Translations under genes and position numbers: made by a program
NCBI RefSeq assembly: GCF_008087625.1
Contig: NZ_CP042997.1
Location: 10,230,001 to 10,294,000, forward strand
Direction of reading: 5' to 3'
Length of the DNA stretch: 64,000 bases
From: Aquisphaera giovannonii
GTDB lineage: Bacteria; Planctomycetota; Planctomycetia; Isosphaerales; Isosphaeraceae
The notes under the pieces: generated by a model
The model's database searches: none
What the model was told of the DNA's origin: nothing
The model's input: the letters and a program-made list of their open reading frames with translations, nothing else
In this document: one piece after another, positions 1 to 64,000 of the stretch
How positions within the stretch are numbered: position 1 is the first letter of the stretch
How the letters are laid out: each line of letters starts with the position of its first letter

Positions 1-250
1 CGGCCGGCACCCCGCGGCGGTCGCCTACCCCTACGGATGGCCCGGCAGCTTCACGGCGACGACGACCTCGCTGGCGGCGGAGGCCGGCTACCGGCTCGGC
101 TTCACGTCGCGGGAGGGCGTGAACCGCCCCGGCTCTCCCGGCTTCGCCCCGCTGGAGCTCCGCCGGCTGAACGTCGGCACGGGCGACACGCCCCCCCTGC
201 TCCGCGCCCGCGTCGCGATGCACGCGGCGCTCGGGAGGTCGGTCGTCTGA
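1..250 (+). CDS. Polysaccharide deacetylase (NodB-like), C-terminal fragment
   Basis: The window opens inside this gene; the second reading frame runs without a stop to TGA at 248-250, giving about 82 residues. An AYPYG motif, followed by a TSLAAEAGYRLGFT stretch, matches the late motifs of the NodB/polysaccharide deacetylase fold, where the hydrophobic-aromatic-PYG strand precedes the helix and the 'GY..GFT' strand. These enzymes are metal-dependent hydrolases that remove N- or O-acetyl groups from extracellular or wall polysaccharides. The catalytic Asp and the metal-binding His pair would lie in the missing N-terminal part, so activity cannot be judged. The family assignment is fairly secure; the substrate is unknown. 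Confidence 0.7.
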   Translation, partial: GRHPAAVAYPYGWPGSFTATTTSLAAEAGYRLGFTSREGVNRPGSPGFAPLELRRLNVGTGDTPPLLRARVAMHAALGRSVV

Positions 251-440
251 TCGCCGGGATCGACGCCCGCGCCGCGGCGATCCCGTCCCCTACCTCGCGT
301 CATCTCCGGGCCCGGGGGGGCCCGTCCGCCCGGAACGGGGCGGAGCCGGCCGACCCGGATCCCTCGCGCGGGCCATCCGGCGGGAGGGCGGGATGCGCCT
401 CGCGGCGGGGCGGCCGGGCGATGGGGCCGTCTCCGGATGT

Positions 441-1133
441 TCAGCGACTCCCGCGGGCGCGGCGGGCAAGTCCGGCCGCCACGCCCGCCGCGCCCAGGGC
501 CAGGAGGGCGGCGGAGGATGGCTCGGGCACCGCCGCCGAGACGAGCTCCACCGAGACGTTGTCGAGCCCGCCCAGGTAGTTGTTGGCGGCGCTCCCGTTG
601 TAGAACGTGAGGTTGGTCGTGGCGCCGGTCGCGGTGAACTGCACGGCGAACCGCTCCCAGTCCAGCCGGTCGCTCGGGGCGGTCGGGTTGGTGAAGCTCA
701 TGCGGGCCCCGCCGTCGATGCTGAGGCCCACGGTGCTGGCGAAGAAGAACTGGCCGTCGGTGGCGGAGCCGACGTAGAAGCTGACCTCGTAGACGTCGCC
801 GGCCGTCGTCGCGATGTCCTGCGTCACGCCGCTGAGTTGCGAGTTCGAGGTGATGCCCGCCAGGTCGATGAACTGGGCGCCGTCCTGGGCCTGGAAGGTG
901 ATCCCGCTCTGGACGAAGGACCCGCTGGTCACGGACGAGTCGATCCCCACCACCGTCCACCCCGTGATGGCCGTGGACCCCGCCAGGTAGTTCGTGAAGG
1001 AGCCGACGGGGACGGCCGGATCCTCGAACGAGCCGTTGACGATCAGGTTGGCCTCGCAGGGCGTGGCGGCGAACGCCAGCACGAGCGCCGAGGCCGCGGC
1101 AAGCATGATCCGATGGGCGTTCGTCATCAGCAT
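441..1133 (-). CDS. PEP-CTERM sorted secreted protein with DUF642-like domain
   Basis: This 230-residue exported protein has an N-terminal signal peptide (roughly residues 1-28, ending near PCEA), then a beta-rich domain starting NLIVNGSFEDP and containing a GWTVVG strand. That resembles the DUF642/choice-of-anchor class of carbohydrate-binding-like domains. The C-terminus is a textbook PEP-CTERM tail: VPEPSS, a hydrophobic helix rich in Ala/Leu/Gly, then a basic RRARGSR end, which directs exosortase processing at the membrane. The start at 1133 was chosen because AGGGAG lies 8 bases upstream and the signal peptide begins there; a second in-frame ATG lies two codons later. No exosortase gene is visible in the window. 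The specific ligand is unknown. Confidence 0.85.
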   Translation of the reverse strand: MLMTNAHRIMLAAASALVLAFAATPCEANLIVNGSFEDPAVPVGSFTNYLAGSTAITGWTVVGIDSSVTSGSFVQSGITFQAQDGAQFIDLAGITSNSQLSGVTQDIATTAGDVYEVSFYVGSATDGQFFFASTVGLSIDGGARMSFTNPTAPSDRLDWERFAVQFTATGATTNLTFYNGSAANNYLGGLDNVSVELVSAAVPEPSSAALLALGAAGVAAGLARRARGSR

Positions 1134-1434
1134 GGATTTCGCTCCCTGGAGGCGAGGACGGCGGATCGACGCGGAGGAGAAGGCGATCCCGCGCGACGCC
1201 GCCCGGCCCCGGGGCGCACGGCGACCGTCCAGGCATGGCCGTGCACCGCACGGGTCATGCGAGGTCGCGAGGATCGTGGCGGGCACCCCGCGACTCCGAT
1301 CTCGGGGCCCCTGATGAGGAGTGACCCGTCCGCTCCCGAGGCGGGACAGGGGCCGGCCCATTTTCGGGAAATCCCGAGATCGCCGGGCGGGGCCGGCCCC
1401 GGCGACCGTGCCGCCCCGGCCCGCGGCCCCCGGC
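1134..1434. other. Intergenic region with no recognised gene
   Basis: The gap lies between the start of the PEP-CTERM gene and the end of the metallophosphoesterase gene, both on the minus strand. It should hold the PEP-CTERM gene's promoter, but no convincing -35/-10 pair, hairpin or small gene was seen. Open frames through it have no coding signature. Confidence 0.4.
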
Positions 1435-2262
1435 TCAGGCGAGGGTGAGCAGGACGATCTCCGGCCGGCTGGCGAGGCGGACGGGGGGGCCGGTGGTGCC
1501 GAGGCCGCGGGAGACGAAGACGCGACAGGCGGGGCCCTCGACGAGGCCGCCGAGGTACTTCTGGCCGTACCGGGAGGGGACCACGGGCGCGCCGTAGCCG
1601 GGGAGGTAGACCTGGCCGCCGTGGGTGTGGCCGCTGAGCATCAGTCCGACGCGGCGGTCGCGGAGGATCTCGGCGTAATCGGGATTGTGCGAGAGCATGA
1701 TCACGGCATCATCGGTGGTGGCGTCGGCGAGCGCCTCGTCGGGGCGCTGGCGGTCGGTCCAGAGGTCGCCGACGCCGCAGATCCGCAGCCGGTCGTCGCC
1801 GCGGCGGAGCCAGACGCCCGCGTTGTCCACCCGGGCGATGCCCGCGCGGTCGAGCTCGCGGCGGGTCAGGCGGGTGTTCTCCCAATGGTCGTGGTTGCCC
1901 AGCACCGCGAACCGGCCGAGCGGGGCGCGGAGCCCCCCCAGCGCGGCCATGACCGGCGGGATGAAGCGCCCGCTCCGGGTGATGTAGTCCCCGGCGAGCA
2001 GGATCAGGTCCGGCCGCATCGCGTTGGTCGTCTCCACGACCCGCTGGACGAACGGCATCGGCGTGTACGGCCCGTGGTGCACGTCCGCCAGGAGCGCCGC
2101 GGTCAGCCCACGGAACGAGGGCGGCAGGTTGGGCACCGCGACCGTCGCCCGGACCACGTGGCACCACCTCGCCTCCGCGAGCGGATAGATGACGCCCGCC
2201 GTGGCCGCGCCGGCCCCGAGGGCGCACGCCCGCTTGAGGAACAGTCTCCGGTCGATCGCCAT
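1435..2262 (-). CDS. Metallophosphoesterase, Tat-exported, YkuE-like
   Basis: The protein is 275 residues. The N-terminus carries a twin-arginine signal (DRRLFLKR followed by an Ala/Gly-rich hydrophobic stretch), indicating folded export to the periplasm. All calcineurin-like phosphoesterase blocks are visible in order: ADVHHG (D-x-H), LLAGD, GNHDHW, an SHNPD histidine and GHTHGGQ. This set binds two metal ions and hydrolyses phosphoesters. The order and spacing resemble the YkuE/LpxH-like membrane-associated group, some of which act on phospholipids or UDP-sugar lipids. The natural substrate is not deducible. The ATG at 2262 starts directly at the Tat motif. The gene stands alone; no operon partner overlaps it. 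Confidence 0.88.
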   Translation of the reverse strand: MAIDRRLFLKRACALGAGAATAGVIYPLAEARWCHVVRATVAVPNLPPSFRGLTAALLADVHHGPYTPMPFVQRVVETTNAMRPDLILLAGDYITRSGRFIPPVMAALGGLRAPLGRFAVLGNHDHWENTRLTRRELDRAGIARVDNAGVWLRRGDDRLRICGVGDLWTDRQRPDEALADATTDDAVIMLSHNPDYAEILRDRRVGLMLSGHTHGGQVYLPGYGAPVVPSRYGQKYLGGLVEGPACRVFVSRGLGTTGPPVRLASRPEIVLLTLA

Positions 2263-2703
2263 GCCGGCAGCTCTCCACGCCCCCCGGGTGCCCGCGAGCC
2301 CCCGATCCGCCCCCGCCCCGCCTCATCGTGTGCGATACCCGCCGGGGGCACAAGGTCAATCGGAGCGTGAGGCCCGGGGGCGACAGGGGGCGTGGTGCCG
2401 AGGCCACGGCCGGGGGGCGGGCCAGTCCAACGCGTGCCAAGCGGCGCTTCTGATCCCCTTCCCGCGCCGTGGGCCTGTCATTACCCAGAAGTCGCGGGCT
2501 TCATTCCGATCCCTTCCCCAACCGCGGGGGAGGGGACGGGACATCGGAGGCACCACCCGTGGGTCATGACAAGCGCAAAGGTAGGTGTCGGAGGGAGTCC
2601 CCCGAGCCACCGCGCCGGGCTCATGGGACAGACTCCCCGTAATTTTCCGCGCTTGCCGCTAAGATTCTCCTTCGGGCGTTGTGAATACCCATGGGAGGCC
2701 CGG
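2263..2703. promoter_or_regulatory. Divergent intergenic region upstream of the sigma/kinase operon
   Basis: This 441-base gap separates the minus-strand phosphoesterase from the plus-strand sigma factor and must contain promoters for both. An imperfect inverted repeat lies at about 2505-2548 (GATCCCTTCCCC against GGGGACGGGACATC). A locally AT-richer stretch around 2639-2670 contains TAATTTTCC and TAAGATT, possible promoter material for the sigma gene. No small gene was recognised. The promoter reading is an inference from position and composition. Confidence 0.35.
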
Positions 2704-3309
2704 ATGGACGACTCGCCCACGACCCGGCTGAGCCTCCTGGCCAGGCTCCGCTCGCCCCGGGACGAGCGGGCCTGGGAGGAGTTCGCCGCGATCTACGGCC
2801 CGCTCCTCGTCCGCCTGGCCCGGCGCCGGGGGCTGCAGGCGGCCGACGCGGCGGACCTGGCCCAGGAGGTCTTCGGGGCCGTCGCCTCCGCGATCGACGG
2901 CTACGACCCCGACCCGGCCAAAGGGTCGTTCCGCGCCTGGCTCTTCCGGATCGCCCGCAACCTGACGGTCAACTTCCTGGTGAAGCGCCGGAGGCACCCG
3001 CCGGGCCCCGGGGGCTCGGACGCCGCGGCGCTGCTGGAGGCCCAGCCGGCCCCGGAGGACCCATCCGACTTCGAGCTGGAGTACCGGCGGCAGCTCTTCG
3101 TCTGGGCGGCCGACCGGGCCCGCGGCGAGTTCACCGAGGCGGCCTGGCGGGCCTTCTGGATGGCCGGCGTGGAGGGCCGCCCCGCGGCCGAGGTCGCGGC
3201 GGAGCTGAAGACGACGGTCGGCACGGTCTACGTCCACAAGAGCCGCGTCATGGCGCGGCTCCGCCGCGAGATCGAGCGGGTCGAGGGGCGCGAGGCGGAC
3301 GACAGGTGA
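2704..3309 (+). CDS. RNA polymerase ECF-type sigma-70 factor
   Basis: This 201-residue protein contains only regions 2 and 4, as in extracytoplasmic-function sigma factors. Region 2 is at residues ~15-100, with the DLAQEVF core-binding helix and the [12 protein letters not shown] -10 recognition segment; region 4 is at ~140-195, with the [17 protein letters not shown] helix-turn-helix for the -35 element. ATG 2704 was preferred because sequence similarity begins there; an earlier ATG at 2691 is in another frame. The stop codon overlaps a GTG of the following kinase gene (GTGA at 3306-3309), so the two are probably translationally coupled. Planctomycetes are known to have ECF groups paired with Ser/Thr kinases; this looks like such a pair. 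Confidence 0.92.
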
Positions 3310-3329
3310 CGCAAGACGGGGAGCAGGCG

Positions 3330-6300
3330 ATGCGACCGGCCGGGGACGACTGCAACACCGAGAGGCTGGCGAGTCTCCTGGCCGACGCCCTGGCCGAGGC
3401 CGACCGGGCCGAGGCCATCGGGCACCTCGACCGCTGCGAGGCCTGCCGCGCCGCGCTCGAGGGGATGGCGGCCGAGGCCTCGTGGTGGGGCGAGCTCCAG
3501 TCCGCCCTCCGACCGGATGACCCCGACGACGGCGGCTCGATCGGGGCGTCGCACTGGCTCGGCTTCCTCGCCCCGTCGGAGCGGCCGGGCTCGCTCGGCC
3601 GGCTCGGGGCGTACGAGGTCTCCGGCGTCATCGGCCGCGGCGGGATGGGCCTGGTGCTCCGGGCGTTCGACGAGGCCCTCAACCGGTACGTGGCCATCAA
3701 GGTCCTGGATCCGTCGAAGGCGCCCGACGTCGCGGCACGCCGCCGGTTCGGGCGAGAGGCCCGCGCGGCGGCGGCGGTGGTCCACGACCACGTCATCCCG
3801 ATCCACGCGGTGCACGAGTCGGCCGGCGTGCCCTACCTCGTCATGCCGTTCGTCGCCGGGCCGTCGCTCCAGGAGCGGATCGACCGGGGCGGGCCCATGC
3901 AGGTCCGCGAGGTGCTCCGGGTCGGGATGCAGGTCGCCTCGGGCCTGGCCGCCGCCCACGCGCAGGGGCTCGTGCACCGCGACATCAAGCCGGCCAACAT
4001 CCTCCTGGAGCACAACGTCGAGCGAGTCCGGATCACCGACTTCGGCCTCGCCCGGGCCGTGGACGACGCGTCCATGACGCAGGCGGGGACCGTCGCCGGG
4101 ACGCCGCAGTACATGGCCCCGGAGCAGGCCCGCTGCCAGGCGCTGGACGGCCGGGCCGACCTGTTCAGCCTGGGGTGCGTCCTCTATGCGATGGCCGCCG
4201 GCCGGCCGCCGTTCGTCGCCGGGTCCGCCATGGCGACCTTGCGGCTCGTCTGCGAGGCCCCGCACCGCCCGCTCCGCGCGGCGAACCCGGACGTCCCCGA
4301 CTGGCTCTCGGCGATCGTCGACCGGCTCCTGGAGAAGGACCCCGGCCGGCGCTTCGCCACCGCGGCCGAGGCGGCCGACCTCCTGGGCCGGGGCCTCGCC
4401 CACCTCCAGCAGCCGGGCGTCGCGCCGCTGCGGCTCGAGGGCTGGCCCCCCGGCCGTCCCCGGGCGGGCCGTCGCCGACTCGTCCGGCTCGGCGCGGCCC
4501 TGGGCCTGGTCGCCATCACGGGGATGATCACGTCTTCCATCTCGACGCGGGAGCCCGATCCGATGCGTGCCCTCCTGATCCTGCTCGGCGTCGCCACCGC
4601 CTCGGCCCACGCCAGCGACGCCATCGAGGCCGACTTCGCCCGCCAGGGCATCGACCGCTGGCTCTTCCAGACGAAGGCGAACGACACCGGCGGGCGCTGG
4701 GAGCCGACGGCGGCCGGCGTCCGCGCCACCCTGCCGAAGGGGCCCTCCAACAACCAGCCCACGCAGCTCGTCGGCCAGTTCCGGCTCGAGGGGGACTTCG
4801 AGATCATGGCCGAGTACGAGATCGAGTCGCTCCCCAAGGCCACCCGGGACAAATCCGCGAAGGACGCGATGGCTCCATCGAATAATGTCGAAATCGGCAT
4901 GTCCGGGCCGGACTGGATGGTCACGTGCTTCCGGTCGAACACCGAGGCGGCCGACGACCAGATCGGCTATTACGCGAAGACCCCGGCCGGCGAGGTCAGG
5001 TTCAACGCGGCCCCGCTGACGCGGCCCTCGGAGCGCCGGGGCCGGCTCGGCTTCCGGCGGGTGGGGGGCATGCTCACGATCCTCCACGATCAATACGACG
5101 GGGTCGTCCTGGAGACCGACCCGATCCGGTTCGGGATCGAGCCCGTCTCCGAGCCGTCGCTGCGGCTGATCAAGCTCAACAGCCGCGATGCGCTGGCGGC
5201 GACCTACACCCGCCTGGACATCAAGGCGGACCGCATCGTCCGGTTCCGGGAGCCGCCGCGGAGCTGGTGGAGCAAGGCGGCCTGGCCCGCCGGGATCACG
5301 CTGGCGGTCGCGGCCTTCGCGCTCCTGCTCCTGTGGACCTTCTCGGGCGGCTCCGGGGATGAGGAGCCGGACGGCCGAGACGACGCGGCCGCCCCTCGCA
5401 AGCCGGCGGTCGTCGACGACGGCGCCGCGCTCGCCGGGGACCGGAAGGGGAAGGTCCCGCGGGGCGCGTCGCGGCCGCCGGCGCGGGGCTTCACGCTGAT
5501 CGAGCTCCTCGTGGTGATCTCGATCCTCGGCGTCCTGATCGCCCTGCTGCTACCCGCGGTCCAGGCGGCGCGCGAGGCATCCCGCCGCGCCCAGTGCGCG
5601 AACAACCTGAAGCAGATCGGCCTGGCGCTGGCGAACTACGAGGCCGCGCTGCGGGCCTACCCGTTCGGTGTCGGCGGGGGCGGGCCGAAAGGCAGCACGG
5701 TCGGCCGGTGGTCGGCGCAGTCGCAGCTCCTGGCGTACATGGAGCAGCCGGCGCTCTTCCACGCGATCAACTTCGCCGGGCTCCCCTGGCAGAATACCAC
5801 CGATCCCGCCATCGGTCCGATGAACGGCACCATCCTGACGACGCCGGTCGCGGCCTTCCTCTGCCCGTCCGACGTCGACCGTATCGATGACCCGCTGCAC
5901 ACGGCCCACAACAGCTATCGGGCCTGCGCCGGGACGCTCCCCTACAACCTGAAGGACGACTCCCCCGACAGGACCGGCCGGAACAATGGGATGTACTGGT
6001 ATCAGAGCGCGATCACCCCGGCGGCGATCCGCGACGGCCTGAGCAATACCGCCTCGTTCAGCGAGCGTTGCCTCGGGGACACGGCCGCGCCGGACGCCCT
6101 GTCCGACCTCTACCTCGTCGGCACGTCGCCCGACGAGTGTCGGTCCGCCGGCCCGCTCGCGACCCCGCGCCTGACCGACCCCCACCAGTGGTCGGGCGGC
6201 CGCTGGGCGGACGGCTCCATGGTCTACACCCGCTATCACCACGCCTTCTCCCCCGGCGGGCCGAGCTGCCTCCTGGGCGGGGTGCAGGACTACGACAGCC

Positions 6301-6458
6301 AGGAGCTCGTCACCGCGACGAGCCGCCACCCCGGCGGCGTCAACATGATGACCGCCGACGGCTCCGTCCACTTCATCAAGGAGACAATCGACGCCCGCGT
6401 CTGGTCCGCCCTCGCCACCATCTCCGGCGGCGAGGCGATCGATGCGGGGGCGTACTGA
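3330..6458 (+). CDS. Ser/Thr kinase fused to DUF1583-like ectodomain and DUF1559 pseudopilin
   Basis: One uninterrupted frame encodes 1042 residues. Residues 32-39 (H-x3-C-x2-C) look like an anti-sigma zinc finger. Residues ~94-360 are a Hanks kinase: GRGGMG loop, Lys124, HRD at 216-218, DFG Asp237 and a MAPEQ segment, so it should be active. A membrane helix (384-404) precedes a beta-rich, DUF1583-like domain (~415-635). A second helix (652-671) leads to a linker and a prepilin motif (Gly720, Phe721, Glu725: [10 protein letters not shown]), then a full DUF1559 domain ending in an HPGG...DGSVHF motif. The start was set at ATG 3330 (GGGGAG six bases upstream); GTG 3306 is an alternative. An internal ATG at 4563 with GGGAG and a signal-like segment could also initiate. 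Predicted topology puts the kinase in the cytoplasm and both other domains outside. Confidence 0.85.
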
Positions 6459-6550
6459 CGGCCGTGACGAAGGGCCTCCATCCGCCTACAATGGAGCCAA
6501 GCTCGGTCAACCACCGTCCTGTCTTTACTCGGGCAACGCGGGGCGTTCCG

Positions 6551-6937
6551 ATGTCTGGGGCACGCGAGGATCTTCATCGACGGCGGCCGGTGTGGAGAGC
6601 GCTGTCGGAGTTATTCCTCGATACCGAATTGCAGGAGCTTGATCTCGCCTGGATCGCCTCCGTTCTCGCGGAGTCGAACTATACGGACGAGGAGCTGCAC
6701 GACATTCTTTTCCGGGAGGTCTTCCCTGCCTGCATCCCGAACCTTCGCCACCCCGCAGGGGAGTGGGCGGGGTTCGACATGGAATGGCTGGAGCAGAGAG
6801 TCCTCCATGAGGCCCCTCATTCCGGGGCCGCCCTCGCTCTCCCCCCGCCTGGCTACGGGATGATTGAGCCGGGATGGCGAACCGTGTTGGCACTCCTGCC
6901 GGGAGCCAGGCGGATGCCGGACGCTTCCGGGTCGTGA
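6551..6937 (+). CDS. Small conserved protein, DUF7079-like
   Basis: The gene encodes 128 residues. The central part (RRPVWRALSELFLDTEL, then YTDEELHDILFREVFP and GEWAGFDMEWLEQR) matches a small family of soluble, acidic, immunity-protein-like proteins; DUF7079 is named from memory. Family members often sit singly in genomes and have no established function. The last ~40 residues are Pro/Gly-rich and may be a species-specific extension. The start was placed at ATG 6551, immediately before the conserved block; the frame is open far upstream but only as antisense-like shadow sequence inside the kinase gene. No membrane segment or signal peptide is present. It is 92 bases downstream of the kinase fusion. 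Confidence 0.7.
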   Translation: MSGAREDLHRRRPVWRALSELFLDTELQELDLAWIASVLAESNYTDEELHDILFREVFPACIPNLRHPAGEWAGFDMEWLEQRVLHEAPHSGAALALPPPGYGMIEPGWRTVLALLPGARRMPDASGS

Positions 6938-7142
6938 CCTGCGACCAAAGACCCCGTGACGCTGACGCGGAGGCCAGCCACGAGACGACGTGAAGGCGCG
7001 CACCGACGCCGTCGCGTCTCCCTGATTGACCCTCCCGCAACGGACTCGTAGGATCGTGGCGTCCTGTACGCGTCCCTGCTCTGTCGAGATGTCAACCGGC
7101 CGCACGGTCCCGGCGAGTCCCGCAAGGCGATGAGGCACGACG

Positions 7143-8576
7143 ATGGCCGACCGACCTTACATCTTCTTCGAGCTGACCAATGCGCTGTGCTCGAAGTGCA
7201 TGCGCAAGGTCGAGGCCAAGGTGGTGATCCAGGACGGGCGCGTTTACATGCACAAATTCTGCCCCGAGCACAGGGCGGAGCGGGTGCTCGTCTCGACGGA
7301 CGCGGACTACTACCAGTTCAGCCGGCGGACGCTCAAGCCGGGGCAGATGCCCATCAAGTTCCACACCGAGATCGAGCGCGGGTGCCCGTTCGACTGCGGG
7401 CTCTGCCCGGACCACGAGCAGCACAGCTGCGTGGCCCTGGTGGAGATCACCGACCACTGCAACCTGACCTGCCCCGTCTGCTACGCCGACAGCTCGCCCC
7501 GGCGCGAGGCGCACCGGTCGCTGGAGCAGATTGCATTCATGCTCGACGCGGTGGTGAGGAGCGAGGGCAACCCGGACGTCGTCCAGATCTCCGGCGGCGA
7601 GCCGACGATCCACCCGGACTTCTTCGCGATCCTCGACCTGGCGAAGGCCCGGCCGATCAAGCACCTGATGCTCAACACCAACGGCATCCGGATCGCCCGC
7701 GAGCCCGCGTTCGCCCGCCGGCTGGCCGAGTACCGCCGCGGCTTCGAGGTCTACCTCCAGTTCGACTCGCTCGACGCGGCCCCGCAGAAGGCCCTCCGCG
7801 GCGCGGACCTGACCGAGGTCCACAACAGGGCGCTCGACGCCCTGGACGAGCACGGGATCTCGACCACCCTCGTCGTGACGCTCAAGAAGGGGCTGAACGA
7901 CGACCAGATCGGCGCGATCATCGACTTCGCCCTGTCGCGGCGTTGCGTCCGCGGGATCACGTTCCAGCCGATCCAGGCCGCCGGCCGCGTCGAGGGCTTC
8001 GACCACGCCCGCGACCGCCTGACGCTCTCCGAGGTCCGGTCGAAGATCCTGGAGCAGTCGCCCATCTTCCAGCCGAAGGACGTCGTCCCGGTCCCCTGCC
8101 ACCCCGACTGCCTGGCCATGGCCTACGCCCTGAAGCTCGAGGGGAAGGTCATCCCGCTGACGCAGCTCATGGATCCGACGACGCTGCTGGAGCTCCAGGG
8201 CAACACCGTGCTCAACGAGCAGGACCCTCGGCTGCGGAAGCTCGTCGTCGAGCTCTTCTCCACGTCGCACTCGCCGGACTCCTCGGCCTGGACGCTCCGC
8301 CAGCTCCTCTGCTGCCTGCCCGAGTTCACGGCGCCGCCGGAGCTGACGTATGATAAGGTGTTCCGCATCCTGATCGTCCAGTTCATGGACGTGTACAGCA
8401 TGGACGTCCGCTCGGTGAAGAAGTCGTGCCTCCACATCGTCCACCCGGACGGGCGGATGATCCCCTTCGACACGTACAACCTCTTCTACCGCGACCGCGA
8501 CGCCTCGGCGGCGATCCCGGACATGACGGCGGGGTTGCCGCTCGTCCAGATCGGGTCGGCGGGAGGAGCGTCATGA
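7143..8576 (+). CDS. Radical SAM enzyme of the Tes/MJ0619-like group
   Basis: The protein is 477 residues. Residues 16-43 form a zinc-ribbon-like C-x2-C...C-x2-H unit. Cys81, Cys85, Cys88 and Cys96 sit in a CPFDCGLCPDHEQHSC block typical of the group that includes archaeal tetraether synthase and the methanopterin methylase MJ0619. The radical SAM cluster motif is Cys106-x3-Cys110-x2-Cys113 (CNLTCPVC), followed by the SAM-contacting SGGEPTIHPDF motif. Established members bind more than one iron-sulfur cluster and make C-C bonds at unactivated carbons, in lipids for Tes. The gene overlaps the next one by ATGA at 8573-8576. Its neighbours are membrane proteins and an Lgt-like protein, so a lipid substrate is a reasonable inference, not a demonstration. 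Confidence 0.85.
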   Translation: MADRPYIFFELTNALCSKCMRKVEAKVVIQDGRVYMHKFCPEHRAERVLVSTDADYYQFSRRTLKPGQMPIKFHTEIERGCPFDCGLCPDHEQHSCVALVEITDHCNLTCPVCYADSSPRREAHRSLEQIAFMLDAVVRSEGNPDVVQISGGEPTIHPDFFAILDLAKARPIKHLMLNTNGIRIAREPAFARRLAEYRRGFEVYLQFDSLDAAPQKALRGADLTEVHNRALDALDEHGISTTLVVTLKKGLNDDQIGAIIDFALSRRCVRGITFQPIQAAGRVEGFDHARDRLTLSEVRSKILEQSPIFQPKDVVPVPCHPDCLAMAYALKLEGKVIPLTQLMDPTTLLELQGNTVLNEQDPRLRKLVVELFSTSHSPDSSAWTLRQLLCCLPEFTAPPELTYDKVFRILIVQFMDVYSMDVRSVKKSCLHIVHPDGRMIPFDTYNLFYRDRDASAAIPDMTAGLPLVQIGSAGGAS

Positions 8577-9040
8577 GCGACGCCGGGCCGCCCCCGGTGC
8601 CGGAGGCCGGGCCGGCCCCCGAGGGCGAGCTGTATTGCCTCGGGTGCGGCGCCCGCAACGACGCCGGCGCCGCGGAATGCTGGCTCTGCAACGGCCGCTC
8701 GCTGGTGAAGGCGGGCCCGGGCGGGCGGCCGCCGGAGCCGGCCTCGCCGCAGCGATTCAGCTTCACCATCGCCGCCCTGATGGTGTTGGTCGCCGTCGTC
8801 GCCGCCTGCCTGGGCCTCTACACGGCCGCGCCGGGCCTGCTGCTCCTGGTGGCGATCACGTCCGCCCCCGCGGTGGCGCTCGTCGAATACCGGGCGGCGA
8901 AGCGGCGGAAGCGGGGCATCCCCATGTCCCACGCCGAGCGGTTCGGCTGCTTCCTCCTGCTCCTGGTCCTCATCCCCGTGCTCGTGGCCGTCGCGGTCCT
9001 CAGCGCCTTGTTCATCTACTGCTCCCTGGGGGGCAGATAG
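8573..9040 (+). CDS. Zinc-ribbon membrane protein (first paralogue)
   Basis: The gene encodes 155 residues. The N-terminus has a four-cysteine ribbon, CLGCGARNDAGAAECWLC (C-x2-C...C-x2-C), a Pro/Gly linker, a pair of adjacent hydrophobic helices at about residues 63-100, a basic KRRKRGIP loop, and another hydrophobic segment near the C-terminus. The start ATG overlaps the stop of the radical SAM gene and is preceded by GGAGGAG, so the two should be co-translated. It is clearly paralogous to the protein encoded at 9897-10352: same ribbon, same membrane layout and a shared loop motif (GIPMS/GLPMS-AER). The family is not otherwise recognised. It may be a cytoplasmic metal or iron-sulfur docking partner at the membrane, which is an inference. 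Confidence 0.8.
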   Translation: MSDAGPPPVPEAGPAPEGELYCLGCGARNDAGAAECWLCNGRSLVKAGPGGRPPEPASPQRFSFTIAALMVLVAVVAACLGLYTAAPGLLLLVAITSAPAVALVEYRAAKRRKRGIPMSHAERFGCFLLLLVLIPVLVAVAVLSALFIYCSLGGR

Positions 9041-9207
9041 ACCTCGATGAGCCGGCCTCTCGCGTGGTGGACTTCACCCTGGGCCCGCGGAGATCGGCCG
9101 CGCGATTGACCGCCCCGGGCCCGCGTCGTAGGATCCGGGCGACTCTTCACCTCCCGCGTGCCCGGCCGCCCGGTCGCGGCATCGATCCGGGCGAGAGGGG
9201 CTCGACG

Positions 9208-9900
9208 ATGGCCGACCGACCCTACGACTCCCCCGACCTCGCCACCACGCCGGGGGACCGTGCCTGGTTCTTGTCTTCCCGGGTGCAGGACTACCGCGGC
9301 GAGGCCCGCGTCAACCTTCTGCGGCTCGTCGCGATCGCGGCGTTTTACCTGATCGAGCTGGCGAGCCATCACGGCGTGAGTCTCGGCCCGCTGGCGATCC
9401 CGGCCGCGGGCGACCGGGCCTTCCACGCGGCGGCCACGGCGCTGGCGGCCGGTTGGGTGTCGCTGGCGGCCGCGGTGCAGCTCGGGCTGGGGCGGGGCAT
9501 CCTCCCCGCGGCGCTCAAGTACGTGACGACCGGGCTGGACGTCGTCCTGCTGACGGCCCTGCTGATGATCGCCGACGGCCCGCGGAGCCCGCTCGTGGCC
9601 GGCTACTTCCTGATCCTGGCGGCCTCCGCGATGCGGTTCCGATTGAGTCTCGTCTGGTTCGCGACCGCGGGCGTGATGGCCGGCTACGCCTGGCTTCAAG
9701 GCTGGGCGCTGTGGCTGGAACCGCACCGCGACGTGCGGGTGCCGCGGTATCACCAGCTCATCGTGCTGACGGCGCTGGGGCTCTGCGGGATCATCCAGGG
9801 CCAGGTCATCCGCCGGGTCCGGGCGATGGTCGTCGAAAATGCCGCGCGGCTGGCGGCGACGCCGGGCGCGACGGACCCGACGGGGGGAGGCCTGCCGTGA
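9208..9900 (+). CDS. Polytopic membrane protein of unknown function
   Basis: This 230-residue protein has about six hydrophobic segments between residues ~37 and ~210, a short polar N-terminus and an Ala-rich C-terminal tail. The layout resembles the membrane-anchor half of some sensor proteins or cyclases, but no catalytic or signalling domain follows. The start ATG 9208 has GAGAGGGG upstream. Its first six residues (MADRPY) are identical to those of the radical SAM protein at 7143, perhaps by local duplication of a translation-start region. The stop overlaps the next gene's GTG (GTGA at 9897-9900). It sits between the two zinc-ribbon paralogues, which suggests it is part of the same assembly. 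Confidence 0.72.
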   Translation: MADRPYDSPDLATTPGDRAWFLSSRVQDYRGEARVNLLRLVAIAAFYLIELASHHGVSLGPLAIPAAGDRAFHAAATALAAGWVSLAAAVQLGLGRGILPAALKYVTTGLDVVLLTALLMIADGPRSPLVAGYFLILAASAMRFRLSLVWFATAGVMAGYAWLQGWALWLEPHRDVRVPRYHQLIVLTALGLCGIIQGQVIRRVRAMVVENAARLAATPGATDPTGGGLP

Positions 9901-10352
9901 GCAAGCCCGGATCGGAGGCGAGGCCGCCCGCGGCCGACGGGCTCGTCTGCCGCGAGTGTGGGGCGAGCAACGACGCCGGCTCCTCGGAGTGCTGGCTCTG
10001 CAACGGCCGCTCCCTCGCGAGCGCCGCCGCGGGGTCGTCGCCACGGCCGCGCGGATTCTTCTCGTCGATCTCCGGCTGGATGGTGGCGATCGCGGGCCTC
10101 GCCGTCTGCATGGGGCTCTACGCCCTCGCGCCGGGGATGCTGTTCCTCGCGGCGATCTCGGTGCTCCCCGCCATCGCGGCCGTCGAGGTGAAGGCCGCGA
10201 GGCGGAGGCGGCTGGGCCTGCCCATGTCGGCGGCCGAGCGGGTCGTCATCTTCGTGCTGATCACGGTCGTCACGCCCGTCCTCGTCGTCGGCGCGGCCGT
10301 CATCGCCCTGATCGCGTACTGCTCGATGACGGGCCCCGTGAACTTCCACTAG
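9897..10352 (+). CDS. Zinc-ribbon membrane protein (second paralogue)
   Basis: The gene encodes 151 residues starting at GTG 9897, which overlaps the preceding stop by four bases. The N-terminal CRECGASNDAGSSECWLC ribbon, central hydrophobic pair, RRRRLGLPMSAAER loop and terminal hydrophobic segment correspond one for one with the protein at 8573-9040, so the two arose by duplication. Sequence between the conserved elements has diverged, implying both have been kept for some time. The Lgt-like gene follows after 12 bases. Function is unknown; the conserved ribbon and the operon position beside a multi-cluster radical SAM enzyme suggest a cofactor, substrate-presenting or docking role. Confidence 0.8.
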   Translation: MSKPGSEARPPAADGLVCRECGASNDAGSSECWLCNGRSLASAAAGSSPRPRGFFSSISGWMVAIAGLAVCMGLYALAPGMLFLAAISVLPAIAAVEVKAARRRRLGLPMSAAERVVIFVLITVVTPVLVVGAAVIALIAYCSMTGPVNFH

Positions 10353-10364
10353 CGGACACCCCGC

Positions 10365-11093
10365 ATGACGGACCTCGCCCCCGCCCCGCGACCCGGCCCC
10401 GCCTACGCGGCGATCATGCTGGCGGCGATCGCCACGGCGGCCCTGCTCCGCCGCAAGCCGGATCGGCGTCTGCCCCTGCCCCTCTCCCAGCGACTCGGGA
10501 TCGCGCTGGGGGCCTTCTGCGGGGCGATGATCGGGGCCAAGTTGCCGTACGTGCTGGCGGACTGGGAGGGGCTGAAGTCCGGCGCCGCGTGGCTGGACAA
10601 CGGCAAGACGATCCTCGCCGGCCTGGTCGGCGGCTATCTCGGCGTGGAGACGGCCAAGGCGCTGCTGGGCGTGACCATCAAGACGGGCGACAGCTTCGCC
10701 GTCCCGGTGGCCGCGGCGGTGGCCGTCGGCCGGCTCGCCTGCTTCGTGGGCGGCTGCTGCTACGGCAAGCCGACCTCGCTCCCCTGGGGCATCACGTTCC
10801 ACGACGGCATCCCCCGGCACCCCACCCAGCTCTACGAGTCCGCCTTCCACGCGGGGATGGCCGTGTTCCTGGCGTGGACGGAACGCCGCGGCCTGTTCGT
10901 CCATCAACGGATCAAGCTGTACCTCATCGCCTACCTCGCCTACCGGTTCGCCACCGAGTACCTCCGACCCGAGCCCGTCGTCCTCCTCGGCCTGACCGCC
11001 TACCAGCTCGGGGCGCTGGCCCTGCTCCCCGCGTTCGCCTACCTCTGGCACCGCGACTCGGCCGCCGCGACAATGGCCGCGAGCACGGAGTGA
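10365..11093 (+). CDS. Divergent Lgt-like (prolipoprotein diacylglyceryl transferase family) membrane protein
   Basis: This 242-residue polytopic protein contains the family core: GR-x-A-C-F-V-G-G-C-C-Y-G-KPT, PWGITF and RHPTQLYES, corresponding to the Lgt signature and the HPSQLYE block. Two positions I recall as important in E. coli Lgt look altered: the HGG motif before the signature is AGLVGG here, and the Asn of the GR-x-x-N signature is Cys. The cysteine-rich version occurs in a broad uncharacterised subgroup. Normal Lgt transfers diacylglycerol from phosphatidylglycerol to lipobox cysteines; this version may transfer or accept a different lipid head group. It is the last gene of the cassette starting at 7143. 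Confidence 0.78.
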   Translation: MTDLAPAPRPGPAYAAIMLAAIATAALLRRKPDRRLPLPLSQRLGIALGAFCGAMIGAKLPYVLADWEGLKSGAAWLDNGKTILAGLVGGYLGVETAKALLGVTIKTGDSFAVPVAAAVAVGRLACFVGGCCYGKPTSLPWGITFHDGIPRHPTQLYESAFHAGMAVFLAWTERRGLFVHQRIKLYLIAYLAYRFATEYLRPEPVVLLGLTAYQLGALALLPAFAYLWHRDSAAATMAASTE

Positions 11094-11153
11094 ATCCGCG
11101 GTCCACGATGGGGTGGATCCGGCCTCGGCACCAGTCAAGGGAGACGCCAGCGC

Positions 11154-12067
11154 ATGAGCGACGCGTTGCAACCCATCGGCGGGAAGTCCTTCGAGGACCT
11201 GAAGCAGACCAACGAGCACGGGGCCGAGTACTGGAGCGCCCGGGACATCCAGCCCCTCTTCGGCTACGGCCAGTGGCGGCGATTCGAGAACGCCATCAAG
11301 AAGGCCCAAACCTCTTGCGAGCAATAAGGGAACGACTGCGACCATCACTTTGCCGGCGCCGGCAAACCGATCACCGGCGGCAAGGGAGCCGTCCAGGTCG
11401 TCACCGACTATCATCTCTCCCGCTTCGCCTGCTACCTGATCGCCCAGAACGGCGACCCCAGGAAGCCGGAGATCGCCCAGGCCCAGCGGTACTTCGCGAT
11501 CCAGGCCCGCCGCCAGGAGCTCTCCGACGCCCACGCCGCGGTCGCGGAGCGGCTGGAACTGCGGCGGCAGGCTGGCGAGGAGTTCAAGAACCTCTCCGGA
11601 GCGGCCCGCCAGGCGGGGGTCAGCAACCCGATGTTCGGCGTCTTCCACGACGCCGGCTACAGGGGCATGTACGGGGGGCTCGGGCGAGACGCGATCAAGC
11701 GGAGGAAGAAGATCCCCGAGAAGGAGAACCTGACGGACCGGATGGACTCGACCGAGCTGGCCGCGAATCAGTTCCGCATGACTCAGGCTCGCGAGAAACT
11801 GGCCCGGGACGGGATCAAGACCGGCGAGCGGGCGATCCGGGCCCACGAGCAGGTGGGCAAGGAGGTCCGCGAGGCCATCCGGGCGGATCGGCGGCACGCT
11901 GCCCGGGAACATCCCGCCCGCCGAGCCCATCAAGGACGTCGAGAAGCGTCTGAAACAGGCCCGGCCCAGGCTGGTGCTCGATGAGCCCGACGCCGGGTGC
12001 CTCCTCGGCGAGACGCCCGCGGACGAGGAGTCGGGAAACGCGAGGGACGAGCCGGAGGCAAGTTAGA
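11154..12067 (+). pseudogene. dinD: dinD-like DNA-damage-inducible protein, broken by a stop and a frameshift
   Basis: The translation matches DinD throughout: an N-terminal FEDLKQTNEHGAEYWSARD block, DYHLSRFACYLIAQNGDP, QRYFAIQARRQEL, GYRGMYGGLG, DSTELAANQFR and a C-terminal GGTLP...IKDVEKRLKQ segment. Two lesions interrupt it. TAA at 11325-11327 replaces a residue that is Ser in the equivalent E. coli position (CEQ-stop-GN), compatible with a single TCA-to-TAA change. Near 11884-11888 the frame shifts by one base before GGTLPGNIPP, after which the reading frame continues to TAG at 12065-12067. GGGAG lies upstream of ATG 11154. DinD is a LexA-regulated inhibitor of RecA filaments in E. coli; no SOS box was recognised here. 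Confidence 0.85.
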
Positions 12068-12145
12068 AAAGGCCGGCCGGCCTGCTATCCTGGTCCCCAC
12101 GGCCATCGACCCATCCGGTATGCCCGCACCAGGGAGCGACATCCC

Positions 12146-13735
<1,590 letters not shown>

Positions 13736-14232
13736 CGGGCATCGAGCTTGCCGCGCGGGGGACGGCTCCGCGCGGCGGCCGCCCCGGGTGCGCGATGCGA
13801 CCGCGGGTCGCCGGGAGGAGGGAGACCGCGGGATATTACCCCGGCGAGGAAGAAGATCACGTTGTGCGGGTCCTGAGGCTCTCATACCCCTCGGTGAGGG
13901 GTGGGCCGGATTCGATTCCCCCCTTACGAAGGGGGGATATAGGGGGGTGTATTCGACCGCCTCGGCCTGAGGAATCCACCCCCTCCCACTCCCCCTTCGT
14001 AAGGGGGAGAGCCGGATTGGCTCCCCCTGCCGGGGGATGAACAGCACTTCCGGTAGCCGGAGCCCGACCTCCTTTCTCGCCGGGGTAATAGCCGGCCGCC
14101 CGGCCGACCGGCCAGGCCGCGGGTTTTTCGCTGGAATCTCCCCCGCCGCGCGTTACGCTCGGGCGCATCCCATCTCACGTCGGGTCGTCGCGACCCGGGA
14201 CATCGCGTCCCCGTCCAGAAGGAGGCCGCAAG
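13736..14232. repeat. Intergenic region with paired inverted repeats (family A)
   Basis: The arms CCCCCTTACGAAGGGGG (about 13918-13935) and CCCCCTTCGTAAGGGGG (about 13991-14007) are reverse complements, and further matching sequence (GGGGGGTG/CACCCCC) extends the pairing toward the middle. The whole unit spans about 13912-14022. A smaller hairpin (CCCCTCGGTGAGGGG) lies at 13887-13901. The same bipartite element occurs at 29596-29702. No gene was seen in this gap. Confidence 0.75.
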
Positions 14233-14892
14233 ATGAAGTCTCGCCTGTTCGCATGCCTGGCCGTGTCGCTCCTGGTGCTGGGCCTATCGGCGATCGAATC
14301 CCGCCGCGCTCAGGCGCAACAAGGGGGGGGCCAGCAGGACCGCCCGGCCTCGAACGCGCAGGGTTCGCCCTCGAGCTCGATCGTCGCGGAGATCGACCGG
14401 GCCCTGGAGTCCTATGAGACGCGCTCCGGCCAGAACCTGGAGCAATGCCGCAAGGAGCTCGAGCAGATGCGGAAGCAACTCCACGAGCTGATCGACACGC
14501 GCATCCAGATGGCGATCTCGCTGGCCGAGATTCAGTCGCGGCTCCCGCAGCCGCAGCAGCAGCCACAGATGGCGATCTATGGCGGCGAGATGCGCAAGAG
14601 CTCCGCGTCGGCCACCGAGTCGGCCGAATACGCCCGCAGCGTGGGCGCCCGCGGCATCCGGGTCGTGGAGGCCCAGCGACCCGGCGCCGGCGACCCGCGC
14701 CGCCAGGCCGCGGTCCTCTCGGACGGGCTCGCCCAGCTCCAGGGCCAGCTCCGGTCGGAGATCGATCAGGAGAAGGCCCAGGTGGACCAGCTCGTCGGCC
14801 GCCTCCGGGCCCTCCGCCAGGAGCATCAGCAGTCCCAGGAACTCGCGTCGCCCGCCCGGCGCATCGACGACGAGCCCGCGACCAAGAAGTGA
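14233..14892 (+). CDS. Secreted coiled-coil protein of unknown function
   Basis: The protein is 219 residues. A signal peptide (residues 1-~28, cleavage near AQAQQ) is followed by a Gln/Ser-rich linker, then helical heptad-rich segments: about residues 50-100 (IDRALESYETRSGQNLEQ, MRKQLHELID) and 160-205 (LAQLQGQLRSEIDQEKAQ, LVGRLRALRQEH). These are predicted to form coiled coils. No catalytic motif was found. It probably acts in the periplasm as a structural or scaffold protein. The start has GAAGGAGGCCGCAAG upstream. It is not overlapped by its neighbours, and its function is unknown. Confidence 0.75.
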   Translation: MKSRLFACLAVSLLVLGLSAIESRRAQAQQGGGQQDRPASNAQGSPSSSIVAEIDRALESYETRSGQNLEQCRKELEQMRKQLHELIDTRIQMAISLAEIQSRLPQPQQQPQMAIYGGEMRKSSASATESAEYARSVGARGIRVVEAQRPGAGDPRRQAAVLSDGLAQLQGQLRSEIDQEKAQVDQLVGRLRALRQEHQQSQELASPARRIDDEPATKK

Positions 14893-15064
14893 GGGCCCCG
14901 TGCCCGCGGACGCCCCCGCCCGCACCCGCTCCGGGCGTTGCGAATCGCCCCGCGGCGGGTTAAGGTGGGGGCGCCTGCCGGGCGTGGCCGGGAGGCTCAT
15001 CGAACCAGGCCGCGGACGCGACGACGCGGCGCGGTCCGATACCGGACGCGGAGACCCTCCCACC

Positions 15065-15958
15065 ATGACGCCGACCTCATCCCGCCGCCTCGCCCCCGCC
15101 CTCGCCCTCCTCGCCGCCGGCCTGCTGACCCCGACCTTCGGCCCCGGCCCCGCCCTCGCCCAGGACAAGAAGCCCGAGGCCAAGAAGGCCGAGGAGAAGA
15201 AGCCGGCGCCGAAGCCGGACGACAAGAAGCCCGACGCCAAGAAGGCCGAGGAGAAGAAGCCCGAGGCCAAGAAGCCGGACGACAAGAAGCCGGCGCCGAA
15301 GCCCGAGGAGAAGAAGCCCGAGGCCAAGCCCGCGCCGGCCCCGGCCCCCGCCCCGGCCCCGGCCGAGGACCCGGCCAAGCTGAAGGCGCAGGTCGCCGCG
15401 CTCCAGGCGGAGGTGGCCCAGCTCAAGCTGAAGGTGGCGAGCCTGGAGCTGGAGAAGCTCGGCGCCAGCGTCAACGTGGACAAGGGGAAGGACGGCAAGG
15501 ACATCGCCACGGTGAACATCCTCAAGAAGTGGAGCGGCGACAAGGACGCGCTCCAGCTCCTGAAGAACGTCCCGAACCTCCAGGTCGTCTACATCGACAA
15601 CGGCCAGGTCAACGACGCGGCGCTCGCCCCCCTGAAGGACGTGCCCTCGCTGAGCGCCCTGACGATCATGAGCCCGCAGGTCACCGACGCCGGCCTGGAC
15701 ACGGTGAAGAACCTGGGCGGCCTGACGATGCTCTTCCTGACCAGCTCCAAGGTCGGCGACAAGGGCCTGGCGCAGCTCAAGGGCCTCAAGAACCTCCAGG
15801 TCCTGGCCCTCAGCCGGACCGAGGTCACCGACGCCGGCCTCGACGCCCTCAAGGACATCAAGTCGCTGAAGTCCGTCTACCTGATCGGCACCAAGGTCAC
15901 GCCCCCCGCCATCGAGAAGCTCAAGCAGGCCGTGCCGGGCGTGGCCGTGTACAAGTGA
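15065..15958 (+). CDS. Secreted leucine-rich-repeat protein with Lys/Glu/Pro/Ala repeat stalk
   Basis: The protein is 297 residues. A signal peptide (1-~33, ending ALAQ) is followed by a highly charged low-complexity stretch (~34-90) of repeated DKKPEAKKAEEKK-type units and a Pro-Ala run. A short coiled coil (LKAQVAALQAEVAQLKLKV) is next, then ~5 leucine-rich repeats (~150-290) of the VTDAGLDALK type, as in bacterial LRR_6/F-box-like repeats common in planctomycetes. The repeats likely form a protein-binding solenoid outside the cytoplasm, with the Lys/Pro stalk spanning the envelope. No enzyme motif is present. The start ATG 15065 immediately precedes the signal peptide. Confidence 0.85.
   Translation: MTPTSSRRLAPALALLAAGLLTPTFGPGPALAQDKKPEAKKAEEKKPAPKPDDKKPDAKKAEEKKPEAKKPDDKKPAPKPEEKKPEAKPAPAPAPAPAPAEDPAKLKAQVAALQAEVAQLKLKVASLELEKLGASVNVDKGKDGKDIATVNILKKWSGDKDALQLLKNVPNLQVVYIDNGQVNDAALAPLKDVPSLSALTIMSPQVTDAGLDTVKNLGGLTMLFLTSSKVGDKGLAQLKGLKNLQVLALSRTEVTDAGLDALKDIKSLKSVYLIGTKVTPPAIEKLKQAVPGVAVYK
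15163..15335 (+). repeat. In-gene low-complexity repeat encoding Lys/Glu/Ala/Asp/Pro units
   Basis: Imperfect tandem copies of GACAAGAAGCC(C/G) and GCCGAGGAGAAGAAG-type units encode the charged stalk of the LRR protein. Such arrays change length easily by slippage. A similar Lys/Glu/Ala/Asp array occurs at 62450-62551 in an unrelated secreted hydrolase. Confidence 0.8.
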
Positions 15959-16093
15959 TGTCGGCGGAGATTTCCCAAGAGGTGTGCCGAGCGCAGGCCC
16001 CATCGCGCGAGCTGACGCGACGGTGATATCGCGTGAGCTGACGCGACGGTGCCACGGCCTCCGACTCCCTCTCTGCGACGTCCCGGGCAAAAT

Positions 16094-16270
16094 CCTTCCC
16101 CTCTCCCGCTCGGCGGGAGAGGGCCAGGGTGAGGGTCTTCCGGTTCCGGCATCGCGGTACGCGCCCGGACCGGAGAACACCTCACAACGGGTCTCGGGGC
16201 CGTTGGTGATCCGAGTCTCGCCCTGCCCTCACCCCGCCCCTCTCCCGCCGAGCGGGAGAGGGAGATATCC
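16094..16270. repeat. Bipartite inverted repeat (family B), copy 1
   Basis: The left arm (16094-16140) contains the palindrome CTCTCCCGCTCGGCGGGAGA followed by GGGCCAGGGTGAGGGTCTTC. The right arm (16226-16270) contains CCCTCACCCC and CTCTCCCGCCGAGCGGGAGA, the inverted counterpart. The unit is 177 bp and is nearly identical to 48357-48527 (171 bp). It occupies most of the 429-base gap after the LRR gene, where no gene was seen. The arms are themselves hairpins, so the unit could fold as two local hairpins or one large stem. Confidence 0.85.
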
Positions 16271-16387
16271 TCTCGGTCGCAGCTCGATGTCGTGGTGGAG
16301 CCCGGGAAGGTGCCCTCCATGGGACGTCCGGCCGCCCGGCCATCCGCATCATGGCCGCGGGCCTTCTCGTCTCCAAACGGTGCATCC

Positions 16388-19048
16388 TTAAGGTTCCGCC
16401 TTCCCTCTGGCGACGAGGTCGACCTCGTGCGGGCCCGTCCCCTTAACCTCGACCTCGGCCGTCGCGACGGCCTCGCCGCGCGACCGCGCGGAGACGACCC
16501 AGCGGCCCGGCCAGAGGCCCGCGAGGTCCACGCGGTCGCAGCCCTCGTCGTCCCGGAACGCCCGCCGCGCCACGACGCCCCGCGGGCCGGTCGCCACCAC
16601 CTCGTCGGGCACGGGCGTGGGCCGCTCGAAGCGGATCCCACCGCGGAGTATGGCGCCGGGCTCGAGCTGTCGCTCGCCGATATCCACCGCGTTGTCTCTC
16701 ACCTGCACGTCTTCCACCCGGGCGAATCGACCCGAGGTCGGGTCGCGGATGAACAGCGTGTACGCGCCGGGCGGGAGGTAGCGGATGCAGAAATTGCCTT
16801 TGCCGTCGCAGCGGGCCTGCCGTGACGCACCGCGATTCTCCGCGGCCACGGCGGTCACCTCGACCGGCCAATCGGAGATGCCCCTCGGCGATGGGACCTT
16901 GCCCTTGATGCAGCCCCCGCCGAGCGGGATGCGCACCTCGCCACGGCCGCCGGGCGGGACGACGACCGACGCGTCGAACAGGGGCAGGCCTTCGCGGCCC
17001 TTGAAGTCATGCCAGTCCCGGACCCGCAGCCGGTACGTCCCGGGGGCGACGTCGGGCAGCACGACCTTCCCCTCCGCATCCAGGTCTACCCAGCCGGGGA
17101 AGGCGAACGAGAGCGGGGCGTTCGAGAGGGGCATGAGCTCCACCCAGAAGACCGGCTCCCTGGCCCTGACGCTCCGGTTGCTCAGCGCCGCGAAGGTCCC
17201 CGAAATGGACGCGAAGTCCTCTGCCCTCCGCGAGGCGTCGAGTCCCGTCCCGGACACGAACTGAGACGCCGATCCGTCCCCGATCGCGGGGGCCAGGGTG
17301 AACGGACGCCGGGCATCGGGGGCGAACGCGAGGACCCGAGTCGTCTGCCCCTCCGCGACCAGGGCATACCAGGTGTAGGCCAACTGCACGTCGCCGGTCA
17401 GGTAAAGGAAGCTGACCGCGTTCAGGCCGACGGGCACGCGGTCCACGCGGAAGCGGCCGTCCTCGTCGGACAGGAAGGGGATGCTGTGGAGATGGTCCTC
17501 GCCCCTGGGGTCGAGGTCGATCGTCTCGCACACCTCGGGGCTGTAGTCGCCGACATACCCATCACCGAATGCCCAGGGAGCACCGCCCTCCCCTTTCGGA
17601 TGCCAGACGCGGCCCTCGATGCGGCCCGTCGCGACCGGAATCCGGATCGGCAACGCCCCCATGTCGATGCCCTCGGCCGGTACGTCGATCAGCAGGGATG
17701 TCCTGAGCATGTCCTGGACGTCGACGATCAGCCAGTAGCGGTCGGGGCGGACATCCTCGAAGCGTAACGACCCATCGGGGCCCAGCCTGGCCGCACGGGC
17801 CTCGAGGTCCTCGGCGGCCCAGGCGACGATATCGCCTCCCACATTGGCATCGTCGTGCCGGAGCGTTAGCGTCGCCCTGACGCGTCCCCGGAGGCCCTCC
17901 GGCACGTCGAGCCGACCCGACACCGCGACGCCCCGCGAGAGCGTGATCTCGACCGGCGGGCCGCCGCGGCGGAGGTCGGTCCAGCCTTCCCACGGCGCGA
18001 ATCCTGGGGCGACGACGCAGATCCAGCTCCGGCCCTCCTTCGCGAGGTCGAGGCGGAAGCGCCCGTCGTCGCCGCGGATGTCCCTCCGGTCCATGTCCTC
18101 GTCCGCCTCGCGCACGCCGGGCCCGGCGGCGATGGTATAGGCAGCGACCGGGCGGCCGTCGGGGCCGACGACGCGGCCCGTGAGCGCGATCGTGGGCTCC
18201 ATCACGACCTCGAGCCCGCCTCGCCGACGTGCGTCCTCCAGCGACTCCGGCGTCAGGTGCTTGTCGATGATTCCCGCCTTCCGCAGCCGACCGTAACTCA
18301 CCTCGGAGCCCTTCACGCGCAGCACCCCGTCGTGGCCTGAGACGCCCTCGGATTTGGCCCCGTAGTCGAATGCCATCCCCTCCAGCCGCTTGCCCGTCGA
18401 GTCCACGACCGTGATCGTGAGCGCGGCGCCAGGCTCCCGCTTCAGGAACACATCCTGGATGTTGTCCACCTTCCGGACTTTGGAGAAATCCACGTCCGAG
18501 GCGTAGTCGGGATGGGACGCCGCAACCCCGTGCTCGGGATCGACCCCGCGGACCTCGTACCGGCCGGCCGCATCGGTCGTGACCTGCCTGTCCTCGTCGG
18601 GCCACCAGATCTCCTTCCCATGGAGCTTCAACGGGGCGACCTTCGCCCCGGCGATCGGCGCCTTCGTCTCCGCGTCGCGGACGACGCCCCGCACGACGAT
18701 ACCCGGGCGGAGACGGACGACGAGCCCTCGTTCTCGATCATCGGACCGGAGCAGCATGCGCTCGAGCTCCGGATGCCCTCCCACGAAGTCGGCCGCTTCC
18801 ACTTCCAGGTTCAACCGGCATGGCCGCGGCAGCCGGAGCTGCAGTATTCCGTCCGGCGACTCGACCTGCGTCCAGCCGTCCGCATCCCGCGAGCCCTGAC
18901 GCCGCGGCTCGTACCACATTTGATAGCGGAACGACCGGACCGGCTCACCGGTCCTCTCATTCACGACGGTTACCGTGAAGGGGATGAGGTCGTCCTCCGC
19001 GATCGGGAGGAACATGAGCATCGCGAGGGAGATGACGTGCGCGAGCAT
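16388..19048 (-). CDS. Large carboxypeptidase-regulatory-like domain protein
   Basis: The gene encodes 886 residues. A short N-terminal hydrophobic stretch (MLAHVISLAMLMFLPIA) probably acts as a signal peptide. The rest is a chain of beta-sandwich modules of the carboxypeptidase regulatory-like type: recurring V-x-G-x-V-x-D-x(4)-P(I/V)-x-G-A-x-V strands (for example VVRGVVRDAETKAPIAGAKV), D-x-x-G-R-(Y/F)-x-(V/L) turns (DAAGRYEVRG, DDGRFRLD, DEDGRFRVD) and PG-x-Y-x-L segments (PGTYRLRVRD, PGAYTLFIRD). These modules are structural or adhesive rather than catalytic. Similar large proteins are frequent in planctomycetes and of unknown function. It stands alone on the minus strand. Confidence 0.8.
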   Translation of the reverse strand: MLAHVISLAMLMFLPIAEDDLIPFTVTVVNERTGEPVRSFRYQMWYEPRRQGSRDADGWTQVESPDGILQLRLPRPCRLNLEVEAADFVGGHPELERMLLRSDDRERGLVVRLRPGIVVRGVVRDAETKAPIAGAKVAPLKLHGKEIWWPDEDRQVTTDAAGRYEVRGVDPEHGVAASHPDYASDVDFSKVRKVDNIQDVFLKREPGAALTITVVDSTGKRLEGMAFDYGAKSEGVSGHDGVLRVKGSEVSYGRLRKAGIIDKHLTPESLEDARRRGGLEVVMEPTIALTGRVVGPDGRPVAAYTIAAGPGVREADEDMDRRDIRGDDGRFRLDLAKEGRSWICVVAPGFAPWEGWTDLRRGGPPVEITLSRGVAVSGRLDVPEGLRGRVRATLTLRHDDANVGGDIVAWAAEDLEARAARLGPDGSLRFEDVRPDRYWLIVDVQDMLRTSLLIDVPAEGIDMGALPIRIPVATGRIEGRVWHPKGEGGAPWAFGDGYVGDYSPEVCETIDLDPRGEDHLHSIPFLSDEDGRFRVDRVPVGLNAVSFLYLTGDVQLAYTWYALVAEGQTTRVLAFAPDARRPFTLAPAIGDGSASQFVSGTGLDASRRAEDFASISGTFAALSNRSVRAREPVFWVELMPLSNAPLSFAFPGWVDLDAEGKVVLPDVAPGTYRLRVRDWHDFKGREGLPLFDASVVVPPGGRGEVRIPLGGGCIKGKVPSPRGISDWPVEVTAVAAENRGASRQARCDGKGNFCIRYLPPGAYTLFIRDPTSGRFARVEDVQVRDNAVDIGERQLEPGAILRGGIRFERPTPVPDEVVATGPRGVVARRAFRDDEGCDRVDLAGLWPGRWVVSARSRGEAVATAEVEVKGTGPHEVDLVARGKAEP

Positions 19049-19149
19049 GACGGGAGACCTCCTTGGTCTCTTGTCAGCAAAGCATGTTCGATCGACGAAC
19101 GCAATGTCGGCGATGAATGGAACAGCCGGCAGCCCCCTCGCATGTCGCA

Positions 19150-19194
19150 GGCGGTCGCCCCCTCTCCCTAACCCTCCCCCGCGGTGGGGGGAGC
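19150..19194. repeat. Single arm of repeat family C beside the IS110 element
   Basis: GGCGGTCGCCCCCTCTCCCT and the following palindrome CCTCCCCCGCGGTGGGGGGA match the right arm of the two-armed element at 58901-59068. Only this arm is present here, and the IS110 transposase gene's end lies about 15 bases further on. The abrupt loss of the partner arm suggests the element was truncated or was the insertion target. Confidence 0.65.
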
Positions 19195-19208
19195 GACTGT
19201 GTTGGGAG

Positions 19209-23516
<4,308 letters not shown>

Positions 23517-24030
23517 TCCGAGTCCCCGGCTCCTGACAACGTGGATGATTCGTGATGGCCGTGCCCGGGGGCGGGCCCCGCCCCCGATGCCCGTCGCCGC
23601 GACGCCGCTCGGGGAGGCGAGGGTCCGCGTCGGTGGCGCCGGGCCCATCGCCGTCGGACGAGCGGGCATCGGGGCCGATGAGCGCCCCGATCGACGGCCG
23701 TCCCGGGCGACCGCCCGACGGATTGGCGGCGGGAAATCCAACCATCCTCCCGCCCGGGCCGGCCTTGCCTGCCCTGTGCACCCGCCCGAAGCCGCAAAAG
23801 CGGGACCACATCCCCCATGAATTCCCATCAATGATGTGACATGCCATCGGCACGGGCCAATCCCGACGGCCGCCTCCGGTTTGCCGCCGCGGCCCGTCGG
23901 GATCGTCGGCAAACGCCGAGGCGACGCCGCGCCGGCCGCGAAGGGAACCCGGTTTGCACGCCGCGACCCCGGCGCAGCACGGCCGAGGTCCCCGGCCTGC
24001 CACAGCCCGCCCCCCTGCCGAGGACTGCCG
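23517..24030. other. Intergenic region upstream of treZ, no gene recognised
   Basis: A GC-rich stretch lies between treZ (minus strand) and a possible catalase remnant (plus strand). It contains short GC palindromes (for example CGGGGGCGGGCCCCGCCCCCG near 23568-23588). The treZ promoter should lie here but no clear boxes are visible. Open frames lack coding character. Confidence 0.4.
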
Positions 24031-24108
24031 ATGATCTTCCGCGTCGACAGGCTGCTGACCCAGCACCCCGTCCCCAGCAACCCCTCCGCCGACGCGTCGG
24101 CCGCCGTG
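24031..24108 (+). pseudogene. Possible N-terminal remnant of a manganese catalase
   Basis: An ATG at 24031, with GAGGA upstream, starts MIFRVDRLLTQHPVPSNPSA followed by DASAAV. This resembles the N-terminus of dimanganese catalases, which typically read M-(I/F)-(F/Y)-R-x-(D/N)-(R/K)-L...P-x-P..P-x-P-(N/D)-A-x-A-A-V before a QELLGG(K/R)FGEM block. Here the resemblance stops at Val26 and the QELLGG block and metal-binding glutamates are absent in all frames. The following sequence to 24396 is open but unlike any recognised protein. The likeness is drawn from memory and is short, so it is tentative. Confidence 0.4.
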
Positions 24109-24396
24109 GCCCCGCGGACGGGCGGGCCCTCGGGCGCCCGCGACGGCCTCCGCCGGATGGTCGACCGGCTCGCCCGCCGGGGGGGATGGCCGACGGCCCG
24201 AGCGGGGCCGAGCGGCGACCGGCCATCCACGAGGCGGGCGGCGACCTTGGCGAGGTCTTCCTCCGTTGCCTCGCATCGGCCGCGCGGCCGGCGCATCACG
24301 CCGACTGCACGCCCCCGCCCCGCTGCGAGACCCCCTGCGGCCCATGGCGAACGCAGGCTGGTGCTTTGCAACGCCCTGGAGTTCGGGGCGTATTCC

Positions 24397-24455
24397 CGGG
24401 AGGGTGAGGCTCCCGCCGAGCCGCGCGGGGGCTCGGCGGGAGCCTCGCCCTCCCG
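24397..24455. repeat. Inverted repeat (family D), GAGGCTCCCGCCGAGCC type
   Basis: The arms CGGGAGGGTGAGGCTCCCGC... (24397-24422) and its inverted counterpart (24430-24455) form a near-perfect 26-base stem with a 7-base loop. If translated it reads REGEAPAEPRGGSAGASPS, a sequence common in mispredicted planctomycete proteins, which shows that it is a dispersed DNA repeat and not a coding segment. It lies 88 bases before the EgtC-like gene. Confidence 0.8.
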
Positions 24456-24543
24456 AAGATCATACCGTGGCGGCGCACCGCGGCGGGGCCTCCCACGTGA
24501 GGAGGCGCCGCCCGGCCACTACCCAGAGACCAGGGAGTTGGGC

Positions 24544-25416
24544 ATGTGCAGAATCGTCGCCTACCTCGGCCCGCCGCTGACGCTCTCCCGGCTGCTCCAC
24601 GACGCCCCCCACGGGCTCACGGACCAGAGCCGCAACGCCCGGCTCATGCACGACTCCTCCGTCGCCGGAGACGGCTGGGGCGTCGGCTGGTTCGGCCCCG
24701 ACGAGGGGGCCGGGCCGGGGCTGCTGAAGAGCATCCTGCCTCTGTGGTCGGACGAGAACGGCAAGACCATGCCTCACGCGATCGCGTCGGGCTCGATCGT
24801 GGGGCACGTCCGCTACGCCGCGCCGAACGTCGAGACCTGCTTCACCAACACGCCGCTGTTCGTGATGGACGGGCTCCTCTGGACGGTCAACGGGGCGATC
24901 GAGCCGTGGCCGGGCCCGATCTCCCGGGCCCTCCGCGGGCTGCTGGACTCCGACCACGAGGCGGACCTGCGTGGCTCGACCGACGGGGAAATGCTCGGCG
25001 CCCTCTGGCGGACGAACTTCCGGCGCGCGGGCGGGAGCGATGCCGCCGGCGCGATCCGGGCGACGCTCCGCCAGGCGCGGGACGTCGTCCGCGAGCATCG
25101 CGGCACAATCATGATCAACCTCCTCCTCGTGGGCCGCGGGCGCGGCGTCGCCGTGCGGTACGCCGAGTCGGGCGAGCCCAACACGCTATTCACCTGCAAG
25201 GGTGAGGGCCGCTGGCAAGGCGGGACGCTGGTCGCCTCCGAGCCCCTGGACGACGAGCCCGGCTGGGACGAGGTGGGCCCCCAGGGCCTCGTCCGGTTCG
25301 ACGGCTCGGGCGTCGAGGTCGAGCCCCTCGGGCTGGATGAGATCGAGGCCGATAGCGAGGTCCGCGCTCAAGCGGGGTCGGCCAACGGCCACGGAGCCCG
25401 GGCCTCCGGCTCGTGA
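24544..25416 (+). CDS. Class II glutamine amidotransferase, EgtC-like
   Basis: The protein is 290 residues and begins MCRIVAYLGPP. Removal of Met exposes Cys2, the N-terminal nucleophile of class II (Ntn) amidotransferases. The DGWGVGWF, GHVRYA and LLWTVNGAI blocks match the glutaminase core (substrate-binding Arg and oxyanion elements). The closest characterised relatives are EgtC, which hydrolyses gamma-glutamyl-cysteine sulfoxide conjugates in ergothioneine synthesis, and YafJ-like proteins. No egtB or egtD is nearby, so the role is uncertain. The start at 24544 is fixed by the obligatory MC; the frame is open upstream but runs through a repeat and non-coding sequence. Confidence 0.85.
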   Translation: MCRIVAYLGPPLTLSRLLHDAPHGLTDQSRNARLMHDSSVAGDGWGVGWFGPDEGAGPGLLKSILPLWSDENGKTMPHAIASGSIVGHVRYAAPNVETCFTNTPLFVMDGLLWTVNGAIEPWPGPISRALRGLLDSDHEADLRGSTDGEMLGALWRTNFRRAGGSDAAGAIRATLRQARDVVREHRGTIMINLLLVGRGRGVAVRYAESGEPNTLFTCKGEGRWQGGTLVASEPLDDEPGWDEVGPQGLVRFDGSGVEVEPLGLDEIEADSEVRAQAGSANGHGARASGS

Positions 25417-25466
25417 GACGGCCCCGGGCCGCCCGGACGCGGCCCGCCGGTCGGCGGGATCCGGCA

Positions 25467-25712
25467 TCACCGGTCGGAGACGCGGCCGTTCCCCCGGCCC
25501 GCCATGTGATTCGCCTTGCCGATGTCCACCAGGCGGTCGCGCACGCCCCCCTGGCGGTCCTGGGCGTCCTGGCTCTCCTTCTGCTCCCGCGACTGCTCCG
25601 CGGCGACCCCCAGCGACTCATGGGGCCGCCCCCCCTTGTCCGCCGTATCTCCCGCCGGCGGCGGGCCGGGGATCGCCTCGGTCAGCTCGTGATGCAGCAT
25701 GTCTCCGGACAT
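25467..25712 (-). CDS. Small hydrophilic protein of unknown function
   Basis: This 81-residue protein is rich in Gln, Asp, Glu, Arg and Gly, with no signal peptide or membrane segment. The evidence that it is real is the ribosome-binding site: a full AGGAGGTG lies seven bases before ATG 25712, the best in the window. An upstream in-frame ATG at 25805 is less likely because it lacks such a site. The mid-protein segment (LGVAAEQSREQKESQDAQDR) is probably helical, and the C-terminus ends in a polar GRGNGRVSDR. It is divergently oriented from the lipoprotein gene at 25984, with an AT-rich region between them. No family was recognised. Confidence 0.6.
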   Translation of the reverse strand: MSGDMLHHELTEAIPGPPPAGDTADKGGRPHESLGVAAEQSREQKESQDAQDRQGGVRDRLVDIGKANHMAGRGNGRVSDR

Positions 25713-25822
25713 GGTGCCGCACCTCCTGTTCGGGCCTCGGTGGGCCGGCGGAGGCCGCGAAGCGGCCGGGTCGCCGGCGTGCGGTTGCGATCTCGGGAAG
25801 TGCAACCGGCGTGCCCGACCGC

Positions 25823-25855
25823 AAGGCTGTTTCCTTTAATTTATTTATAATTGCC
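25823..25855. promoter_or_regulatory. AT-rich promoter island between divergent small genes
   Basis: The stretch TTTCCTTTAATTTATTTATA stands out in a ~70% GC region. It contains an exact TATAAT (25846-25851) on the plus strand, and TATAAA reads on the minus strand, so it could serve the lipoprotein gene at 25984, the small gene at 25712, or both. No matching consensus -35 element was found 17 bases upstream of the plus-strand TATAAT. Confidence 0.4.
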
Positions 25856-25983
25856 TACCTCGATTCAAGTCGCGGCGATTTGGCCTGCGGTCTGCTCGGA
25901 TCCTGGCTCCGGTGGCCGGGCGGGCGTCCGCCGGGCATGCCCGATCGGGATTCTCTGTCGGATTCGCGAGGGGAGCGACATCA

Positions 25984-26481
25984 ATGCGTATGAATCAGGC
26001 CCTGCGTGCCGCGGCCGGCTCCTGGGCGGCGGCCTTGCTGATCGTCGGCTGCGGAGGCCAGGGCGATAACGTGGGCGACCGCACGGGAGGCAACACGACC
26101 CCGCCGGCCGGCACGGGCGTCGGCGGGCGGGGCGACACCGGAGGCACCGGCACCACGACGGGCACGACGGGCACCGGCACCAGCGGCGCGACGGGCAGCA
26201 GCAGCATCGGCTCATCCGGGGCGACGGGAACGGGCGGCGGCGGCTCGATGAACTCCGGCTCCCCCGCCGGCGGGCCCGCCGGCGCCGGGGGCAGCACCTC
26301 GGGCGCCGGCGGCACGGCCGGCGCGGGCGGGGCGTCCGGGGCCAGCGGCGGCACCTCCGGGCCCGGCGGCACCTCCGGCTCCGCCGGTACCTCCGGCTCC
26401 GCCGGCAGCGGCGCCGGGGCGGGCGGCAGCAGCGCCTCGCCCGGCGCCGGCGCGACCGACACCTCGAAAGGCCCCCATTGA
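25984..26481 (+). CDS. Gly/Ser/Thr/Ala-rich low-complexity lipoprotein
   Basis: The gene encodes 165 residues. The N-terminus (MRMNQALRAAAGSWAAALLI, then VGCGG) is a lipoprotein signal with a VGC lipobox, so the mature protein would be anchored through Cys23. Everything after is low complexity: runs such as GTGTTTGTTGTGTSGATGSS and repeated GGTSG/GAGG/GSAG units, with no aromatic residues. It resembles flexible surface or spacer proteins. GGGGAG lies 11 bases before the ATG. The composition follows GC-rich codons, so an artefact is possible, but the intact lipobox signal argues for a real gene. Confidence 0.65.
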   Translation: MRMNQALRAAAGSWAAALLIVGCGGQGDNVGDRTGGNTTPPAGTGVGGRGDTGGTGTTTGTTGTGTSGATGSSSIGSSGATGTGGGGSMNSGSPAGGPAGAGGSTSGAGGTAGAGGASGASGGTSGPGGTSGSAGTSGSAGSGAGAGGSSASPGAGATDTSKGPH

Positions 26482-26697
26482 TCGGGCCCCGATCGAGCGG
26501 CCCGGCACCCGTGCCGTGAATTCCCCAGCGCGAGGGGGGCCGAAGCCTCGGCTCCCCTCGCCAGGCGTCGCACCGCCCGCGGCCCGCGCATCCGGCCTGC
26601 GGGCGCGATCGCCGCCCGGAAAGGCATTCTTCCCGGACCGGCCGCCCGGCTAGGATAGGGCGGTCGTTCGGTCCACGAATCGGGGGGATGCCTGGCC

Positions 26698-28545
26698 ATG
26701 ACGCAAGCGGAAGGTCGCGGGGTCGATCGTCGGGAGTTCCTCCGCGCGGGCATGGCGGCCGCGGCCGCCGTCGCGGCGTCGCCGGGCGCGGCCATGGCCG
26801 CGAGGCCCCCGATCCAGGAGGTCGCCGAGGCCATCCTGGAGGAGTACGTCCGCGACGTCCTGCCGCTGATGGTCGCGTCCAACGAGGCCTCGTGGGCGGC
26901 CTCCACGGACGTCTCCGAGGCGCACTCCGCCGCGCAGGCGGAGGCCATGCAGAGGCTCTACGAGAAGGCCGGCGCCCGCCGCGTCATCGAGGAGACCGCC
27001 CGCCTTCTCGGCCAGAAGGACCAGCTCGACGACCTCACCGTCCGTCAGCTCGAGAAGGTCCGCCTCGCCGCCGCCGAGTCCCCCGGCACGCTGCCCGACG
27101 TCGTCAAGGCCCGCACCGAGGCCGAGGCGAAGCAATCCGCCGCGCAGGATGGATTCGCCTACACGCTGAGGCGCGACGGCAAGCCGGACGAGCACCCCAC
27201 CGCCAACGACATCGACCGCGTCCTCGTCAATTCGAAGGACCTGGGCGAGCGGCTCGCCTACTGGGAGGTCTCCAAGTCCATCGGCGCGCCCCTGCGGCCG
27301 GGCATCCTCAAGCTCCGCGACCTCCGCAACCAGCTCGCCCGCGCCATGGGCTTCGACGACTTCTTCGCCCTCCAGGTCGCCGACTACGGCATGACCACCG
27401 CGGAGATGGTCGCCCTCTGCGACCGGCTCGCCGCCGAGGTCAGGCCGCTCTACGAGCAGCTCCACACCTGGGCGAAGCACGCGCTCGCGAAGCGGTACGG
27501 CGTGGACGCGCCCGCCGGCAAGATCCCGGCGCACTGGCTGCCCAACCGCTGGGGCCAGAACTGGCCCAGCCTGGTGGAGGGCGTGGACATGGACGCCCCG
27601 TTCAAGGGCAAGCCGAAGGAGTACATCGCCGAGCAGGCCGAGCGGTTCTACGCCTCGCTCGGGTTCCCGAAGCTGCCGCAGTCGTTCTGGCGGAAGTCCG
27701 ACCTGTACCCGGCCGACCCGAAGTCCGGCCGGAAGAAGAACAGCCACGCGAGCGCCTGGCACATCGACCTCCGCGAGGACGTCCGCAGCCTGATGTCCAT
27801 CGAGCCGGACAACCGCTGGTTCACCACGGCGCACCACGAGCTCGGGCATATTTATTACTACATCAGCTACTCCCGCCCGGAGGTCCCCTACCTGCTCCGA
27901 GCGGGGGCCAACCGGGCCTTCCACGAGGGCATCGGCGACCTCATCGGCCTGGCCGCCGGGCAGCGCCCGTACCTCAAGTCGGTCGGGCTGCTGACGCCGG
28001 AGGCGGAGAAGGCCCCGGCGATCACCTTCCTGTTGGACACGGCGCTCGACGGCTCGTCCGCCGTCTTCCTCCCGTTCGCCGCCGGCACGATGACCCACTT
28101 CGAGCGCGACTTCTACGCCGGCAAGATCGGCGACGAGAAGCTCAACGAGGGCTGGTGGCGGCACGTCGGCCATTTCCAGGGGATCGCCCCGCCCGGCGAC
28201 CGCCCGGAGGCCCTCTGCGACGCGGCGACCAAGACGCACATCAACGACGACCCCGCGCAATACTATGACTACGCGATCGGCACCGTGATCAAGTTCCAGC
28301 TCCACGACCACATCGCCCGCGAGATCCTCAGGCAGGACCCGCGCGAGTGCAACTACTTCGGCGATGAGAAGGTCGGCGACTTCCTCAGGGGGATCCTGCG
28401 CCTGGGCGCCACGAGGGACTGGAACGCCGTCCTCCGCGAGGCGACCGGCGAGGGCCTCACCGCCCGGCCGCTCGTCGCCTACTTCGAGCCGCTCATGGAG
28501 TGGCTCCGGAAGGAGAACGCGGGCCGCGAGGTGGGATGGAGCTGA
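26698..28545 (+). CDS. M2 family peptidase (ACE-like peptidyl-dipeptidase), Tat-exported
   Basis: The protein is 615 residues. A twin-arginine leader (DRREFLRAG plus an Ala-rich segment, residues ~10-35) directs export of the folded enzyme. The zinc site is complete: HHELGH with His380 and His384 and the catalytic Glu381, and Glu410 (HEGIGD) as third ligand 26 residues later. Surrounding blocks (NRWFTTAHHELGHIYYY, GANRAFHEGIGDLIGLA, HFERDFYAG, LNEGWWRHV) match the angiotensin-converting-enzyme family of dipeptidyl carboxypeptidases. Bacterial members probably degrade peptides in the periplasm. The start ATG 26698 directly precedes the Tat motif. It stands alone, 53 bases upstream of budA. Confidence 0.93.
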   Translation: MTQAEGRGVDRREFLRAGMAAAAAVAASPGAAMAARPPIQEVAEAILEEYVRDVLPLMVASNEASWAASTDVSEAHSAAQAEAMQRLYEKAGARRVIEETARLLGQKDQLDDLTVRQLEKVRLAAAESPGTLPDVVKARTEAEAKQSAAQDGFAYTLRRDGKPDEHPTANDIDRVLVNSKDLGERLAYWEVSKSIGAPLRPGILKLRDLRNQLARAMGFDDFFALQVADYGMTTAEMVALCDRLAAEVRPLYEQLHTWAKHALAKRYGVDAPAGKIPAHWLPNRWGQNWPSLVEGVDMDAPFKGKPKEYIAEQAERFYASLGFPKLPQSFWRKSDLYPADPKSGRKKNSHASAWHIDLREDVRSLMSIEPDNRWFTTAHHELGHIYYYISYSRPEVPYLLRAGANRAFHEGIGDLIGLAAGQRPYLKSVGLLTPEAEKAPAITFLLDTALDGSSAVFLPFAAGTMTHFERDFYAGKIGDEKLNEGWWRHVGHFQGIAPPGDRPEALCDAATKTHINDDPAQYYDYAIGTVIKFQLHDHIAREILRQDPRECNYFGDEKVGDFLRGILRLGATRDWNAVLREATGEGLTARPLVAYFEPLMEWLRKENAGREVGWS

Positions 28546-28597
28546 TCGCGCCGATTCGTCCTGCTCGTCATCACGCCGCCCCGATCGGAGGCCTGCC

Positions 28598-29476
28598 GTG
28601 TCCGAACCGTCGCCCGCCGATGGCCCGCTGGTGCCGATCTCCTGCCGGGTGGAACGCGCGGTCTGGGAGGCGATCGAGGCCCGCCTCGAGGGGTCGAATG
28701 GCTCGCTCGACGACCTGGTGAACTCCGCGCTGGCGGACTACCTCCAGGTCGGGCGGAGCACGCTCTACCAGCTCTCCACGGCCGGCGCGCTGGTCGAGGG
28801 GATCTACCGGGGCGAGATGACGGTGGCCCGGCTGCGGGGCCACGGCGACCTCGGGCTCGGGACGTTCGAGGGGCTCGACGGCGAGATGGTCGTCGTGGAC
28901 GGGCACTTCTACCAGGTCCGCTCCGACGGCATGGTCTCCGAGGTGGCCGACGGCGTCAGCAGCCCCTACGCCGTGCTCACGAAGTTCGACCCCGGCGTGC
29001 CCACGCCGCTGTCCAACTGCTCCAGCCTGGCGGACCTGGAGGGGGAGCTGGACCGCCTGAGGACCTCGGACAACCTCTTCTACGCGATCCGGGTGGACGG
29101 GGTCTTCTCGAGCGTCCGCACCCGCGCCGTGCCCCGGACGGCCGACGGCGTGCCGCTGGTGCAGGCCGCGGCCTCGCAGCCGGAGTTCCACCTGGCGGAC
29201 GTCCGCGGCACGATCGTCGGCTTCTGGTCCCCGGCCTACTTCAAGACGCTCACCGTGCCGGGCTACCACCTCCACTTCCTCAACGAGGACCGCAACGCCG
29301 GCGGCCACCTCCTCGACTGCGCCGGCCGCGAGCTCGTCGCCCGGATCGAGCGCGAGTCCAACCTGCGGCTGACCCTGCCGCACACCGGCGCGTTCCTCGA
29401 CGCCGACTTCGCCCGCGACTCCAGCGACGACCTCCGCCGCGCCGAGACCGCGCCCGGGGGGCACGCCGATGCCTGA
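28598..29476 (+). CDS. budA: Acetolactate decarboxylase with N-terminal ribbon-helix-helix-like domain
   Basis: The gene encodes 292 residues from GTG 28598 (CGGAGG upstream). Residues ~58-290 are acetolactate decarboxylase: STLYQLSTAGALVEGIYRGE, HGDLGLGTFEGLDGEMVVVD and the zinc site His224, His226, His237 (GYHLHFLNEDRNAGGHLL). The enzyme converts 2-acetolactate to acetoin, the fermentative/overflow branch from pyruvate. Residues ~13-50 are additional to the usual ~240-residue enzyme and read PISCRVERAVWEAIEARLEG, then SLDDLVNSALADYLQ, the strand-helix-helix pattern of CopG/Arc repressors. Such a fusion might let the enzyme bind DNA or dimerise. alsS follows, originally perhaps only nine bases away. 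Confidence 0.9.
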   Translation: MSEPSPADGPLVPISCRVERAVWEAIEARLEGSNGSLDDLVNSALADYLQVGRSTLYQLSTAGALVEGIYRGEMTVARLRGHGDLGLGTFEGLDGEMVVVDGHFYQVRSDGMVSEVADGVSSPYAVLTKFDPGVPTPLSNCSSLADLEGELDRLRTSDNLFYAIRVDGVFSSVRTRAVPRTADGVPLVQAAASQPEFHLADVRGTIVGFWSPAYFKTLTVPGYHLHFLNEDRNAGGHLLDCAGRELVARIERESNLRLTLPHTGAFLDADFARDSSDDLRRAETAPGGHADA

Positions 29477-29595
29477 GGGCGCATCATGAGCGAGCCGAGG
29501 GATCACGCGACCGGGTGGCCGTGGCGGGGCCCGGCGTGTCGCGTGACGCCGTGGCTGGCCGCGAAGCCTGGAATGAGCCCGCGTCGTGCGACAAC

Positions 29596-29702
29596 GGATT
29601 CCCACCTCACGAAGGGGGGATACAGGGGGGTGAACTCGATCGCCTCGGCTTGTGCCATCCACCCCCTCCGACTCCCCCTTCGTGAGGGGGAGAGCCGAAT
29701 AG
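29596..29702. repeat. Bipartite inverted repeat (family A), copy 2
   Basis: The left arm CCTCACGAAGGGGGGATACAGG... and the right arm ...CCCCCTTCGTGAGGGGGAG correspond to the element at 13912-14022, including the internal TCGATCGCCTCGGC spacer also seen there as TCGACCGCCTCGGC. Base changes in the two arms compensate each other (ACGAA/TTCGT in one copy, CACGAA/TTCGTG here), suggesting that the paired structure is conserved. Confidence 0.8.
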
Positions 29703-29740
29703 GCTCGCCCGCTATCAGAGGGACCGGGGCCTGCGCGGCC

Positions 29741-29941
29741 GGGTGGCCGTGGCAGAGCCGAAGGCGATGCCGCGGGATCGCCTCGGCCCGCGTGCGAGGC
29801 TTCGCTCATTGCGCCGGCCTCCCCTCCCGTGGTGTCGCTTCGCTCCACCGCAGCCACCCGAGCCCTGTGCGGGGAACGAAGGGACGGAAGGGCCGCTCCG
29901 GGTGGCCGTGGCAGAGCCGAAGGCGATGCCACGGGATCGCC
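29741..29941. repeat. Family E repeat arms (GGGTGGCCGTGGCAGAGCC type)
   Basis: GGGTGGCCGTGGCAGAGCCG begins nearly identical ~42-base arms at 29741 and 29900. An inverted partner arm (CCCGTGGTGTCGCTTCGCTC...) lies at 29826-29859. The partner is almost identical to the right arm of the element at 50581-50697, so these belong to one family with a variant left arm. A related shorter piece starts at 29514. Confidence 0.7.
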
Positions 29942-30012
29942 CCCGCTCCGGGGCAGGCGTCGGCTATCTCGACAACCCGTCCCAGTCACATACGTCTTGT
30001 GGAGGGCCAATC

Positions 30013-31692
30013 ATGAGCGAGCCGGAGACGCAGCACGGCACGGGCCGGATCGGGGCGCAGCTCCTCGTGGAGCACCTGGAGGCCCAGGGCGTGGAGCACA
30101 TCTTCGCGATCCCGGGCGCGAAGATCGACCGGCTGCTGGACGTCCTGCACGGGGCGAAGCCGCGGCTGACGGTCTGCCGGCACGAGCAGAACGCCGGGCT
30201 CATCGCCTCGGGCATCGGCCGGATGACGGGCCGGGCGGGGGTCTGCCTGGTCACGTCCGGGCCGGGCTGCTCCAACCTCGTGACCGCACTGGCGACGGCG
30301 ACCTACGAGGGCGACCCGGTCGTCGCCCTGGGCGGCGCGGTGCCGCTGGCGGCGCGGCACAAGCTGACGCACCAGACGCTGGACACCGTCAACCTGTTCC
30401 GACCGGTGACCAAGCTGAGCATCGAGATCGACTCCGGCCAGACCGTCTCCGAGGTCCTCGCCGGCGCCTTCCGCGCCGCCGAGTCCGGCCGCCCCGGCGC
30501 CGCGTTCGTGAGCCTGCCGGCCGACATCATGGAGGGCCCGACCTCCACCGCGAACCTCGCCCCCTCGCGGCCGCCCCGGCTGGGCCCCGGCGACGCCGAG
30601 ACCATCGCCGAGGCCGCCCGGCTGATCAACGGCGCGAGCCGCCCCGTGCTGCTGCTGGGGATGCTCGCCAGCGACCCGCTCCACGCCGCGGCCGTCCGAC
30701 GCCTCCTGAAGGCCGCCCCCCTGCCCGTGACCTGCACGTTCCAGGGCGCCGGCGTCGTCTCCCGCGAGCTCCTCGGCTGCTTCGCCGGCCGCGTCGGCCT
30801 CTTCCACAACACGCCCGCCGACGAGGTCCTGGACGCGGCCGACGTCGTGGTCACCGTCGGCTTCAACCCGATCGAGTACGACCCGTCCGCCTGGAACCGC
30901 GGCGCCTCGCGGCCGATCGTCCACCTCGACGTCGTCCCCGCGGAGATCGACGCCGACTACCGGCCCGCCGTGGAGGTCATCGGCGACGTCGCCGACTCGA
31001 TCGACGCCCTGATCCCTCAGCTCCGGCCGACGCCCAGCCTGGAGGGCCACGCCGCCCTCGACGCCGTGGCGAAGCTCGTGGCCGCCACCCGCGCGAAGGC
31101 CGCGACCCTGGACGGCACCCCGATCCACCCGCTGCGCCTGATCCACGAGCTCCAGGAGATCCTCACCGACGACATGACCGTGATCTGCGACGTCGGCTCG
31201 ATCTACATCTGGATGTGCCGCCATTTCTACGCGTACCAGCCGCGCCGGTTCCTCGCCAGCAACGGCCAGCAGACGATGGGGGTGGCCCTCCCCTGGGCCA
31301 TCGCCGCGTGCCTGGTCCGCCCCGGCGAGAAGGTCGTCTCCATGTCCGGCGACGGCGCCTTCCTGATGAGCGCGATGGAGCTGGAGACGGCCGTCCGGCT
31401 GAAGTGCAACCTCGTGCACCTCGTCTGGCGCGACGGCTCCTTCGACATGGTCAAGATCCAGCAGCTCGCGAAGTACGGCCGCGAGACCGCCGTCGAGCTC
31501 GGCCCCGTGGACGTCCTGAAATACGCCGAGGCCTTCGGCGCCACCGGCCTGGCGATCCGGACCCCGGCCGACATCGCCCCGACCCTCCGCCGCGCCCTGG
31601 AGATCCCCGGCCCGGTCCTCATCGACGTCCCCGTGGATTACTCCGACAACGCGTCCCTGGTCCGGGCCGTGCGCGCCGACGCCGTGGCGTAG
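30013..31692 (+). CDS. alsS: Acetolactate synthase, catabolic AlsS type
   Basis: The protein is 559 residues with the three thiamine-diphosphate enzyme domains. The catalytic Glu lies in CRHEQNAGL, the central domain carries LGMLASDP, and the C-terminal cofactor motif is GDGAFLMSAMELETAVRLKC followed by FDMVKIQQLAKYGRE. The VKIQQ...KYGR...VELGPVD tail matches the catabolic, FAD-independent AlsS group rather than anabolic IlvB. It joins two pyruvates into 2-acetolactate, the substrate of BudA encoded just upstream, so together they make acetoin. The start was taken at ATG 30013, with GGAGGG seven bases upstream supplied by the adjacent insertion. No regulator gene of the alsR type lies near. 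Confidence 0.92.
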   Translation: MSEPETQHGTGRIGAQLLVEHLEAQGVEHIFAIPGAKIDRLLDVLHGAKPRLTVCRHEQNAGLIASGIGRMTGRAGVCLVTSGPGCSNLVTALATATYEGDPVVALGGAVPLAARHKLTHQTLDTVNLFRPVTKLSIEIDSGQTVSEVLAGAFRAAESGRPGAAFVSLPADIMEGPTSTANLAPSRPPRLGPGDAETIAEAARLINGASRPVLLLGMLASDPLHAAAVRRLLKAAPLPVTCTFQGAGVVSRELLGCFAGRVGLFHNTPADEVLDAADVVVTVGFNPIEYDPSAWNRGASRPIVHLDVVPAEIDADYRPAVEVIGDVADSIDALIPQLRPTPSLEGHAALDAVAKLVAATRAKAATLDGTPIHPLRLIHELQEILTDDMTVICDVGSIYIWMCRHFYAYQPRRFLASNGQQTMGVALPWAIAACLVRPGEKVVSMSGDGAFLMSAMELETAVRLKCNLVHLVWRDGSFDMVKIQQLAKYGRETAVELGPVDVLKYAEAFGATGLAIRTPADIAPTLRRALEIPGPVLIDVPVDYSDNASLVRAVRADAVA

Positions 31693-31720
31693 GGCCCCGG
31701 GACGCGCCGCGAGGCGTCGC

Positions 31721-34700
31721 CTACTTCCCGCGCTCCTCGCCCCCGGGGCCCCGGACATCGGCCCGGTCCCGGGGCCCGGCCAGGCCTTCCAGGTAGTCGA
31801 GCAGCGAGGCGAAGTCCTTGACCGTGAGGTTGGCGACGAGCCCCTCGGGCATGACCGACTTGGCCAGCGTCTTGCGGTCCTCGACGTCCCCCGCGGGGAT
31901 GGTCTTCTCCTGGGCGCTGACGTTGCGGACGGTCAGGGCCTCCGGCGTCTCCCGGACGACGAAGCCCTCGAAGACGGTGCCGTCGTTGAGGGCGAACACC
32001 TGCGTCGCGTAGCCCTTGGCGATGTTCTTGCTCGGGGAGAGGACCTGCTCGGCGAGCTCCCGGCGCTTGTAGGTCTTCGAGACCTCCGCGAGCGACGGGC
32101 CCTTGGCCGGCTCGTCGCGGCGGACGGTGTGGCAGGTGACGCAGCTCAGCTCCGTGAAGAGCCGCTCGCCCCGGCGGGGGTCGCCGTGGGTCCTGGGCAT
32201 CGCGTCCAGCACCTCGGCCATCGCGAGCGTGCCGATCCTCGGCTCGAGGGAGCCGGGCGCGGGCGCCTTCGCGGCCTCGTAGAGCCGCACCTTCTGCACC
32301 GTCCAGGGCGCGCCGTCGGCGGCCGGCTCGGTCAGCGTCACGCGGACGGCCTTCGCCGCGACGGGCTTCGCCGGCGCGACCCGGAGCGTGGGGCCGTCCC
32401 CCCTGCCCTCGGCGATCGCCGGCCCCCACGTCTTGCCGTCGGCCGACGCCTCGACCCGGTACCCACGCGGGTGGGTCGCCGGCCCGAAGCCGCCGGCGCG
32501 GGACTCGATCACGATCTCGCCGAGCGCCGCCGGGCGGGGCATCTCCACGGCGTACCACATGCCGGGCTTCTGGGGCTCGCCCGAGTCCCAGCCGATGAAC
32601 CCGGTCCCGTTGATGCCGAAGTGGGCGAACTCGGCGTTCTGGCTGGCCGAGACCTTCCAGTCCGGCCGGTATCGCAACGCCCCCGGGAGGCTCGCCTCCA
32701 GCTCGGCGGGCGTCCACGGGAAGCTCCGCCCCTTGCTCGCCGCGCGGGCCTGCGCCACCTCCGCCGGGGTGACGACCGACGCCGAGTTGCCGAACGCGTT
32801 GCGGACGTACGAGACGGCCGACGCGATCCACTCGTCGTCGTTCGTCCCCATCGGGGCCATCAGCGAGGGGTACGTCTTCCCCCCCACCGGCCCGATCAGG
32901 CCGCTGAGCACGACGTTCACCGGGTAGTCCCGATGCCCGAGCACGCGGGGCGAGCCCGCCAGCGGCGGCGCCATCGTCGTCCCCTCCGGCGCCCCGGCGA
33001 GCGGCGCGCCGCGGCCGTCCGGCCCGTGGCAACTGATGCACAATTCCTTGTAGATCGCCGAGCCCCGCTCCAGCAATCTGCGCTGGTCGGCCGTGAAGCG
33101 GAAGCCCGCGAACTCGTCACGGTTGCCGGGCTGCTGGAGCAGCCGCGGGCCGATCTCGCGGACCCCGCGGGATTGACTCTTCTGCGAGGTCGAGCGGATG
33201 ACGGCCGCCGCCTCGGGCACCTTCAGGTGGTGCAGGGTCAGCAGGGCCTGCACGGCGACGCTCGGATCCGGGTCGGCCGCGAGGGCCCGGACGTTGGACG
33301 CGAGGGATTTGTCCCCGGCCTTGTGGAGCGACTCGCTCAGCCGGGCCCCCTGGATGCGCATCCGGGGGTCGTCGCTCGCGATCGCCGCGCGGACGAGGCC
33401 GGCGTCGAGGGCGCCCAGCCCTTCGAGCGTCCAGAGCGCGTGGACGCGGGCCAGCCGATTCCCGGAGTTACCGGCCATCTCCCGGAGCGCCGGGACGACC
33501 GACCGCTCCTGCCGCAGGACGAGCAGCCGCTGCGCCGTGTCGCGCCACCAGCCGTTGGGGTGCTCCAGGTGCCGGACCAGCTCCGCGGGCGACTCGTCGA
33601 ACATCCTGGGGCGGGTGCGGTCGGGCTCCATCCCGTCGTACCGCAGCCGCCAGATGCGGCCGCGCCGGGTGATCCTGTCCATCCCGTACTGCTTCACCTT
33701 CTCGCGGAGGTAGGAGCCCTCGTCGACCCACGCCCCCTCCTGGATGATGCCCCGGTACATGTCCACGATGTACATCGTGCCGTCCGGGGCGGTGGCCATG
33801 TTCACGGGCCGGAAGAGCGGGTCGGTCGAGCGGATGAACTCCGACTTCGGGTGGGCGTTGTGGAGCTTCGCGACGCCGTCGGTGACGACCCGCCTGGCGC
33901 GGCGGACGATCCGCGCGACGGGCTCGCCGAAGAACCAGTCGCCGACGAGCTCCGCCGGGAGGCGATGGCCGCGGAAGACGTCCTCGCCCGCGACGGCCGT
34001 GAAGTGGTTCAGGGAGCCCCCGGGCTGCCGGACGCGGCCCATGCCCCCCTGGAAGTCGGCCAGGCCCAGCGGCTCGCCGTAGGGGACGCGGAAGTCCTCC
34101 TCGACCTCGTCGGGCAGGCTGAACGAGCCGTAGTGGATGGGGACCTGGAAGTTGGTCGGGCCGACCTCGCCGCCCGCGTCGACCCACATCATCTGGCCGT
34201 CGTCGGACATCGTCAGCCCCCACTGGCCGCCGTTGGCGCCGGTCGGCTCGCGGAGGACCTTGCCGCCGGGCGTCCAGCGGATGCGGAAGGCGTTGTACGT
34301 GGTGTAGATCCAGTTATCCAGGCCCCAGACCATGCCGCTCTGCTGGTGCTCCAGGTTCCCCCGCCGGCCGGCCCCCTTGAAGAACAGCTCCTTCCTGTCG
34401 CTCTTGCCGTCGCCGTCGGTGTCGATGTACCGGAAGACGTCGTCGGCGTCCGTCTCCATCGAGACGACGCTGTCCCGGTCCCAGGGCAGGACGAACCGCG
34501 GCAGGACGAGGCCGTCGATGAAGACCGTGTGCCGCTCGTAGACCCCGTCGCCGTCGAGGTCCTCGTGGCGCGAGACGCGGCTGATCGGCGCCTTCTCGTC
34601 CTTGCCGTCGATGTCCTGCATGTACGACCGCATCTCGGCGACGTACATCCGGCCGTTGCCGTCGAAGGCGATGGCCACGGGCTCCTGGACGTCGGGCTCG

Positions 34701-35506
34701 CCCAGGACCAGCTCCATCCGATACCCCGGCTGCATGAGGAAGCGGCCGGCCTCCTCCCGCGCCGACACCGGCTTCACGGGGGCCTTCGGCGAGAGGTCGG
34801 CCCCCTTGGCGATCTCCGACCGGATGCGGTCGCTCGGCCCCCCCTGCGCCGGGGGCGGCCCGCGGAACCGGACCACCGGCCAGGCCGTCGCCAGCCCCGC
34901 GGCCAGGGCCTGCGCGTCGAGCTTGCCGGCGCGGCCGCGGTCCCAGCGGTCGAACCAGGCGCCGAACGTCTGCCGCAGCTCGTCCCGGGTGAGCGCCCCG
35001 TCCTTGTCCACGTCCGCCGCCGAGAAGACCCCCGGCGCGAGGAACGCCGACGGCCCGAAGCCCTGCCCGGGCCCCGGCAGCAGGCCCTCGAACCGCGTGG
35101 CGAAGACGTCCGACGACAGCGTGCCGGCCTTCGCGACGTCGAGCCGGTCGTACCAGTCATCCGCCAGAGCGAGGAATTCCCCCCGCGACAGGGCCCCGTC
35201 CCCGTCCTTGTCCCCGCGCCCGATCATCACCGGCGGCAGGACCTCCCCCGGCGCGAACGGCGGCCGGGCGTTCGGCCCCCCGGCCGCCTTCTTGCTCGCG
35301 GGCTTGCCCTTCGCCACCGGGCCGTCCCCGGCCGGGCCCCGCCGGCCCTGCCCCTGCCCGAGGGCGCGGCCACCCGCCGCGGCGAGGACCACGGCCATGC
35401 ACGACAACCCGAGGGCCAACGCGCCGCGAATCGCGCGCGAACGGACCGGGGCGATCCCCACCCAGACGGACTCGGGGCGGCGGCCCCGCTCAGGACGCAG
35501 CTTCAT
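31721..35506 (-). CDS. PVC-type cytochrome c membrane-bound dehydrogenase with EF-hands
   Basis: The gene encodes 1261 residues. An N-terminal membrane/signal segment (~28-52) is followed by two or more EF-hand loops (DKDGDGALSRGE, DVDKDGALTRDE; ~95-200). A beta-propeller of the planctomycete 'putative membrane-bound dehydrogenase' type is at ~255-640, and HEAT-like repeats at ~640-790. The first c-heme site is C823-ISC-H827 (ELCISCHGPDG). An F5/8C-type discoidin sandwich is at ~930-1090, and the second c-heme site is C1122-VTC-H1126, ending with the PVC-specific C-terminal heme domain. It is probably a periplasmic oxidoreductase using sugars or alcohols. It converges on alsS with only 28 bases between stops. 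Confidence 0.9.
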   Translation of the reverse strand: MKLRPERGRRPESVWVGIAPVRSRAIRGALALGLSCMAVVLAAAGGRALGQGQGRRGPAGDGPVAKGKPASKKAAGGPNARPPFAPGEVLPPVMIGRGDKDGDGALSRGEFLALADDWYDRLDVAKAGTLSSDVFATRFEGLLPGPGQGFGPSAFLAPGVFSAADVDKDGALTRDELRQTFGAWFDRWDRGRAGKLDAQALAAGLATAWPVVRFRGPPPAQGGPSDRIRSEIAKGADLSPKAPVKPVSAREEAGRFLMQPGYRMELVLGEPDVQEPVAIAFDGNGRMYVAEMRSYMQDIDGKDEKAPISRVSRHEDLDGDGVYERHTVFIDGLVLPRFVLPWDRDSVVSMETDADDVFRYIDTDGDGKSDRKELFFKGAGRRGNLEHQQSGMVWGLDNWIYTTYNAFRIRWTPGGKVLREPTGANGGQWGLTMSDDGQMMWVDAGGEVGPTNFQVPIHYGSFSLPDEVEEDFRVPYGEPLGLADFQGGMGRVRQPGGSLNHFTAVAGEDVFRGHRLPAELVGDWFFGEPVARIVRRARRVVTDGVAKLHNAHPKSEFIRSTDPLFRPVNMATAPDGTMYIVDMYRGIIQEGAWVDEGSYLREKVKQYGMDRITRRGRIWRLRYDGMEPDRTRPRMFDESPAELVRHLEHPNGWWRDTAQRLLVLRQERSVVPALREMAGNSGNRLARVHALWTLEGLGALDAGLVRAAIASDDPRMRIQGARLSESLHKAGDKSLASNVRALAADPDPSVAVQALLTLHHLKVPEAAAVIRSTSQKSQSRGVREIGPRLLQQPGNRDEFAGFRFTADQRRLLERGSAIYKELCISCHGPDGRGAPLAGAPEGTTMAPPLAGSPRVLGHRDYPVNVVLSGLIGPVGGKTYPSLMAPMGTNDDEWIASAVSYVRNAFGNSASVVTPAEVAQARAASKGRSFPWTPAELEASLPGALRYRPDWKVSASQNAEFAHFGINGTGFIGWDSGEPQKPGMWYAVEMPRPAALGEIVIESRAGGFGPATHPRGYRVEASADGKTWGPAIAEGRGDGPTLRVAPAKPVAAKAVRVTLTEPAADGAPWTVQKVRLYEAAKAPAPGSLEPRIGTLAMAEVLDAMPRTHGDPRRGERLFTELSCVTCHTVRRDEPAKGPSLAEVSKTYKRRELAEQVLSPSKNIAKGYATQVFALNDGTVFEGFVVRETPEALTVRNVSAQEKTIPAGDVEDRKTLAKSVMPEGLVANLTVKDFASLLDYLEGLAGPRDRADVRGPGGEERGK

Positions 35507-35656
35507 AAGGATCTATGCCCCTCGTATCGACCCCGGGCGGATTTGGACGACCTCGCCAATATAGGGGCGGCATCGCCGCCGCATCAACGAGTTTCCGCGC
35601 CCGGAATCCCGGGATCGCAAGGCACAGCCACCTTCAAGAGCCGATCCGTGATGATG

Positions 35657-35835
35657 TGATCGATTTTTGTAGGGTGCGTCAAGCGGAGCGCGGACGCACC
35701 GGATCGCCGTGTCATGCGGAGCGAGCGGGGACGCGGAGGGCCCCGGGCCTCGCATGAGTGTGGGGCCCGAGCCCCTCGTGATGACGAGCCGATCCGGTGC
35801 GTCCGCGCTCCGCTTGACGCACCCTACATAGATCA
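35657..35835. repeat. Large inverted repeat (family F), copy 1
   Basis: Two 37-base perfect arms beginning GTAGGGTGCGTCAAGCGGAG (35669-35705) and ending ...TTGACGCACCCTAC (35791-35827) flank an ~85-base centre; weaker pairing (TGATC/GATCA) extends to 35657 and 35835. A shorter relative with the same GGTGCG...CGCACC ends is at 57413-57551. The gap around it (35507-36093) contains no recognised gene; this region is the likely promoter area of the divergent dehydrogenase and TolC-like genes. Confidence 0.85.
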
Positions 35836-36093
35836 CATTGGATGATGAAGTGCGTCAACTCGTCGGGGCCGAGGCCCTGTCGCCGGGACGGGCGTCGTCC
35901 GTCCGAGCCTCCATGCGACGTTCGGGACGAGGAGACGCTGTTCGTCTCCGCGAGACCGTCACAACCGCGCCAAACCTCCCCCGCGTCACGCGTCCCGCGT
36001 CCGCGCCCTGATCCGCCCGACCACGGGGGTCCGATCGTAGGGGATAAGGCCCGGACGGATTTCGGGCCCTCTCGACCCAGGAGGGGGGAGACC

Positions 36094-37617
36094 GTGTCGC
36101 GAGCGCGACGGCGAAGGGCTGGGCATGTCGCATGCCTGGCGATGGCGGCAGCGGCGTCGATCGCCCTCGCGATCGGAACGCCCGGCGCGGTGGTCGCGGG
36201 GGAGACCTTGCAGGACGCGTGGGCGATCGCACTGGGGTCCAACCAGGGCCTGCAGGCCTCGCAGGCCGGGGCGGCCTCGGCCCGCCAGGGGGTCGCGGCG
36301 GCCCGGGCGGAGCGCGTGCCGACGGTCACCACGACCAACGCCTACACCTGGCTGAACACCACCCCGACGTTCAAGACGAGCCTCGCCCTGCCCGGGGCCT
36401 CGACGCCGATCAACTTCTCGTTCCCCTTCGCGAATCGCGACTTCTTCTTCTCGTCCACGCTCATGAACATCCCGCTCTACGCGGGCGGGCGGATCGCCTC
36501 GGGGATCGACGCCGCCGGCGCGCAGGCGACCGCGGCGAGGGCGGAGGAGACCACCGCGGCGCAGGATCTCAAGCTGGACGTCGCCCAGGCATACCTGAAC
36601 ATCCTCCGCGTCGAGAAGCTGCTGCTCCTGGCGCAGACCAACGTCACGAGCCTGGAATCCCACCAGCGCGACGTGAGCAACCTCTTCCGCGAGGGCGTGG
36701 CCAGGCGCACGGACCTGCTTTCCTCCCAGGTCTCCCTGGCCCGCGCCCGGCAGCGGGTCATCCAGGCGACGAACGACCGCGACGTGGCCCGCGCCTCGTA
36801 CAACCGCCTCCTGGGCCGGCCGCTCACCGACCCCGCGAGCCTCCAGGAGATGGCGATCCGGAGCGACGCCGCGATCGACCGGACTTCGGGCGGTCGCGGC
36901 CCGGAGCCCTCCGGCGAGCGCGACGGCGTGCGGCGCACCGCGGCGGGCGTCGAGGACTCGGCCGCGAGCAAGCTGCCCAGCGCCCTGCCGCCCGCGCCGT
37001 CGGCCGCCCCGCCCGCCGGGGATACGGCGGCCGCCCCGGGCCCGGCGCAGGACGCGGAGATCGAGCGGCTCACGGCGATCGCCCTGTCCAGCCGCTCGGA
37101 GCTCGCGTCCCTGGCCGGCCAGGCGCAGGCGTACGCCGCCCAGGCCCGCGTGGCGGAGTCGGTCAGGAAGCCGCAGGTCGGCCTCGTCGGCGGGTTCACG
37201 TACCTCGAGAACGACCACCTCACCCGCAACGACTACTGGTCCGGCTCGTTCGCCGCGTCGTGGCTCCTCTGCGACGGCGGCCGCTCGAGCCGCCGGGCGG
37301 AGTCGCTCCGCCTCAAGGAGGCCCAGTCGCTGAAGCAGCGGAGCGAGGCCGCATCCCGGATCGCGCTGTCGGTCCGCTCCACCTGGCTCTCGCTCCAGAG
37401 CGCCCGCTCCGCCCTGGCCGTCGCACGCTCGGCGACGCGCCAGGCCGACGAGAACCTCCGCGAGACCCGCGACCGGTACCGCGAGCAGGTCGTCAACAAC
37501 ACCGAGGTCCTCGACGCCGAGACCCTCCGCCTCCAGACCTACACCGACTACTACAACGCCTTCTACGCCGTCCTCCTGGAGCAGTTCCGCCTCCGCCGGG
37601 CCCTCTGCGCCCTATAA
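36094..37617 (+). CDS. Outer-membrane efflux protein, TolC-like
   Basis: The protein is 507 residues. A signal peptide (residues ~1-35, with SRARRRR then an Ala-rich core ending VVAG) is followed by the outer-membrane factor fold: ETLQDAWAIALGSNQGLQAS at the start, two long coiled-coil halves (for example ATAARAEETTAAQDLKLDVA and RARQRVIQATNDRDVARASY) and a C-terminal RDRYREQVVNNTEVLDAETL helix. A Pro/Ala-rich insertion at ~285-320 separates the halves. It would form the exit duct of a tripartite pump or type I secretion system; the EmrA/EmrB pair at 41-44 kb is a plausible partner. The GTG start at 36094 was chosen because AGGAGGGGGGAG precedes it; the frame is open from 35842. Confidence 0.9.
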   Translation: MSRARRRRAGHVACLAMAAAASIALAIGTPGAVVAGETLQDAWAIALGSNQGLQASQAGAASARQGVAAARAERVPTVTTTNAYTWLNTTPTFKTSLALPGASTPINFSFPFANRDFFFSSTLMNIPLYAGGRIASGIDAAGAQATAARAEETTAAQDLKLDVAQAYLNILRVEKLLLLAQTNVTSLESHQRDVSNLFREGVARRTDLLSSQVSLARARQRVIQATNDRDVARASYNRLLGRPLTDPASLQEMAIRSDAAIDRTSGGRGPEPSGERDGVRRTAAGVEDSAASKLPSALPPAPSAAPPAGDTAAAPGPAQDAEIERLTAIALSSRSELASLAGQAQAYAAQARVAESVRKPQVGLVGGFTYLENDHLTRNDYWSGSFAASWLLCDGGRSSRRAESLRLKEAQSLKQRSEAASRIALSVRSTWLSLQSARSALAVARSATRQADENLRETRDRYREQVVNNTEVLDAETLRLQTYTDYYNAFYAVLLEQFRLRRALCAL

Positions 37618-37621
37618 AAGG

Positions 37622-37668
37622 GACTCACCACCGAGGCACAGAGGACACGGAGAAGAGAGGACCGAGAA
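37622..37668. repeat. Family G repeat (GAGGCACAGAGGACACGGAG), single arm
   Basis: ACCGAGGCACAGAGGACACG and the following GGAGAAGAGAGG start four bases after the TolC-like stop codon. The same sequence in both orientations brackets 40961-41160. The motif recurs in many bacterial genomes as an intergenic repeat. Confidence 0.7.
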
Positions 37669-37851
37669 GGGAGGACGATCGACTCGAGCGCATGAAGAAT
37701 GCGCTTCGCACACCCATCGCAGGAGGCCGCTCCCGCCGCCGAAAGAGCGGGTCGGGGCCGGCGCTCTTGTCCGCGGCACGTCATGACCCATATATTCTCC
37801 CGCCATGGCTCAAGGCCACATCTCCGGGTCGGGATGCGATGGGAGGGCGAC

Positions 37852-39189
37852 ATGCAGCACGTCAGCACCGTCCATCAGGGTTGGCCGATTGCAAAGCTGC
37901 GGTTCCATCCCAGCGAGCGCCTGCTGGCGAGCGTCGCCGGCCCCCACGCCGAGGTCGCCATCTGGACGTGGGATGAGTCGGGCAGCCTGAGCCGTCTGGC
38001 TTCCCTCAGACCGGCGGGGGAGACGAGGGTCGCCGATGTCGCCTGGCATCCGCGTGAGAACCTGCTCGCCCTGGTTGGCGGTGGCCGGGCGATCGAACTA
38101 TGGTCCGAGGGCCGCCTGTCGAGTACCCTGGGCCAACACCCGGTCCCGGGCCGGGTGAGAGAGCACCTCACCGGCACCTGGGCGGGCGGCAAGTTCGAGC
38201 CCCGGCTCTACACCGAGCGGATCCCCGTTGACGGGCAAGGATATTCCGCAGCCGTCTTCTCCTCGTCCGGCGATCGCCTCGCCGCCAGCCCGTTCGGCCA
38301 TGATCCGCACGGCGACGAGCCCACGGAAGTTTACGATGTTGCCTCCGGGACGCTGGTCGATTCCTTCTGGCGAAGTGACTCGTCCCTGGTCCTGCACCCC
38401 GAAGGGGAAATCATCGCCACCCTTTCCAGCAATCAGGGTGCGACCGCCGTCCGATTCGGCCTGCTCGGCGATACCTTCCAGGGCTACGACGCCCAGCTGA
38501 ACGTCATCGTCGATGGCTACGATCGACTGGTCTTCAGCTCGCACGGCGACGCGTTCGCCGTCATGGGTCACTCCTACCGAGTCGGCTTCCGGATCTACGA
38601 GTTCCCTTCATGCCGGCTCCTCTTCGAGCTGGACTTCGAGACTTTGGAGGAGATGTGGGCCCACCTGTGGCAGGAGTATCGTGATTCGCTGGCCTTTACC
38701 GCGCGGCCGGATGGCAGATACCCCTACGAATTCATCGCCAAGCTTTGGACAGTGAAGGATCGATTGAGCTTCCACCCGGGAGGGCACACGCTCCTGATCG
38801 GAACGATGAAGGGCCACGTGGTGGGCGTTGATCCTGACGACACCTCGAAGCCCGCGGGCGTCTGGACGTGCCACGACGGGCCCCTGCTCGCTCTTGATGT
38901 ATCCGCATATCATTGCGTGCTGGCAACCGCCCGCTTCGACGGCGAGCTCAAGCTCTGGAACCTTAACGGTGCGCCGCTACCGGCTCCCTGCGGCAAGCCG
39001 ATGACCGAGGCCTTCCTTCGGACGTTCCAGCCAATCGACTCGGCGGCCCCCGAGGAGCAATTCCGCACGACCGACGGCCGGAGGTGGTACAACCTCGAGA
39101 CCATCGGTGAGGAGGAACTGGACGACGACGCGCCGCCGTGGGCTCAGATCGCCAGATGGATGCGCCGGGCAGACGGCCCCGAGGCTTGA
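37852..39189 (+). CDS. WD40-like beta-propeller protein
   Basis: The gene encodes 445 residues without a signal peptide or membrane helix, so it is probably cytoplasmic. Repeating units of four strands end in W-related dipeptides and contain FHP(S/G)..LLA, WHPRENLLALVGGG, FSSSGDRLAAS, FHPGGHTLLIGT and LATARFDGELKLWNLNG, typical of degenerate WD40 blades; about seven can be traced. Such propellers act as protein-interaction platforms. Start ATG 37852 has GGGAGGG upstream; an alternative ATG at 37834 would add six residues. Codon use is less GC-biased at third positions than in most neighbours (for example GTTTACGATGTTGCC), suggesting a different history. The function is unknown. Confidence 0.75.
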   Translation: MQHVSTVHQGWPIAKLRFHPSERLLASVAGPHAEVAIWTWDESGSLSRLASLRPAGETRVADVAWHPRENLLALVGGGRAIELWSEGRLSSTLGQHPVPGRVREHLTGTWAGGKFEPRLYTERIPVDGQGYSAAVFSSSGDRLAASPFGHDPHGDEPTEVYDVASGTLVDSFWRSDSSLVLHPEGEIIATLSSNQGATAVRFGLLGDTFQGYDAQLNVIVDGYDRLVFSSHGDAFAVMGHSYRVGFRIYEFPSCRLLFELDFETLEEMWAHLWQEYRDSLAFTARPDGRYPYEFIAKLWTVKDRLSFHPGGHTLLIGTMKGHVVGVDPDDTSKPAGVWTCHDGPLLALDVSAYHCVLATARFDGELKLWNLNGAPLPAPCGKPMTEAFLRTFQPIDSAAPEEQFRTTDGRRWYNLETIGEEELDDDAPPWAQIARWMRRADGPEA

Positions 39190-39407
39190 TAGCGCCCTCG
39201 TGAGAGCCGGCTCCCTCCCGCGACCGTGTGGGCTTCGGCCTGCGGAATGAACGGCCGCAGCCGGCTCCCACCGCAGGCGTGAGAGCCGCCCCCTTGTTCG
39301 GCCGCGAATGCCCCCTTACAGTGCGTCCATGGCGAGGCCGGCCTCGCCCCGACCGGACGCATCGAGCCGTGCGCGTCCCTGAATCCCGCCCGGAGAGGCA
39401 GACACCC

Positions 39408-40967
39408 ATGAGACATCTCGTCACGCGCACTTGCGCCCTCGCGGCGATTGCGGTCGGGTTCGCGACGGGCGGGCCCACCGGGGCCGCCGAAGGCCCGTCG
39501 ACCGGCAAGGTCCAGCCGGCGGACGACATGGTGTTGAACTATCACCTGATGCACCCGGGGGGCCCCAGCCTGCCCGGCGACGTGAATGCGGCCTACTACC
39601 TCGACGGCGTCTATCACCTGCACTACATCCTGGCGCATCCGTGGAAGGACAAGGGGTCGTTCTCCTTCATCCACGTCACCAGCCCGGACATGCTGCACTG
39701 GACCTGGCAGGCGACGAAGCTCCAGCCGTCGTTCACCGGCCACGGCATGTTCAGCGGCACCGGGTTCCTGACGAAGGAGGGGAAGCCCGCGGCGATCTAC
39801 CACGGCCAGGGGTCGGGCCGGAACCAGATCGCCGTCGCCAAGGACCGCGGCCTCTCGGCCTGGGAGAAGCCCTACCCGGTGGACGTCCGCAACGCCGACG
39901 GCACCGAGGCGAAGATCAACCACTGGGACCCCGACTGCTTCCTCATCGGCGACACGTACTACGCGATCTCCGGCGGCACGAACCCGCCCCTGATGAAGTC
40001 GAAGGACCTGAAGACCTGGACTTATGTGGGCCCCTTCCTGCACCACGACACCCCGGACGTGGCCGTCGGCGAGGACATCTCCTGCCCGAACTTCTTCAAG
40101 ATCGGTGACAAATGGATGCTCCTCTGCATCAGCCACAACCTCGGCTGCCGGTATTACCTCGGCGACTGGGACGCGAAGGCGGAGCAGTTCGTCCCTGAAA
40201 AGCAGGGCCGCATGAACTTCCGCCGCGAGGACCAGAACCTCTTCGGCCCGCCCTGGCGCGTGGACTTCTTCGCCCCGGAGAGCGTCCTCACGCCGGACGG
40301 CCGGCGCGTGATGTGGGCGTGGCTGGCGTGCCTGGGGAAGGATGACGGCACGATGGACGACCGGACGATCGAGTCCCTGCCCCGCGAGCTGAGCCTCCCC
40401 GCCGACGGCGTCCTCCGCATCAGGCCGCTCCGCGAACTCGAGGCCCTGCGCCGCGACCAAGCGGCCCAGCACGACGTCACGATCGACAGGCCCACCGGCG
40501 ACGTCCGCGCGAAGGCCGCCCCCGCCGGCAAGGTCCTCACCACGCTCCCCGGCGACTCCGCGGAGATCCGGATCACGGTCGCGCGCGACCAGGCCGAGCG
40601 GAAGCTCTTCGGCTTCGTCCTCTTCGGAGGCCCGTCGGGCGGCGGCCTGCCGGTCCTCCTCCGCCCGGAGAACGGGACCCTCCGCGTGGGCACCGCCGAG
40701 GCCCCCTTCTCCGTCGCCGACCTGCCCCCGGGCGAGGACCTCACTCTCCGCATCTTCGTGGACAAGTACCTCGTCGAGGTCTTCGCCAACGACCGCCAGG
40801 CGATGATCGCCTCGTACGCGGACTACCGCGGCAAGGCCACGCTCACCGGCTTCACCGTCGGCTCGCCGACCACCATCAAGACCCTGGAGACCTGGAGGCT
40901 CGAACCGACCAACCAGGGCTTCCTCGAGGCCCGCAAGAGCCGCGTGTGGGAACCAGGAAGGGACTAA
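39408..40967 (+). CDS. Secreted glycoside hydrolase family 32 (fructan/levan-type) enzyme
   Basis: The protein is 519 residues with a signal peptide (1-~27). The five-bladed GH32 propeller is recognised by NAAYYLDGVYHLHYI after GDVN (the position of the NDPNG nucleophile block), SFIHVTSPDMLHW, HWDPDCFLIGD (the RDP block) and GEDISCPNFFKI (the E-C acid/base block). A C-terminal beta-sandwich ends with TLRIFVDKYLVEVFANDRQA, also typical. GH32 enzymes hydrolyse beta-fructosides such as levan, inulin or sucrose. The altered first motif is usual for the planctomycete subgroup, whose specificity is untested. Its stop codon lies inside a family G repeat arm. Confidence 0.88.
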   Translation: MRHLVTRTCALAAIAVGFATGGPTGAAEGPSTGKVQPADDMVLNYHLMHPGGPSLPGDVNAAYYLDGVYHLHYILAHPWKDKGSFSFIHVTSPDMLHWTWQATKLQPSFTGHGMFSGTGFLTKEGKPAAIYHGQGSGRNQIAVAKDRGLSAWEKPYPVDVRNADGTEAKINHWDPDCFLIGDTYYAISGGTNPPLMKSKDLKTWTYVGPFLHHDTPDVAVGEDISCPNFFKIGDKWMLLCISHNLGCRYYLGDWDAKAEQFVPEKQGRMNFRREDQNLFGPPWRVDFFAPESVLTPDGRRVMWAWLACLGKDDGTMDDRTIESLPRELSLPADGVLRIRPLRELEALRRDQAAQHDVTIDRPTGDVRAKAAPAGKVLTTLPGDSAEIRITVARDQAERKLFGFVLFGGPSGGGLPVLLRPENGTLRVGTAEAPFSVADLPPGEDLTLRIFVDKYLVEVFANDRQAMIASYADYRGKATLTGFTVGSPTTIKTLETWRLEPTNQGFLEARKSRVWEPGRD

Positions 40968-41160
40968 CCACGGAGGCACAGAGGGTACAGGGAAGAAGGG
41001 GAAGAGAGTTCAGGGTGGGGAGGGGATAGGTCAGGCTGGAGGGATACCCATCAGAGTTCTTGATCGTTGTTTGATCGGGCACGGATAGGCTCCTGGGCCC
41101 TCCCCTGTTCTTCTCTTTTCGGTCTTCTCTGTGTCCTCTGTGCCTCTGTGGTTAGTCCGT
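40961..41160. repeat. Family G inverted repeat between convergent genes
   Basis: The left arm GGACTAACCACGGAGGCACA begins over the GH32 stop codon (about 40961-41009). The right arm ...CTCTGTGCCTCTGTGGTTAG (about 41108-41158) ends six bases before the MFS stop codon. The two arms pair imperfectly over ~45 bases. Because it fills the gap between convergent stops it may act as a bidirectional transcription terminator; that role is inferred from position only. Confidence 0.7.
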
Positions 41161-41163
41161 CCG

Positions 41164-42774
41164 TCATTCCCCGATGTGGACCTCGCCCTCGGCGACGGAC
41201 CGCTTCATGAGCCACGCCAGGGGGACGGTGGCGGCGGCGATGAGGGTGAAGACCCAGAAGCAGTCCAGGAAGGCCATGGCGTAGGCCTGCTGGTCGCGGA
41301 CCAAGCGGATGGCGCGGAGGCCCATCAGCTCGCCGCGGGCCGGGTCGCCGGTCACGGCGGTGAAAAACCGGCCGGTGGCGTGGAGGGCGGCCGTCGTGGC
41401 GTCGCTCAGCGGCTGGAGGCTCTCCGTGAGGCGGAACGAGTGGAACTGCACCCGGCGCTGGAGGACGGCCGTCGACAGGCCGATGCCCACGCTCGAGCCC
41501 TCGTTGCGGAGCATGTTGAACAGGCCGCTCGCGTTGTTCATCTCCGTCTTCGGAAGGTAGAGGACCGCCGCCGCGGCGAGCGGCGCGAACATCAACCCGG
41601 CGCCGGCCATCTGCACGACGCGGGGCCAGACGAGCTGCATCGGCCCGGCCTGGAGGTTGAGCGTCACCAGCCAGTACGACCCCAGCGCCATCACGCCGCC
41701 GCCCAGCGAGATCAGCCAGCGCGCGTCGAGGCCCTTGCGCAGCACCAGGGCGCTGAGGATCATCGTGACCATCGAGAAGAACCCCGCCGGCGAGAGCACC
41801 AGCCCGGCGTTCGTCGCGTCGTAGCCCATCAGGCCCTGCATCATCTGCGGCAGCAGGAGGATGCTGCCGTACAGCACGGCGTACGTCGAGGCCACGATCA
41901 GGCAGCCGAAGAAGAAGCTCCGGTCGCGCAGCAGGCGGAGGTTGATGAACGGCGCGGGGTGCCGCCACTCCCAGGCGAGGCCGCCGAGGAGGCCGATTGC
42001 CGCGAGCACGATCATGGCGCGGATGCCCGGCGAGCCCAGCCAGTCCCACTCCTGCCCCTTGTCCAGGACGACCTCCAGGCAGCCCAGGCCCAGGGCGATC
42101 AGGCCGATGCCGGCGTAGTCGATCCGCAGGCCCTTGCGGAGCATCGCCGCGCGCTCGGCCTTCAGGTAGGCCGGATCCTCCACCAGCAGCGCATTGAGGG
42201 CCAGGGACAGGACGCCCGCGGGGATGTTGATGTAGAAGATCCACCGCCATGAGTAGTTGTCGGTGATCCAGCCGCCGAGCGTCGGGCCGAGCACCGGCGC
42301 CGTGAGGGCGGCGACGCCGTAGACGGCCATTCCCGCGGCGCGGCGTTCCGCCGGGAAGGTGTCCAGGAGGATCGCCTGCGAGACCGGCTGGAGCCCGCCC
42401 CCGGCGAGCCCCTGCACCACCCGCCAGAGGATCAGGACCGGCAGGCTGGTGGCCAGGCCGCAGAGCGCCGAGGTGATCGTGAACAGGGCGACGCACGCCA
42501 TGTAATAGGCCTTCCGGCCCATCGCGGCGGAGAGCCAGCTCGACAGCGGGATGACCATCGCGTTGGCCACGAGGTAGCCGGTGAGCACCCAGTTGGCGTC
42601 GTCGATCGAGGCCCCGAGGTCCCCCGCGATGTGCGGCAGGGCGACGTTGGCGATCGAGGTGTCGAGCACCTCCATGAACGTGGCGATCGTCACCGTGAGC
42701 GCCACCAGCCACGGGTTGACCGCGCGGCGAGCGGCCGGGCGGGTCGCCTCGATGGTGCCGGCGGGGGCCGTCAT
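41164..42774 (-). CDS. MFS drug/H+ antiporter, DHA2 (EmrB/QacA) family
   Basis: The gene encodes 536 residues with about 14 membrane helices. Family motifs are FMEVLDTSIANVALPHIAGD in the first helix, GYLVANAMVIPLSSWL, LILWRVVQGLAGGGLQPVSQ (motif B Arg) and AVYGVAALTAPVLGPTLGGW (motif C antiporter signature). These pumps expel hydrophobic toxins or fatty-acid-like compounds using the proton gradient. Its ATG overlaps the stop of the upstream HlyD-type gene by ATGA, so the two form an EmrAB-type unit. A TolC-like gene about 3.5 kb away on the other strand may complete it. The Arg-rich cytoplasmic loop lengths are normal. Confidence 0.92.
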   Translation of the reverse strand: MTAPAGTIEATRPAARRAVNPWLVALTVTIATFMEVLDTSIANVALPHIAGDLGASIDDANWVLTGYLVANAMVIPLSSWLSAAMGRKAYYMACVALFTITSALCGLATSLPVLILWRVVQGLAGGGLQPVSQAILLDTFPAERRAAGMAVYGVAALTAPVLGPTLGGWITDNYSWRWIFYINIPAGVLSLALNALLVEDPAYLKAERAAMLRKGLRIDYAGIGLIALGLGCLEVVLDKGQEWDWLGSPGIRAMIVLAAIGLLGGLAWEWRHPAPFINLRLLRDRSFFFGCLIVASTYAVLYGSILLLPQMMQGLMGYDATNAGLVLSPAGFFSMVTMILSALVLRKGLDARWLISLGGGVMALGSYWLVTLNLQAGPMQLVWPRVVQMAGAGLMFAPLAAAAVLYLPKTEMNNASGLFNMLRNEGSSVGIGLSTAVLQRRVQFHSFRLTESLQPLSDATTAALHATGRFFTAVTGDPARGELMGLRAIRLVRDQQAYAMAFLDCFWVFTLIAAATVPLAWLMKRSVAEGEVHIGE

Positions 42775-44321
42775 CGCGACGGCTCCGCGGCCCTGGCCCC
42801 GGCCTCCTCCTGCACCGGCCGGCGGAGCCTCTGGCCGGCGAACGGGCCGGCCGGCGCCTCGCGGATCAGGACCCGCGGCTCGACCGACAGGCCGACGAAC
42901 AGCGGGGCGTCCGGCGGGTTCCCGTCCACCAGGTCGATCCGCACGGGCAGCCGCTGCACGACCTTCACGAAGTTCCCCGTGGCGTTCTCCGGAGGCAGCA
43001 GCGCGGTGGCGGCGCCGGTGCCCGGCGCGAAGCCGGAGACGCGGCCCCGATAGGTGCGGCCGGGGTAGGCGTCGGCGTGGATCTCCACCGGCTGGCCGAT
43101 CCGGAGGTCGGCGAGCTGGGTCTCCTTGAAGTTGGCGTCGATCCAGACGTCATCCAGCGACCGCAGCGTCATGAGCCCCTGGCCGGCCTGCACGCGATTG
43201 CCCGGGTTGGCGACCCGGCGGCCGATGACGCCGGAAAACTCGGCGCGGATCTTCGTGTCGCGGAGGTCGAGCCGCGCCTGGTCGAGCGCCCGACTCGCCT
43301 GCTCCACGCCGGCCTTCGCCAGCCGGACGGGCGGCGAGTCGTCCGCCAGGTTGTTGAGGTAGGCGTCCAGGTCGCCGCCGGGGGCCTTCCTGCGGAAGTT
43401 CTCCACCGCGGTCCTCGCGTCCTCCTCGATGGGCGGGACGTCCGCGCCGATCTTGACCGCGACGTTGATCAGCTCCGCGAGCGCCGCGCGGACGGCCGGG
43501 GCGCGGTTGGCCCAGTCCGCCGGCACGTCGCCGAGGCCCTGGCCGGGCGGCGGGATCGACGGGAGGCCGATCGCCGCGCGGGCGAGGTGGGCCTGCTCCA
43601 GGGCCTCCACCTCCGTGGCCGCGGCGACCTGGAAGGACGCCTCGCGCTGGTCCACGACCTGCTGGGTGCCGCTGCTGGACTGGAGCAGGTTGCGGGCCCG
43701 GCGGAGCTCGGCCTCGGCGAGCGACCGCTGGGCGGCGGCCTTGGCCTGCGTCGCCAGGCTGGCCTTGAGCTTGGCGATGCCCTCGGTCACGTTGTTGGTG
43801 GTCAGCATGAGGTTGTTGAACGAGGCGCGGATGCCCGCCACGATCGACTTCGCCTGCGACCGGGCCTGCACGAGCTGGGCCTCCGCCACGGCCACCGCGG
43901 CGGCCGCGCGGGCCTCGGCCACCCGGTAGAGCTCCGGGTCGAGCTCGGCGAGGAGGTCCCCCTGCTCCACGAACTCATTGTCGTCCACGTGGACCTTCAG
44001 GATCGTGCCCGCCACGCGCGGGGCGACGTAGGTGACGTGCCCGGCGACATACGCGTCGTCGGTGTGCACCGAGTTCCACATCAGGACGAGGGCCGGCCGG
44101 TACCAGGCCGCCCCGCCCGCCAGGCCGGCCGCGAGCAGCAGGCCGATCAGCAGCCGCTTCCCCCGCCGGCGCGGGCCCGAGGGGGGATGGGGCGGAGGGG
44201 CCTCCGGCGCGGCCGGGCCGCGGGCCGGGTCGCCGGGGGTCTCCTCGGTCGCCCGGGGGGCGGGCCGGTCCGGTGCGTCCCCCGGGGGCGGGCCGGGCTC
44301 GTTGCGGCGTTCCGTGTCCAA
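42771..44321 (-). CDS. HlyD/EmrA-type membrane fusion protein
   Basis: The protein is 516 residues if translated from TTG 44321; no ATG or GTG lies before the membrane segment, and the first ATG downstream would remove that segment. Residues ~1-50 are Pro-rich and cytoplasmic, then RRRGKRLLIGLLLAAGLAGG forms the single inner-membrane anchor. VHTDDAYVAGHVTYVAPRVA and VDDNEFVEQGDLLAELDPE are the first lipoyl half, a long coiled-coil region follows (~150-340), and SLDDVWIDANFKETQLADLR with IGQPVEIHADAYPG is the barrel domain. It bridges the inner-membrane pump encoded next (ATGA overlap) to an outer-membrane duct. The start codon remains uncertain. Confidence 0.88.
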   Translation of the reverse strand: MDTERRNEPGPPPGDAPDRPAPRATEETPGDPARGPAAPEAPPPHPPSGPRRRGKRLLIGLLLAAGLAGGAAWYRPALVLMWNSVHTDDAYVAGHVTYVAPRVAGTILKVHVDDNEFVEQGDLLAELDPELYRVAEARAAAAVAVAEAQLVQARSQAKSIVAGIRASFNNLMLTTNNVTEGIAKLKASLATQAKAAAQRSLAEAELRRARNLLQSSSGTQQVVDQREASFQVAAATEVEALEQAHLARAAIGLPSIPPPGQGLGDVPADWANRAPAVRAALAELINVAVKIGADVPPIEEDARTAVENFRRKAPGGDLDAYLNNLADDSPPVRLAKAGVEQASRALDQARLDLRDTKIRAEFSGVIGRRVANPGNRVQAGQGLMTLRSLDDVWIDANFKETQLADLRIGQPVEIHADAYPGRTYRGRVSGFAPGTGAATALLPPENATGNFVKVVQRLPVRIDLVDGNPPDAPLFVGLSVEPRVLIREAPAGPFAGQRLRRPVQEEAGARAAEPSR

Positions 44322-44598
44322 GGGTGGGGATTTCCTGAGGGGCGTCGCGGGCGATCGTGGGCGCGTCGCGGCCGTCCGCGAGGGGCCGCGGGCCCGCTCC
44401 CCCCTGGACTCTATACCCGCAGGTTCGGCGCCGGCAAGCCCTCGCCGCGTCGGCCGGCGCCTCGCGGCGGCACCGCCGTTCCGGTAGGATGCGCGACATG
44501 ACCCCGTCACCGCGGCCCACGCCGGGCGGCGGCGAGTGACCTGCGGCGTCGTGACGCCGCGGACGGCGGGGCCGGAGCCCGACCCTGGAGGGATGACC

Positions 44599-45237
44599 AT
44601 GAGCCTCGGCAATGCAGACCCGAACGCCGTCGTCGTGCGGCGGGTGCTCCGGCACGAGCTGGAGGCGATCCGCGGCAACTGGCCCTGGCTGCTCGCCCTG
44701 GGGATCGTCCTGGTGGTCGTCGGCACGCTGGCGATCGGGGCGCCGCTCCTCGCCTCGCTCGCCACGTCCCTGACCATCGGCGTGTTCCTGCTGATCGGCG
44801 GCGGCGCGCAGCTCGTGGGGGCGTTCTGGACGCGCGACTGGAGCGGCTTCTTCCTGGTGCTCCTGATGGGCGTGCTGTACGCGGTCCTGGGCCTCCTCTT
44901 CATCCGCCAGCCGGTCCAGGCCGCGGCGGCGCTCACCCTCCTCGTGGCCTGCGCCCTGATGGTGGGGGGCCTCTTCCGGATCATCGGCGCGCTGACCTAC
45001 CGCTTCCCGCACTGGGGCTGGGTGCTCCTCGGCGGCCTGCTCAACCTCTTCCTGGGCATCCTCATCTGGATGGAGTGGCCGGGCTCTGCCCTCTGGGTCA
45101 TCGGCCTGTTCGTGGGCATCGACATGCTCTTCACCGGCTGGACCTGGATCATGCTGTCCCTCCGCCTGCGGGGCATCGCCGCCCGCCACCCGCCCCACCC
45201 GTCCACGACCGCGACCCCGCCGCCGGCCTCGGCGTGA
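44599..45237 (+). CDS. HdeD/DUF308-family membrane protein
   Basis: The gene encodes 212 residues with six predicted membrane helices between residues ~30 and ~185, short loops and a Pro/Thr-rich C-terminal tail. The segments LALGIVLVVVGTLAIGAPL, SLTIGVFLLIGGGAQLVGAF and LLGGLLNLFLGILIW are the repeated DUF308 pattern. E. coli HdeD contributes to acid resistance at high cell density; the molecular function is unclear. Start ATG 44599 has GGAGGG at good spacing; an ATG two codons earlier is too close to it. The gene diverges from the EmrA-like gene, with ~277 bases between the two starts. Confidence 0.88.
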   Translation: MSLGNADPNAVVVRRVLRHELEAIRGNWPWLLALGIVLVVVGTLAIGAPLLASLATSLTIGVFLLIGGGAQLVGAFWTRDWSGFFLVLLMGVLYAVLGLLFIRQPVQAAAALTLLVACALMVGGLFRIIGALTYRFPHWGWVLLGGLLNLFLGILIWMEWPGSALWVIGLFVGIDMLFTGWTWIMLSLRLRGIAARHPPHPSTTATPPPASA

Positions 45238-45684
45238 AGGATGGACCAGCAGCGGGAGGATCAGCGAGCCCTGACACGGCCCGCTGAGTCCTCCATGACC
45301 TCGAGCCGGTCATGAAGTCATCTCCCCCTCCCGACGAGCGCGAGAGGGGACAGGAATCCGCGGTCCCGCTCGCCGACGATGCTGCGGTCGGCATCGGAGG
45401 ACGCCGGCACAGGTCAAGCCTGCGCGGCGGGCCCTGCCCCTCGCGCGGGCCCTCGCCCGCCATGCGGCCGCGCCTCGCGCCTTGCGCGATCCTGGTATTT
45501 TTCTGCGCGATCTCGGCACTTGCGGGCGCCCCGTCGCGGCGCCTATCGTCTCCGGTTGACCCCGTTCGAGGCACGGGCAATCGATCGTGCGAGCCGGATC
45601 TCGACCGCGGGCTGCGTCCGGCCGGCGGCCCCGCGCGCCGGGATCCCCGGGCCGCGGCGGCGGCCGCGACATGGAGAACGATTC
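45238..45684. other. Intergenic region upstream of the arabinofuranosidase gene
   Basis: The 447 bases hold no recognised gene or repeat. A locally AT-richer spot (GGTATTTTTCTGCGCGAT, near 45492-45509) is a possible promoter component for the GH51 gene. Long frames crossing the region lack coding features. Confidence 0.35.
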
Positions 45685-48264
45685 ATGCGAGGAACAGACC
45701 GATCCCGCCGGGGCCTGGCCCCCTGGCTCGCCACGCTCGCCGCCTGCGCGGGCCTCGGCTCGACGGCCCTGCCGGGGCGGGCCGATGCGCCGGCCACGAT
45801 CGACGTGGACGTCGACAAGCCCGGCGTGGCGATCCCCGCGGACTCCTTCGGCCTGATGACCGAGGAGATCAACCACGCCTACGACGGCGGCCTCTTCGCC
45901 GAGCTCATCCAGAACCGCACGTTCCAGGATCCGGGCTCGCGTGGCGGCCCGGGCGCCGGGGGCGTCGCCGTGGGCGGCCTTCCGGTCCACTGGTCGGTGA
46001 TCGGCCCGGGCAAGGCGGCGACCGTGGACGCCGACCCGGCGACGCCCGCCCTGCCGCTCAGCCTGAAGCTCGAGCTCGGCGGCGGCGAGTCGGGCGTCGC
46101 GAACGACGGCTACTGGGGCATCCCGGTGCGGCCGAACACCGCGTACACGGCCAGCTTCTTCGCGAAGGCCTCCGGCGGCTTCGCGGGGCCGGTCACGGCC
46201 TCGATCCGCATCGACGACGGCGGCGCCATCGTCGCGAAGGCCGACACGCCGCCGGTCACCGGCGGCTGGCTGAAGTACACCGTCACGCTGAGGACCGGGG
46301 CCGACGCCCCGACCACGTCGAAGGCCCGGTTCGTCCTCTCCGCGAGCGGGGCCGGCAGCGTCGAGTTCAGCCTGGTGTCGCTCTTCCCGCCGACGTATCA
46401 GAACACGCCCAACGGCTTGCGCGTGGACCTCATGGAGCTGATGGCCGACCTGAGGCCGAAGTTCATCCGCCTGCCGGGCGGCAACTACCTCGAGGGAAAC
46501 CGGTTCTCGGACCGCTTCAACTGGAAGCAGATGATCGGCCCGGCCGAGCTCCGCCCGGGGCACCAGGGCTGCTGGGGCTACCGGTCGTCCGACGGCTTCG
46601 GCCTGCCCGAGTACCTGCTCTGGTGCAAGCAGCTCGGCGCCGAGCCGGTGCTCGCCGTCTTCGCCGGCTACGTGCTCAACGGCGACTACGCCCGGGCCGG
46701 CAGCCCGGAGATGGCCGTCTACACGCAGGAGGCCCTCGAGGAGATCGAGTACGTCAGCGGCCCGGCCGACAGCGAGTGGGGCCGCAGGCGCGCGGCCGAC
46801 GGATTCCCGGAGCCCTTCCCGCTCCGCTACGTCGAGATCGGCAACGAGGACTGGTTCGACCGCTCCGGCAGCTACGACGGCCGGTTCACCCAGATGGCCA
46901 CCGCGATCCGCGCGAAGTACCCGCACCTGAAGATCATCGCGTCCGCCCCGGTGAAGAGCTTCACGCCCGACGTCTTCGACGACCACTTCTACCGCAGCGC
47001 CCGCGAGCTCCTGCGGATGAGCTCGATGTATGACGAGCCGAAGGGCACGCCCAGGCCGCTCCGCTTCAACGGCGGCGGCTACAACGGCCGCCAGCCCGGC
47101 GGGATCAAGACCTTCGTCGGCGAGTGGGCCACGCAGGAGGGCCGGCCGACGCCCACTCTCAACGCCGGCCTGGCCGACGCCGCGTTCGTCATGGGGCTGG
47201 AGCGGAATTCCGACGCCGTGATCATGCAGTGCTACGCCCCGCTGCTCGTGAACGTGAACCCGGCCGACCCGGGGAAGGGCTATCCCCGGGCCTGGCAGTG
47301 GGGGACGAACCTCATCGGCTACGACGCGCTCCGCAGCTTCGGCTCGCCGAGCTATCACGCCCAGGTGATGCTCGCCCACAACAAGGGGGACGTCGTCCTG
47401 CCGGCGAAGATCGACGTCGCCCCGGTGAAGCCGAAGGAGGAGACGCCGAAGGGCAAGGTCGGCCTCGGCGCCTGGCACACGCAGGTGGAGTACGCCGACT
47501 TCACCGTGACCGCCCCGGACGGCCGCGTGCTGCTCTCGGCCGACCAGGCCAGGGACATCAAGAACTGGAAGACGACCGGCGGCTCGTGGAGCGTCCGCGG
47601 CGACGCCCTGGCCCCGGCCGAGCGCGACGGCGAGACCTGGGCGATCGCCGGCGACCCGAGCTGGACCGATTACACGATCCACGTCCGGGCCCGCAAGCGG
47701 GGCGGCCGCGAGGGGCTCATCGTGATCTGGCACGCGGCCGACGGCGACAACTACCGGTGGTGGAACGTCGGCGGCTGGGGCAACACCGTCATCCAGTGCG
47801 AGGCCGCCGAGGCCGGCGGCCGCAACCCCTACGGCCCGAGCACGCCGATCTCCGTCGAGGCGGGCCGCTGGTACGACCTGAAGCTCGAGGTCGCCGGCCG
47901 TCGCGTCAAGGGCTACATCGACGGCAAGCTCGTGACCGAGGCCGCGGACGCGGCGCCGGCGGCGCAGGCCCCGGTCGTCGCCACGGCCACCTATGATCGC
48001 GCCGACCACGCGGTGCTCGTGAAGGTCGTCAACGCCGGCGACGAGGCGATCGACGCCAAGGTCAACCTCCGCGGCGCCGGCCGCGTCGGGCCGAGCGGCG
48101 TGGCGACGGTCCTCTCCGGCGAGCCCGGCGCCGTCAACACGGCGGACGAGCCCAAGAAGGTGGCGCCGAAGCAGGAGGCCATCACCGACGCCTCCGAGTC
48201 CTTCCGCCGGACCTTCCCGCCCCACTCGTTCACGATCCTGCGGCTGAAGGCCGAGGCGCGGTGA
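45685..48264 (+). CDS. Secreted alpha-L-arabinofuranosidase, GH51 type, with inserted beta-sandwich
   Basis: The protein is 859 residues. A signal peptide (1-~35) is followed by the N-terminal strand VAIPADSFGLMTEEINHAYD and a carbohydrate-binding-like sandwich (~95-235). The (beta/alpha)8 barrel is at ~240-560, with acid/base Glu388 (VEIGNEDW) and nucleophile Glu480 (FVGEWATQ). The C-terminal sandwich is interrupted by a ~165-residue concanavalin-like module (~595-760) with WTDYTIHVRARKRGG, NYRWWNVGGWGN and GRWYDLKLEVAGRRVKGYID motifs. The enzyme releases terminal arabinofuranose from arabinans or arabinoxylans outside the cytoplasm. ATG 45685 begins the signal peptide. No sugar transporter is adjacent. 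Confidence 0.92.
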   Translation: MRGTDRSRRGLAPWLATLAACAGLGSTALPGRADAPATIDVDVDKPGVAIPADSFGLMTEEINHAYDGGLFAELIQNRTFQDPGSRGGPGAGGVAVGGLPVHWSVIGPGKAATVDADPATPALPLSLKLELGGGESGVANDGYWGIPVRPNTAYTASFFAKASGGFAGPVTASIRIDDGGAIVAKADTPPVTGGWLKYTVTLRTGADAPTTSKARFVLSASGAGSVEFSLVSLFPPTYQNTPNGLRVDLMELMADLRPKFIRLPGGNYLEGNRFSDRFNWKQMIGPAELRPGHQGCWGYRSSDGFGLPEYLLWCKQLGAEPVLAVFAGYVLNGDYARAGSPEMAVYTQEALEEIEYVSGPADSEWGRRRAADGFPEPFPLRYVEIGNEDWFDRSGSYDGRFTQMATAIRAKYPHLKIIASAPVKSFTPDVFDDHFYRSARELLRMSSMYDEPKGTPRPLRFNGGGYNGRQPGGIKTFVGEWATQEGRPTPTLNAGLADAAFVMGLERNSDAVIMQCYAPLLVNVNPADPGKGYPRAWQWGTNLIGYDALRSFGSPSYHAQVMLAHNKGDVVLPAKIDVAPVKPKEETPKGKVGLGAWHTQVEYADFTVTAPDGRVLLSADQARDIKNWKTTGGSWSVRGDALAPAERDGETWAIAGDPSWTDYTIHVRARKRGGREGLIVIWHAADGDNYRWWNVGGWGNTVIQCEAAEAGGRNPYGPSTPISVEAGRWYDLKLEVAGRRVKGYIDGKLVTEAADAAPAAQAPVVATATYDRADHAVLVKVVNAGDEAIDAKVNLRGAGRVGPSGVATVLSGEPGAVNTADEPKKVAPKQEAITDASESFRRTFPPHSFTILRLKAEAR

Positions 48265-48356
48265 GCGGGGTGGGGCGGCGATCCTCTCGGGAAGGCCGCC
48301 AGCCATGATCTCGCCGCGTATGGTCGCGCCGACGACTCGGCCCGGCCAGGCTCTCT

Positions 48357-48527
48357 CCTTCCCCTCTCCCGCTCGGCGGGAGAGGGCCAGGGTGAGGGTC
48401 TTCAAGCCGCGGCCCGCCGGTACGACAGGGAGCAACCGAGTCATATCGACACGAAGCCTTTGGTCGCTCGCTCGCCGAGCCACCCTCACCCCACCCCTCT
48501 CCCGCCGAGCGGGAGAGGGAGACGTCC
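48357..48527. repeat. Bipartite inverted repeat (family B), copy 2
   Basis: Left arm 48357-48403 and right arm 48483-48527 match the copy at 16094-16270 almost base for base in the arms, while the ~80-base centre has diverged. It fills most of the 307-base gap between the stops of two convergent genes, so termination of transcription is a plausible role. Confidence 0.85.
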
Positions 48528-48571
48528 GTTCGCTCGCGGCTCAGGATCGTCGACACTTCCTTGCTGACCGA

Positions 48572-49960
48572 TCACGCCTGCACCGCCTGGAGCCTGCCCC
48601 CGAACAGCACGTTGAGCCCTTCGGACATCGTCGGGTGCGAGAAGATCGCGTCGCGTAGCGCCGTGTAGGGGAGGCCGCCGACCATGGCGGTCTGCACGGC
48701 GGCGAGGAGCTCGCTCGCCTCGGCGCCGAAGGCGGTGAAGCCCAGGATCCGGTCGTCCGGCTCCGCGGCGATGAGGGCCTTGACGAAGCCCCGGGGGGCG
48801 GAGATCGTCCGCGTCCGGAGGATGGACGCCATCGGCATCCTCGCCAGCCGGTAGGGGATCCCCTTCGCCTTCGCCTGGGTCTCAGACAGGCCGACGTGGG
48901 CGAGCTCCGGGTCGGTGAAGAGGCAGGAGGGGATCAGGCGGCCGGCCGTCGTCCGCGAGCCGCCGGAGAGGTTGGCGAGCACGACGCGGAAGTCGTCGTA
49001 CGACGCGTGCGTGAACTTCGGGCTCCCCGCGCAGTCGCCCATCGCCCAGACGCCGTCCGCGGTCGTCTCCAGGCGTTCGTTCACGCGAACATAGCCGTGC
49101 GCGTCCAGCTCCACGCCGCCCGCCGCCGCGTCCAGGGAGTCCGTGTTGGGCGTGCGTCCCGTGGCGACGAGGAGGTGCGTCGCCTCGATGGCCGCGCCGC
49201 CGGCCAGCGCGATCGTCACCTCCTCCCCCGAGGTGCCCGAGACGGAGGCCACGGACGCCCCCGTGCGCACGGCGATGCCCTCGTCCGCCATGAGCTGCGT
49301 CAGGGCCTCGGAGACGTCCGGATCCTCGCCGGCGAGGAGCCTCGAGCGCTGGAGGATCGTCACCCGGCCGCCGAAGCGTCGCAACGCCTGGGCGAACTCC
49401 AGCCCGACGTACCCGCCGCCGAGGACGACCAGGTGCTCCGGCAGCCGCTCCAGCTCCAGGGCCTCCACGTGGGTCATCGGCCGGGCGTCGGCCAGGCCGG
49501 GCACATCCGGCAGGCTCGCCCGCGAGCCGACGTCGAGGAAGACGCGGTCGGCCTTCAGGACGCGCTCGCCCCCGCCGTTCAGGGCGACGCGGACCGTCCG
49601 GGGCCCGACGAACCGGCCCTCGCCCATGACGATCTCGGCGCCGCTCGCCCGGAACTTCTCCATGTGCAGGGCCTGGAGGCCCTCGACCATCGCCCGCTTC
49701 CGCGCCGTCACGCCGGCCATGTCCACCGTCGCCGGCCCTGTGTGGATGCCGTACGTGCTCGCCTCGCGCACGAACTCGGCGACCTTCGCCCCGTGAATCA
49801 CGTTCTTCGACGGCAGGCACGCCACGTTCGGGCACGCCCCGCCGACCTTCCAGCGCTCGACGACCGCCGTCCTCTGGCCCTTCCCGCCGAGGGTCCAGGC
49901 CAGGTACTTCCCGGCCTCGCCGCTGCCGATCACCAGGTTCTCATAATGATCATCGGACAT
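48572..49960 (-). CDS. FAD-dependent pyridine nucleotide-disulfide oxidoreductase (class I)
   Basis: The gene encodes 462 residues. The N-terminal Rossmann motif is LVIGSGEAGKYLAW (GxGxxG). The redox-active disulfide is in VGGACPNVACLPSKNVI, the C-x4-C arrangement of mercuric reductase and dihydrolipoamide-dehydrogenase-like enzymes. The NAD(P) fold is at LVVLGGGYVGLEFAQ, the FAD-binding GVWAMGDCAGSPKFTHAS follows, and a C-terminal interface domain ends IFSHPTMSEGLN. The absence of a C-terminal Cys pair argues against true mercuric reductase. The substrate is unknown; related planctomycete proteins are annotated simply as mercuric-reductase-like. The start ATG 49960 has AGGAG upstream. Confidence 0.9.
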   Translation of the reverse strand: MSDDHYENLVIGSGEAGKYLAWTLGGKGQRTAVVERWKVGGACPNVACLPSKNVIHGAKVAEFVREASTYGIHTGPATVDMAGVTARKRAMVEGLQALHMEKFRASGAEIVMGEGRFVGPRTVRVALNGGGERVLKADRVFLDVGSRASLPDVPGLADARPMTHVEALELERLPEHLVVLGGGYVGLEFAQALRRFGGRVTILQRSRLLAGEDPDVSEALTQLMADEGIAVRTGASVASVSGTSGEEVTIALAGGAAIEATHLLVATGRTPNTDSLDAAAGGVELDAHGYVRVNERLETTADGVWAMGDCAGSPKFTHASYDDFRVVLANLSGGSRTTAGRLIPSCLFTDPELAHVGLSETQAKAKGIPYRLARMPMASILRTRTISAPRGFVKALIAAEPDDRILGFTAFGAEASELLAAVQTAMVGGLPYTALRDAIFSHPTMSEGLNVLFGGRLQAVQA

Positions 49961-50143
49961 GGACGTGCTCCTGTCGTCGTGTCGAGCGTCATCGCGACGG
50001 CCTGGCCAGGGAGGCCGCCCCGCGTGGCGCCGCCCCCGGCGAGACATGATACGAGATCGGGGAGTCCGTGCACCCGCCCGAGGGCTTTCGCTCGTGCCGA
50101 TCGCATCCTAGTATGGAAGGACAGGAGCGGAGGAGCGGCGACC

Positions 50144-50431
50144 ATGAGCGAGACCGTGACGCTGGAGATCCCCGACGAACTCGCCAGGCGTGCCCGGGAG
50201 GTCGCCTCGGCGACGAGACGCCGCTTCGAGGATGTCGTCCTGGACGGCCTCCGACGCGCCGTCGAGGAGCCGGACGTCGAGGCCCTGCCCGACGACTCCC
50301 TCCTGGCGCTCTGCGACGCGACGATGAGCCCGGCCAACCAGGACGCCCTCGGGACGCTGCTCGTCCTCCATCGGGAGGGGACGCTCTCCGGGGACGAGGC
50401 GGCTCACTTGGACGTGCTCATGGCGGAATAA
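50144..50431 (+). CDS. Small ribbon-helix-helix-like protein, probably C-terminally truncated
   Basis: The gene encodes 95 residues, with GGAGGAG upstream of ATG 50144. The N-terminus (MSETVTLEIPDELARRAREV, then ATRRRFEDVVLDGLRRAVEE) has the strand-helix-helix pattern of RHH DNA-binding or antitoxin-type proteins; the C-terminal half is acidic and helical (LLVLHREGTLSGDEAAHLDVLM). Sequence just after the TAA (50429-50431) reads RRGLVLKARA and, after skipping one C in a CCCC run near 50460-50463, LKAAVARGLRPTL. That looks like the normal basic C-terminus of this family, as I recall it. The gene may therefore have lost about 30 residues by a stop and a frameshift. No toxin gene is adjacent. Confidence 0.65.
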   Translation: MSETVTLEIPDELARRAREVASATRRRFEDVVLDGLRRAVEEPDVEALPDDSLLALCDATMSPANQDALGTLLVLHREGTLSGDEAAHLDVLMAE

Positions 50432-50580
50432 CGGCGCGGGCTGGTCCTGAAGGCGCGGGCCCTCAAGGCAGCTGTGGCCCGCGGGCTCCGCCCCACGCTG
50501 ACCGACGATGCCGCGTGAGGGAACTGATGGTGGCGCGGGTGAGGCCGGCGCCGAGCCCGACGGACTTCGCGTTACCCTCC

Positions 50581-50697
50581 GGGTGGCTGCGGTGGAGCGC
50601 AGCGACACCACGGGACCGCCTCGGCTCGCCAGCCAGGCTTCGATCATCGCGCAGGCCTGTCCGCCCGTGGTGTCGCCGCGCTCCACCGCAGCCACCC
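50581..50697. repeat. Inverted repeat (family E), complete copy
   Basis: The arms GGGTGGCTGCGGTGGAGCGC... (50581-50614) and ...CGCTCCACCGCAGCCACCC (50664-50697) pair over 34 bases with few mismatches. The right arm is nearly identical to 29826-29859. It occupies the gap between the truncated regulator and the convergent ABC permease gene; nothing else was recognised in 50432-50781. Confidence 0.8.
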
Positions 50698-50781
50698 GGT
50701 GCGGCTGAGCCAAGATCCCCGCGGTCGCCGCGCGAAGTCGGCCACCGAAAAGTGGCATACGGCGCTCGTTCGAGGTCCATC

Positions 50782-51609
50782 CTAGGTATTCGACGGCAGG
50801 TCCCGGCGGAGGAAGACGACGAAGGCCAGGACGATGCCCGCGGCGGCCACGGCGCCGAGGGCCGCGGCGTGGGGGGCGAACGTCGCGCCGGTGACGGCGA
50901 CCTCCACGGGGTCGAACGCCTTGAAGACGGAGAACCGGCCGATCCACTCCCAGTCCGAGAGCGTCGGGAAGGTGGAGGCCACGCCCGCCACGTAGCCGGC
51001 GATCGTGACGGTTGCGGAGAACAGGTTGGGACGCCAGCGGACGACGTCCCACGAGCCGCACAGCAGCGAATAGCCGTAGACGGCCAGGCCGACCAGGGCG
51101 AGGTTCGTCGCCGGCATGATGAGCGCCATGGCCGTGGGCGGATCCGAGACCGGGTTGTAGAGCCCGCCGACGCGGTTGCCGACGACCAGGGCCGCGGCCA
51201 GGACGAGGAATCCGAGGACGGCGACGATCACCTGCGTGGCCAGGTACTCCGCGCGGGACACGGGCCGCGAGAGCGTCACGTCCAGCGTGCCCCGCTCGAG
51301 CTCGCCGGCCACCGCCGCGGTGCCCCGCGAGATCGCCCAGGTGCAGAGGATCAGGAAGACGAAGGGGTGGCTCCAGAACATGACCTGGAAGGCCAGCGAG
51401 GAGAAGTCCATCGCGGCGCCCCCCATCCCCCGCGTGAACTGCGTGAACCGCTCGGCCTCCTCTCCGGTCACCTCGCGGAACCGCCGCTCGACGCGGCAGG
51501 CGATGAACGCGGAGAGCCAGCCCAGACCGAAGAGCGCGGAGGCGGCCAGGCCGAGGAACCACCGCGATTCGCCGAGCTGCCTGCGGAGCATGGTGCCGAC
51601 GGCGGTCAT
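50782..51609 (-). CDS. ABC-2 type transporter permease
   Basis: The protein is 275 residues with about six hydrophobic segments (residues ~20-40, ~75-95, ~120-145, ~155-180, ~190-210 and ~240-265). The GELERGTLDVTLSRPVSRAEYLATQ segment is characteristic of ABC-2 export permeases (the loop that precedes 'RP.SR...L..K'). It would form the channel for the ATPase encoded immediately upstream; its ATG overlaps that gene's stop (ATGA). Pairs of this kind export lipids, drugs or polypeptides; the cargo cannot be inferred. The start at 51609 fits both coupling and membrane layout. Confidence 0.85.
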   Translation of the reverse strand: MTAVGTMLRRQLGESRWFLGLAASALFGLGWLSAFIACRVERRFREVTGEEAERFTQFTRGMGGAAMDFSSLAFQVMFWSHPFVFLILCTWAISRGTAAVAGELERGTLDVTLSRPVSRAEYLATQVIVAVLGFLVLAAALVVGNRVGGLYNPVSDPPTAMALIMPATNLALVGLAVYGYSLLCGSWDVVRWRPNLFSATVTIAGYVAGVASTFPTLSDWEWIGRFSVFKAFDPVEVAVTGATFAPHAAALGAVAAAGIVLAFVVFLRRDLPSNT

Positions 51610-52535
51610 GACGGGCCCCCCTCGCCTTCGTCCCCGCCCTCGTCGCCCCCGGCCTCGGGGCCGTGGTAGCGGTCGTAGAGGCTCCGCAGGTCCTCGGTGC
51701 CGACGGCGAAATCGACGATCGGCTGCGAGCCGATCCACGTCGCCAGCGGGGACACCGGCCCGCGGTGCTCCCAGAGGACCGTCGCGCCGTTGCGCTCGCG
51801 GACGACGAGCCCCAGCTCCTCCGGGAAGCGGTCGGGGACGCCCCCCTCGTAGCGGGCCAGGACCAGCCGCAGGCCTCGGCGGTCGCGCATGTCCTCGACG
51901 TGCATCAGCCTCCCCCGCCGCATGATGGCGACCCGGTCGGCGACGGCCTCCACCTCGGAGAGGACGTGCCCGGAGAAGAGGACCGTCTGGCCGGCGGCCC
52001 TCGCCTGGCCGACGAGGCTCACGACGTCGTTCCGCACCGTCGGATCGAGCGCGGAGGTCGGCTCGTCGAGGACCAGGATCTCGACCGGGTCGGCGAAGGC
52101 CTGCGCCAGGGCGAGCTTCTGCTTCATGCCCGTGGAGTAGGTCCGGACCTTGCGGGAGAGGTCCAGCTTCAGCACCCGCTCCGCCAGGGCGACGGCCCGC
52201 TCCAGGGCCTCGCCGCCGCGGAGGTCGCTCATGTAGCGGAGCATCTTCAGGCCGGTGAGGTGGCCGAAGAGGCGGATCTCGCCGGGGAGGTACGAGACGC
52301 GCCGGCGCATCTCCCGCCCCTGGTGCCAGGGGTCGAATCCGGCCACGCTGGCGGTGCCGGCCGTCGGGCGGAGCATCCCCAGGAGCACCCGGATCAGGGT
52401 CGTCTTCCCCGCCCCGTTGGGCCCGAGCAGGCCCAGGACCTCCCCCTCGCGGACCTCCAGGCTGACGTCCGACAGGGCCGCAAAGCGCCCGTAGTGCTTC
52501 GTCAGCCCCCAGGTCGCGATCACCGTCTCGCCCAT
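51606..52535 (-). CDS. ABC transporter ATP-binding protein
   Basis: The gene encodes 309 residues. The nucleotide-binding domain is complete: Walker A GPNGAGKTTL, Q-loop region YLPGEIRLFG, a variant signature TYSTGMKQKLALAQA, Walker B ILVLDEPTSALD and switch His in LFSGHVLSE. The C-terminal ~85 residues form the extra domain of ABC-2 exporters of the CcmA/NatA kind. The start ATG 52535 has GAGGAGGG six bases upstream; the frame stays open further up but without homology. It is the first gene of a two-gene exporter with the permease at 50782-51609. Confidence 0.92.
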   Translation of the reverse strand: MGETVIATWGLTKHYGRFAALSDVSLEVREGEVLGLLGPNGAGKTTLIRVLLGMLRPTAGTASVAGFDPWHQGREMRRRVSYLPGEIRLFGHLTGLKMLRYMSDLRGGEALERAVALAERVLKLDLSRKVRTYSTGMKQKLALAQAFADPVEILVLDEPTSALDPTVRNDVVSLVGQARAAGQTVLFSGHVLSEVEAVADRVAIMRRGRLMHVEDMRDRRGLRLVLARYEGGVPDRFPEELGLVVRERNGATVLWEHRGPVSPLATWIGSQPIVDFAVGTEDLRSLYDRYHGPEAGGDEGGDEGEGGPS

Positions 52536-52717
52536 CGACCCTCCTCGCTCGTCGCGGACCGCGGCCATCCGGCCCGGGATGCTACCCATGCCGTCGTGCC
52601 CGGGTTTCGGATTTCTCGAGCCGGCCGGCCGCGCGGGGCGCGGCGTCCCCGCGGCGGTACACTGAGTCGTACGGATCGCCGGATCGGGCCCGAGGCGGAC
52701 CAACCGAGGGGTGGCGC

Positions 52718-53071
52718 ATGCGACTGAATCACCTGAACCTGACGGTCACGGACGTGCAGGAGACTCGCCGGTTCCTGGAGACATACTTCGGGATGGAAGG
52801 CCGGGGAGGGAACGACAACATCGCCTTCCTGACCGACGAGGGCGGCATGGTCCTCACGCTAACCAGCATGAAGCTCGGCGGGGTGACCGAGGTGAGGTAT
52901 CCGCCCAGCTTCCACATCGGATTCGCGCAGGCGAGCGCCGAGTCCGTGGACGCGATCCACGGGCGCCTCAAGGCCGACGGCTACGACGTCCCGGCGCCCA
53001 GCCGGCAGCACGGCTCCTGGACGTTCTACTTCACCGCCCCGGGGGGATTCACCGTCGAGGTCCTATCCTGA
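52718..53071 (+). CDS. VOC (glyoxalase/bleomycin-resistance) superfamily protein
   Basis: The protein is 117 residues, the length of a single vicinal-oxygen-chelate module. It starts MRLNHLNLTVTDVQETRRFLE, with the first metal-ligand His5, continues YFGMEGRG and FHIGFAQAS with a second His, and ends FTAPGGFTVEVLS with the final Glu ligand. These residues agree with a metal-dependent dimeric VOC enzyme, which might be a dioxygenase, glyoxalase-like or resistance protein. The substrate is unknown. It is flanked by the divergent ABC ATPase gene and the convergent DUF1254 gene and has no apparent operon. Confidence 0.85.
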   Translation: MRLNHLNLTVTDVQETRRFLETYFGMEGRGGNDNIAFLTDEGGMVLTLTSMKLGGVTEVRYPPSFHIGFAQASAESVDAIHGRLKADGYDVPAPSRQHGSWTFYFTAPGGFTVEVLS

Positions 53072-53122
53072 GAACGGCCCGCGCGGGGCGGGCGCCGGGC
53101 CCTCGCCCCGTGGGGGGTCGGC

Positions 53123-54175
53123 TCACTCGGCCGGCCGGGGCTCCGGGAATTTCCAGGTGCCGTCGAGGACCTCCGGCCGGGGCCGGTAGAGGCGGACGAT
53201 GTAGTTCCAGCCGGGCGTGATGGGGATCGAATTCGGGGCCGAGCCGTCGCCGCCGAAGGTGACGGTGACGGAGCCGTCGGCCGCCTTCTTCGCCGTGATG
53301 TTGCTGATCGTGTAGGCGTCCCGGGGGTTCGGCTTGAAGAAGCCGTCGGCGCCGTAGACGCTGATCGACCAGAAGCCGTCCACGGGGACGTCCTTGACCG
53401 TCACCGTGTAGGGGGTCTTGCCGTCGTTCTTCGCCGGCGTGACGTTGATGTAGGTGGCGTCGCCGTCCGGGTTGCCGCCCCAGCCGAGCGCGGTGCCGAT
53501 CAGGTGCCGGATCGGGTCGACCCGGCCCTTCGCGCCGAACGCGCGTTTCGAGTCCGGGAGCGTGGAGCCGAGCACCAGGAGGGCGTCGCGGACCTTCTTG
53601 TGGCTGGCCGGATCCCAGGCCGGCGGCTCGAACGCCCCGGGGCTCGCCTGCTCCGCCTTGATGGCGTCCTGGAGCCGGTGGACCTCGTCCAGGTCCTTCG
53701 GGTCGGCCGGGTCCACGAGGGTCCGGACGAGCGCGAGGACGTACCGCGTGCCGATCTCCTTGCGGTCGAGCGTGCGGGCGCCGGCCCCGTAGGAGACGCC
53801 ATGGGTGAAATGGTCTTGATCGATGACCTGGAGGGACTGGAATCGCGTCCCGGCGTCCGGGAGCGTGACCGTGACCGCCCCGGCGTCCAGGTCGAAGACG
53901 GCGGCGGAATAGAGCGTGTCGCGGTTCATCCGGATGATCGTCTGCCTGTCGATCGGCGTCAGCTCGCGGCTGTGCCGGAACTTGCCGAAGCCCCCTTCCT
54001 TGACGATCCCGCCGAGGTAGACGTCGCTCTCGGCGCGGATGAAGTTCTCGACCGTGACCGGGGCGGGCTTGCCGGCATCCTGCCCCGCGTCGGCGTGGGG
54101 CAGGATGCCGGTCAGCGACAGGGCGGCGAGCAGCAGGCCGGGGACCGGGAGCATCGGGCAGGCGTGGATTCGCAT
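53123..54175 (-). CDS. Secreted DUF1254/DUF1214 protein
   Basis: The gene encodes 350 residues with a signal peptide (1-~31, ending near ADAG). The N-terminal half (VTVENFIRAESDVYLGGIVK, IIRMNRDTLYSAAVFDLDAG, RFQSLQVIDQDHFTHGV) is DUF1254. The C-terminal part (GFWSISVYGADGFFKPNPRD, PITPGWNYIVRLYRPRPEVLDG) is DUF1214, as in other bacterial proteins of this two-domain type. No catalytic role is established for the family. Start ATG 54175 has GAGGGG upstream; the frame extends further but without a signal peptide. It follows the FtsX-like permease gene on the same strand after ~219 bases and may be transcribed separately. Confidence 0.88.
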   Translation of the reverse strand: MRIHACPMLPVPGLLLAALSLTGILPHADAGQDAGKPAPVTVENFIRAESDVYLGGIVKEGGFGKFRHSRELTPIDRQTIIRMNRDTLYSAAVFDLDAGAVTVTLPDAGTRFQSLQVIDQDHFTHGVSYGAGARTLDRKEIGTRYVLALVRTLVDPADPKDLDEVHRLQDAIKAEQASPGAFEPPAWDPASHKKVRDALLVLGSTLPDSKRAFGAKGRVDPIRHLIGTALGWGGNPDGDATYINVTPAKNDGKTPYTVTVKDVPVDGFWSISVYGADGFFKPNPRDAYTISNITAKKAADGSVTVTFGGDGSAPNSIPITPGWNYIVRLYRPRPEVLDGTWKFPEPRPAE

Positions 54176-54394
54176 GGCAATCCCCTCGACGGGATTCGGG
54201 CGGAGATGGAGGGAACCCGGCTTCGTCGCCCGGGCCGGCCCGAGCGGGCCGCGTCCTGATGATAGGATCTCGGGACGCGGGCGGGAAGGCCCCACTCGAA
54301 TTCTCATGCAGGCATACGGCGGATGCCGTCGAGGGAGCCGGCCCCGCCCGCGGCCGTGCGGGCCGGCGCGGGCCGGGGCCGGCCCGGCGCGCCC

Positions 54395-57367
54395 TCACGT
54401 CGCCGCGCGGCCCGCCTGGAGGAGCTTCAGCGGCTCGGTCAGGCCGGTGCGGATCGCCGGCCACAGGGCGGCGAGCAGGCAGAGGCCGAGGGTGGAGCCG
54501 AAGCCGACGGAGAGGCCGTACCAGGGGATCACCAGCGGCGTGTACTGGCCGCCGCGGATGCTGATGTATCGCGAGACCCCCGTCCCGCAGTAGCCGGCCA
54601 TCGCGCCGAAGCCCAGGCTCAGCAGGCAGGCCACGGCGCCGACCAGCAGGGACTCGGCCAGGATCACCCGGGCCAGGCCCCATCGCGTCAGGCCGACCGC
54701 GCGCAGGACGCCCAGCTCCCATCGTCGGGCCCGGATCGACGCCAGCACGGCGTTCACCACGCCCAGCGACGTCACCGCCAGCGTCACCAGCGGCAGCTGG
54801 CTGAGCGCCCAGATGATCCCGTCGGCCCGGCCTCGTATCTGCTCGCGCACGCTGGCGGCCGATCGCAGCGTCACCGGCGGCCCGGCGGGCCGGCGCGGGC
54901 CCGCGCCGGGCACCGCCGGCGGGCCGCCGGCGCGGGCGGCCCCGGGGCCGGAGGACCGCGCTGCGATCGGCTCGACGGCCGCCCGGATCTCGTCCTCCGT
55001 CGCGGAGCCGTCCATGTCGCCCCAGAAGAGGGAGGGGCGGCCGGTGCGGAAGTCGGCCCTGATCTGGTCGTAGCCCGCGACCATCACGCCGGCGGCGCGG
55101 CCGCGGCGGATCGTCTTGGTCATCCAGTGCCAGCCGGGCATGGACACGATGCCGGCGACCTCGTATTCGAGCACCTCGCCGGGCCGGTCGGGCGCGATCA
55201 CCCGGAACTTGCCGCCGACGCCCAGGTTGGCCTCGCGGGCGAAATGGTCCGGGACCAGGCTGTATCGCCCCCTCTTCAGCTTCGCGACGGCCTCCTCGCG
55301 GTTGCCCTCCGCGAAGTCGAAGGCGAAGAGCGGGTCGGCGCCGGCCAGGGCCAGCTCCGGATCCACGCCGAGCATCAGGCAGGTGTCCTGCCGGGTGGCG
55401 GAGGGCCGCTCCCGGAAGCCGGTCGGGTCGTCGGCGAACCTGACCTGCCGCGACGCCACGGCGGCGAGCCGGCCGGGGGCCAGGCCCTTCACCCGGCGGA
55501 GCTCCCGCACATCCTCGTCGGGGATGCCGCCGGGGCCGAGCTGGATCATCAGGTCGGGCGTCCAGTCGCCGGGGGTGAACGGCGCGAGCATCGAGTAGCC
55601 CCAGGTCTGCATCGCCACGAACAGCCCCAGGCCGACGGTCAGCGCCACGGTCGCGCCGGCGGTCCGCCACAGGTTCGTGGAGAGCTGCATCGCGAGCAGC
55701 CGGGGATTCAGGCCCAGGACCTTCGCGACGACCGGCCCGAGCAGCCGCTCCACCAGGACGATCGCCGCCGGGGCCAGCAGCGCGAAGCCGACGGCCATCG
55801 ACGTGCAGCCGATCGCCGCGGACATCCCGTACCGCGCCGCGTCCTGCATCGGCACGTAGAAGACCAGCAGCGGGTTGACGGCGATCAGGAGCAGGCCGAC
55901 GGCCGTCATCGCCGCCAGGGCCGCGCGGCGGTCGACGCCCCGGCGCGGGGCCATCGCCTCCAGGGGGCTGACGCGGACGGCCCGCCAGGCCGGGAGGATC
56001 GACGCGGCGATCGAGCCGCCGAGCGCGCAGAGCCCGGAGAGCACCACGCACCACGACCCGAGCGCCGCGCCCTCGGAGACGGAGTCGGGCCTGAGCCGGG
56101 CCATCACCGAGAGCAGCCCCCGGCCCGCGAGCAGGCCGCCGGCCCAGCCGATCAGGCCCAGCAGCAGGCCCTCGACGCCGACCATGAGCGCGACCTGCGA
56201 CCGCGTGAGGGCGACGGCCCGGAGCATCGCGAGCTGGCGGATCCGCTCGTCCACGCCCATGCTCAGGGTCGTGAAGATGATGAACAGCGCCGCGAGCAGC
56301 GAGATCCCGGTGGCCGACCACGCCTGCGCGCGGACCGTCTCGAACGTCGTGCTCCCGGCGACGTCGCCCTCGACCTTCCCGGGCGTCCGGGCCTCGGCCG
56401 GGGGCGTGGCCTTCGAGAGCCGCTCGGCCCAGCCGGCGGCGAAGTCGTCCGCCTTCACGCCGGGCTTCAGGAGGACGCCCGCATAGCTGGGCCGCGGGGG
56501 CGCCCCGGCGAGCTCCGCCGCCAGCGCCGCCGGCACGTACACGGCATTCCCCGCCGGGCCCCCCTGGAGGGCCGCGTCCCTCGACGGCGGCAGGCCGACC
56601 ATGAACTTCGGCGGCGGCAGCCGCCGGGGCTGCTCGACGATCGCGACGACCTTGACCGTCGGCTCGGGCCTCGATGCGGCCTTCGGGCTGCCCCCCCTCA
56701 TGCCGCCGAGCATCCCCATCATGGCCCGGCCGACGACCAGCTCGTCGCCGACCGTCACGCCCAGGGCCTCGGCCGAGTCCCTCGTGATCGCGGCCTCCCG
56801 GCGCCCCGGGTGCGCGGGGTCGAACCACCTGCCCGCGACGACCGGCTGGAGCGGCTCCGCGGAGTCGGTGCCGACGAGCGACGGCGACCGCGCCTGGCCG
56901 CGGAGCTGGGCCATGCCCCCCATGATGATCGGCCCGGAGCCGGCCTTCGGCTGCGCCGGCATGGCGGGCATGGGCCCCTCGCCGGGCCGCGGCGGCGGCG
57001 AGCCGGCGCGGCGGATCGAGGCGCGCGACTCGTAGACCGGGGCCACGGACGCCACGCCCGGGTCGCTGCGGATCGCGTCCAGGAGCGCGTTCGACAGCCC
57101 GCGCGGCCCGGCCGGCCCGGCGGACTCCTCGGGCCCGGCCATCATGGGGGGCCCGCCCGAAGGGATCACCAGAAGGTCATATCGGCCGACGTATTCCTCG
57201 CCCATGTCGCCGAACCGGCCGACCAGGGAGTCGTACCCGCTGACGACCCAGACCACGACGCACGCCGCGGCGATCGTCGAGAGGCTCGTCAGCACGATCC
57301 GCCCCGGCCGCTGCCTCGCGTGCGAGAACGCCAGCTTCGCCGCCGCCCTGAACTCCGCGCCGTTCAT
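54395..57367 (-). CDS. Large FtsX/MacB-type ABC transporter permease
   Basis: The protein is 990 residues. One membrane helix near residues 20-45 (RIVLTSLSTIAAACVVVWVV) leads to a large periplasmic domain (~50-330). A first FtsX core of three helices with an ERIRQLAMLRAVALTRSQV coupling segment is at ~340-470. After two further hydrophobic blocks and a second periplasmic domain (~590-860) comes a second FtsX core near the C-terminus, with RARRWELGVLRAVGLTRWGL. This duplicated layout is that of LolC/E- or MacB-like transporters that act on lipoproteins or peptides by mechanotransmission. The ATPase gene lies upstream on the same strand, separated by a ~210-base gap carrying an inverted repeat. 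Confidence 0.9.
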   Translation of the reverse strand: MNGAEFRAAAKLAFSHARQRPGRIVLTSLSTIAAACVVVWVVSGYDSLVGRFGDMGEEYVGRYDLLVIPSGGPPMMAGPEESAGPAGPRGLSNALLDAIRSDPGVASVAPVYESRASIRRAGSPPPRPGEGPMPAMPAQPKAGSGPIIMGGMAQLRGQARSPSLVGTDSAEPLQPVVAGRWFDPAHPGRREAAITRDSAEALGVTVGDELVVGRAMMGMLGGMRGGSPKAASRPEPTVKVVAIVEQPRRLPPPKFMVGLPPSRDAALQGGPAGNAVYVPAALAAELAGAPPRPSYAGVLLKPGVKADDFAAGWAERLSKATPPAEARTPGKVEGDVAGSTTFETVRAQAWSATGISLLAALFIIFTTLSMGVDERIRQLAMLRAVALTRSQVALMVGVEGLLLGLIGWAGGLLAGRGLLSVMARLRPDSVSEGAALGSWCVVLSGLCALGGSIAASILPAWRAVRVSPLEAMAPRRGVDRRAALAAMTAVGLLLIAVNPLLVFYVPMQDAARYGMSAAIGCTSMAVGFALLAPAAIVLVERLLGPVVAKVLGLNPRLLAMQLSTNLWRTAGATVALTVGLGLFVAMQTWGYSMLAPFTPGDWTPDLMIQLGPGGIPDEDVRELRRVKGLAPGRLAAVASRQVRFADDPTGFRERPSATRQDTCLMLGVDPELALAGADPLFAFDFAEGNREEAVAKLKRGRYSLVPDHFAREANLGVGGKFRVIAPDRPGEVLEYEVAGIVSMPGWHWMTKTIRRGRAAGVMVAGYDQIRADFRTGRPSLFWGDMDGSATEDEIRAAVEPIAARSSGPGAARAGGPPAVPGAGPRRPAGPPVTLRSAASVREQIRGRADGIIWALSQLPLVTLAVTSLGVVNAVLASIRARRWELGVLRAVGLTRWGLARVILAESLLVGAVACLLSLGFGAMAGYCGTGVSRYISIRGGQYTPLVIPWYGLSVGFGSTLGLCLLAALWPAIRTGLTEPLKLLQAGRAAT

Positions 57368-57412
57368 CGAGGTGAGCCCTCCCGGATGGACAAGGCAATC
57401 CCATGTTCTCTT

Positions 57413-57551
57413 GTAAGGTGCGTCTCGACGCACCGGACCGGCGCGTCATGGGGGACGGCCTCGGCCACGCGCCGATGGGAGGCCCGTGCCTCCGCCCATC
57501 CTCGCTCTCCCCGCGTGGCGGGACGGTCCGGTGCGTCGAGACGCACCCTAC
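57413..57551. repeat. Inverted repeat (family F), copy 2, inside the ABC gene pair
   Basis: The arms GTAAGGTGCGTCTCGACGCA... (57413-57439) and ...TGCGTCGAGACGCACCCTAC (57525-57551) form a 27-base stem with one mismatch; each arm also contains the short palindrome TGCGTCTCGACGCA. The relative at 35657-35835 shares the outer GGTGCGTC and GCACCGGA motifs. It lies between the ATPase stop and the permease start, so the two genes would be transcribed across it. Confidence 0.82.
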
Positions 57552-57576
57552 GAAAGATTAATACAAGAATGTTTTA

Positions 57577-58383
57577 TTACGATGACTCGACGGCGCCCTG
57601 GTAGCGGGCGGCCAGCGAGTGGGCGTCGCGGTAGTCGTCGCCGGCGCGGAGCTCGGCCAGGATGCGGCCGTCCTTCATGACGACGACGCGGTCGGCCCAG
57701 GCGGCGACGGCCGGCTCGTGGGTGACGACGACGATGGCCCGCCGGCGCTCCTCGGAGAGCTCGCGGAGGAGGCGGCAGATCCCCTGGCCGGTGGCCGAGT
57801 CGAGGCTGCCGGTCGGCTCGTCGGCCAGGACGAGGGCCGGCTCGGCGACGAGCGCCCGCGCGATCGCCACGCGCTGCTGCTCGCCGCCGGAGAGGGCGTC
57901 GGGGCGGTGCCGGCGCCGCGGGGCCAGGCCTAGGCGGTCCAGCAGCGGGCCGACGCGGCCGGCGATCGCGTCGTCGCGGCCCTCGGTCAGCAGCGGCAGC
58001 GCGACGTTCTCCTCGGCCGTGAGGGTGGGGACCAGGTTGAACGCCTGGAAGACCAGGCCGATCCGGCGGCGGCGGAACCGCGTGAGCGTCGCGTCGGGGA
58101 GCTTCGCCAGGTCCGTCCCCTCGATCGCCACGCGGCCCTCGTCGGGGCGGGTCAGCCCGGCGGCCAGGTGCAGGAGCGTGCTCTTGCCCGAGCCGCTGGC
58201 CCCCATCACCGCCACGAATGCGCCCTCCTCGACCGTCAGGGAGACGCCCCGGACGGCCTCGATGATCGCGTCGCCCTGGCGGAACCGCTTGGCCACGCCC
58301 TCCAGGACGACCGGAGGGGCGGCCGGCCCCTGCGGCGTCTCGTGGCCCGCGGCCGCGGCGGATCCGGTCATGATGCTCGTCAT
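57577..58383 (-). CDS. ABC transporter ATP-binding protein, LolD/MacB type
   Basis: The protein is 268 residues. Motifs are GASGSGKSTLLHLAAGLTRP (Walker A), VFQAFNLVPTLTAEENV (Q-loop in the LolD/MacB form), LSGGEQQRVAIARALV (signature), LVLADEPTGSLDSATGQ (Walker B) and VVTHEPAVAAWADRVV (switch His). The QAFNLVPTLTA..NV and EPTG-LD blocks are typical of the o228/MacB family that drives FtsX-type permeases, consistent with the 990-residue permease downstream. The start ATG 58383 overlaps the stop of the lipoprotein gene (ATGA), linking transporter and lipoprotein in one operon. An Ala/Pro-rich 25-residue N-terminal extension precedes the domain. Confidence 0.92.
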   Translation of the reverse strand: MTSIMTGSAAAAGHETPQGPAAPPVVLEGVAKRFRQGDAIIEAVRGVSLTVEEGAFVAVMGASGSGKSTLLHLAAGLTRPDEGRVAIEGTDLAKLPDATLTRFRRRRIGLVFQAFNLVPTLTAEENVALPLLTEGRDDAIAGRVGPLLDRLGLAPRRRHRPDALSGGEQQRVAIARALVAEPALVLADEPTGSLDSATGQGICRLLRELSEERRRAIVVVTHEPAVAAWADRVVVMKDGRILAELRAGDDYRDAHSLAARYQGAVESS

Positions 58384-58853
58384 CGCGCGTGTCCCTCCCG
58401 GGTCGTCCCCGTCGCCTTGCGCGTCGTCGAAAGCTCGAACGGGGGGAGCTCGCCGCCCCCCTCCTTCACCACGGCCTTCAGCCCCGAGCTCGCGGGCGAG
58501 GCGTACCGGCCCTTCAGCCGGTCCGCCCCCTCGATCTCCTCGCCGCGGTCCTCCTTGATCGCCGGCCAGGCCACGCCCACGGCGTACTCGCCGGCCGGCA
58601 TGCCGTCGTGGGCGTTGATCGTCGTCGGGCGGAACGTGCCGTCCTCCTCGGTGGTCGCGATCGTCGGCGGGGCCGACGGGTCGGCGGCGCCCAGCGCCTG
58701 GAACGAGAGCCGCGCCCTCGCCGCGGGCTTGCCGTCCACGAGCACCTTGCCCGAGACCGGGATGATCGCCGGCCCCTGCTGGCCGCTCCCGCAGCCGCAC
58801 AGGGCCAGCATCATCAGGACCAGCGTACAGGCCCATGTGGCGGACGATGTCAA
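58380..58853 (-). CDS. Small carboxypeptidase-regulatory-like lipoprotein
   Basis: The gene encodes about 157 residues if started at TTG 58853. The N-terminus has a hydrophobic segment ending LALCGCGSG, a lipobox, so the mature protein is probably lipid-anchored. The rest is one carboxypeptidase-regulatory-like sandwich: VSGKVLVDGKPAARARLSFQ, EEDGTFRPTTIN and GMPAGEYAVGVAWP. Such lipoproteins commonly follow DUF1559 genes in planctomycetes, as here. The start is uncertain: the only ATGs in frame are inside the signal (MMLALCGC, too short) and no clear ribosome site precedes the TTG. The stop overlaps the ATPase gene. Confidence 0.72.
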   Translation of the reverse strand: MTSSATWACTLVLMMLALCGCGSGQQGPAIIPVSGKVLVDGKPAARARLSFQALGAADPSAPPTIATTEEDGTFRPTTINAHDGMPAGEYAVGVAWPAIKEDRGEEIEGADRLKGRYASPASSGLKAVVKEGGGELPPFELSTTRKATGTTREGHAR

Positions 58854-58900
58854 GCCATGAGCGCAAAGCCGGTTCCAAAGGTGTGGACGAGGACAAGCAA

Positions 58901-59068
58901 ACACCCCCTCCCCCCGGGTGGGGGAGGGTTGGGGAGAGGGGGCCGCGCGGGCCGTTGATTGCGGGGAGGTCCACCGATCGGAGTCTGTCCGAACCGCGTG
59001 CGGCCGCCCCACCTTCCCGAGGCGGTCGCCCCCTCTCCCCAACCCTCCCCCACGGTGGGGGGAGGGGG
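58901..59068. repeat. Bipartite inverted repeat (family C), complete copy
   Basis: The left arm ACACCCCCTCCCCCCGGGTG... with GGGTTGGGGAGAGGGGGCC (58901-58946) and the right arm GGCGGTCGCCCCCTCTCCCC plus AACCCTCCCCCACGGTGGGG (59021-59068) are inverted relatives. The right arm alone recurs at 19150-19194. It lies between the DUF1559 gene and the lipoprotein gene in the same operon. Confidence 0.8.
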
Positions 59069-59134
59069 CGGGCGGGCGCGGCCCCGCCTGGTGTCCCATC
59101 CTCATCGGCCGGCCTCCCCCCTGCCCCGCCCGCA

Positions 59135-60055
59135 TCAGTACTGGTCCGCCGAGAGGGGCTCGCCGCCGTCGCGGGTCGCCAGCTTGAAGACGATCAGGGC
59201 GGGCGTCGTGTCCTTGAGGAACCGGACGCTGCCGTCGCAGAACCCGACGTTCGCCCCCCCGGGGTGGAAGCCGTAGATCCCCTGGGCGTTGCTGCAATTC
59301 ACGCCGCAGGCCCAGCCGGTGGACGCGCCGTCGGCCGAGTAGCCCTGGTACTGGAAGTGGGAGTACGACGCCCAGCAATCCCACCAGTAGACGTTCGTCA
59401 GCCCCGCGGTCGTCGGCTGCGCCTTCCACCCCTTGAGGTACCAGATGGGCCGCCCCGCCTGCTCGTGGATGAGCGTCGTCTGGGACGTCCCGTCCGTGAT
59501 CGCGCTGATCTTCTGATACTGCCCGGCGCGGAGGAGGACCGGGTTCCCGGCCGCGCCGTTGACCTGGTACATGGCGTTCAACAGGTGGTTGGTCTTGTAG
59601 TCGCCCACCGTCCCCTTGGTGCCGTAGTCCGTCTTGCCGAGCTGGATCTCCACGTCCCGCAGGCCCTGCGGATCCGACGGGCACGAGAAGACCGAGAGCG
59701 ACGTGTGCGAGACCGTCTGGTTCTCGTAATCATAGAAGTTCTTGTTCAGGTTGAACGCGTTGAACAGCACCGCCTGCTCCAGGAACGGGATCAGGTTGAC
59801 GCACCAGCCGTAGTTGGGCGTCTCGGTGCGGACCGGCGGGAAGCCGTTGTAGTTGTTGTGGTGGTTGTGGAAGCCGAGCAGCATCTGCTTAATGTTGTTC
59901 GTGCACTGGATCCGCCGCGCCGCCTCCCGCGCCGCCTGCACCGCGGGCAGCAGCAGGGCGATCAGGACCGCGATGATCGCGATCACCACCAGCAGCTCGA
60001 TCAGCGTGAACCCGGCCCCTCGCCGGCCGGCCTCGGTCCGGATTCCCCTCGTCAT
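59135..60055 (-). CDS. DUF1559 pseudopilin-like protein
   Basis: The protein is 306 residues. A basic N-terminus is followed by the class III prepilin signal [20 protein letters not shown] (cleavage after Gly15, Glu at +5), which continues [24 protein letters not shown], the signature of the planctomycete DUF1559 family. The C-terminal domain contains FSCPSDPQG and ends with the HPGGANVGFCDGSVRFLKD block. These are exported, membrane-inserted pseudopilins of unknown role, present in dozens of copies per genome. The start ATG 60055 is normal for the family. The downstream lipoprotein and ABC genes follow on the same strand. It provides the stand-alone comparison for the fused DUF1559 domain at 3330-6458. 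Confidence 0.95.
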   Translation of the reverse strand: MTRGIRTEAGRRGAGFTLIELLVVIAIIAVLIALLLPAVQAAREAARRIQCTNNIKQMLLGFHNHHNNYNGFPPVRTETPNYGWCVNLIPFLEQAVLFNAFNLNKNFYDYENQTVSHTSLSVFSCPSDPQGLRDVEIQLGKTDYGTKGTVGDYKTNHLLNAMYQVNGAAGNPVLLRAGQYQKISAITDGTSQTTLIHEQAGRPIWYLKGWKAQPTTAGLTNVYWWDCWASYSHFQYQGYSADGASTGWACGVNCSNAQGIYGFHPGGANVGFCDGSVRFLKDTTPALIVFKLATRDGGEPLSADQY

Positions 60056-60457
60056 GCCGCATGCCCCGGTCAGTCAAGGACTCCGGCCGATCCGTCGCAC
60101 CGCCCCGGGGCGGGCCACGCCGGCCGCTTCGTGCCCCCCCCTTTCGCACGCCTCGTGCCGGCCGCCACCATTCGCGCAAGACACTCCGTGGCAATGGCAT
60201 GCGGAAATGAATCCGTTCGGACGCCTGGACCCGCGGACAACAACTCGCCGGCGGCGGCGATTCCGTGTCCATCGAACGCGGGGCTGCGTCAGAACCATGT
60301 CGCCACAGGACGAAGAGCCGATCCCTGGCAGCGGCCATCCAGAAGGCGGCTCCGCCGGCCTCCGCTCACGAGGTCGCCGGGCGGGACTGGCTCCTGTGGG
60401 CTCAAGCCAAATTGCACCCCACCGTGCGGGCGGCCAGCCGCGTCGCGCCGCCCGCAC
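60056..60457. other. Intergenic region upstream of the DUF1559 operon
   Basis: The gap lies between two minus-strand genes and should carry the promoter of the DUF1559-lipoprotein-ABC operon. A slightly AT-richer patch (near 60172-60212, containing GGCAATGGCATGCGGAAATG) is a possible site. No gene, repeat copy or clear hairpin was recognised. Confidence 0.35.
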
Positions 60458-61234
60458 TCACCGCGCCGCCTCGTACCGCTCCTGGAACCGCCGGGTGACG
60501 GCGGCCAGGGGTTCGTCGAGGATCTCGAAGACGCGGGCGGCGATCTCGGGGGGGACGCCGCGGTAGAAGGCCTGCGCGATGCCGCCGGCGATGCAGGCCT
60601 GGGTGTCGGCGTCGCCGCCGAGGGAGATAGCCAGGCGGACGGCGTGCTCGTAGGAATTCGACTCCAGGAACGCCAGGATCGCCTCCGGGACCGAGCCCTG
60701 GCAGGTCACGTCGAAGCAATAGCGCGGGCGGATGTCCTCGATCGTCCGATCCAGGTCGTAGCCGAAGGCCGCCGCCACGTAGTCGCGGATGGCGTCCTTC
60801 GTGCTCCCCGTACGCGCCAGGAAGATGGCGGCGGCGACGGCCTGCGCGCCCTTGATGCCCTCCGGGTGGTCGTGCGTGACCTCGGCGCTCTCGCGGGCCT
60901 TCGTCAGGACCTCGTCCAGCGAGTCGTACGCGAAGCCGACCGGCGAGACACGCATCGCCGAGCCGTTGCCGAAGCTGCCATAGGGCTCGGAGCCCGGCGA
61001 GAGCGCCCAGCGGTGGAAGGTGCCCCCGTAGCCGGCCTTCGGATAGCGCCGGTAGTAGGACTTCAGCAGCGAGACGTACGGCGTCCCGTCGAGGATGCTC
61101 TCCGCCAGGGCCACCGTCAGCACCGTGTCGTCCGTGAACCGGCAGGGGTCGTGGAAGAGGGGGAAGGACGTCGACTTGATCGGGTCGGCCTCGTAGACCG
61201 AGCCGATGACGTCGCCGGCGATCGCGCCGAGCAT
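60458..61234 (-). CDS. ADP-ribosylglycohydrolase family protein (DraG-like)
   Basis: The gene encodes 258 residues, a full-length single domain. It starts MLGAIAGDVIGSVYE and has the two-metal site motifs CRFTDDTVLTVALAE near the N-terminus and SLGGDADTQACIAGGIAQAF near the C-terminus, with GNGSAMRVSPVGF and TTHDHPEG-like (VTHDHPEGIKGAQAVAAA) blocks between. These residues bind two magnesium ions and hydrolyse ADP-ribose from proteins or small molecules. Whether it reverses protein ADP-ribosylation (as DraG does) or acts on nucleotides cannot be decided. ATG 61234 has GGAGG upstream. It diverges from the alpha/beta hydrolase gene. Confidence 0.92.
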   Translation of the reverse strand: MLGAIAGDVIGSVYEADPIKSTSFPLFHDPCRFTDDTVLTVALAESILDGTPYVSLLKSYYRRYPKAGYGGTFHRWALSPGSEPYGSFGNGSAMRVSPVGFAYDSLDEVLTKARESAEVTHDHPEGIKGAQAVAAAIFLARTGSTKDAIRDYVAAAFGYDLDRTIEDIRPRYCFDVTCQGSVPEAILAFLESNSYEHAVRLAISLGGDADTQACIAGGIAQAFYRGVPPEIAARVFEILDEPLAAVTRRFQERYEAAR

Positions 61235-61387
61235 GGCCGGGAGCCTCCGCGAAGGTGACGGGGCGGCGAAGCGTCCCCACTTCCCTTGTCGCCCATCCTG
61301 CACGATCTTACGATGAACGGGGCGAAGGCGGCCACGGGCGGCGCGGGGTGCTTGCAACCAGCACACGACTTGCGGGACACACAGACG

Positions 61388-62587
61388 ATGCGCGACGGGA
61401 TACGCGGGTGGGGCGGCAGGGGGCTGGCGGCGGTCCTGGCCGGCCTGGTCATCGTCGGGCTGGCGGCGGCGCAGCAGCCCAGGCAGCAGCCCCAGCGACC
61501 CAACCGCGGGCGGCTGAAGAATCAGGGCGGGGAGCCGCTGAAGAAGGCCCGCCCGAACGCCGCCGACCCGCTCAACCCGGCGAACAGGAAGGCCGCCGAC
61601 AGGGACGCGGAGAAGGCGTCGAACGGGACGTACCACTACAACTTCCGGCTGCACTCGTTCGACGGCACCGCGCTGGCCGCCTCGTACTACCCGTCGAAGC
61701 TCGCCAGCGGCGCGGCGGCCGTGATGCTCGTGCACGAGGCCGGCCGGTCGCGGAAGGACTTCGAGGACCCGGTCGCCGACCTCAAGGGCAAGGGGCTGGC
61801 CGAGCACCTCCAGCAGGAGGGCTACGCCGTGCTCTCCTTCGACCTCCGCGGCCAGGGCCAGAACCCCCGCCGGGAGCTCACCGCCGAGGACCGCCAGCAG
61901 CTCGCCGAGGACCTCCAGGCCGGCTACGTCTTCCTCCTGGACCGGCACAACCGCGGGGACCTGAACCTCGCCAAGCTCGGCGTCCTGGGCGTCGGCGAGG
62001 GCGCCAACCTCGCCGCCGCCTGGGCCTACCAGCCCGGCGCCGCGGTCTCCACCGAGGGCCGCGCCAGCGACCTCAACGGCCTGATCCTGGTCTCACCCAT
62101 GCCCACCGGCGGCGGCTACGCGCTGAAGTCGCTGGCCCCCTCGCTGGCCCCTCGCATCCCGATGGCCCTCTTCGCGGGCGAGAAGGACGGCCCCTGCAAG
62201 GACGCCGTCGAGGGCGTCCGCGGCGTCGTCGAGCGGGCCCGGCTGAACCGGATCGAGCTGTTCCCCTCCCCGCTCCACGGCTACAAGCTGCTCCGCCTGG
62301 AGCCCAAGATCAGCGACGCCATCACCCGGTTCCTCGAGAACAGCGTCAAGCTCCGGCCCACCGAGTGGGAGCCCCGCTACAACCTCGTCCCCGTCACCGT
62401 CTCCGACATCACCACCGTCCGCCACACCACCCCCGCCGCCAAGCCCGCCGAGAAGAAGGCCGACGCCGAGAAGAAGGCCGACGCCGAGAAGAAGGCCGAC
62501 GCCGAGAAGAAGGACCAGGAGAAGAAGGACCAGGAGAAGAAGGCCGACGCCGAGAAGGGCAAGGAGGACGCCGCGGACAAGCCCTGA
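61388..62587 (+). CDS. Secreted alpha/beta-hydrolase-fold protein with Lys/Glu-rich tail
   Basis: The protein is 399 residues. A signal peptide (1-~29, ending LAAAQQ) is followed by a Gln/Pro/Arg-rich linker, then an alpha/beta hydrolase fold (~75-320): AAAVMLVHEAGRSRKDFED at the oxyanion strand, GYAVLSFDLRGQGQNPR, and LGVLGVGEGANLAAAWA where the nucleophile elbow G-x-S-x-G reads G-V-G-E-G. The usual Ser is therefore replaced by Gly and hydrolase activity is doubtful. A late His (LHGYKLL) is present. The C-terminal ~50 residues are tandem EKKADA/EKKDQ repeats. Start ATG 61388 begins the signal peptide. Function is unknown; the fold may be used for binding. Confidence 0.8.
   Translation: MRDGIRGWGGRGLAAVLAGLVIVGLAAAQQPRQQPQRPNRGRLKNQGGEPLKKARPNAADPLNPANRKAADRDAEKASNGTYHYNFRLHSFDGTALAASYYPSKLASGAAAVMLVHEAGRSRKDFEDPVADLKGKGLAEHLQQEGYAVLSFDLRGQGQNPRRELTAEDRQQLAEDLQAGYVFLLDRHNRGDLNLAKLGVLGVGEGANLAAAWAYQPGAAVSTEGRASDLNGLILVSPMPTGGGYALKSLAPSLAPRIPMALFAGEKDGPCKDAVEGVRGVVERARLNRIELFPSPLHGYKLLRLEPKISDAITRFLENSVKLRPTEWEPRYNLVPVTVSDITTVRHTTPAAKPAEKKADAEKKADAEKKADAEKKDQEKKDQEKKADAEKGKEDAADKP
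62450..62551 (+). repeat. Tandem repeat encoding the EKKADA/EKKDQ tail
   Basis: Three exact copies of GAGAAGAAGGCCGACGCC (62450-62503) are followed by two of GAGAAGAAGGACCAG (62504-62533) and another 18-base unit (62534-62551). The exact identity of neighbouring units points to recent slippage expansion. Confidence 0.92.
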
Positions 62588-62716
62588 CCCCGGGGCCGAG
62601 CCGATCCCCCGGTCACCCCTTCCCGCCCGCCGGGCGGCGGATAAAATGATCGTCGTCGGACAAGTGTCATTGACTCGATGGCCGGCCGGGGCGGGCCGGC
62701 GGGGGGGAGGATCCCG

Positions 62717-63532
62717 ATGGAGGTCTTCGCGGAAGATCCGACGTACCTGGTGATCGGGCTGGTCGTGCTGGCGGCGGCCTGCTTCGTGGCGATGCGGGTG
62801 ACGCAGCAGGGGAAGTTCCTGGTCTGGGCGCTGGGCTCGCTGGGGCTGGCGGGGCTGATGCTGCTGGTGGACTTCCTCTGGGTGACGGACAACGAGCGGA
62901 TCGAGCGGGTGGTCTACGACCTGAGGCGGGCGGTGCTGGCCGGCGACGCGGACGGGGTGCTGGCGGACCTGACGCCGGACGTGGAGTACCTGCAGCACGA
63001 GACGTCGATCTCCGGCGAGGCGACCCGAGCCCTGATCAAGGCGAACCTGGCCAACGCGAGCTTCGACTTCGTGCACCTGCGCGACCTGCAGGTCAGCGCG
63101 GGGCGGCAGACGCGGCGGGGGAAGGCGGAGTTCCGGGTGTACGCCAAGGGGACGCTGAAGACGCTGGGGGGCTCGTACAACGTGGGGACGGCCAACTCGA
63201 CGTGGTCGCTGGGATTCCAGCAGACCGCGCCGGGGGTCTGGAAGGTGAACCGGATCACGCCCGTCGCGGTGCCCGACGGGGCGATCCAGGCCCCGGGCCC
63301 CGACCTGAAGACCAGGGCGAGGCAGCCGGGGGTGATGCCGGAGTTCTCGAAGCGCCTCCACGGCCGCCGGGTCCTGGGCCCGATGGGCCCCGGGCCGCAT
63401 GGCGCGCCGGCCGAGGATCGCCCGAAGTCGGAGTCGCGCGAGGGCGGGGCCGAGGATCGCCCGAAGTCGGAGTCGCGCGAGTGGGGGCCCGAGAAGCCGT
63501 CGCGGCCGGGCGAGGCCCCCACCGCCGATTAA
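62717..63532 (+). CDS. Membrane protein with NTF2/SnoaL-like domain
   Basis: The gene encodes 271 residues. Two membrane helices (residues ~10-28 and ~36-55) are followed by an alpha+beta domain (~60-190) beginning ERIERVVYDLRRAVLAGDAD and continuing GVLADLTPDVEYLQHETSIS, the helix-helix-strand start of NTF2-like cone folds, ending STWSLGFQQTAPGVWKVNRI. The last ~80 residues are disordered, rich in Pro/Gly/Arg/Glu, and contain a duplicated EDRPKSESRE unit. The NTF2-like domain could bind a small ligand or another protein; no catalytic residues are evident. Start ATG 62717 has GGGGGGAGG upstream. It follows the hydrolase-like gene by ~130 bases and may share its transcript. Confidence 0.75.
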   Translation: MEVFAEDPTYLVIGLVVLAAACFVAMRVTQQGKFLVWALGSLGLAGLMLLVDFLWVTDNERIERVVYDLRRAVLAGDADGVLADLTPDVEYLQHETSISGEATRALIKANLANASFDFVHLRDLQVSAGRQTRRGKAEFRVYAKGTLKTLGGSYNVGTANSTWSLGFQQTAPGVWKVNRITPVAVPDGAIQAPGPDLKTRARQPGVMPEFSKRLHGRRVLGPMGPGPHGAPAEDRPKSESREGGAEDRPKSESREWGPEKPSRPGEAPTAD

Positions 63533-63594
63533 AGCGGGCGCGGGCGGAGGGGACGCCCCGTCGCGATGGCGCGGCCCGTCGGCCCCCGCGTCGC

Positions 63595-64000
63595 TCAGCG
63601 GCGGTCGGGGTACTCCAGGATGATCAGCTTGTGTTCCTTCTCGTCGTAGCCGTAATCCTGGTAGTGCGGCAGCTTGGGCAGGGCGATGTTGTTGGCCTTG
63701 ATGATCACGTCCATGAACTCCTGGTAATTCTTGGGATACCGGTCGTTCTCGGCGTGATACAGGTCCATCGCGTGCTGGATGCTGAGGATCGACGTCTGGC
63801 CGATGGCGGTGACGTAGGCGTTGCCCTGGAGGGTGATGTAGTCCTTCGCCGTGATCTTCGTGCTGCCGACCTGGGCCCCCTTCTGGAGCTCGGGGCGGGC
63901 GTTCTTGATGTCCTGAGTCCGCTTGCCGACGATGAACTCGGGCTCGGCCTTCTTGGCCGGCGCGGGGGCCGCGGCGGCGTTCGGGGCGGCGGGCTTCTTG
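63595..64000 (-). CDS. Pilin-like or secreted protein, C-terminal part (cut by window end)
   Basis: A frame without stops enters from the right window end and ends at TGA (63595-63597), giving about 134 residues. It begins with a Lys/Pro/Ala linker (KKPAAPNAAAAPAPAKKAEP), then TAKDYITLQGNAYVTAIGQT and SILSIQHAMDLYHAENDRYP, followed by KNYQEFMDVIIKANNIALP and a C-terminal strand pair ending EYPDRR. The A..LY.AENDRYP.NY.EF pattern resembles the region after the helix in GspG-type pseudopilins and related planctomycete proteins. The N-terminus, which would show a prepilin or signal peptide, lies outside the window. Function remains open. Confidence 0.65.
   Translation of the reverse strand, partial: KKPAAPNAAAAPAPAKKAEPEFIVGKRTQDIKNARPELQKGAQVGSTKITAKDYITLQGNAYVTAIGQTSILSIQHAMDLYHAENDRYPKNYQEFMDVIIKANNIALPKLPHYQDYGYDEKEHKLIILEYPDRR

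Follow-up and report, generated by a model that had tools for sequence, protein, structure and literature searches.

Sequence analysis shows that a protein of the Lgt fold and a small membrane protein tipped with a cysteine are the dedicated partners of one large bacterial branch of the tetraether synthase (Tes) superfamily. In the window (the whole 64,000-nucleotide stretch analysed), this branch is represented by a cassette at 7143-11093, where five open reading frames, all on the + strand, have the junctions that an earlier note on this DNA had described. These are A (7143-8576; 477 aa), a radical SAM protein of the GDGT-MAS/Tes superfamily; B (8573-9040; 155 aa), a small membrane protein with an N-terminal zinc ribbon and a cysteine closing its last helix (...LFIYCSLGGR); C (9208-9900; 230 aa), a multi-TM membrane protein; D (9897-10352; 151 aa, GTG start), a B paralog with both the ribbon and the terminal cysteine (...LIAYCSMTGPVNFH); and E (10365-11093; 242 aa), a non-canonical Lgt-fold membrane protein (GRLACFVGGCCYG). 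The A/B and C/D junctions are 4-base overlaps, 12 bases separate D from E, and the 167-base gap between B and C contains a promoter-like element of its own. A consensus scan located two copies of this element on the + strand: TTGACC-N15-CGTAGGATC at 7026..7055, 117 bp upstream of A, and a second at 9106..9135, 102 bp upstream of C. These are the only exact matches to the pattern in the 10.5-Mb genome, in which a reversed control gave 0 matches; an identical element lies 119 bp upstream of A in a congener (L049). No RNA element was matched in an Rfam search of the window.

Genome comparisons establish A and E as near-obligate partners. Among 298 Planctomycetia genomes, A occurs in 79, E in 77 and both in 74 (P values for this co-occurrence ignore shared ancestry), and wherever the two genes lie on one contig they are adjacent and on the same strand (62/62). 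In the Paenibacillaceae, A and E are found in the identical 16 of 104 genomes and are neighbours every time. Three genomes of this family carry split E genes, and A is also shortened in one, a pattern that is consistent with joint decay. Pairing and adjacency in both groups rule out chance clustering of A and E.

The cassette is present in at least nine phyla: the gene order E-A-B was observed in Bacillota, Cyanobacteriota, Bacteroidota, Pseudomonadota, Acidobacteriota and others, and cultured carriers include Paenibacillus, Brevibacillus, Chitinophaga and cyanobacteria. The co-occurrence elsewhere on which the earlier note had made its proposal depend was found, as A-E pairing in two phyla and as E-A-B in more; its suggestion that all five genes form a conserved unit was not supported, as the cross-phylum core is A, E and a B-type protein, and C and D are lineage additions. 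In a downstream scan of 102 loci, B was not beside A in about 30; it lay upstream in some of these, and none was seen in others. The A tree places the window in a multi-phylum clade whereas the E tree places it in a planctomycete clade, a difference suggesting that one set of partners can work with interchangeable types of A. Our literature search, which covered mainly open-access journal papers, returned no description of the A-E-B set.

Protein A matches the radical SAM family (PF04055, 84.8 bits) and also contains an HMPTM zinc-ribbon domain (PF23545). Among proteins of solved structure, GDGT-MAS is its best relative (7TOL; E=1.3e-64, covering residues 12-452), with 28% identity between A and GDGT-MAS/Tes. 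A was modelled with AlphaFold2 (mean pLDDT 68.9, with weak stretches at 65-93 and 353-401), and the model aligned with 7tom over 399 residues (Z 35.2, rmsd 3.1); the next unrelated row is at Z 18.7. The rubredoxin motif CX2CX20CX2H, the N-cluster (three Cys and a His) and the radical SAM motif CX3CX2C show little or no variation among 101 relatives. A thus shares its fold and its cofactor-binding motifs with tetraether synthase, which bears out its earlier description as a multi-cluster radical SAM protein of the Tes family. The accompanying statement that relatives of A methylate carbons is unsupported, because the assignment of MJ0619 as a pterin methylase was not corroborated by the authors of its structure (PMC9433317).

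That A is a Tes ortholog is ruled out both by its score against the NCBIfam Tes equivalog (283 bits, under the 450-bit cut-off; relatives from other phyla score 264-290 bits, likewise under it) and by changed residues in its C-terminal region, where the cluster ligands are remodelled relative to GDGT-MAS. In clade 1 of the A proteins, the Cys470 ligand of GDGT-MAS has become Asp or Glu, and Cys319, Cys390 and Cys391 are additional invariant residues. Met439 and Tyr459, which are conserved in all archaeal GDGT-MAS homologs (PMC9433317), correspond to Val412 and Ile432 in the window. The first of these positions is Met in 53/87 members of clade 1; the second is Ile, Phe or His among relatives, and Tyr in 0/87 of clade 1. 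Because the M439A mutant of GDGT-MAS is still active, Met at position 439 is not functionally diagnostic.

Over the whole protein, the best NCBIfam match to A is TrsS (NF045646; 333 bits), although this lies 157 bits short of the 490-bit equivalog cut-off, so that membership of TrsS is ruled out. A role in anti-phage defence as a prokaryotic viperin was also rejected: the pVip match (44-56 bits) covers the radical SAM core only and is not full-length. The whole-length preference for TrsS over Tes would suit a reading in which A acts on a small molecule, soluble or redox-active, that is pterin-like or of the kind used by the uncharacterised TrsS system, with E and B serving as membrane anchors. 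We consider this distinctly unlikely, given the sub-threshold TrsS score, the uncorroborated pterin role of the family founder (PMC9433317), and the near-obligate pairing of A with an Lgt-fold protein that keeps its lipid-site residues and so points to a lipid.

Those residues are apparent from the analysis of E, which belongs to the LGT family (PF01790; 101 bits against a cut-off of 24.9) and whose AlphaFold2 model (pLDDT 89) aligned with 5azb at Z 14.1 over 230 residues, the next row being at 5.8. The phosphatidylglycerol-site residues R143, Y235 and R239, and an acidic residue at 243, are retained in 80/80 relatives. In the same 80/80, Asn146 is replaced by Cys. The catalytic His103 of the HGGL motif is lost, with Leu, Val, Thr, Met or Ile in 80/80; this column comes from a sequence alignment in a divergent region, and profile alignment concurs. 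Glu151 has become Leu, Cys or another residue, and is Glu in none of the 80; Tyr26 of Lgt, which has no reliable alignment position, was left out of the comparison. E. coli Lgt loses activity on substitution of H103 and N146 (PMC4728403, PMC8689077). The divergent Lgt of the earlier note is an Lgt fold in which both of these residues are replaced throughout. The window genome encodes two other Lgt genes elsewhere, both of which score better than E, and an additional Lgt match is present in 18/18 of the cassette genomes checked; together with the H103/N146 loss, this rules out E as the housekeeping Lgt. Its place in the Lgt Pfam family is the one point in favour of regarding A and E as unrelated neighbours, E being a housekeeping copy; this explanation is refuted by the near-perfect pairing and adjacency, to which the losses in E and the other Lgt add, and we assign it practically no weight.

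B and D are paralogs (52% identity), each with a CX2CX10CX2C ribbon, in agreement with the paired zinc-ribbon membrane proteins that had been noticed earlier, and they are the planctomycete form of the B-type partner. In the window, B ends in ...FIYC and D in ...IAYC, in each case in the last rather than the first helix. A cysteine ends the last helix in 34/36 non-redundant B proteins, compared with 7/50 control small membrane proteins (P=1e-14); its column is 97% identical, against a mean of 34% over columns, and the loop preceding the Cys-bearing helix is net positive in 29/34. We rejected the possibility that B and D are lipobox lipoproteins ([LVI][ASTVI][GAS]C with an N-terminal signal peptide): the cysteine is in the last helix, in a variable context, and the residue preceding it is often not small, so there is no standard lipobox. 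Protein C is a standalone counterpart of a membrane domain found at the C-terminus of planctomycete Ser/Thr-kinase-like proteins; it occurs in 31/79 of the A genomes, is absent from the remaining genomes of the 298, and is a planctomycete accessory.

Apart from this cysteine the B proteins are hypervariable, and several loci contain tandem copies (L055, L051, L064, L067). Since peptide modification is frequent among radical SAM enzymes, B could itself be a ribosomal substrate: A would modify it (e.g., at or near the Cys) and E would lipidate it, yielding a lipopeptide or modified membrane protein, with tandem Bs as alternative precursors. However, SuiB, the best peptide-modifying match to the fold of A, scores far below the lipid enzyme GDGT-MAS (Z 18.7 against 35), the B cysteine is predicted to lie at the outer membrane face, far from a cytoplasmic enzyme, and a recurring export or peptidase gene was not seen in the cassette; we therefore regard this proposal, too, as distinctly unlikely.

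The folds of A and E, and the conserved R143, Y235 and R239 of E, make a lipid or lipid-linked substrate the most reasonable inference, and to that extent the earlier note's proposal stands; a tetraether or membrane-spanning product is possible but unsupported, A not being a Tes ortholog. GDGT-MAS made in E. coli had bacterial phospholipids bound (PMC9433317). We tentatively favour, with less than even confidence, a cassette that acts as a membrane-lipid modification machine, in which A modifies a lipid tail, E transfers diacylglyceryl, and the B cysteine is a candidate acceptor. Against it stand the loci where B was not seen beside A and the fact that A has no known lipid product in aerobic mesophiles. 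Working at the cytoplasmic membrane face on a phosphatidylglycerol-type lipid, A would abstract hydrogen from one of its alkyl tails; the remodelled C-terminal cluster of A may then stabilise the carbon intermediate in the manner of GDGT-MAS, and the tail would be coupled or otherwise derivatised. At the outer face, E would bind the same lipid class and transfer its diacylglyceryl part. Because E has no His103 or Asn146, and has an invariant Cys in that site, an ordinary lipobox lipoprotein is an improbable acceptor; the leading candidate is the terminal-helix Cys of B (or D), where, by the positive-inside rule, a helix running from inside to outside ends. In planctomycetes, B would have gained its zinc ribbon and C would have been added. 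A bolder version, which we offer as a long shot, describes a new bacterial lipid-anchoring or coupling system: the tail of a phosphatidylglycerol-type lipid would be remodelled by A, and E, a non-canonical Lgt with an active-site Cys of its own, would move the modified diacylglyceryl group to the intramembrane Cys of B, so that a protein comes to carry a modified lipid, which may be bridged or spanning.

A rival arrangement would be a bacterial membrane-spanning lipid synthase, in which A couples two acyl tails like Tes or Mss; the part of E and B would be confined to holding or presenting phosphatidylglycerol-type lipids, without lipidation of any protein. The GDGT-MAS fold and lipid-enzyme ancestry of A would fit, bacterial Tes homologs have been proposed, though never confirmed, as tail-coupling enzymes (PMC8941075; PMC11868695), and spanning lipids whose head group is phosphatidylglycerol are known in Bacillota (PMC13274423). 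Yet Ile, Phe or His replaces Tyr459, Asp or Glu replaces the C470 ligand (clade 1), and many hosts are cultured aerobes without known spanning lipids; moreover, the conserved cysteines of E and B would be left unexplained. We judge this arrangement unlikely, if less so than the soluble-substrate and B-substrate proposals.

Bacterial spanning lipids of the brGDGT type are a major palaeoclimate proxy. Bacterial Tes homologs have been put forward as their missing makers, with none confirmed, and the cassette gives one branch of these homologs its partners. Its occurrence in cultured bacteria makes gene deletion and lipid measurement feasible there. The outcome could be a novel lipid, a novel linkage of lipid to protein, or else a warning that counts of Tes homologs in metagenomes exaggerate the number of spanning-lipid producers.

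Among known systems, the bacterial membrane-spanning lipid synthase Mss (compared by description) couples fatty-acid tails, and its models are reported to share the Tes catalytic architecture (PMC13274423); unlike the cassette, it is reported mainly in anaerobes, where the ester reductase Ger accompanies it. The MYXO-CTERM/myxosortase system resembles B in having an invariant Cys by a transmembrane helix, with proposed Lgt-like lipidation (PMC11980579), but there the Cys precedes the helix, the topology is inverted, and a radical SAM partner is not described. Canonical Lgt (5AZB/5AZC) has in common with E the fold, the GR...G signature region, RHPxQLYE, Y235, R239, an acidic residue at 243 and a basic one at 246; E differs in the loss of His103 and Asn146 (80/80), with Cys at 146. 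TrsS, for which we know of no established function, usually has TrsM as its partner, whereas there is no methyltransferase among A-E. The closest relative of A remains GDGT-MAS/Tes (MJ0619; 7TOL/7TOM), with which it shares the whole-length fold, the rubredoxin-type metal site, the N-terminal auxiliary cluster, the CX3CX2C radical SAM motif and the equivalent of the C-terminal Cys456, and from which it is set apart by the nearly constant presence of an Lgt-fold partner.

The cassette occupies part of a 10.5-Mb Planctomycetia genome, and its sequence bears out the earlier note's description of five ORFs on the + strand: A (radical SAM, 7143-8576), B (small membrane protein, 8573-9040), C (membrane protein, 9208-9900), D (small membrane protein, 9897-10352) and E (Lgt fold, 10365-11093). 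The junctions reported there also hold: A/B and C/D overlap by 4 bases, and D and E lie 12 bases apart; the B/C gap is 167 bases. Upstream, one 1050-aa ORF (3306-6458) carries, as judged by eye, a Ser/Thr-kinase-like part and a pilin-like (FTLIELLVV), DUF1559-type C-terminal part, either an unusual fusion or a lost stop. Downstream, a DinD-like gene (11154-11984) is broken by an in-frame stop (11325-11327) and a frameshift close to its end; in the congener's locus, L049, it is intact (9812-10666; 284 aa). The intergenic stretch at 13795-14178 contains related repeat-like sequences with frames open in both directions (PLTKGE / PPLRRGDIGG type) and looks like an interspersed repeat.

Protein A, a radical SAM protein of 477 aa, scores 333 bits against TrsS (cut-off 490) and 283 bits against Tes (cut-off 450), which rules out membership of either named family and places it in the superfamily outside both. 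Phmmer matches it nearly full length to the archaeal tetraether synthase GDGT-MAS (7TOL, 1.3e-64), and its AlphaFold2 model (pLDDT 68.9, built from only 16 sequences) aligns with 7TOM over 399 residues at Z 35.2, against 18.7 for the top row outside GDGT-MAS. With GDGT-MAS ligand numbering taken from PMC9433317, the rubredoxin-type C2CH site, the N-cluster C3+His and the radical SAM cysteines are retained across 101 A relatives. In the C-terminal cluster of the window's clade, Cys470 becomes Asp or Glu, Tyr459 becomes Ile or Phe, and the Met439 position is mostly Met or Val; this clade has additional invariant cysteines 319, 390 and 391, while the planctomycete-only clade retains Cys470 and adds Cys319. 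That A couples tails into spanning lipids, with E and B as presenters, we regard as unlikely; a small, soluble substrate seems less probable still.

The earlier note proposed surveying co-occurrence, and for A and E such a survey reveals recurrent, adjacent pairing. Among 298 Planctomycetia genomes A occurs in 79, E in 77 and both in 74; where they share a contig, they are on the same strand and <6 kb apart in 62/62 genomes (median 443 bases). In Paenibacillaceae (104 genomes) both occur in the same 16, always adjacent; E is split in three of these, in one of which A is also shortened. Chance cannot account for the pairing, given its patchy distribution, its presence in two phyla and its wide transfer; the P values ignore shared ancestry.

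Protein E matches PF01790 at 101 bits, and its AlphaFold2 model (pLDDT 89) aligns with Lgt (5AZB) over 230 residues at Z 14.1 (next row, 5.8). Among 80 cassette relatives R143, Y235 and R239 are invariant and position 243 is always acidic (Glu or Asp); Cys replaces Asn146 in all, the His103 position is never His and the Glu151 position never Glu. The lost residues are required for lipoprotein modification in E. coli (PMC4728403, PMC8689077). Two Lgt genes elsewhere in the window's genome outscore E, and 18/18 other cassette genomes contain another Lgt match. E is thus an extra, non-canonical Lgt, and its residue pattern suggests that it probably still handles a phosphatidylglycerol-type lipid.

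B and D are paralogous: each has roughly three helices and, at the N terminus, a CX2CX10CX2C ribbon. In other phyla the gene immediately 3' of A usually encodes a small membrane protein lacking the ribbon. Selected by ORF position and helices only, downstream B candidates were found in 69/102 loci; 11 of them turned out to encode C, E or something else and were discarded by hand. A Cys ends the last helix in 56 of the remaining 58, and in 34/36 non-redundant B proteins versus 7/50 in a control set of small membrane proteins encoded on the same contigs (P=1e-14); its alignment column is 97% conserved (column mean 34%). The loop preceding this helix is net positive in 29/34, so that by the positive-inside rule the Cys would face the outer side. 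Some loci have several B copies and in some none was found; no Pfam family matched the B proteins tested above cut-off. That B is a modified ribosomal substrate appears distinctly improbable.

No Pfam family was found for C. Strong C matches occur in 31 of the 298 Planctomycetia genomes, every one with A and adjoining it in 24; weaker profile matches fall within ORFs mostly of 550-840 aa, and in the window's genome the second match corresponds to the membrane portion at the C terminus of a Ser/Thr-kinase-like protein. A kinase-like protein at locus L069 (1527-3353, - strand) ends in a membrane domain homologous to C, and long ORFs with a domain of this type occur in many planctomycetes. The promoter-like element TTGACC-N15-CGTAGGATC has exactly two mismatch-free occurrences in the whole genome, both on the + strand of the cassette: 117 bp upstream of A (7026-7055) and 102 bp upstream of C (9106-9135). 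The first six residues, MADRPY, are likewise identical in A and C. In the congener, which has no C or D in its cassette, the element occurs once, upstream of A. On the simplest reading, C came in behind a copied A promoter and 5' end, which would give two co-regulated units, A-B and C-D-E.

A genome-collection scan gave at least 544 relatives, the best 80 of which span Bacillota, Cyanobacteriota and Melainabacteria, Bacteroidota, Pseudomonadota, Acidobacteriota, Myxococcota, Spirochaetota, Verrucomicrobiota and Planctomycetota, mostly in the order E-A-B. In a quick-search tree with a very long outgroup branch, the window's A falls within the multi-phylum clade (SH-aLRT 99), separate from the planctomycete-only clade (98). 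In the E tree, the window's E groups with the planctomycete clade (100/99). The window's lineage thus has an A of the multi-phylum clade together with E, B and C of planctomycete type, and the two A types appear interchangeable within one partner set. Two A-type proteins on very long branches (L074 and L075, in genomes G142 and G090, where E was not detected) may form a third, functionally different branch.

We tentatively favor, at somewhat less than even likelihood, a scheme in which A would act by radical chemistry on the alkyl tail of a phosphatidylglycerol-type lipid and E would transfer the diacylglyceryl part of the same lipid, with the Cys of B as a possible acceptor. The folds, motifs, gene partnership and Cys conservation behind this scheme are observed; its lipid substrate, transfer step and acceptor are inferred. 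A literature search covering few subscription papers or preprints returned no report of an Lgt-fold partner or Cys-tipped protein; bacterial Tes homologs, planctomycete ones included, are already in the literature, with a function proposed (PMC8941075, PMC11868695).

Follow-up and report, generated by a model that had tools for sequence, protein, structure and literature searches.

The budA-alsS junction and its inserted DNA

The window, by which we mean the whole 64-kb stretch of the Aquisphaera giovannonii genome that was analysed, contains two adjacent genes on the + strand. budA (28598-29476) encodes an alpha-acetolactate decarboxylase (PF03306, E = 1.6e-74) that is 86% identical to the A. 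insulae protein, and alsS (30013-31692) encodes an acetolactate synthase, a TPP enzyme with PF02775, PF02776 and PF00205 domains. The 15-mer ATCATGAGCGAGCCG occurs on either side of the DNA between them, at 29483-29497 and 30010-30024, with a spacing of 527 and 512 bases between the exact copies. As the first-pass annotation had claimed, removal of the insert and one repeat leaves a nine-base gap between budA and alsS.

A repeat finder stretches the pair to 23 nt (GAGGGC..ATCATGAGCGAGCCG) with 21/23 positions alike, so that the left copy could span 29475-29497 and the right copy 30002-30024, both on the + strand. The right copy holds the ribosome site, start codon and first codons of alsS, and the GAGGG of the left copy overlaps the budA stop codon TGA. 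The inserted spacer, which has no counterpart in the outgroups, comprises 29498-30001, or 29498-30009 for a duplication of just 15 nt.

The same annotation had described the insert as made largely of two repeat families, and sequence of these families, here A and B, does cover about 60% of it. A left-end fragment of repeat B (family D2; 29511-29531, + strand) is followed by a palindromic repeat A (29595-29710), a palindromic repeat B (29739-29861) and a half copy of repeat B (29898-29946, + strand) placed 159 nt after the full B copy. The first 97 and the last 55-63 bases carry no recognisable repeat copies apart from the 21-base B-end fragment. The tail (29947-30001) gives weak matches only, of up to about 29 nt, when searched against its own genome and that of A. 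insulae. On inspection, the inner ends of the insert do not form inverted repeats.

An open frame of 176 aa (29486-30016, + strand) runs through the insert and meets alsS in an ATGA overlap, and GGAGGG stands ahead of alsS; both features are present as previously described. A Pfam scan of two insert frames, including this one, matched no family. Since it lacks a Pfam match and is overlapped by other long frames, the frame is probably a chance product of GC-rich DNA and no gene. The ribosome site of alsS, which had been credited to the insert, may derive from the insert or from the duplicated target.

That the insert rewired the operon, as the first-pass annotation put it, is a conjecture. Scans of the spacer revealed no promoter-like and no terminator-like site, and Rfam matches within 29300-30200 all fall far under their gathering scores. 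The spacer RNA has a folding z-score of -4.5. This is attributed to the palindromes and is not read as a sign of function.

A duplicated gene start and its relatives

A whole-genome scan of the 10.5-Mb A. giovannonii genome located exact ATCATGAGCGAGCCG at these two places only. Eight further sites differ from it by one mismatch, and the reversed control pattern has one site in all. The A. insulae genome contains the exact 15-mer once, on its own alsS start.

The 23-nt version would take in the alsS ribosome site besides the start codon. An exact GAGGGC, the 6-mer ahead of both copies, is found at a fraction of about 0.001 of the positions in the window. Taken as one segment, the 45 bases before the 15-mer score at background (a fraction of 0.82 of random segments do equally well), and the extension therefore depends on this 6-mer; selection for a ribosome site could alone yield GAGGGC before alsS. 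Past the end of the 15-mer, the score of the left relic against alsS is equalled by a fraction of 0.10-0.13 of random segments. A homology of the relic that reaches further into alsS was accordingly rejected, as the similarity stops where the 15-mer ends. Judged from these alignments, the duplication surely measures 15 nt and possibly 23.

Exact direct repeats of at least 15 nt that lie 60-1500 bp apart number 20 in the window, versus 0-3 in simulations (n = 20). Four of the 20 fall in the insert or constitute the pair under study; several more belong to clearly repetitive stretches. A nearby repeated 15-mer is thus not exceptional by itself. Its placement is another matter: one copy sits on the alsS start codon and the other nine bases past the budA stop. 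When each copy had to fall no more than 40 bases from one of two chosen edges, one 14-mer and zero 15-mers appeared in 400 random trials. With one copy placed by a stop codon and the other on a start codon, a chance origin of the pair is unlikely.

Sixteen loci were examined with the budA protein. budA lies upstream of alsS in nine loci outside Aquisphaera; the other seven comprise two with budA downstream, three without a budA match and two from A. insulae (one cut before budA). In all nine outgroup loci the likeliest alsS start, picked by eye among in-frame candidates, ranges from a 4-nt overlap with budA to at most 95 nt past its stop. The short junction is hence ancestral and, on this comparison of gene neighborhoods, the long A. 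giovannonii spacer is derived.

The sister species also has a long spacer. In A. insulae JC669 (NZ_JAALJH010000015.1), whose alsS matches at 89%, budA and alsS are separated by about 1.49 kb of DNA that differs in content from the A. giovannonii insert. The first-pass annotation would have been contradicted if relatives shared the long gap but lacked the direct repeat; the sister's long gap is a different one. The sister junction (contig C57:36236-37745) includes a gene of the Uma2 family, its stop and the alsS start sharing ATGA, and a reverse frame of 134 aa that matches no Pfam family. Within the A. giovannonii genome the A. insulae insert finds matches to its Uma2 part only, at 66-81% identity among the best 40 of 500 candidates scored. 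Compared with each other, the inserts of the two species score 30 in the forward direction (maximum of 100 shuffles, 32), which is no homology above shuffles, and 36 in reverse (shuffle maximum, 37), the latter corresponding to a short B-end-like match.

Past the budA stop, GGGCGCATCATGAGC and GGTCCCAACCTGAGC stand in the two species and agree at 11/15 positions. An ungapped match of 11/15 in register with the left copy is found at 2.2e-4 of sister-contig positions. By other scores the likeness is weak: its gapped score is reached at 1189 of 83930 positions, and among 42 segments that follow TGAGG, three score as high as the A. insulae left flank. Divergence from A. insulae at four-fold sites is 0.22 in budA and 0.30 in alsS. 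At such divergence, a relic dating from around the species split could plausibly show a likeness of 11/15, or two differences in 23. An old duplication common to the two species is a plausible but tentative reading of the left copy. Neutral DNA of this age should still align and the inserts do not, so either their content was replaced or two insertions entered the same site.

Repeat families A and B

Repeat A is a double palindrome of about 104-118 bp with 38-nt arms that are 74% complementary. Repeat B is a palindrome of about 122 bp that often occurs as a full copy plus a half copy or with its left ends mostly spaced 147-167 bp apart. Pattern searches detect 96 A sites and 77 B left-end sites in the A. 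giovannonii genome, and 25 and 5, respectively, in A. insulae. At the pattern stringency used, the remaining 43 of the 45 family genomes, a third genome of the genus among them, all have zero sites of either pattern, and control counts are zero throughout.

Used as a whole-genome query, the region has at least 64 matches in its own genome (best 40 of 387 candidates scored). Among the matches listed, all but the self-match fall within parts of 29597-29957. The order A then B recurs at G000:C1:5582038. A third palindromic sequence, of the GGGAGCCGGCTCC type, adjoins repeat B near 5.102 and 5.533 Mb of the same genome. Seven A copies (L083-L087, L090 and L092) have nearly the same flanks, at a minimum across the 60 bases aligned to either side, which indicates that A is part of a larger repeated unit at those places. 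Literature searches on repeats and insertion sequences in Aquisphaera, Isosphaeraceae and planctomycetes, largely outside subscription journals, yielded no title or abstract opening that describes the two families.

Window positions 45481-63294 match A. insulae C57 48213-65827 in inverted orientation, and repeat A copies lie near both ends of the inverted A. insulae block, at C57 47799 and 65915. Repeat A also stands at an orthologous place in both species (1.5486 Mb in A. giovannonii and near 9156 of G002:C223 in A. insulae), from which it follows that family A predates their split.

The A. giovannonii genome has six Y1_Tnp matches. Within 1.5 kb of these genes, a B match (78% over 88 nt) lies beside one of the six and a 27-nt B match near a second, and repeat A is beside none. 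Separately, four nearly identical elements at 0.237, 5.918, 4.814 and 5.283 Mb encode a 408-aa transposase-like frame. They are flanked by similar C-rich and G-rich sequences, as if an insertion sequence targeted a palindromic repeat.

The other A and B copies that were examined have no long flanking duplication. At 38 other A/B loci (20 located via A and 18 via B), 350-base flanks contain no flanking repeat of 15 or more, the longest being 14; the test covers duplications of 8 nt and above. In a control with mismatched flanks, repeats of at least 15 appeared in 3 of 1482 pairs.

Nine A/B loci were prepared for comparison with A. insulae; for four A loci, the two flanks were joined and used as a query against that genome. 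The orthologous place was found for three of the four; the fourth gave short one-sided matches only. Two have a short spacer in the sister species (12 versus 237 and 30 versus 267 bases) and show no duplication by inspection, and the third has an A copy in both species. Aligning the 64-kb window and the A. giovannonii region at 9.1-9.3 Mb with sister contigs provided nine collinear junctions. Three of them are short versus long, one being already counted among the A loci, and their edges carry repeats of just 6-7 bases. The four distinct short-versus-long junctions, a small sample, thus have no long duplication. Spacer growth with repeats occurs elsewhere in the genome, and among the junctions compared a long duplication is seen at budA-alsS alone. 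Other inserts with 15-bp duplications, for which the first-pass annotation had suggested looking, were encountered neither at the 38 loci nor at the four short-versus-long spacers.

Origin of the spacer and comparison with known systems

We infer that the direct repeat is a target duplication. The reading that we consider probable is an insertion of intergenic DNA into the alsS start with a target duplication of 15, perhaps 23, bases; A and B would have come along or arrived later. In the ancestral operon, alsS would have stood behind budA with hardly a gap. The DNA would then have entered at the alsS start in the Aquisphaera lineage, duplicating at least 15 and perhaps 23 target bases. The right copy would retain the alsS start codon, plus the ribosome site if 23 nt were duplicated, and the left copy would be a relic. 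The insert itself would be a mosaic of dispersed palindromic A and B repeats, partial copies and unique DNA that either arrived with the insertion or accumulated afterwards. The likeliest cause is either the repair of a staggered break in which DNA was captured, or an insertion sequence with long target duplications that has since been lost; we weakly favour the break repair. A single insertion shared by both species would require complete replacement of its content, because their inserts share no homology.

Alternatively, an insertion sequence of the IS1202 group type hit the alsS start, after which it disappeared or gave way to repeats. This is unlikely. NCBIfam model NF033594, which we take to cover the IS1202 group, has four matches of about 34 bits (cut-off 250) in A. 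giovannonii and none in A. insulae, and an IS1202-type source was rejected since no match in either genome exceeds the cut-off. The flanks of the four matching copies have no evident 15-nt duplication by inspection, and the junction retains no transposase. The possible duplication length does fit the 16-28 bp stated for target duplications of this group in PMC10132070.

The first-pass annotation had instead proposed a mobilised non-autonomous element or a composite of several. The data support this in part: the spacer is derived, consists largely of multicopy repeats and is bounded by an apparent duplication of the old target. They do not support a single mobilised element. Transposition of one non-autonomous element or A-B composite into the junction, leaving a 15-bp target duplication, is rather improbable: A and B are dispersed and palindromic, are more numerous here than in the sister, and recur once in the same order, but neither the 38 other loci nor the two A sites with short A. 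insulae spacers show a comparable duplication, the inner ends of the insert are not inverted repeats, and A and the full B lie away from its edges.

We give similarly little weight to the idea that insertions recur at the alsS start. On this view unrelated DNA would have come in at one and the same codon twice, once in A. giovannonii and once in A. insulae, and the translation-start region would have been duplicated both times; the downstream gene would thereby keep its start signals and the operon would tolerate the insert. Least credible is that a different gene, since ruined, once began at the left copy and happened to have the same first codons, the spacer and the similarity being unrelated: ATCATGAGCGAGCCG-like sites are over-represented (10 at one mismatch or fewer, the pair included, versus 1 for the control), as expected of a common start context, but the exact 15-mer occurs here only, both copies have GAGGGC ahead of them and no Pfam family matches the frame downstream.

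On the preferred reading of an insertion with target duplication, the locus is a further example of a known event, spacer expansion by dispersed repeats, in which the duplicated gene start is unusually clear. It offers one traceable case of a tight operon junction gaining half a kilobase of repeat DNA, and alsS would owe the survival of its translation start to the duplication of that start. A and B, present in 2 of 45 family genomes at the stringency used, may be useful for studying spacer growth in the very large planctomycete genomes.

A and B resemble MITEs in being short, multicopy and palindromic or inverted-repeat in structure. They differ from them in that the 38 loci tested have no long repeats at their flanks, and arrays and half copies are common for B. 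They also resemble REP/BIME sequences as dispersed palindromes, B often forming closely spaced arrays, but their units measure about 104-122 bp, and not the 20-40 bp given for REP units in PMC3733652. In REP/BIME systems with RAYT, the repeats flank a Y1 (RAYT-type) transposase gene; here a B match of some length lies near one of the six Y1 transposase genes. Relative to IS1202-group insertions, the budA-alsS junction has no insertion sequence, no transposase and no terminal inverted repeats of 20-30 bp; what it has in common with them is a duplication of approximately the same length.
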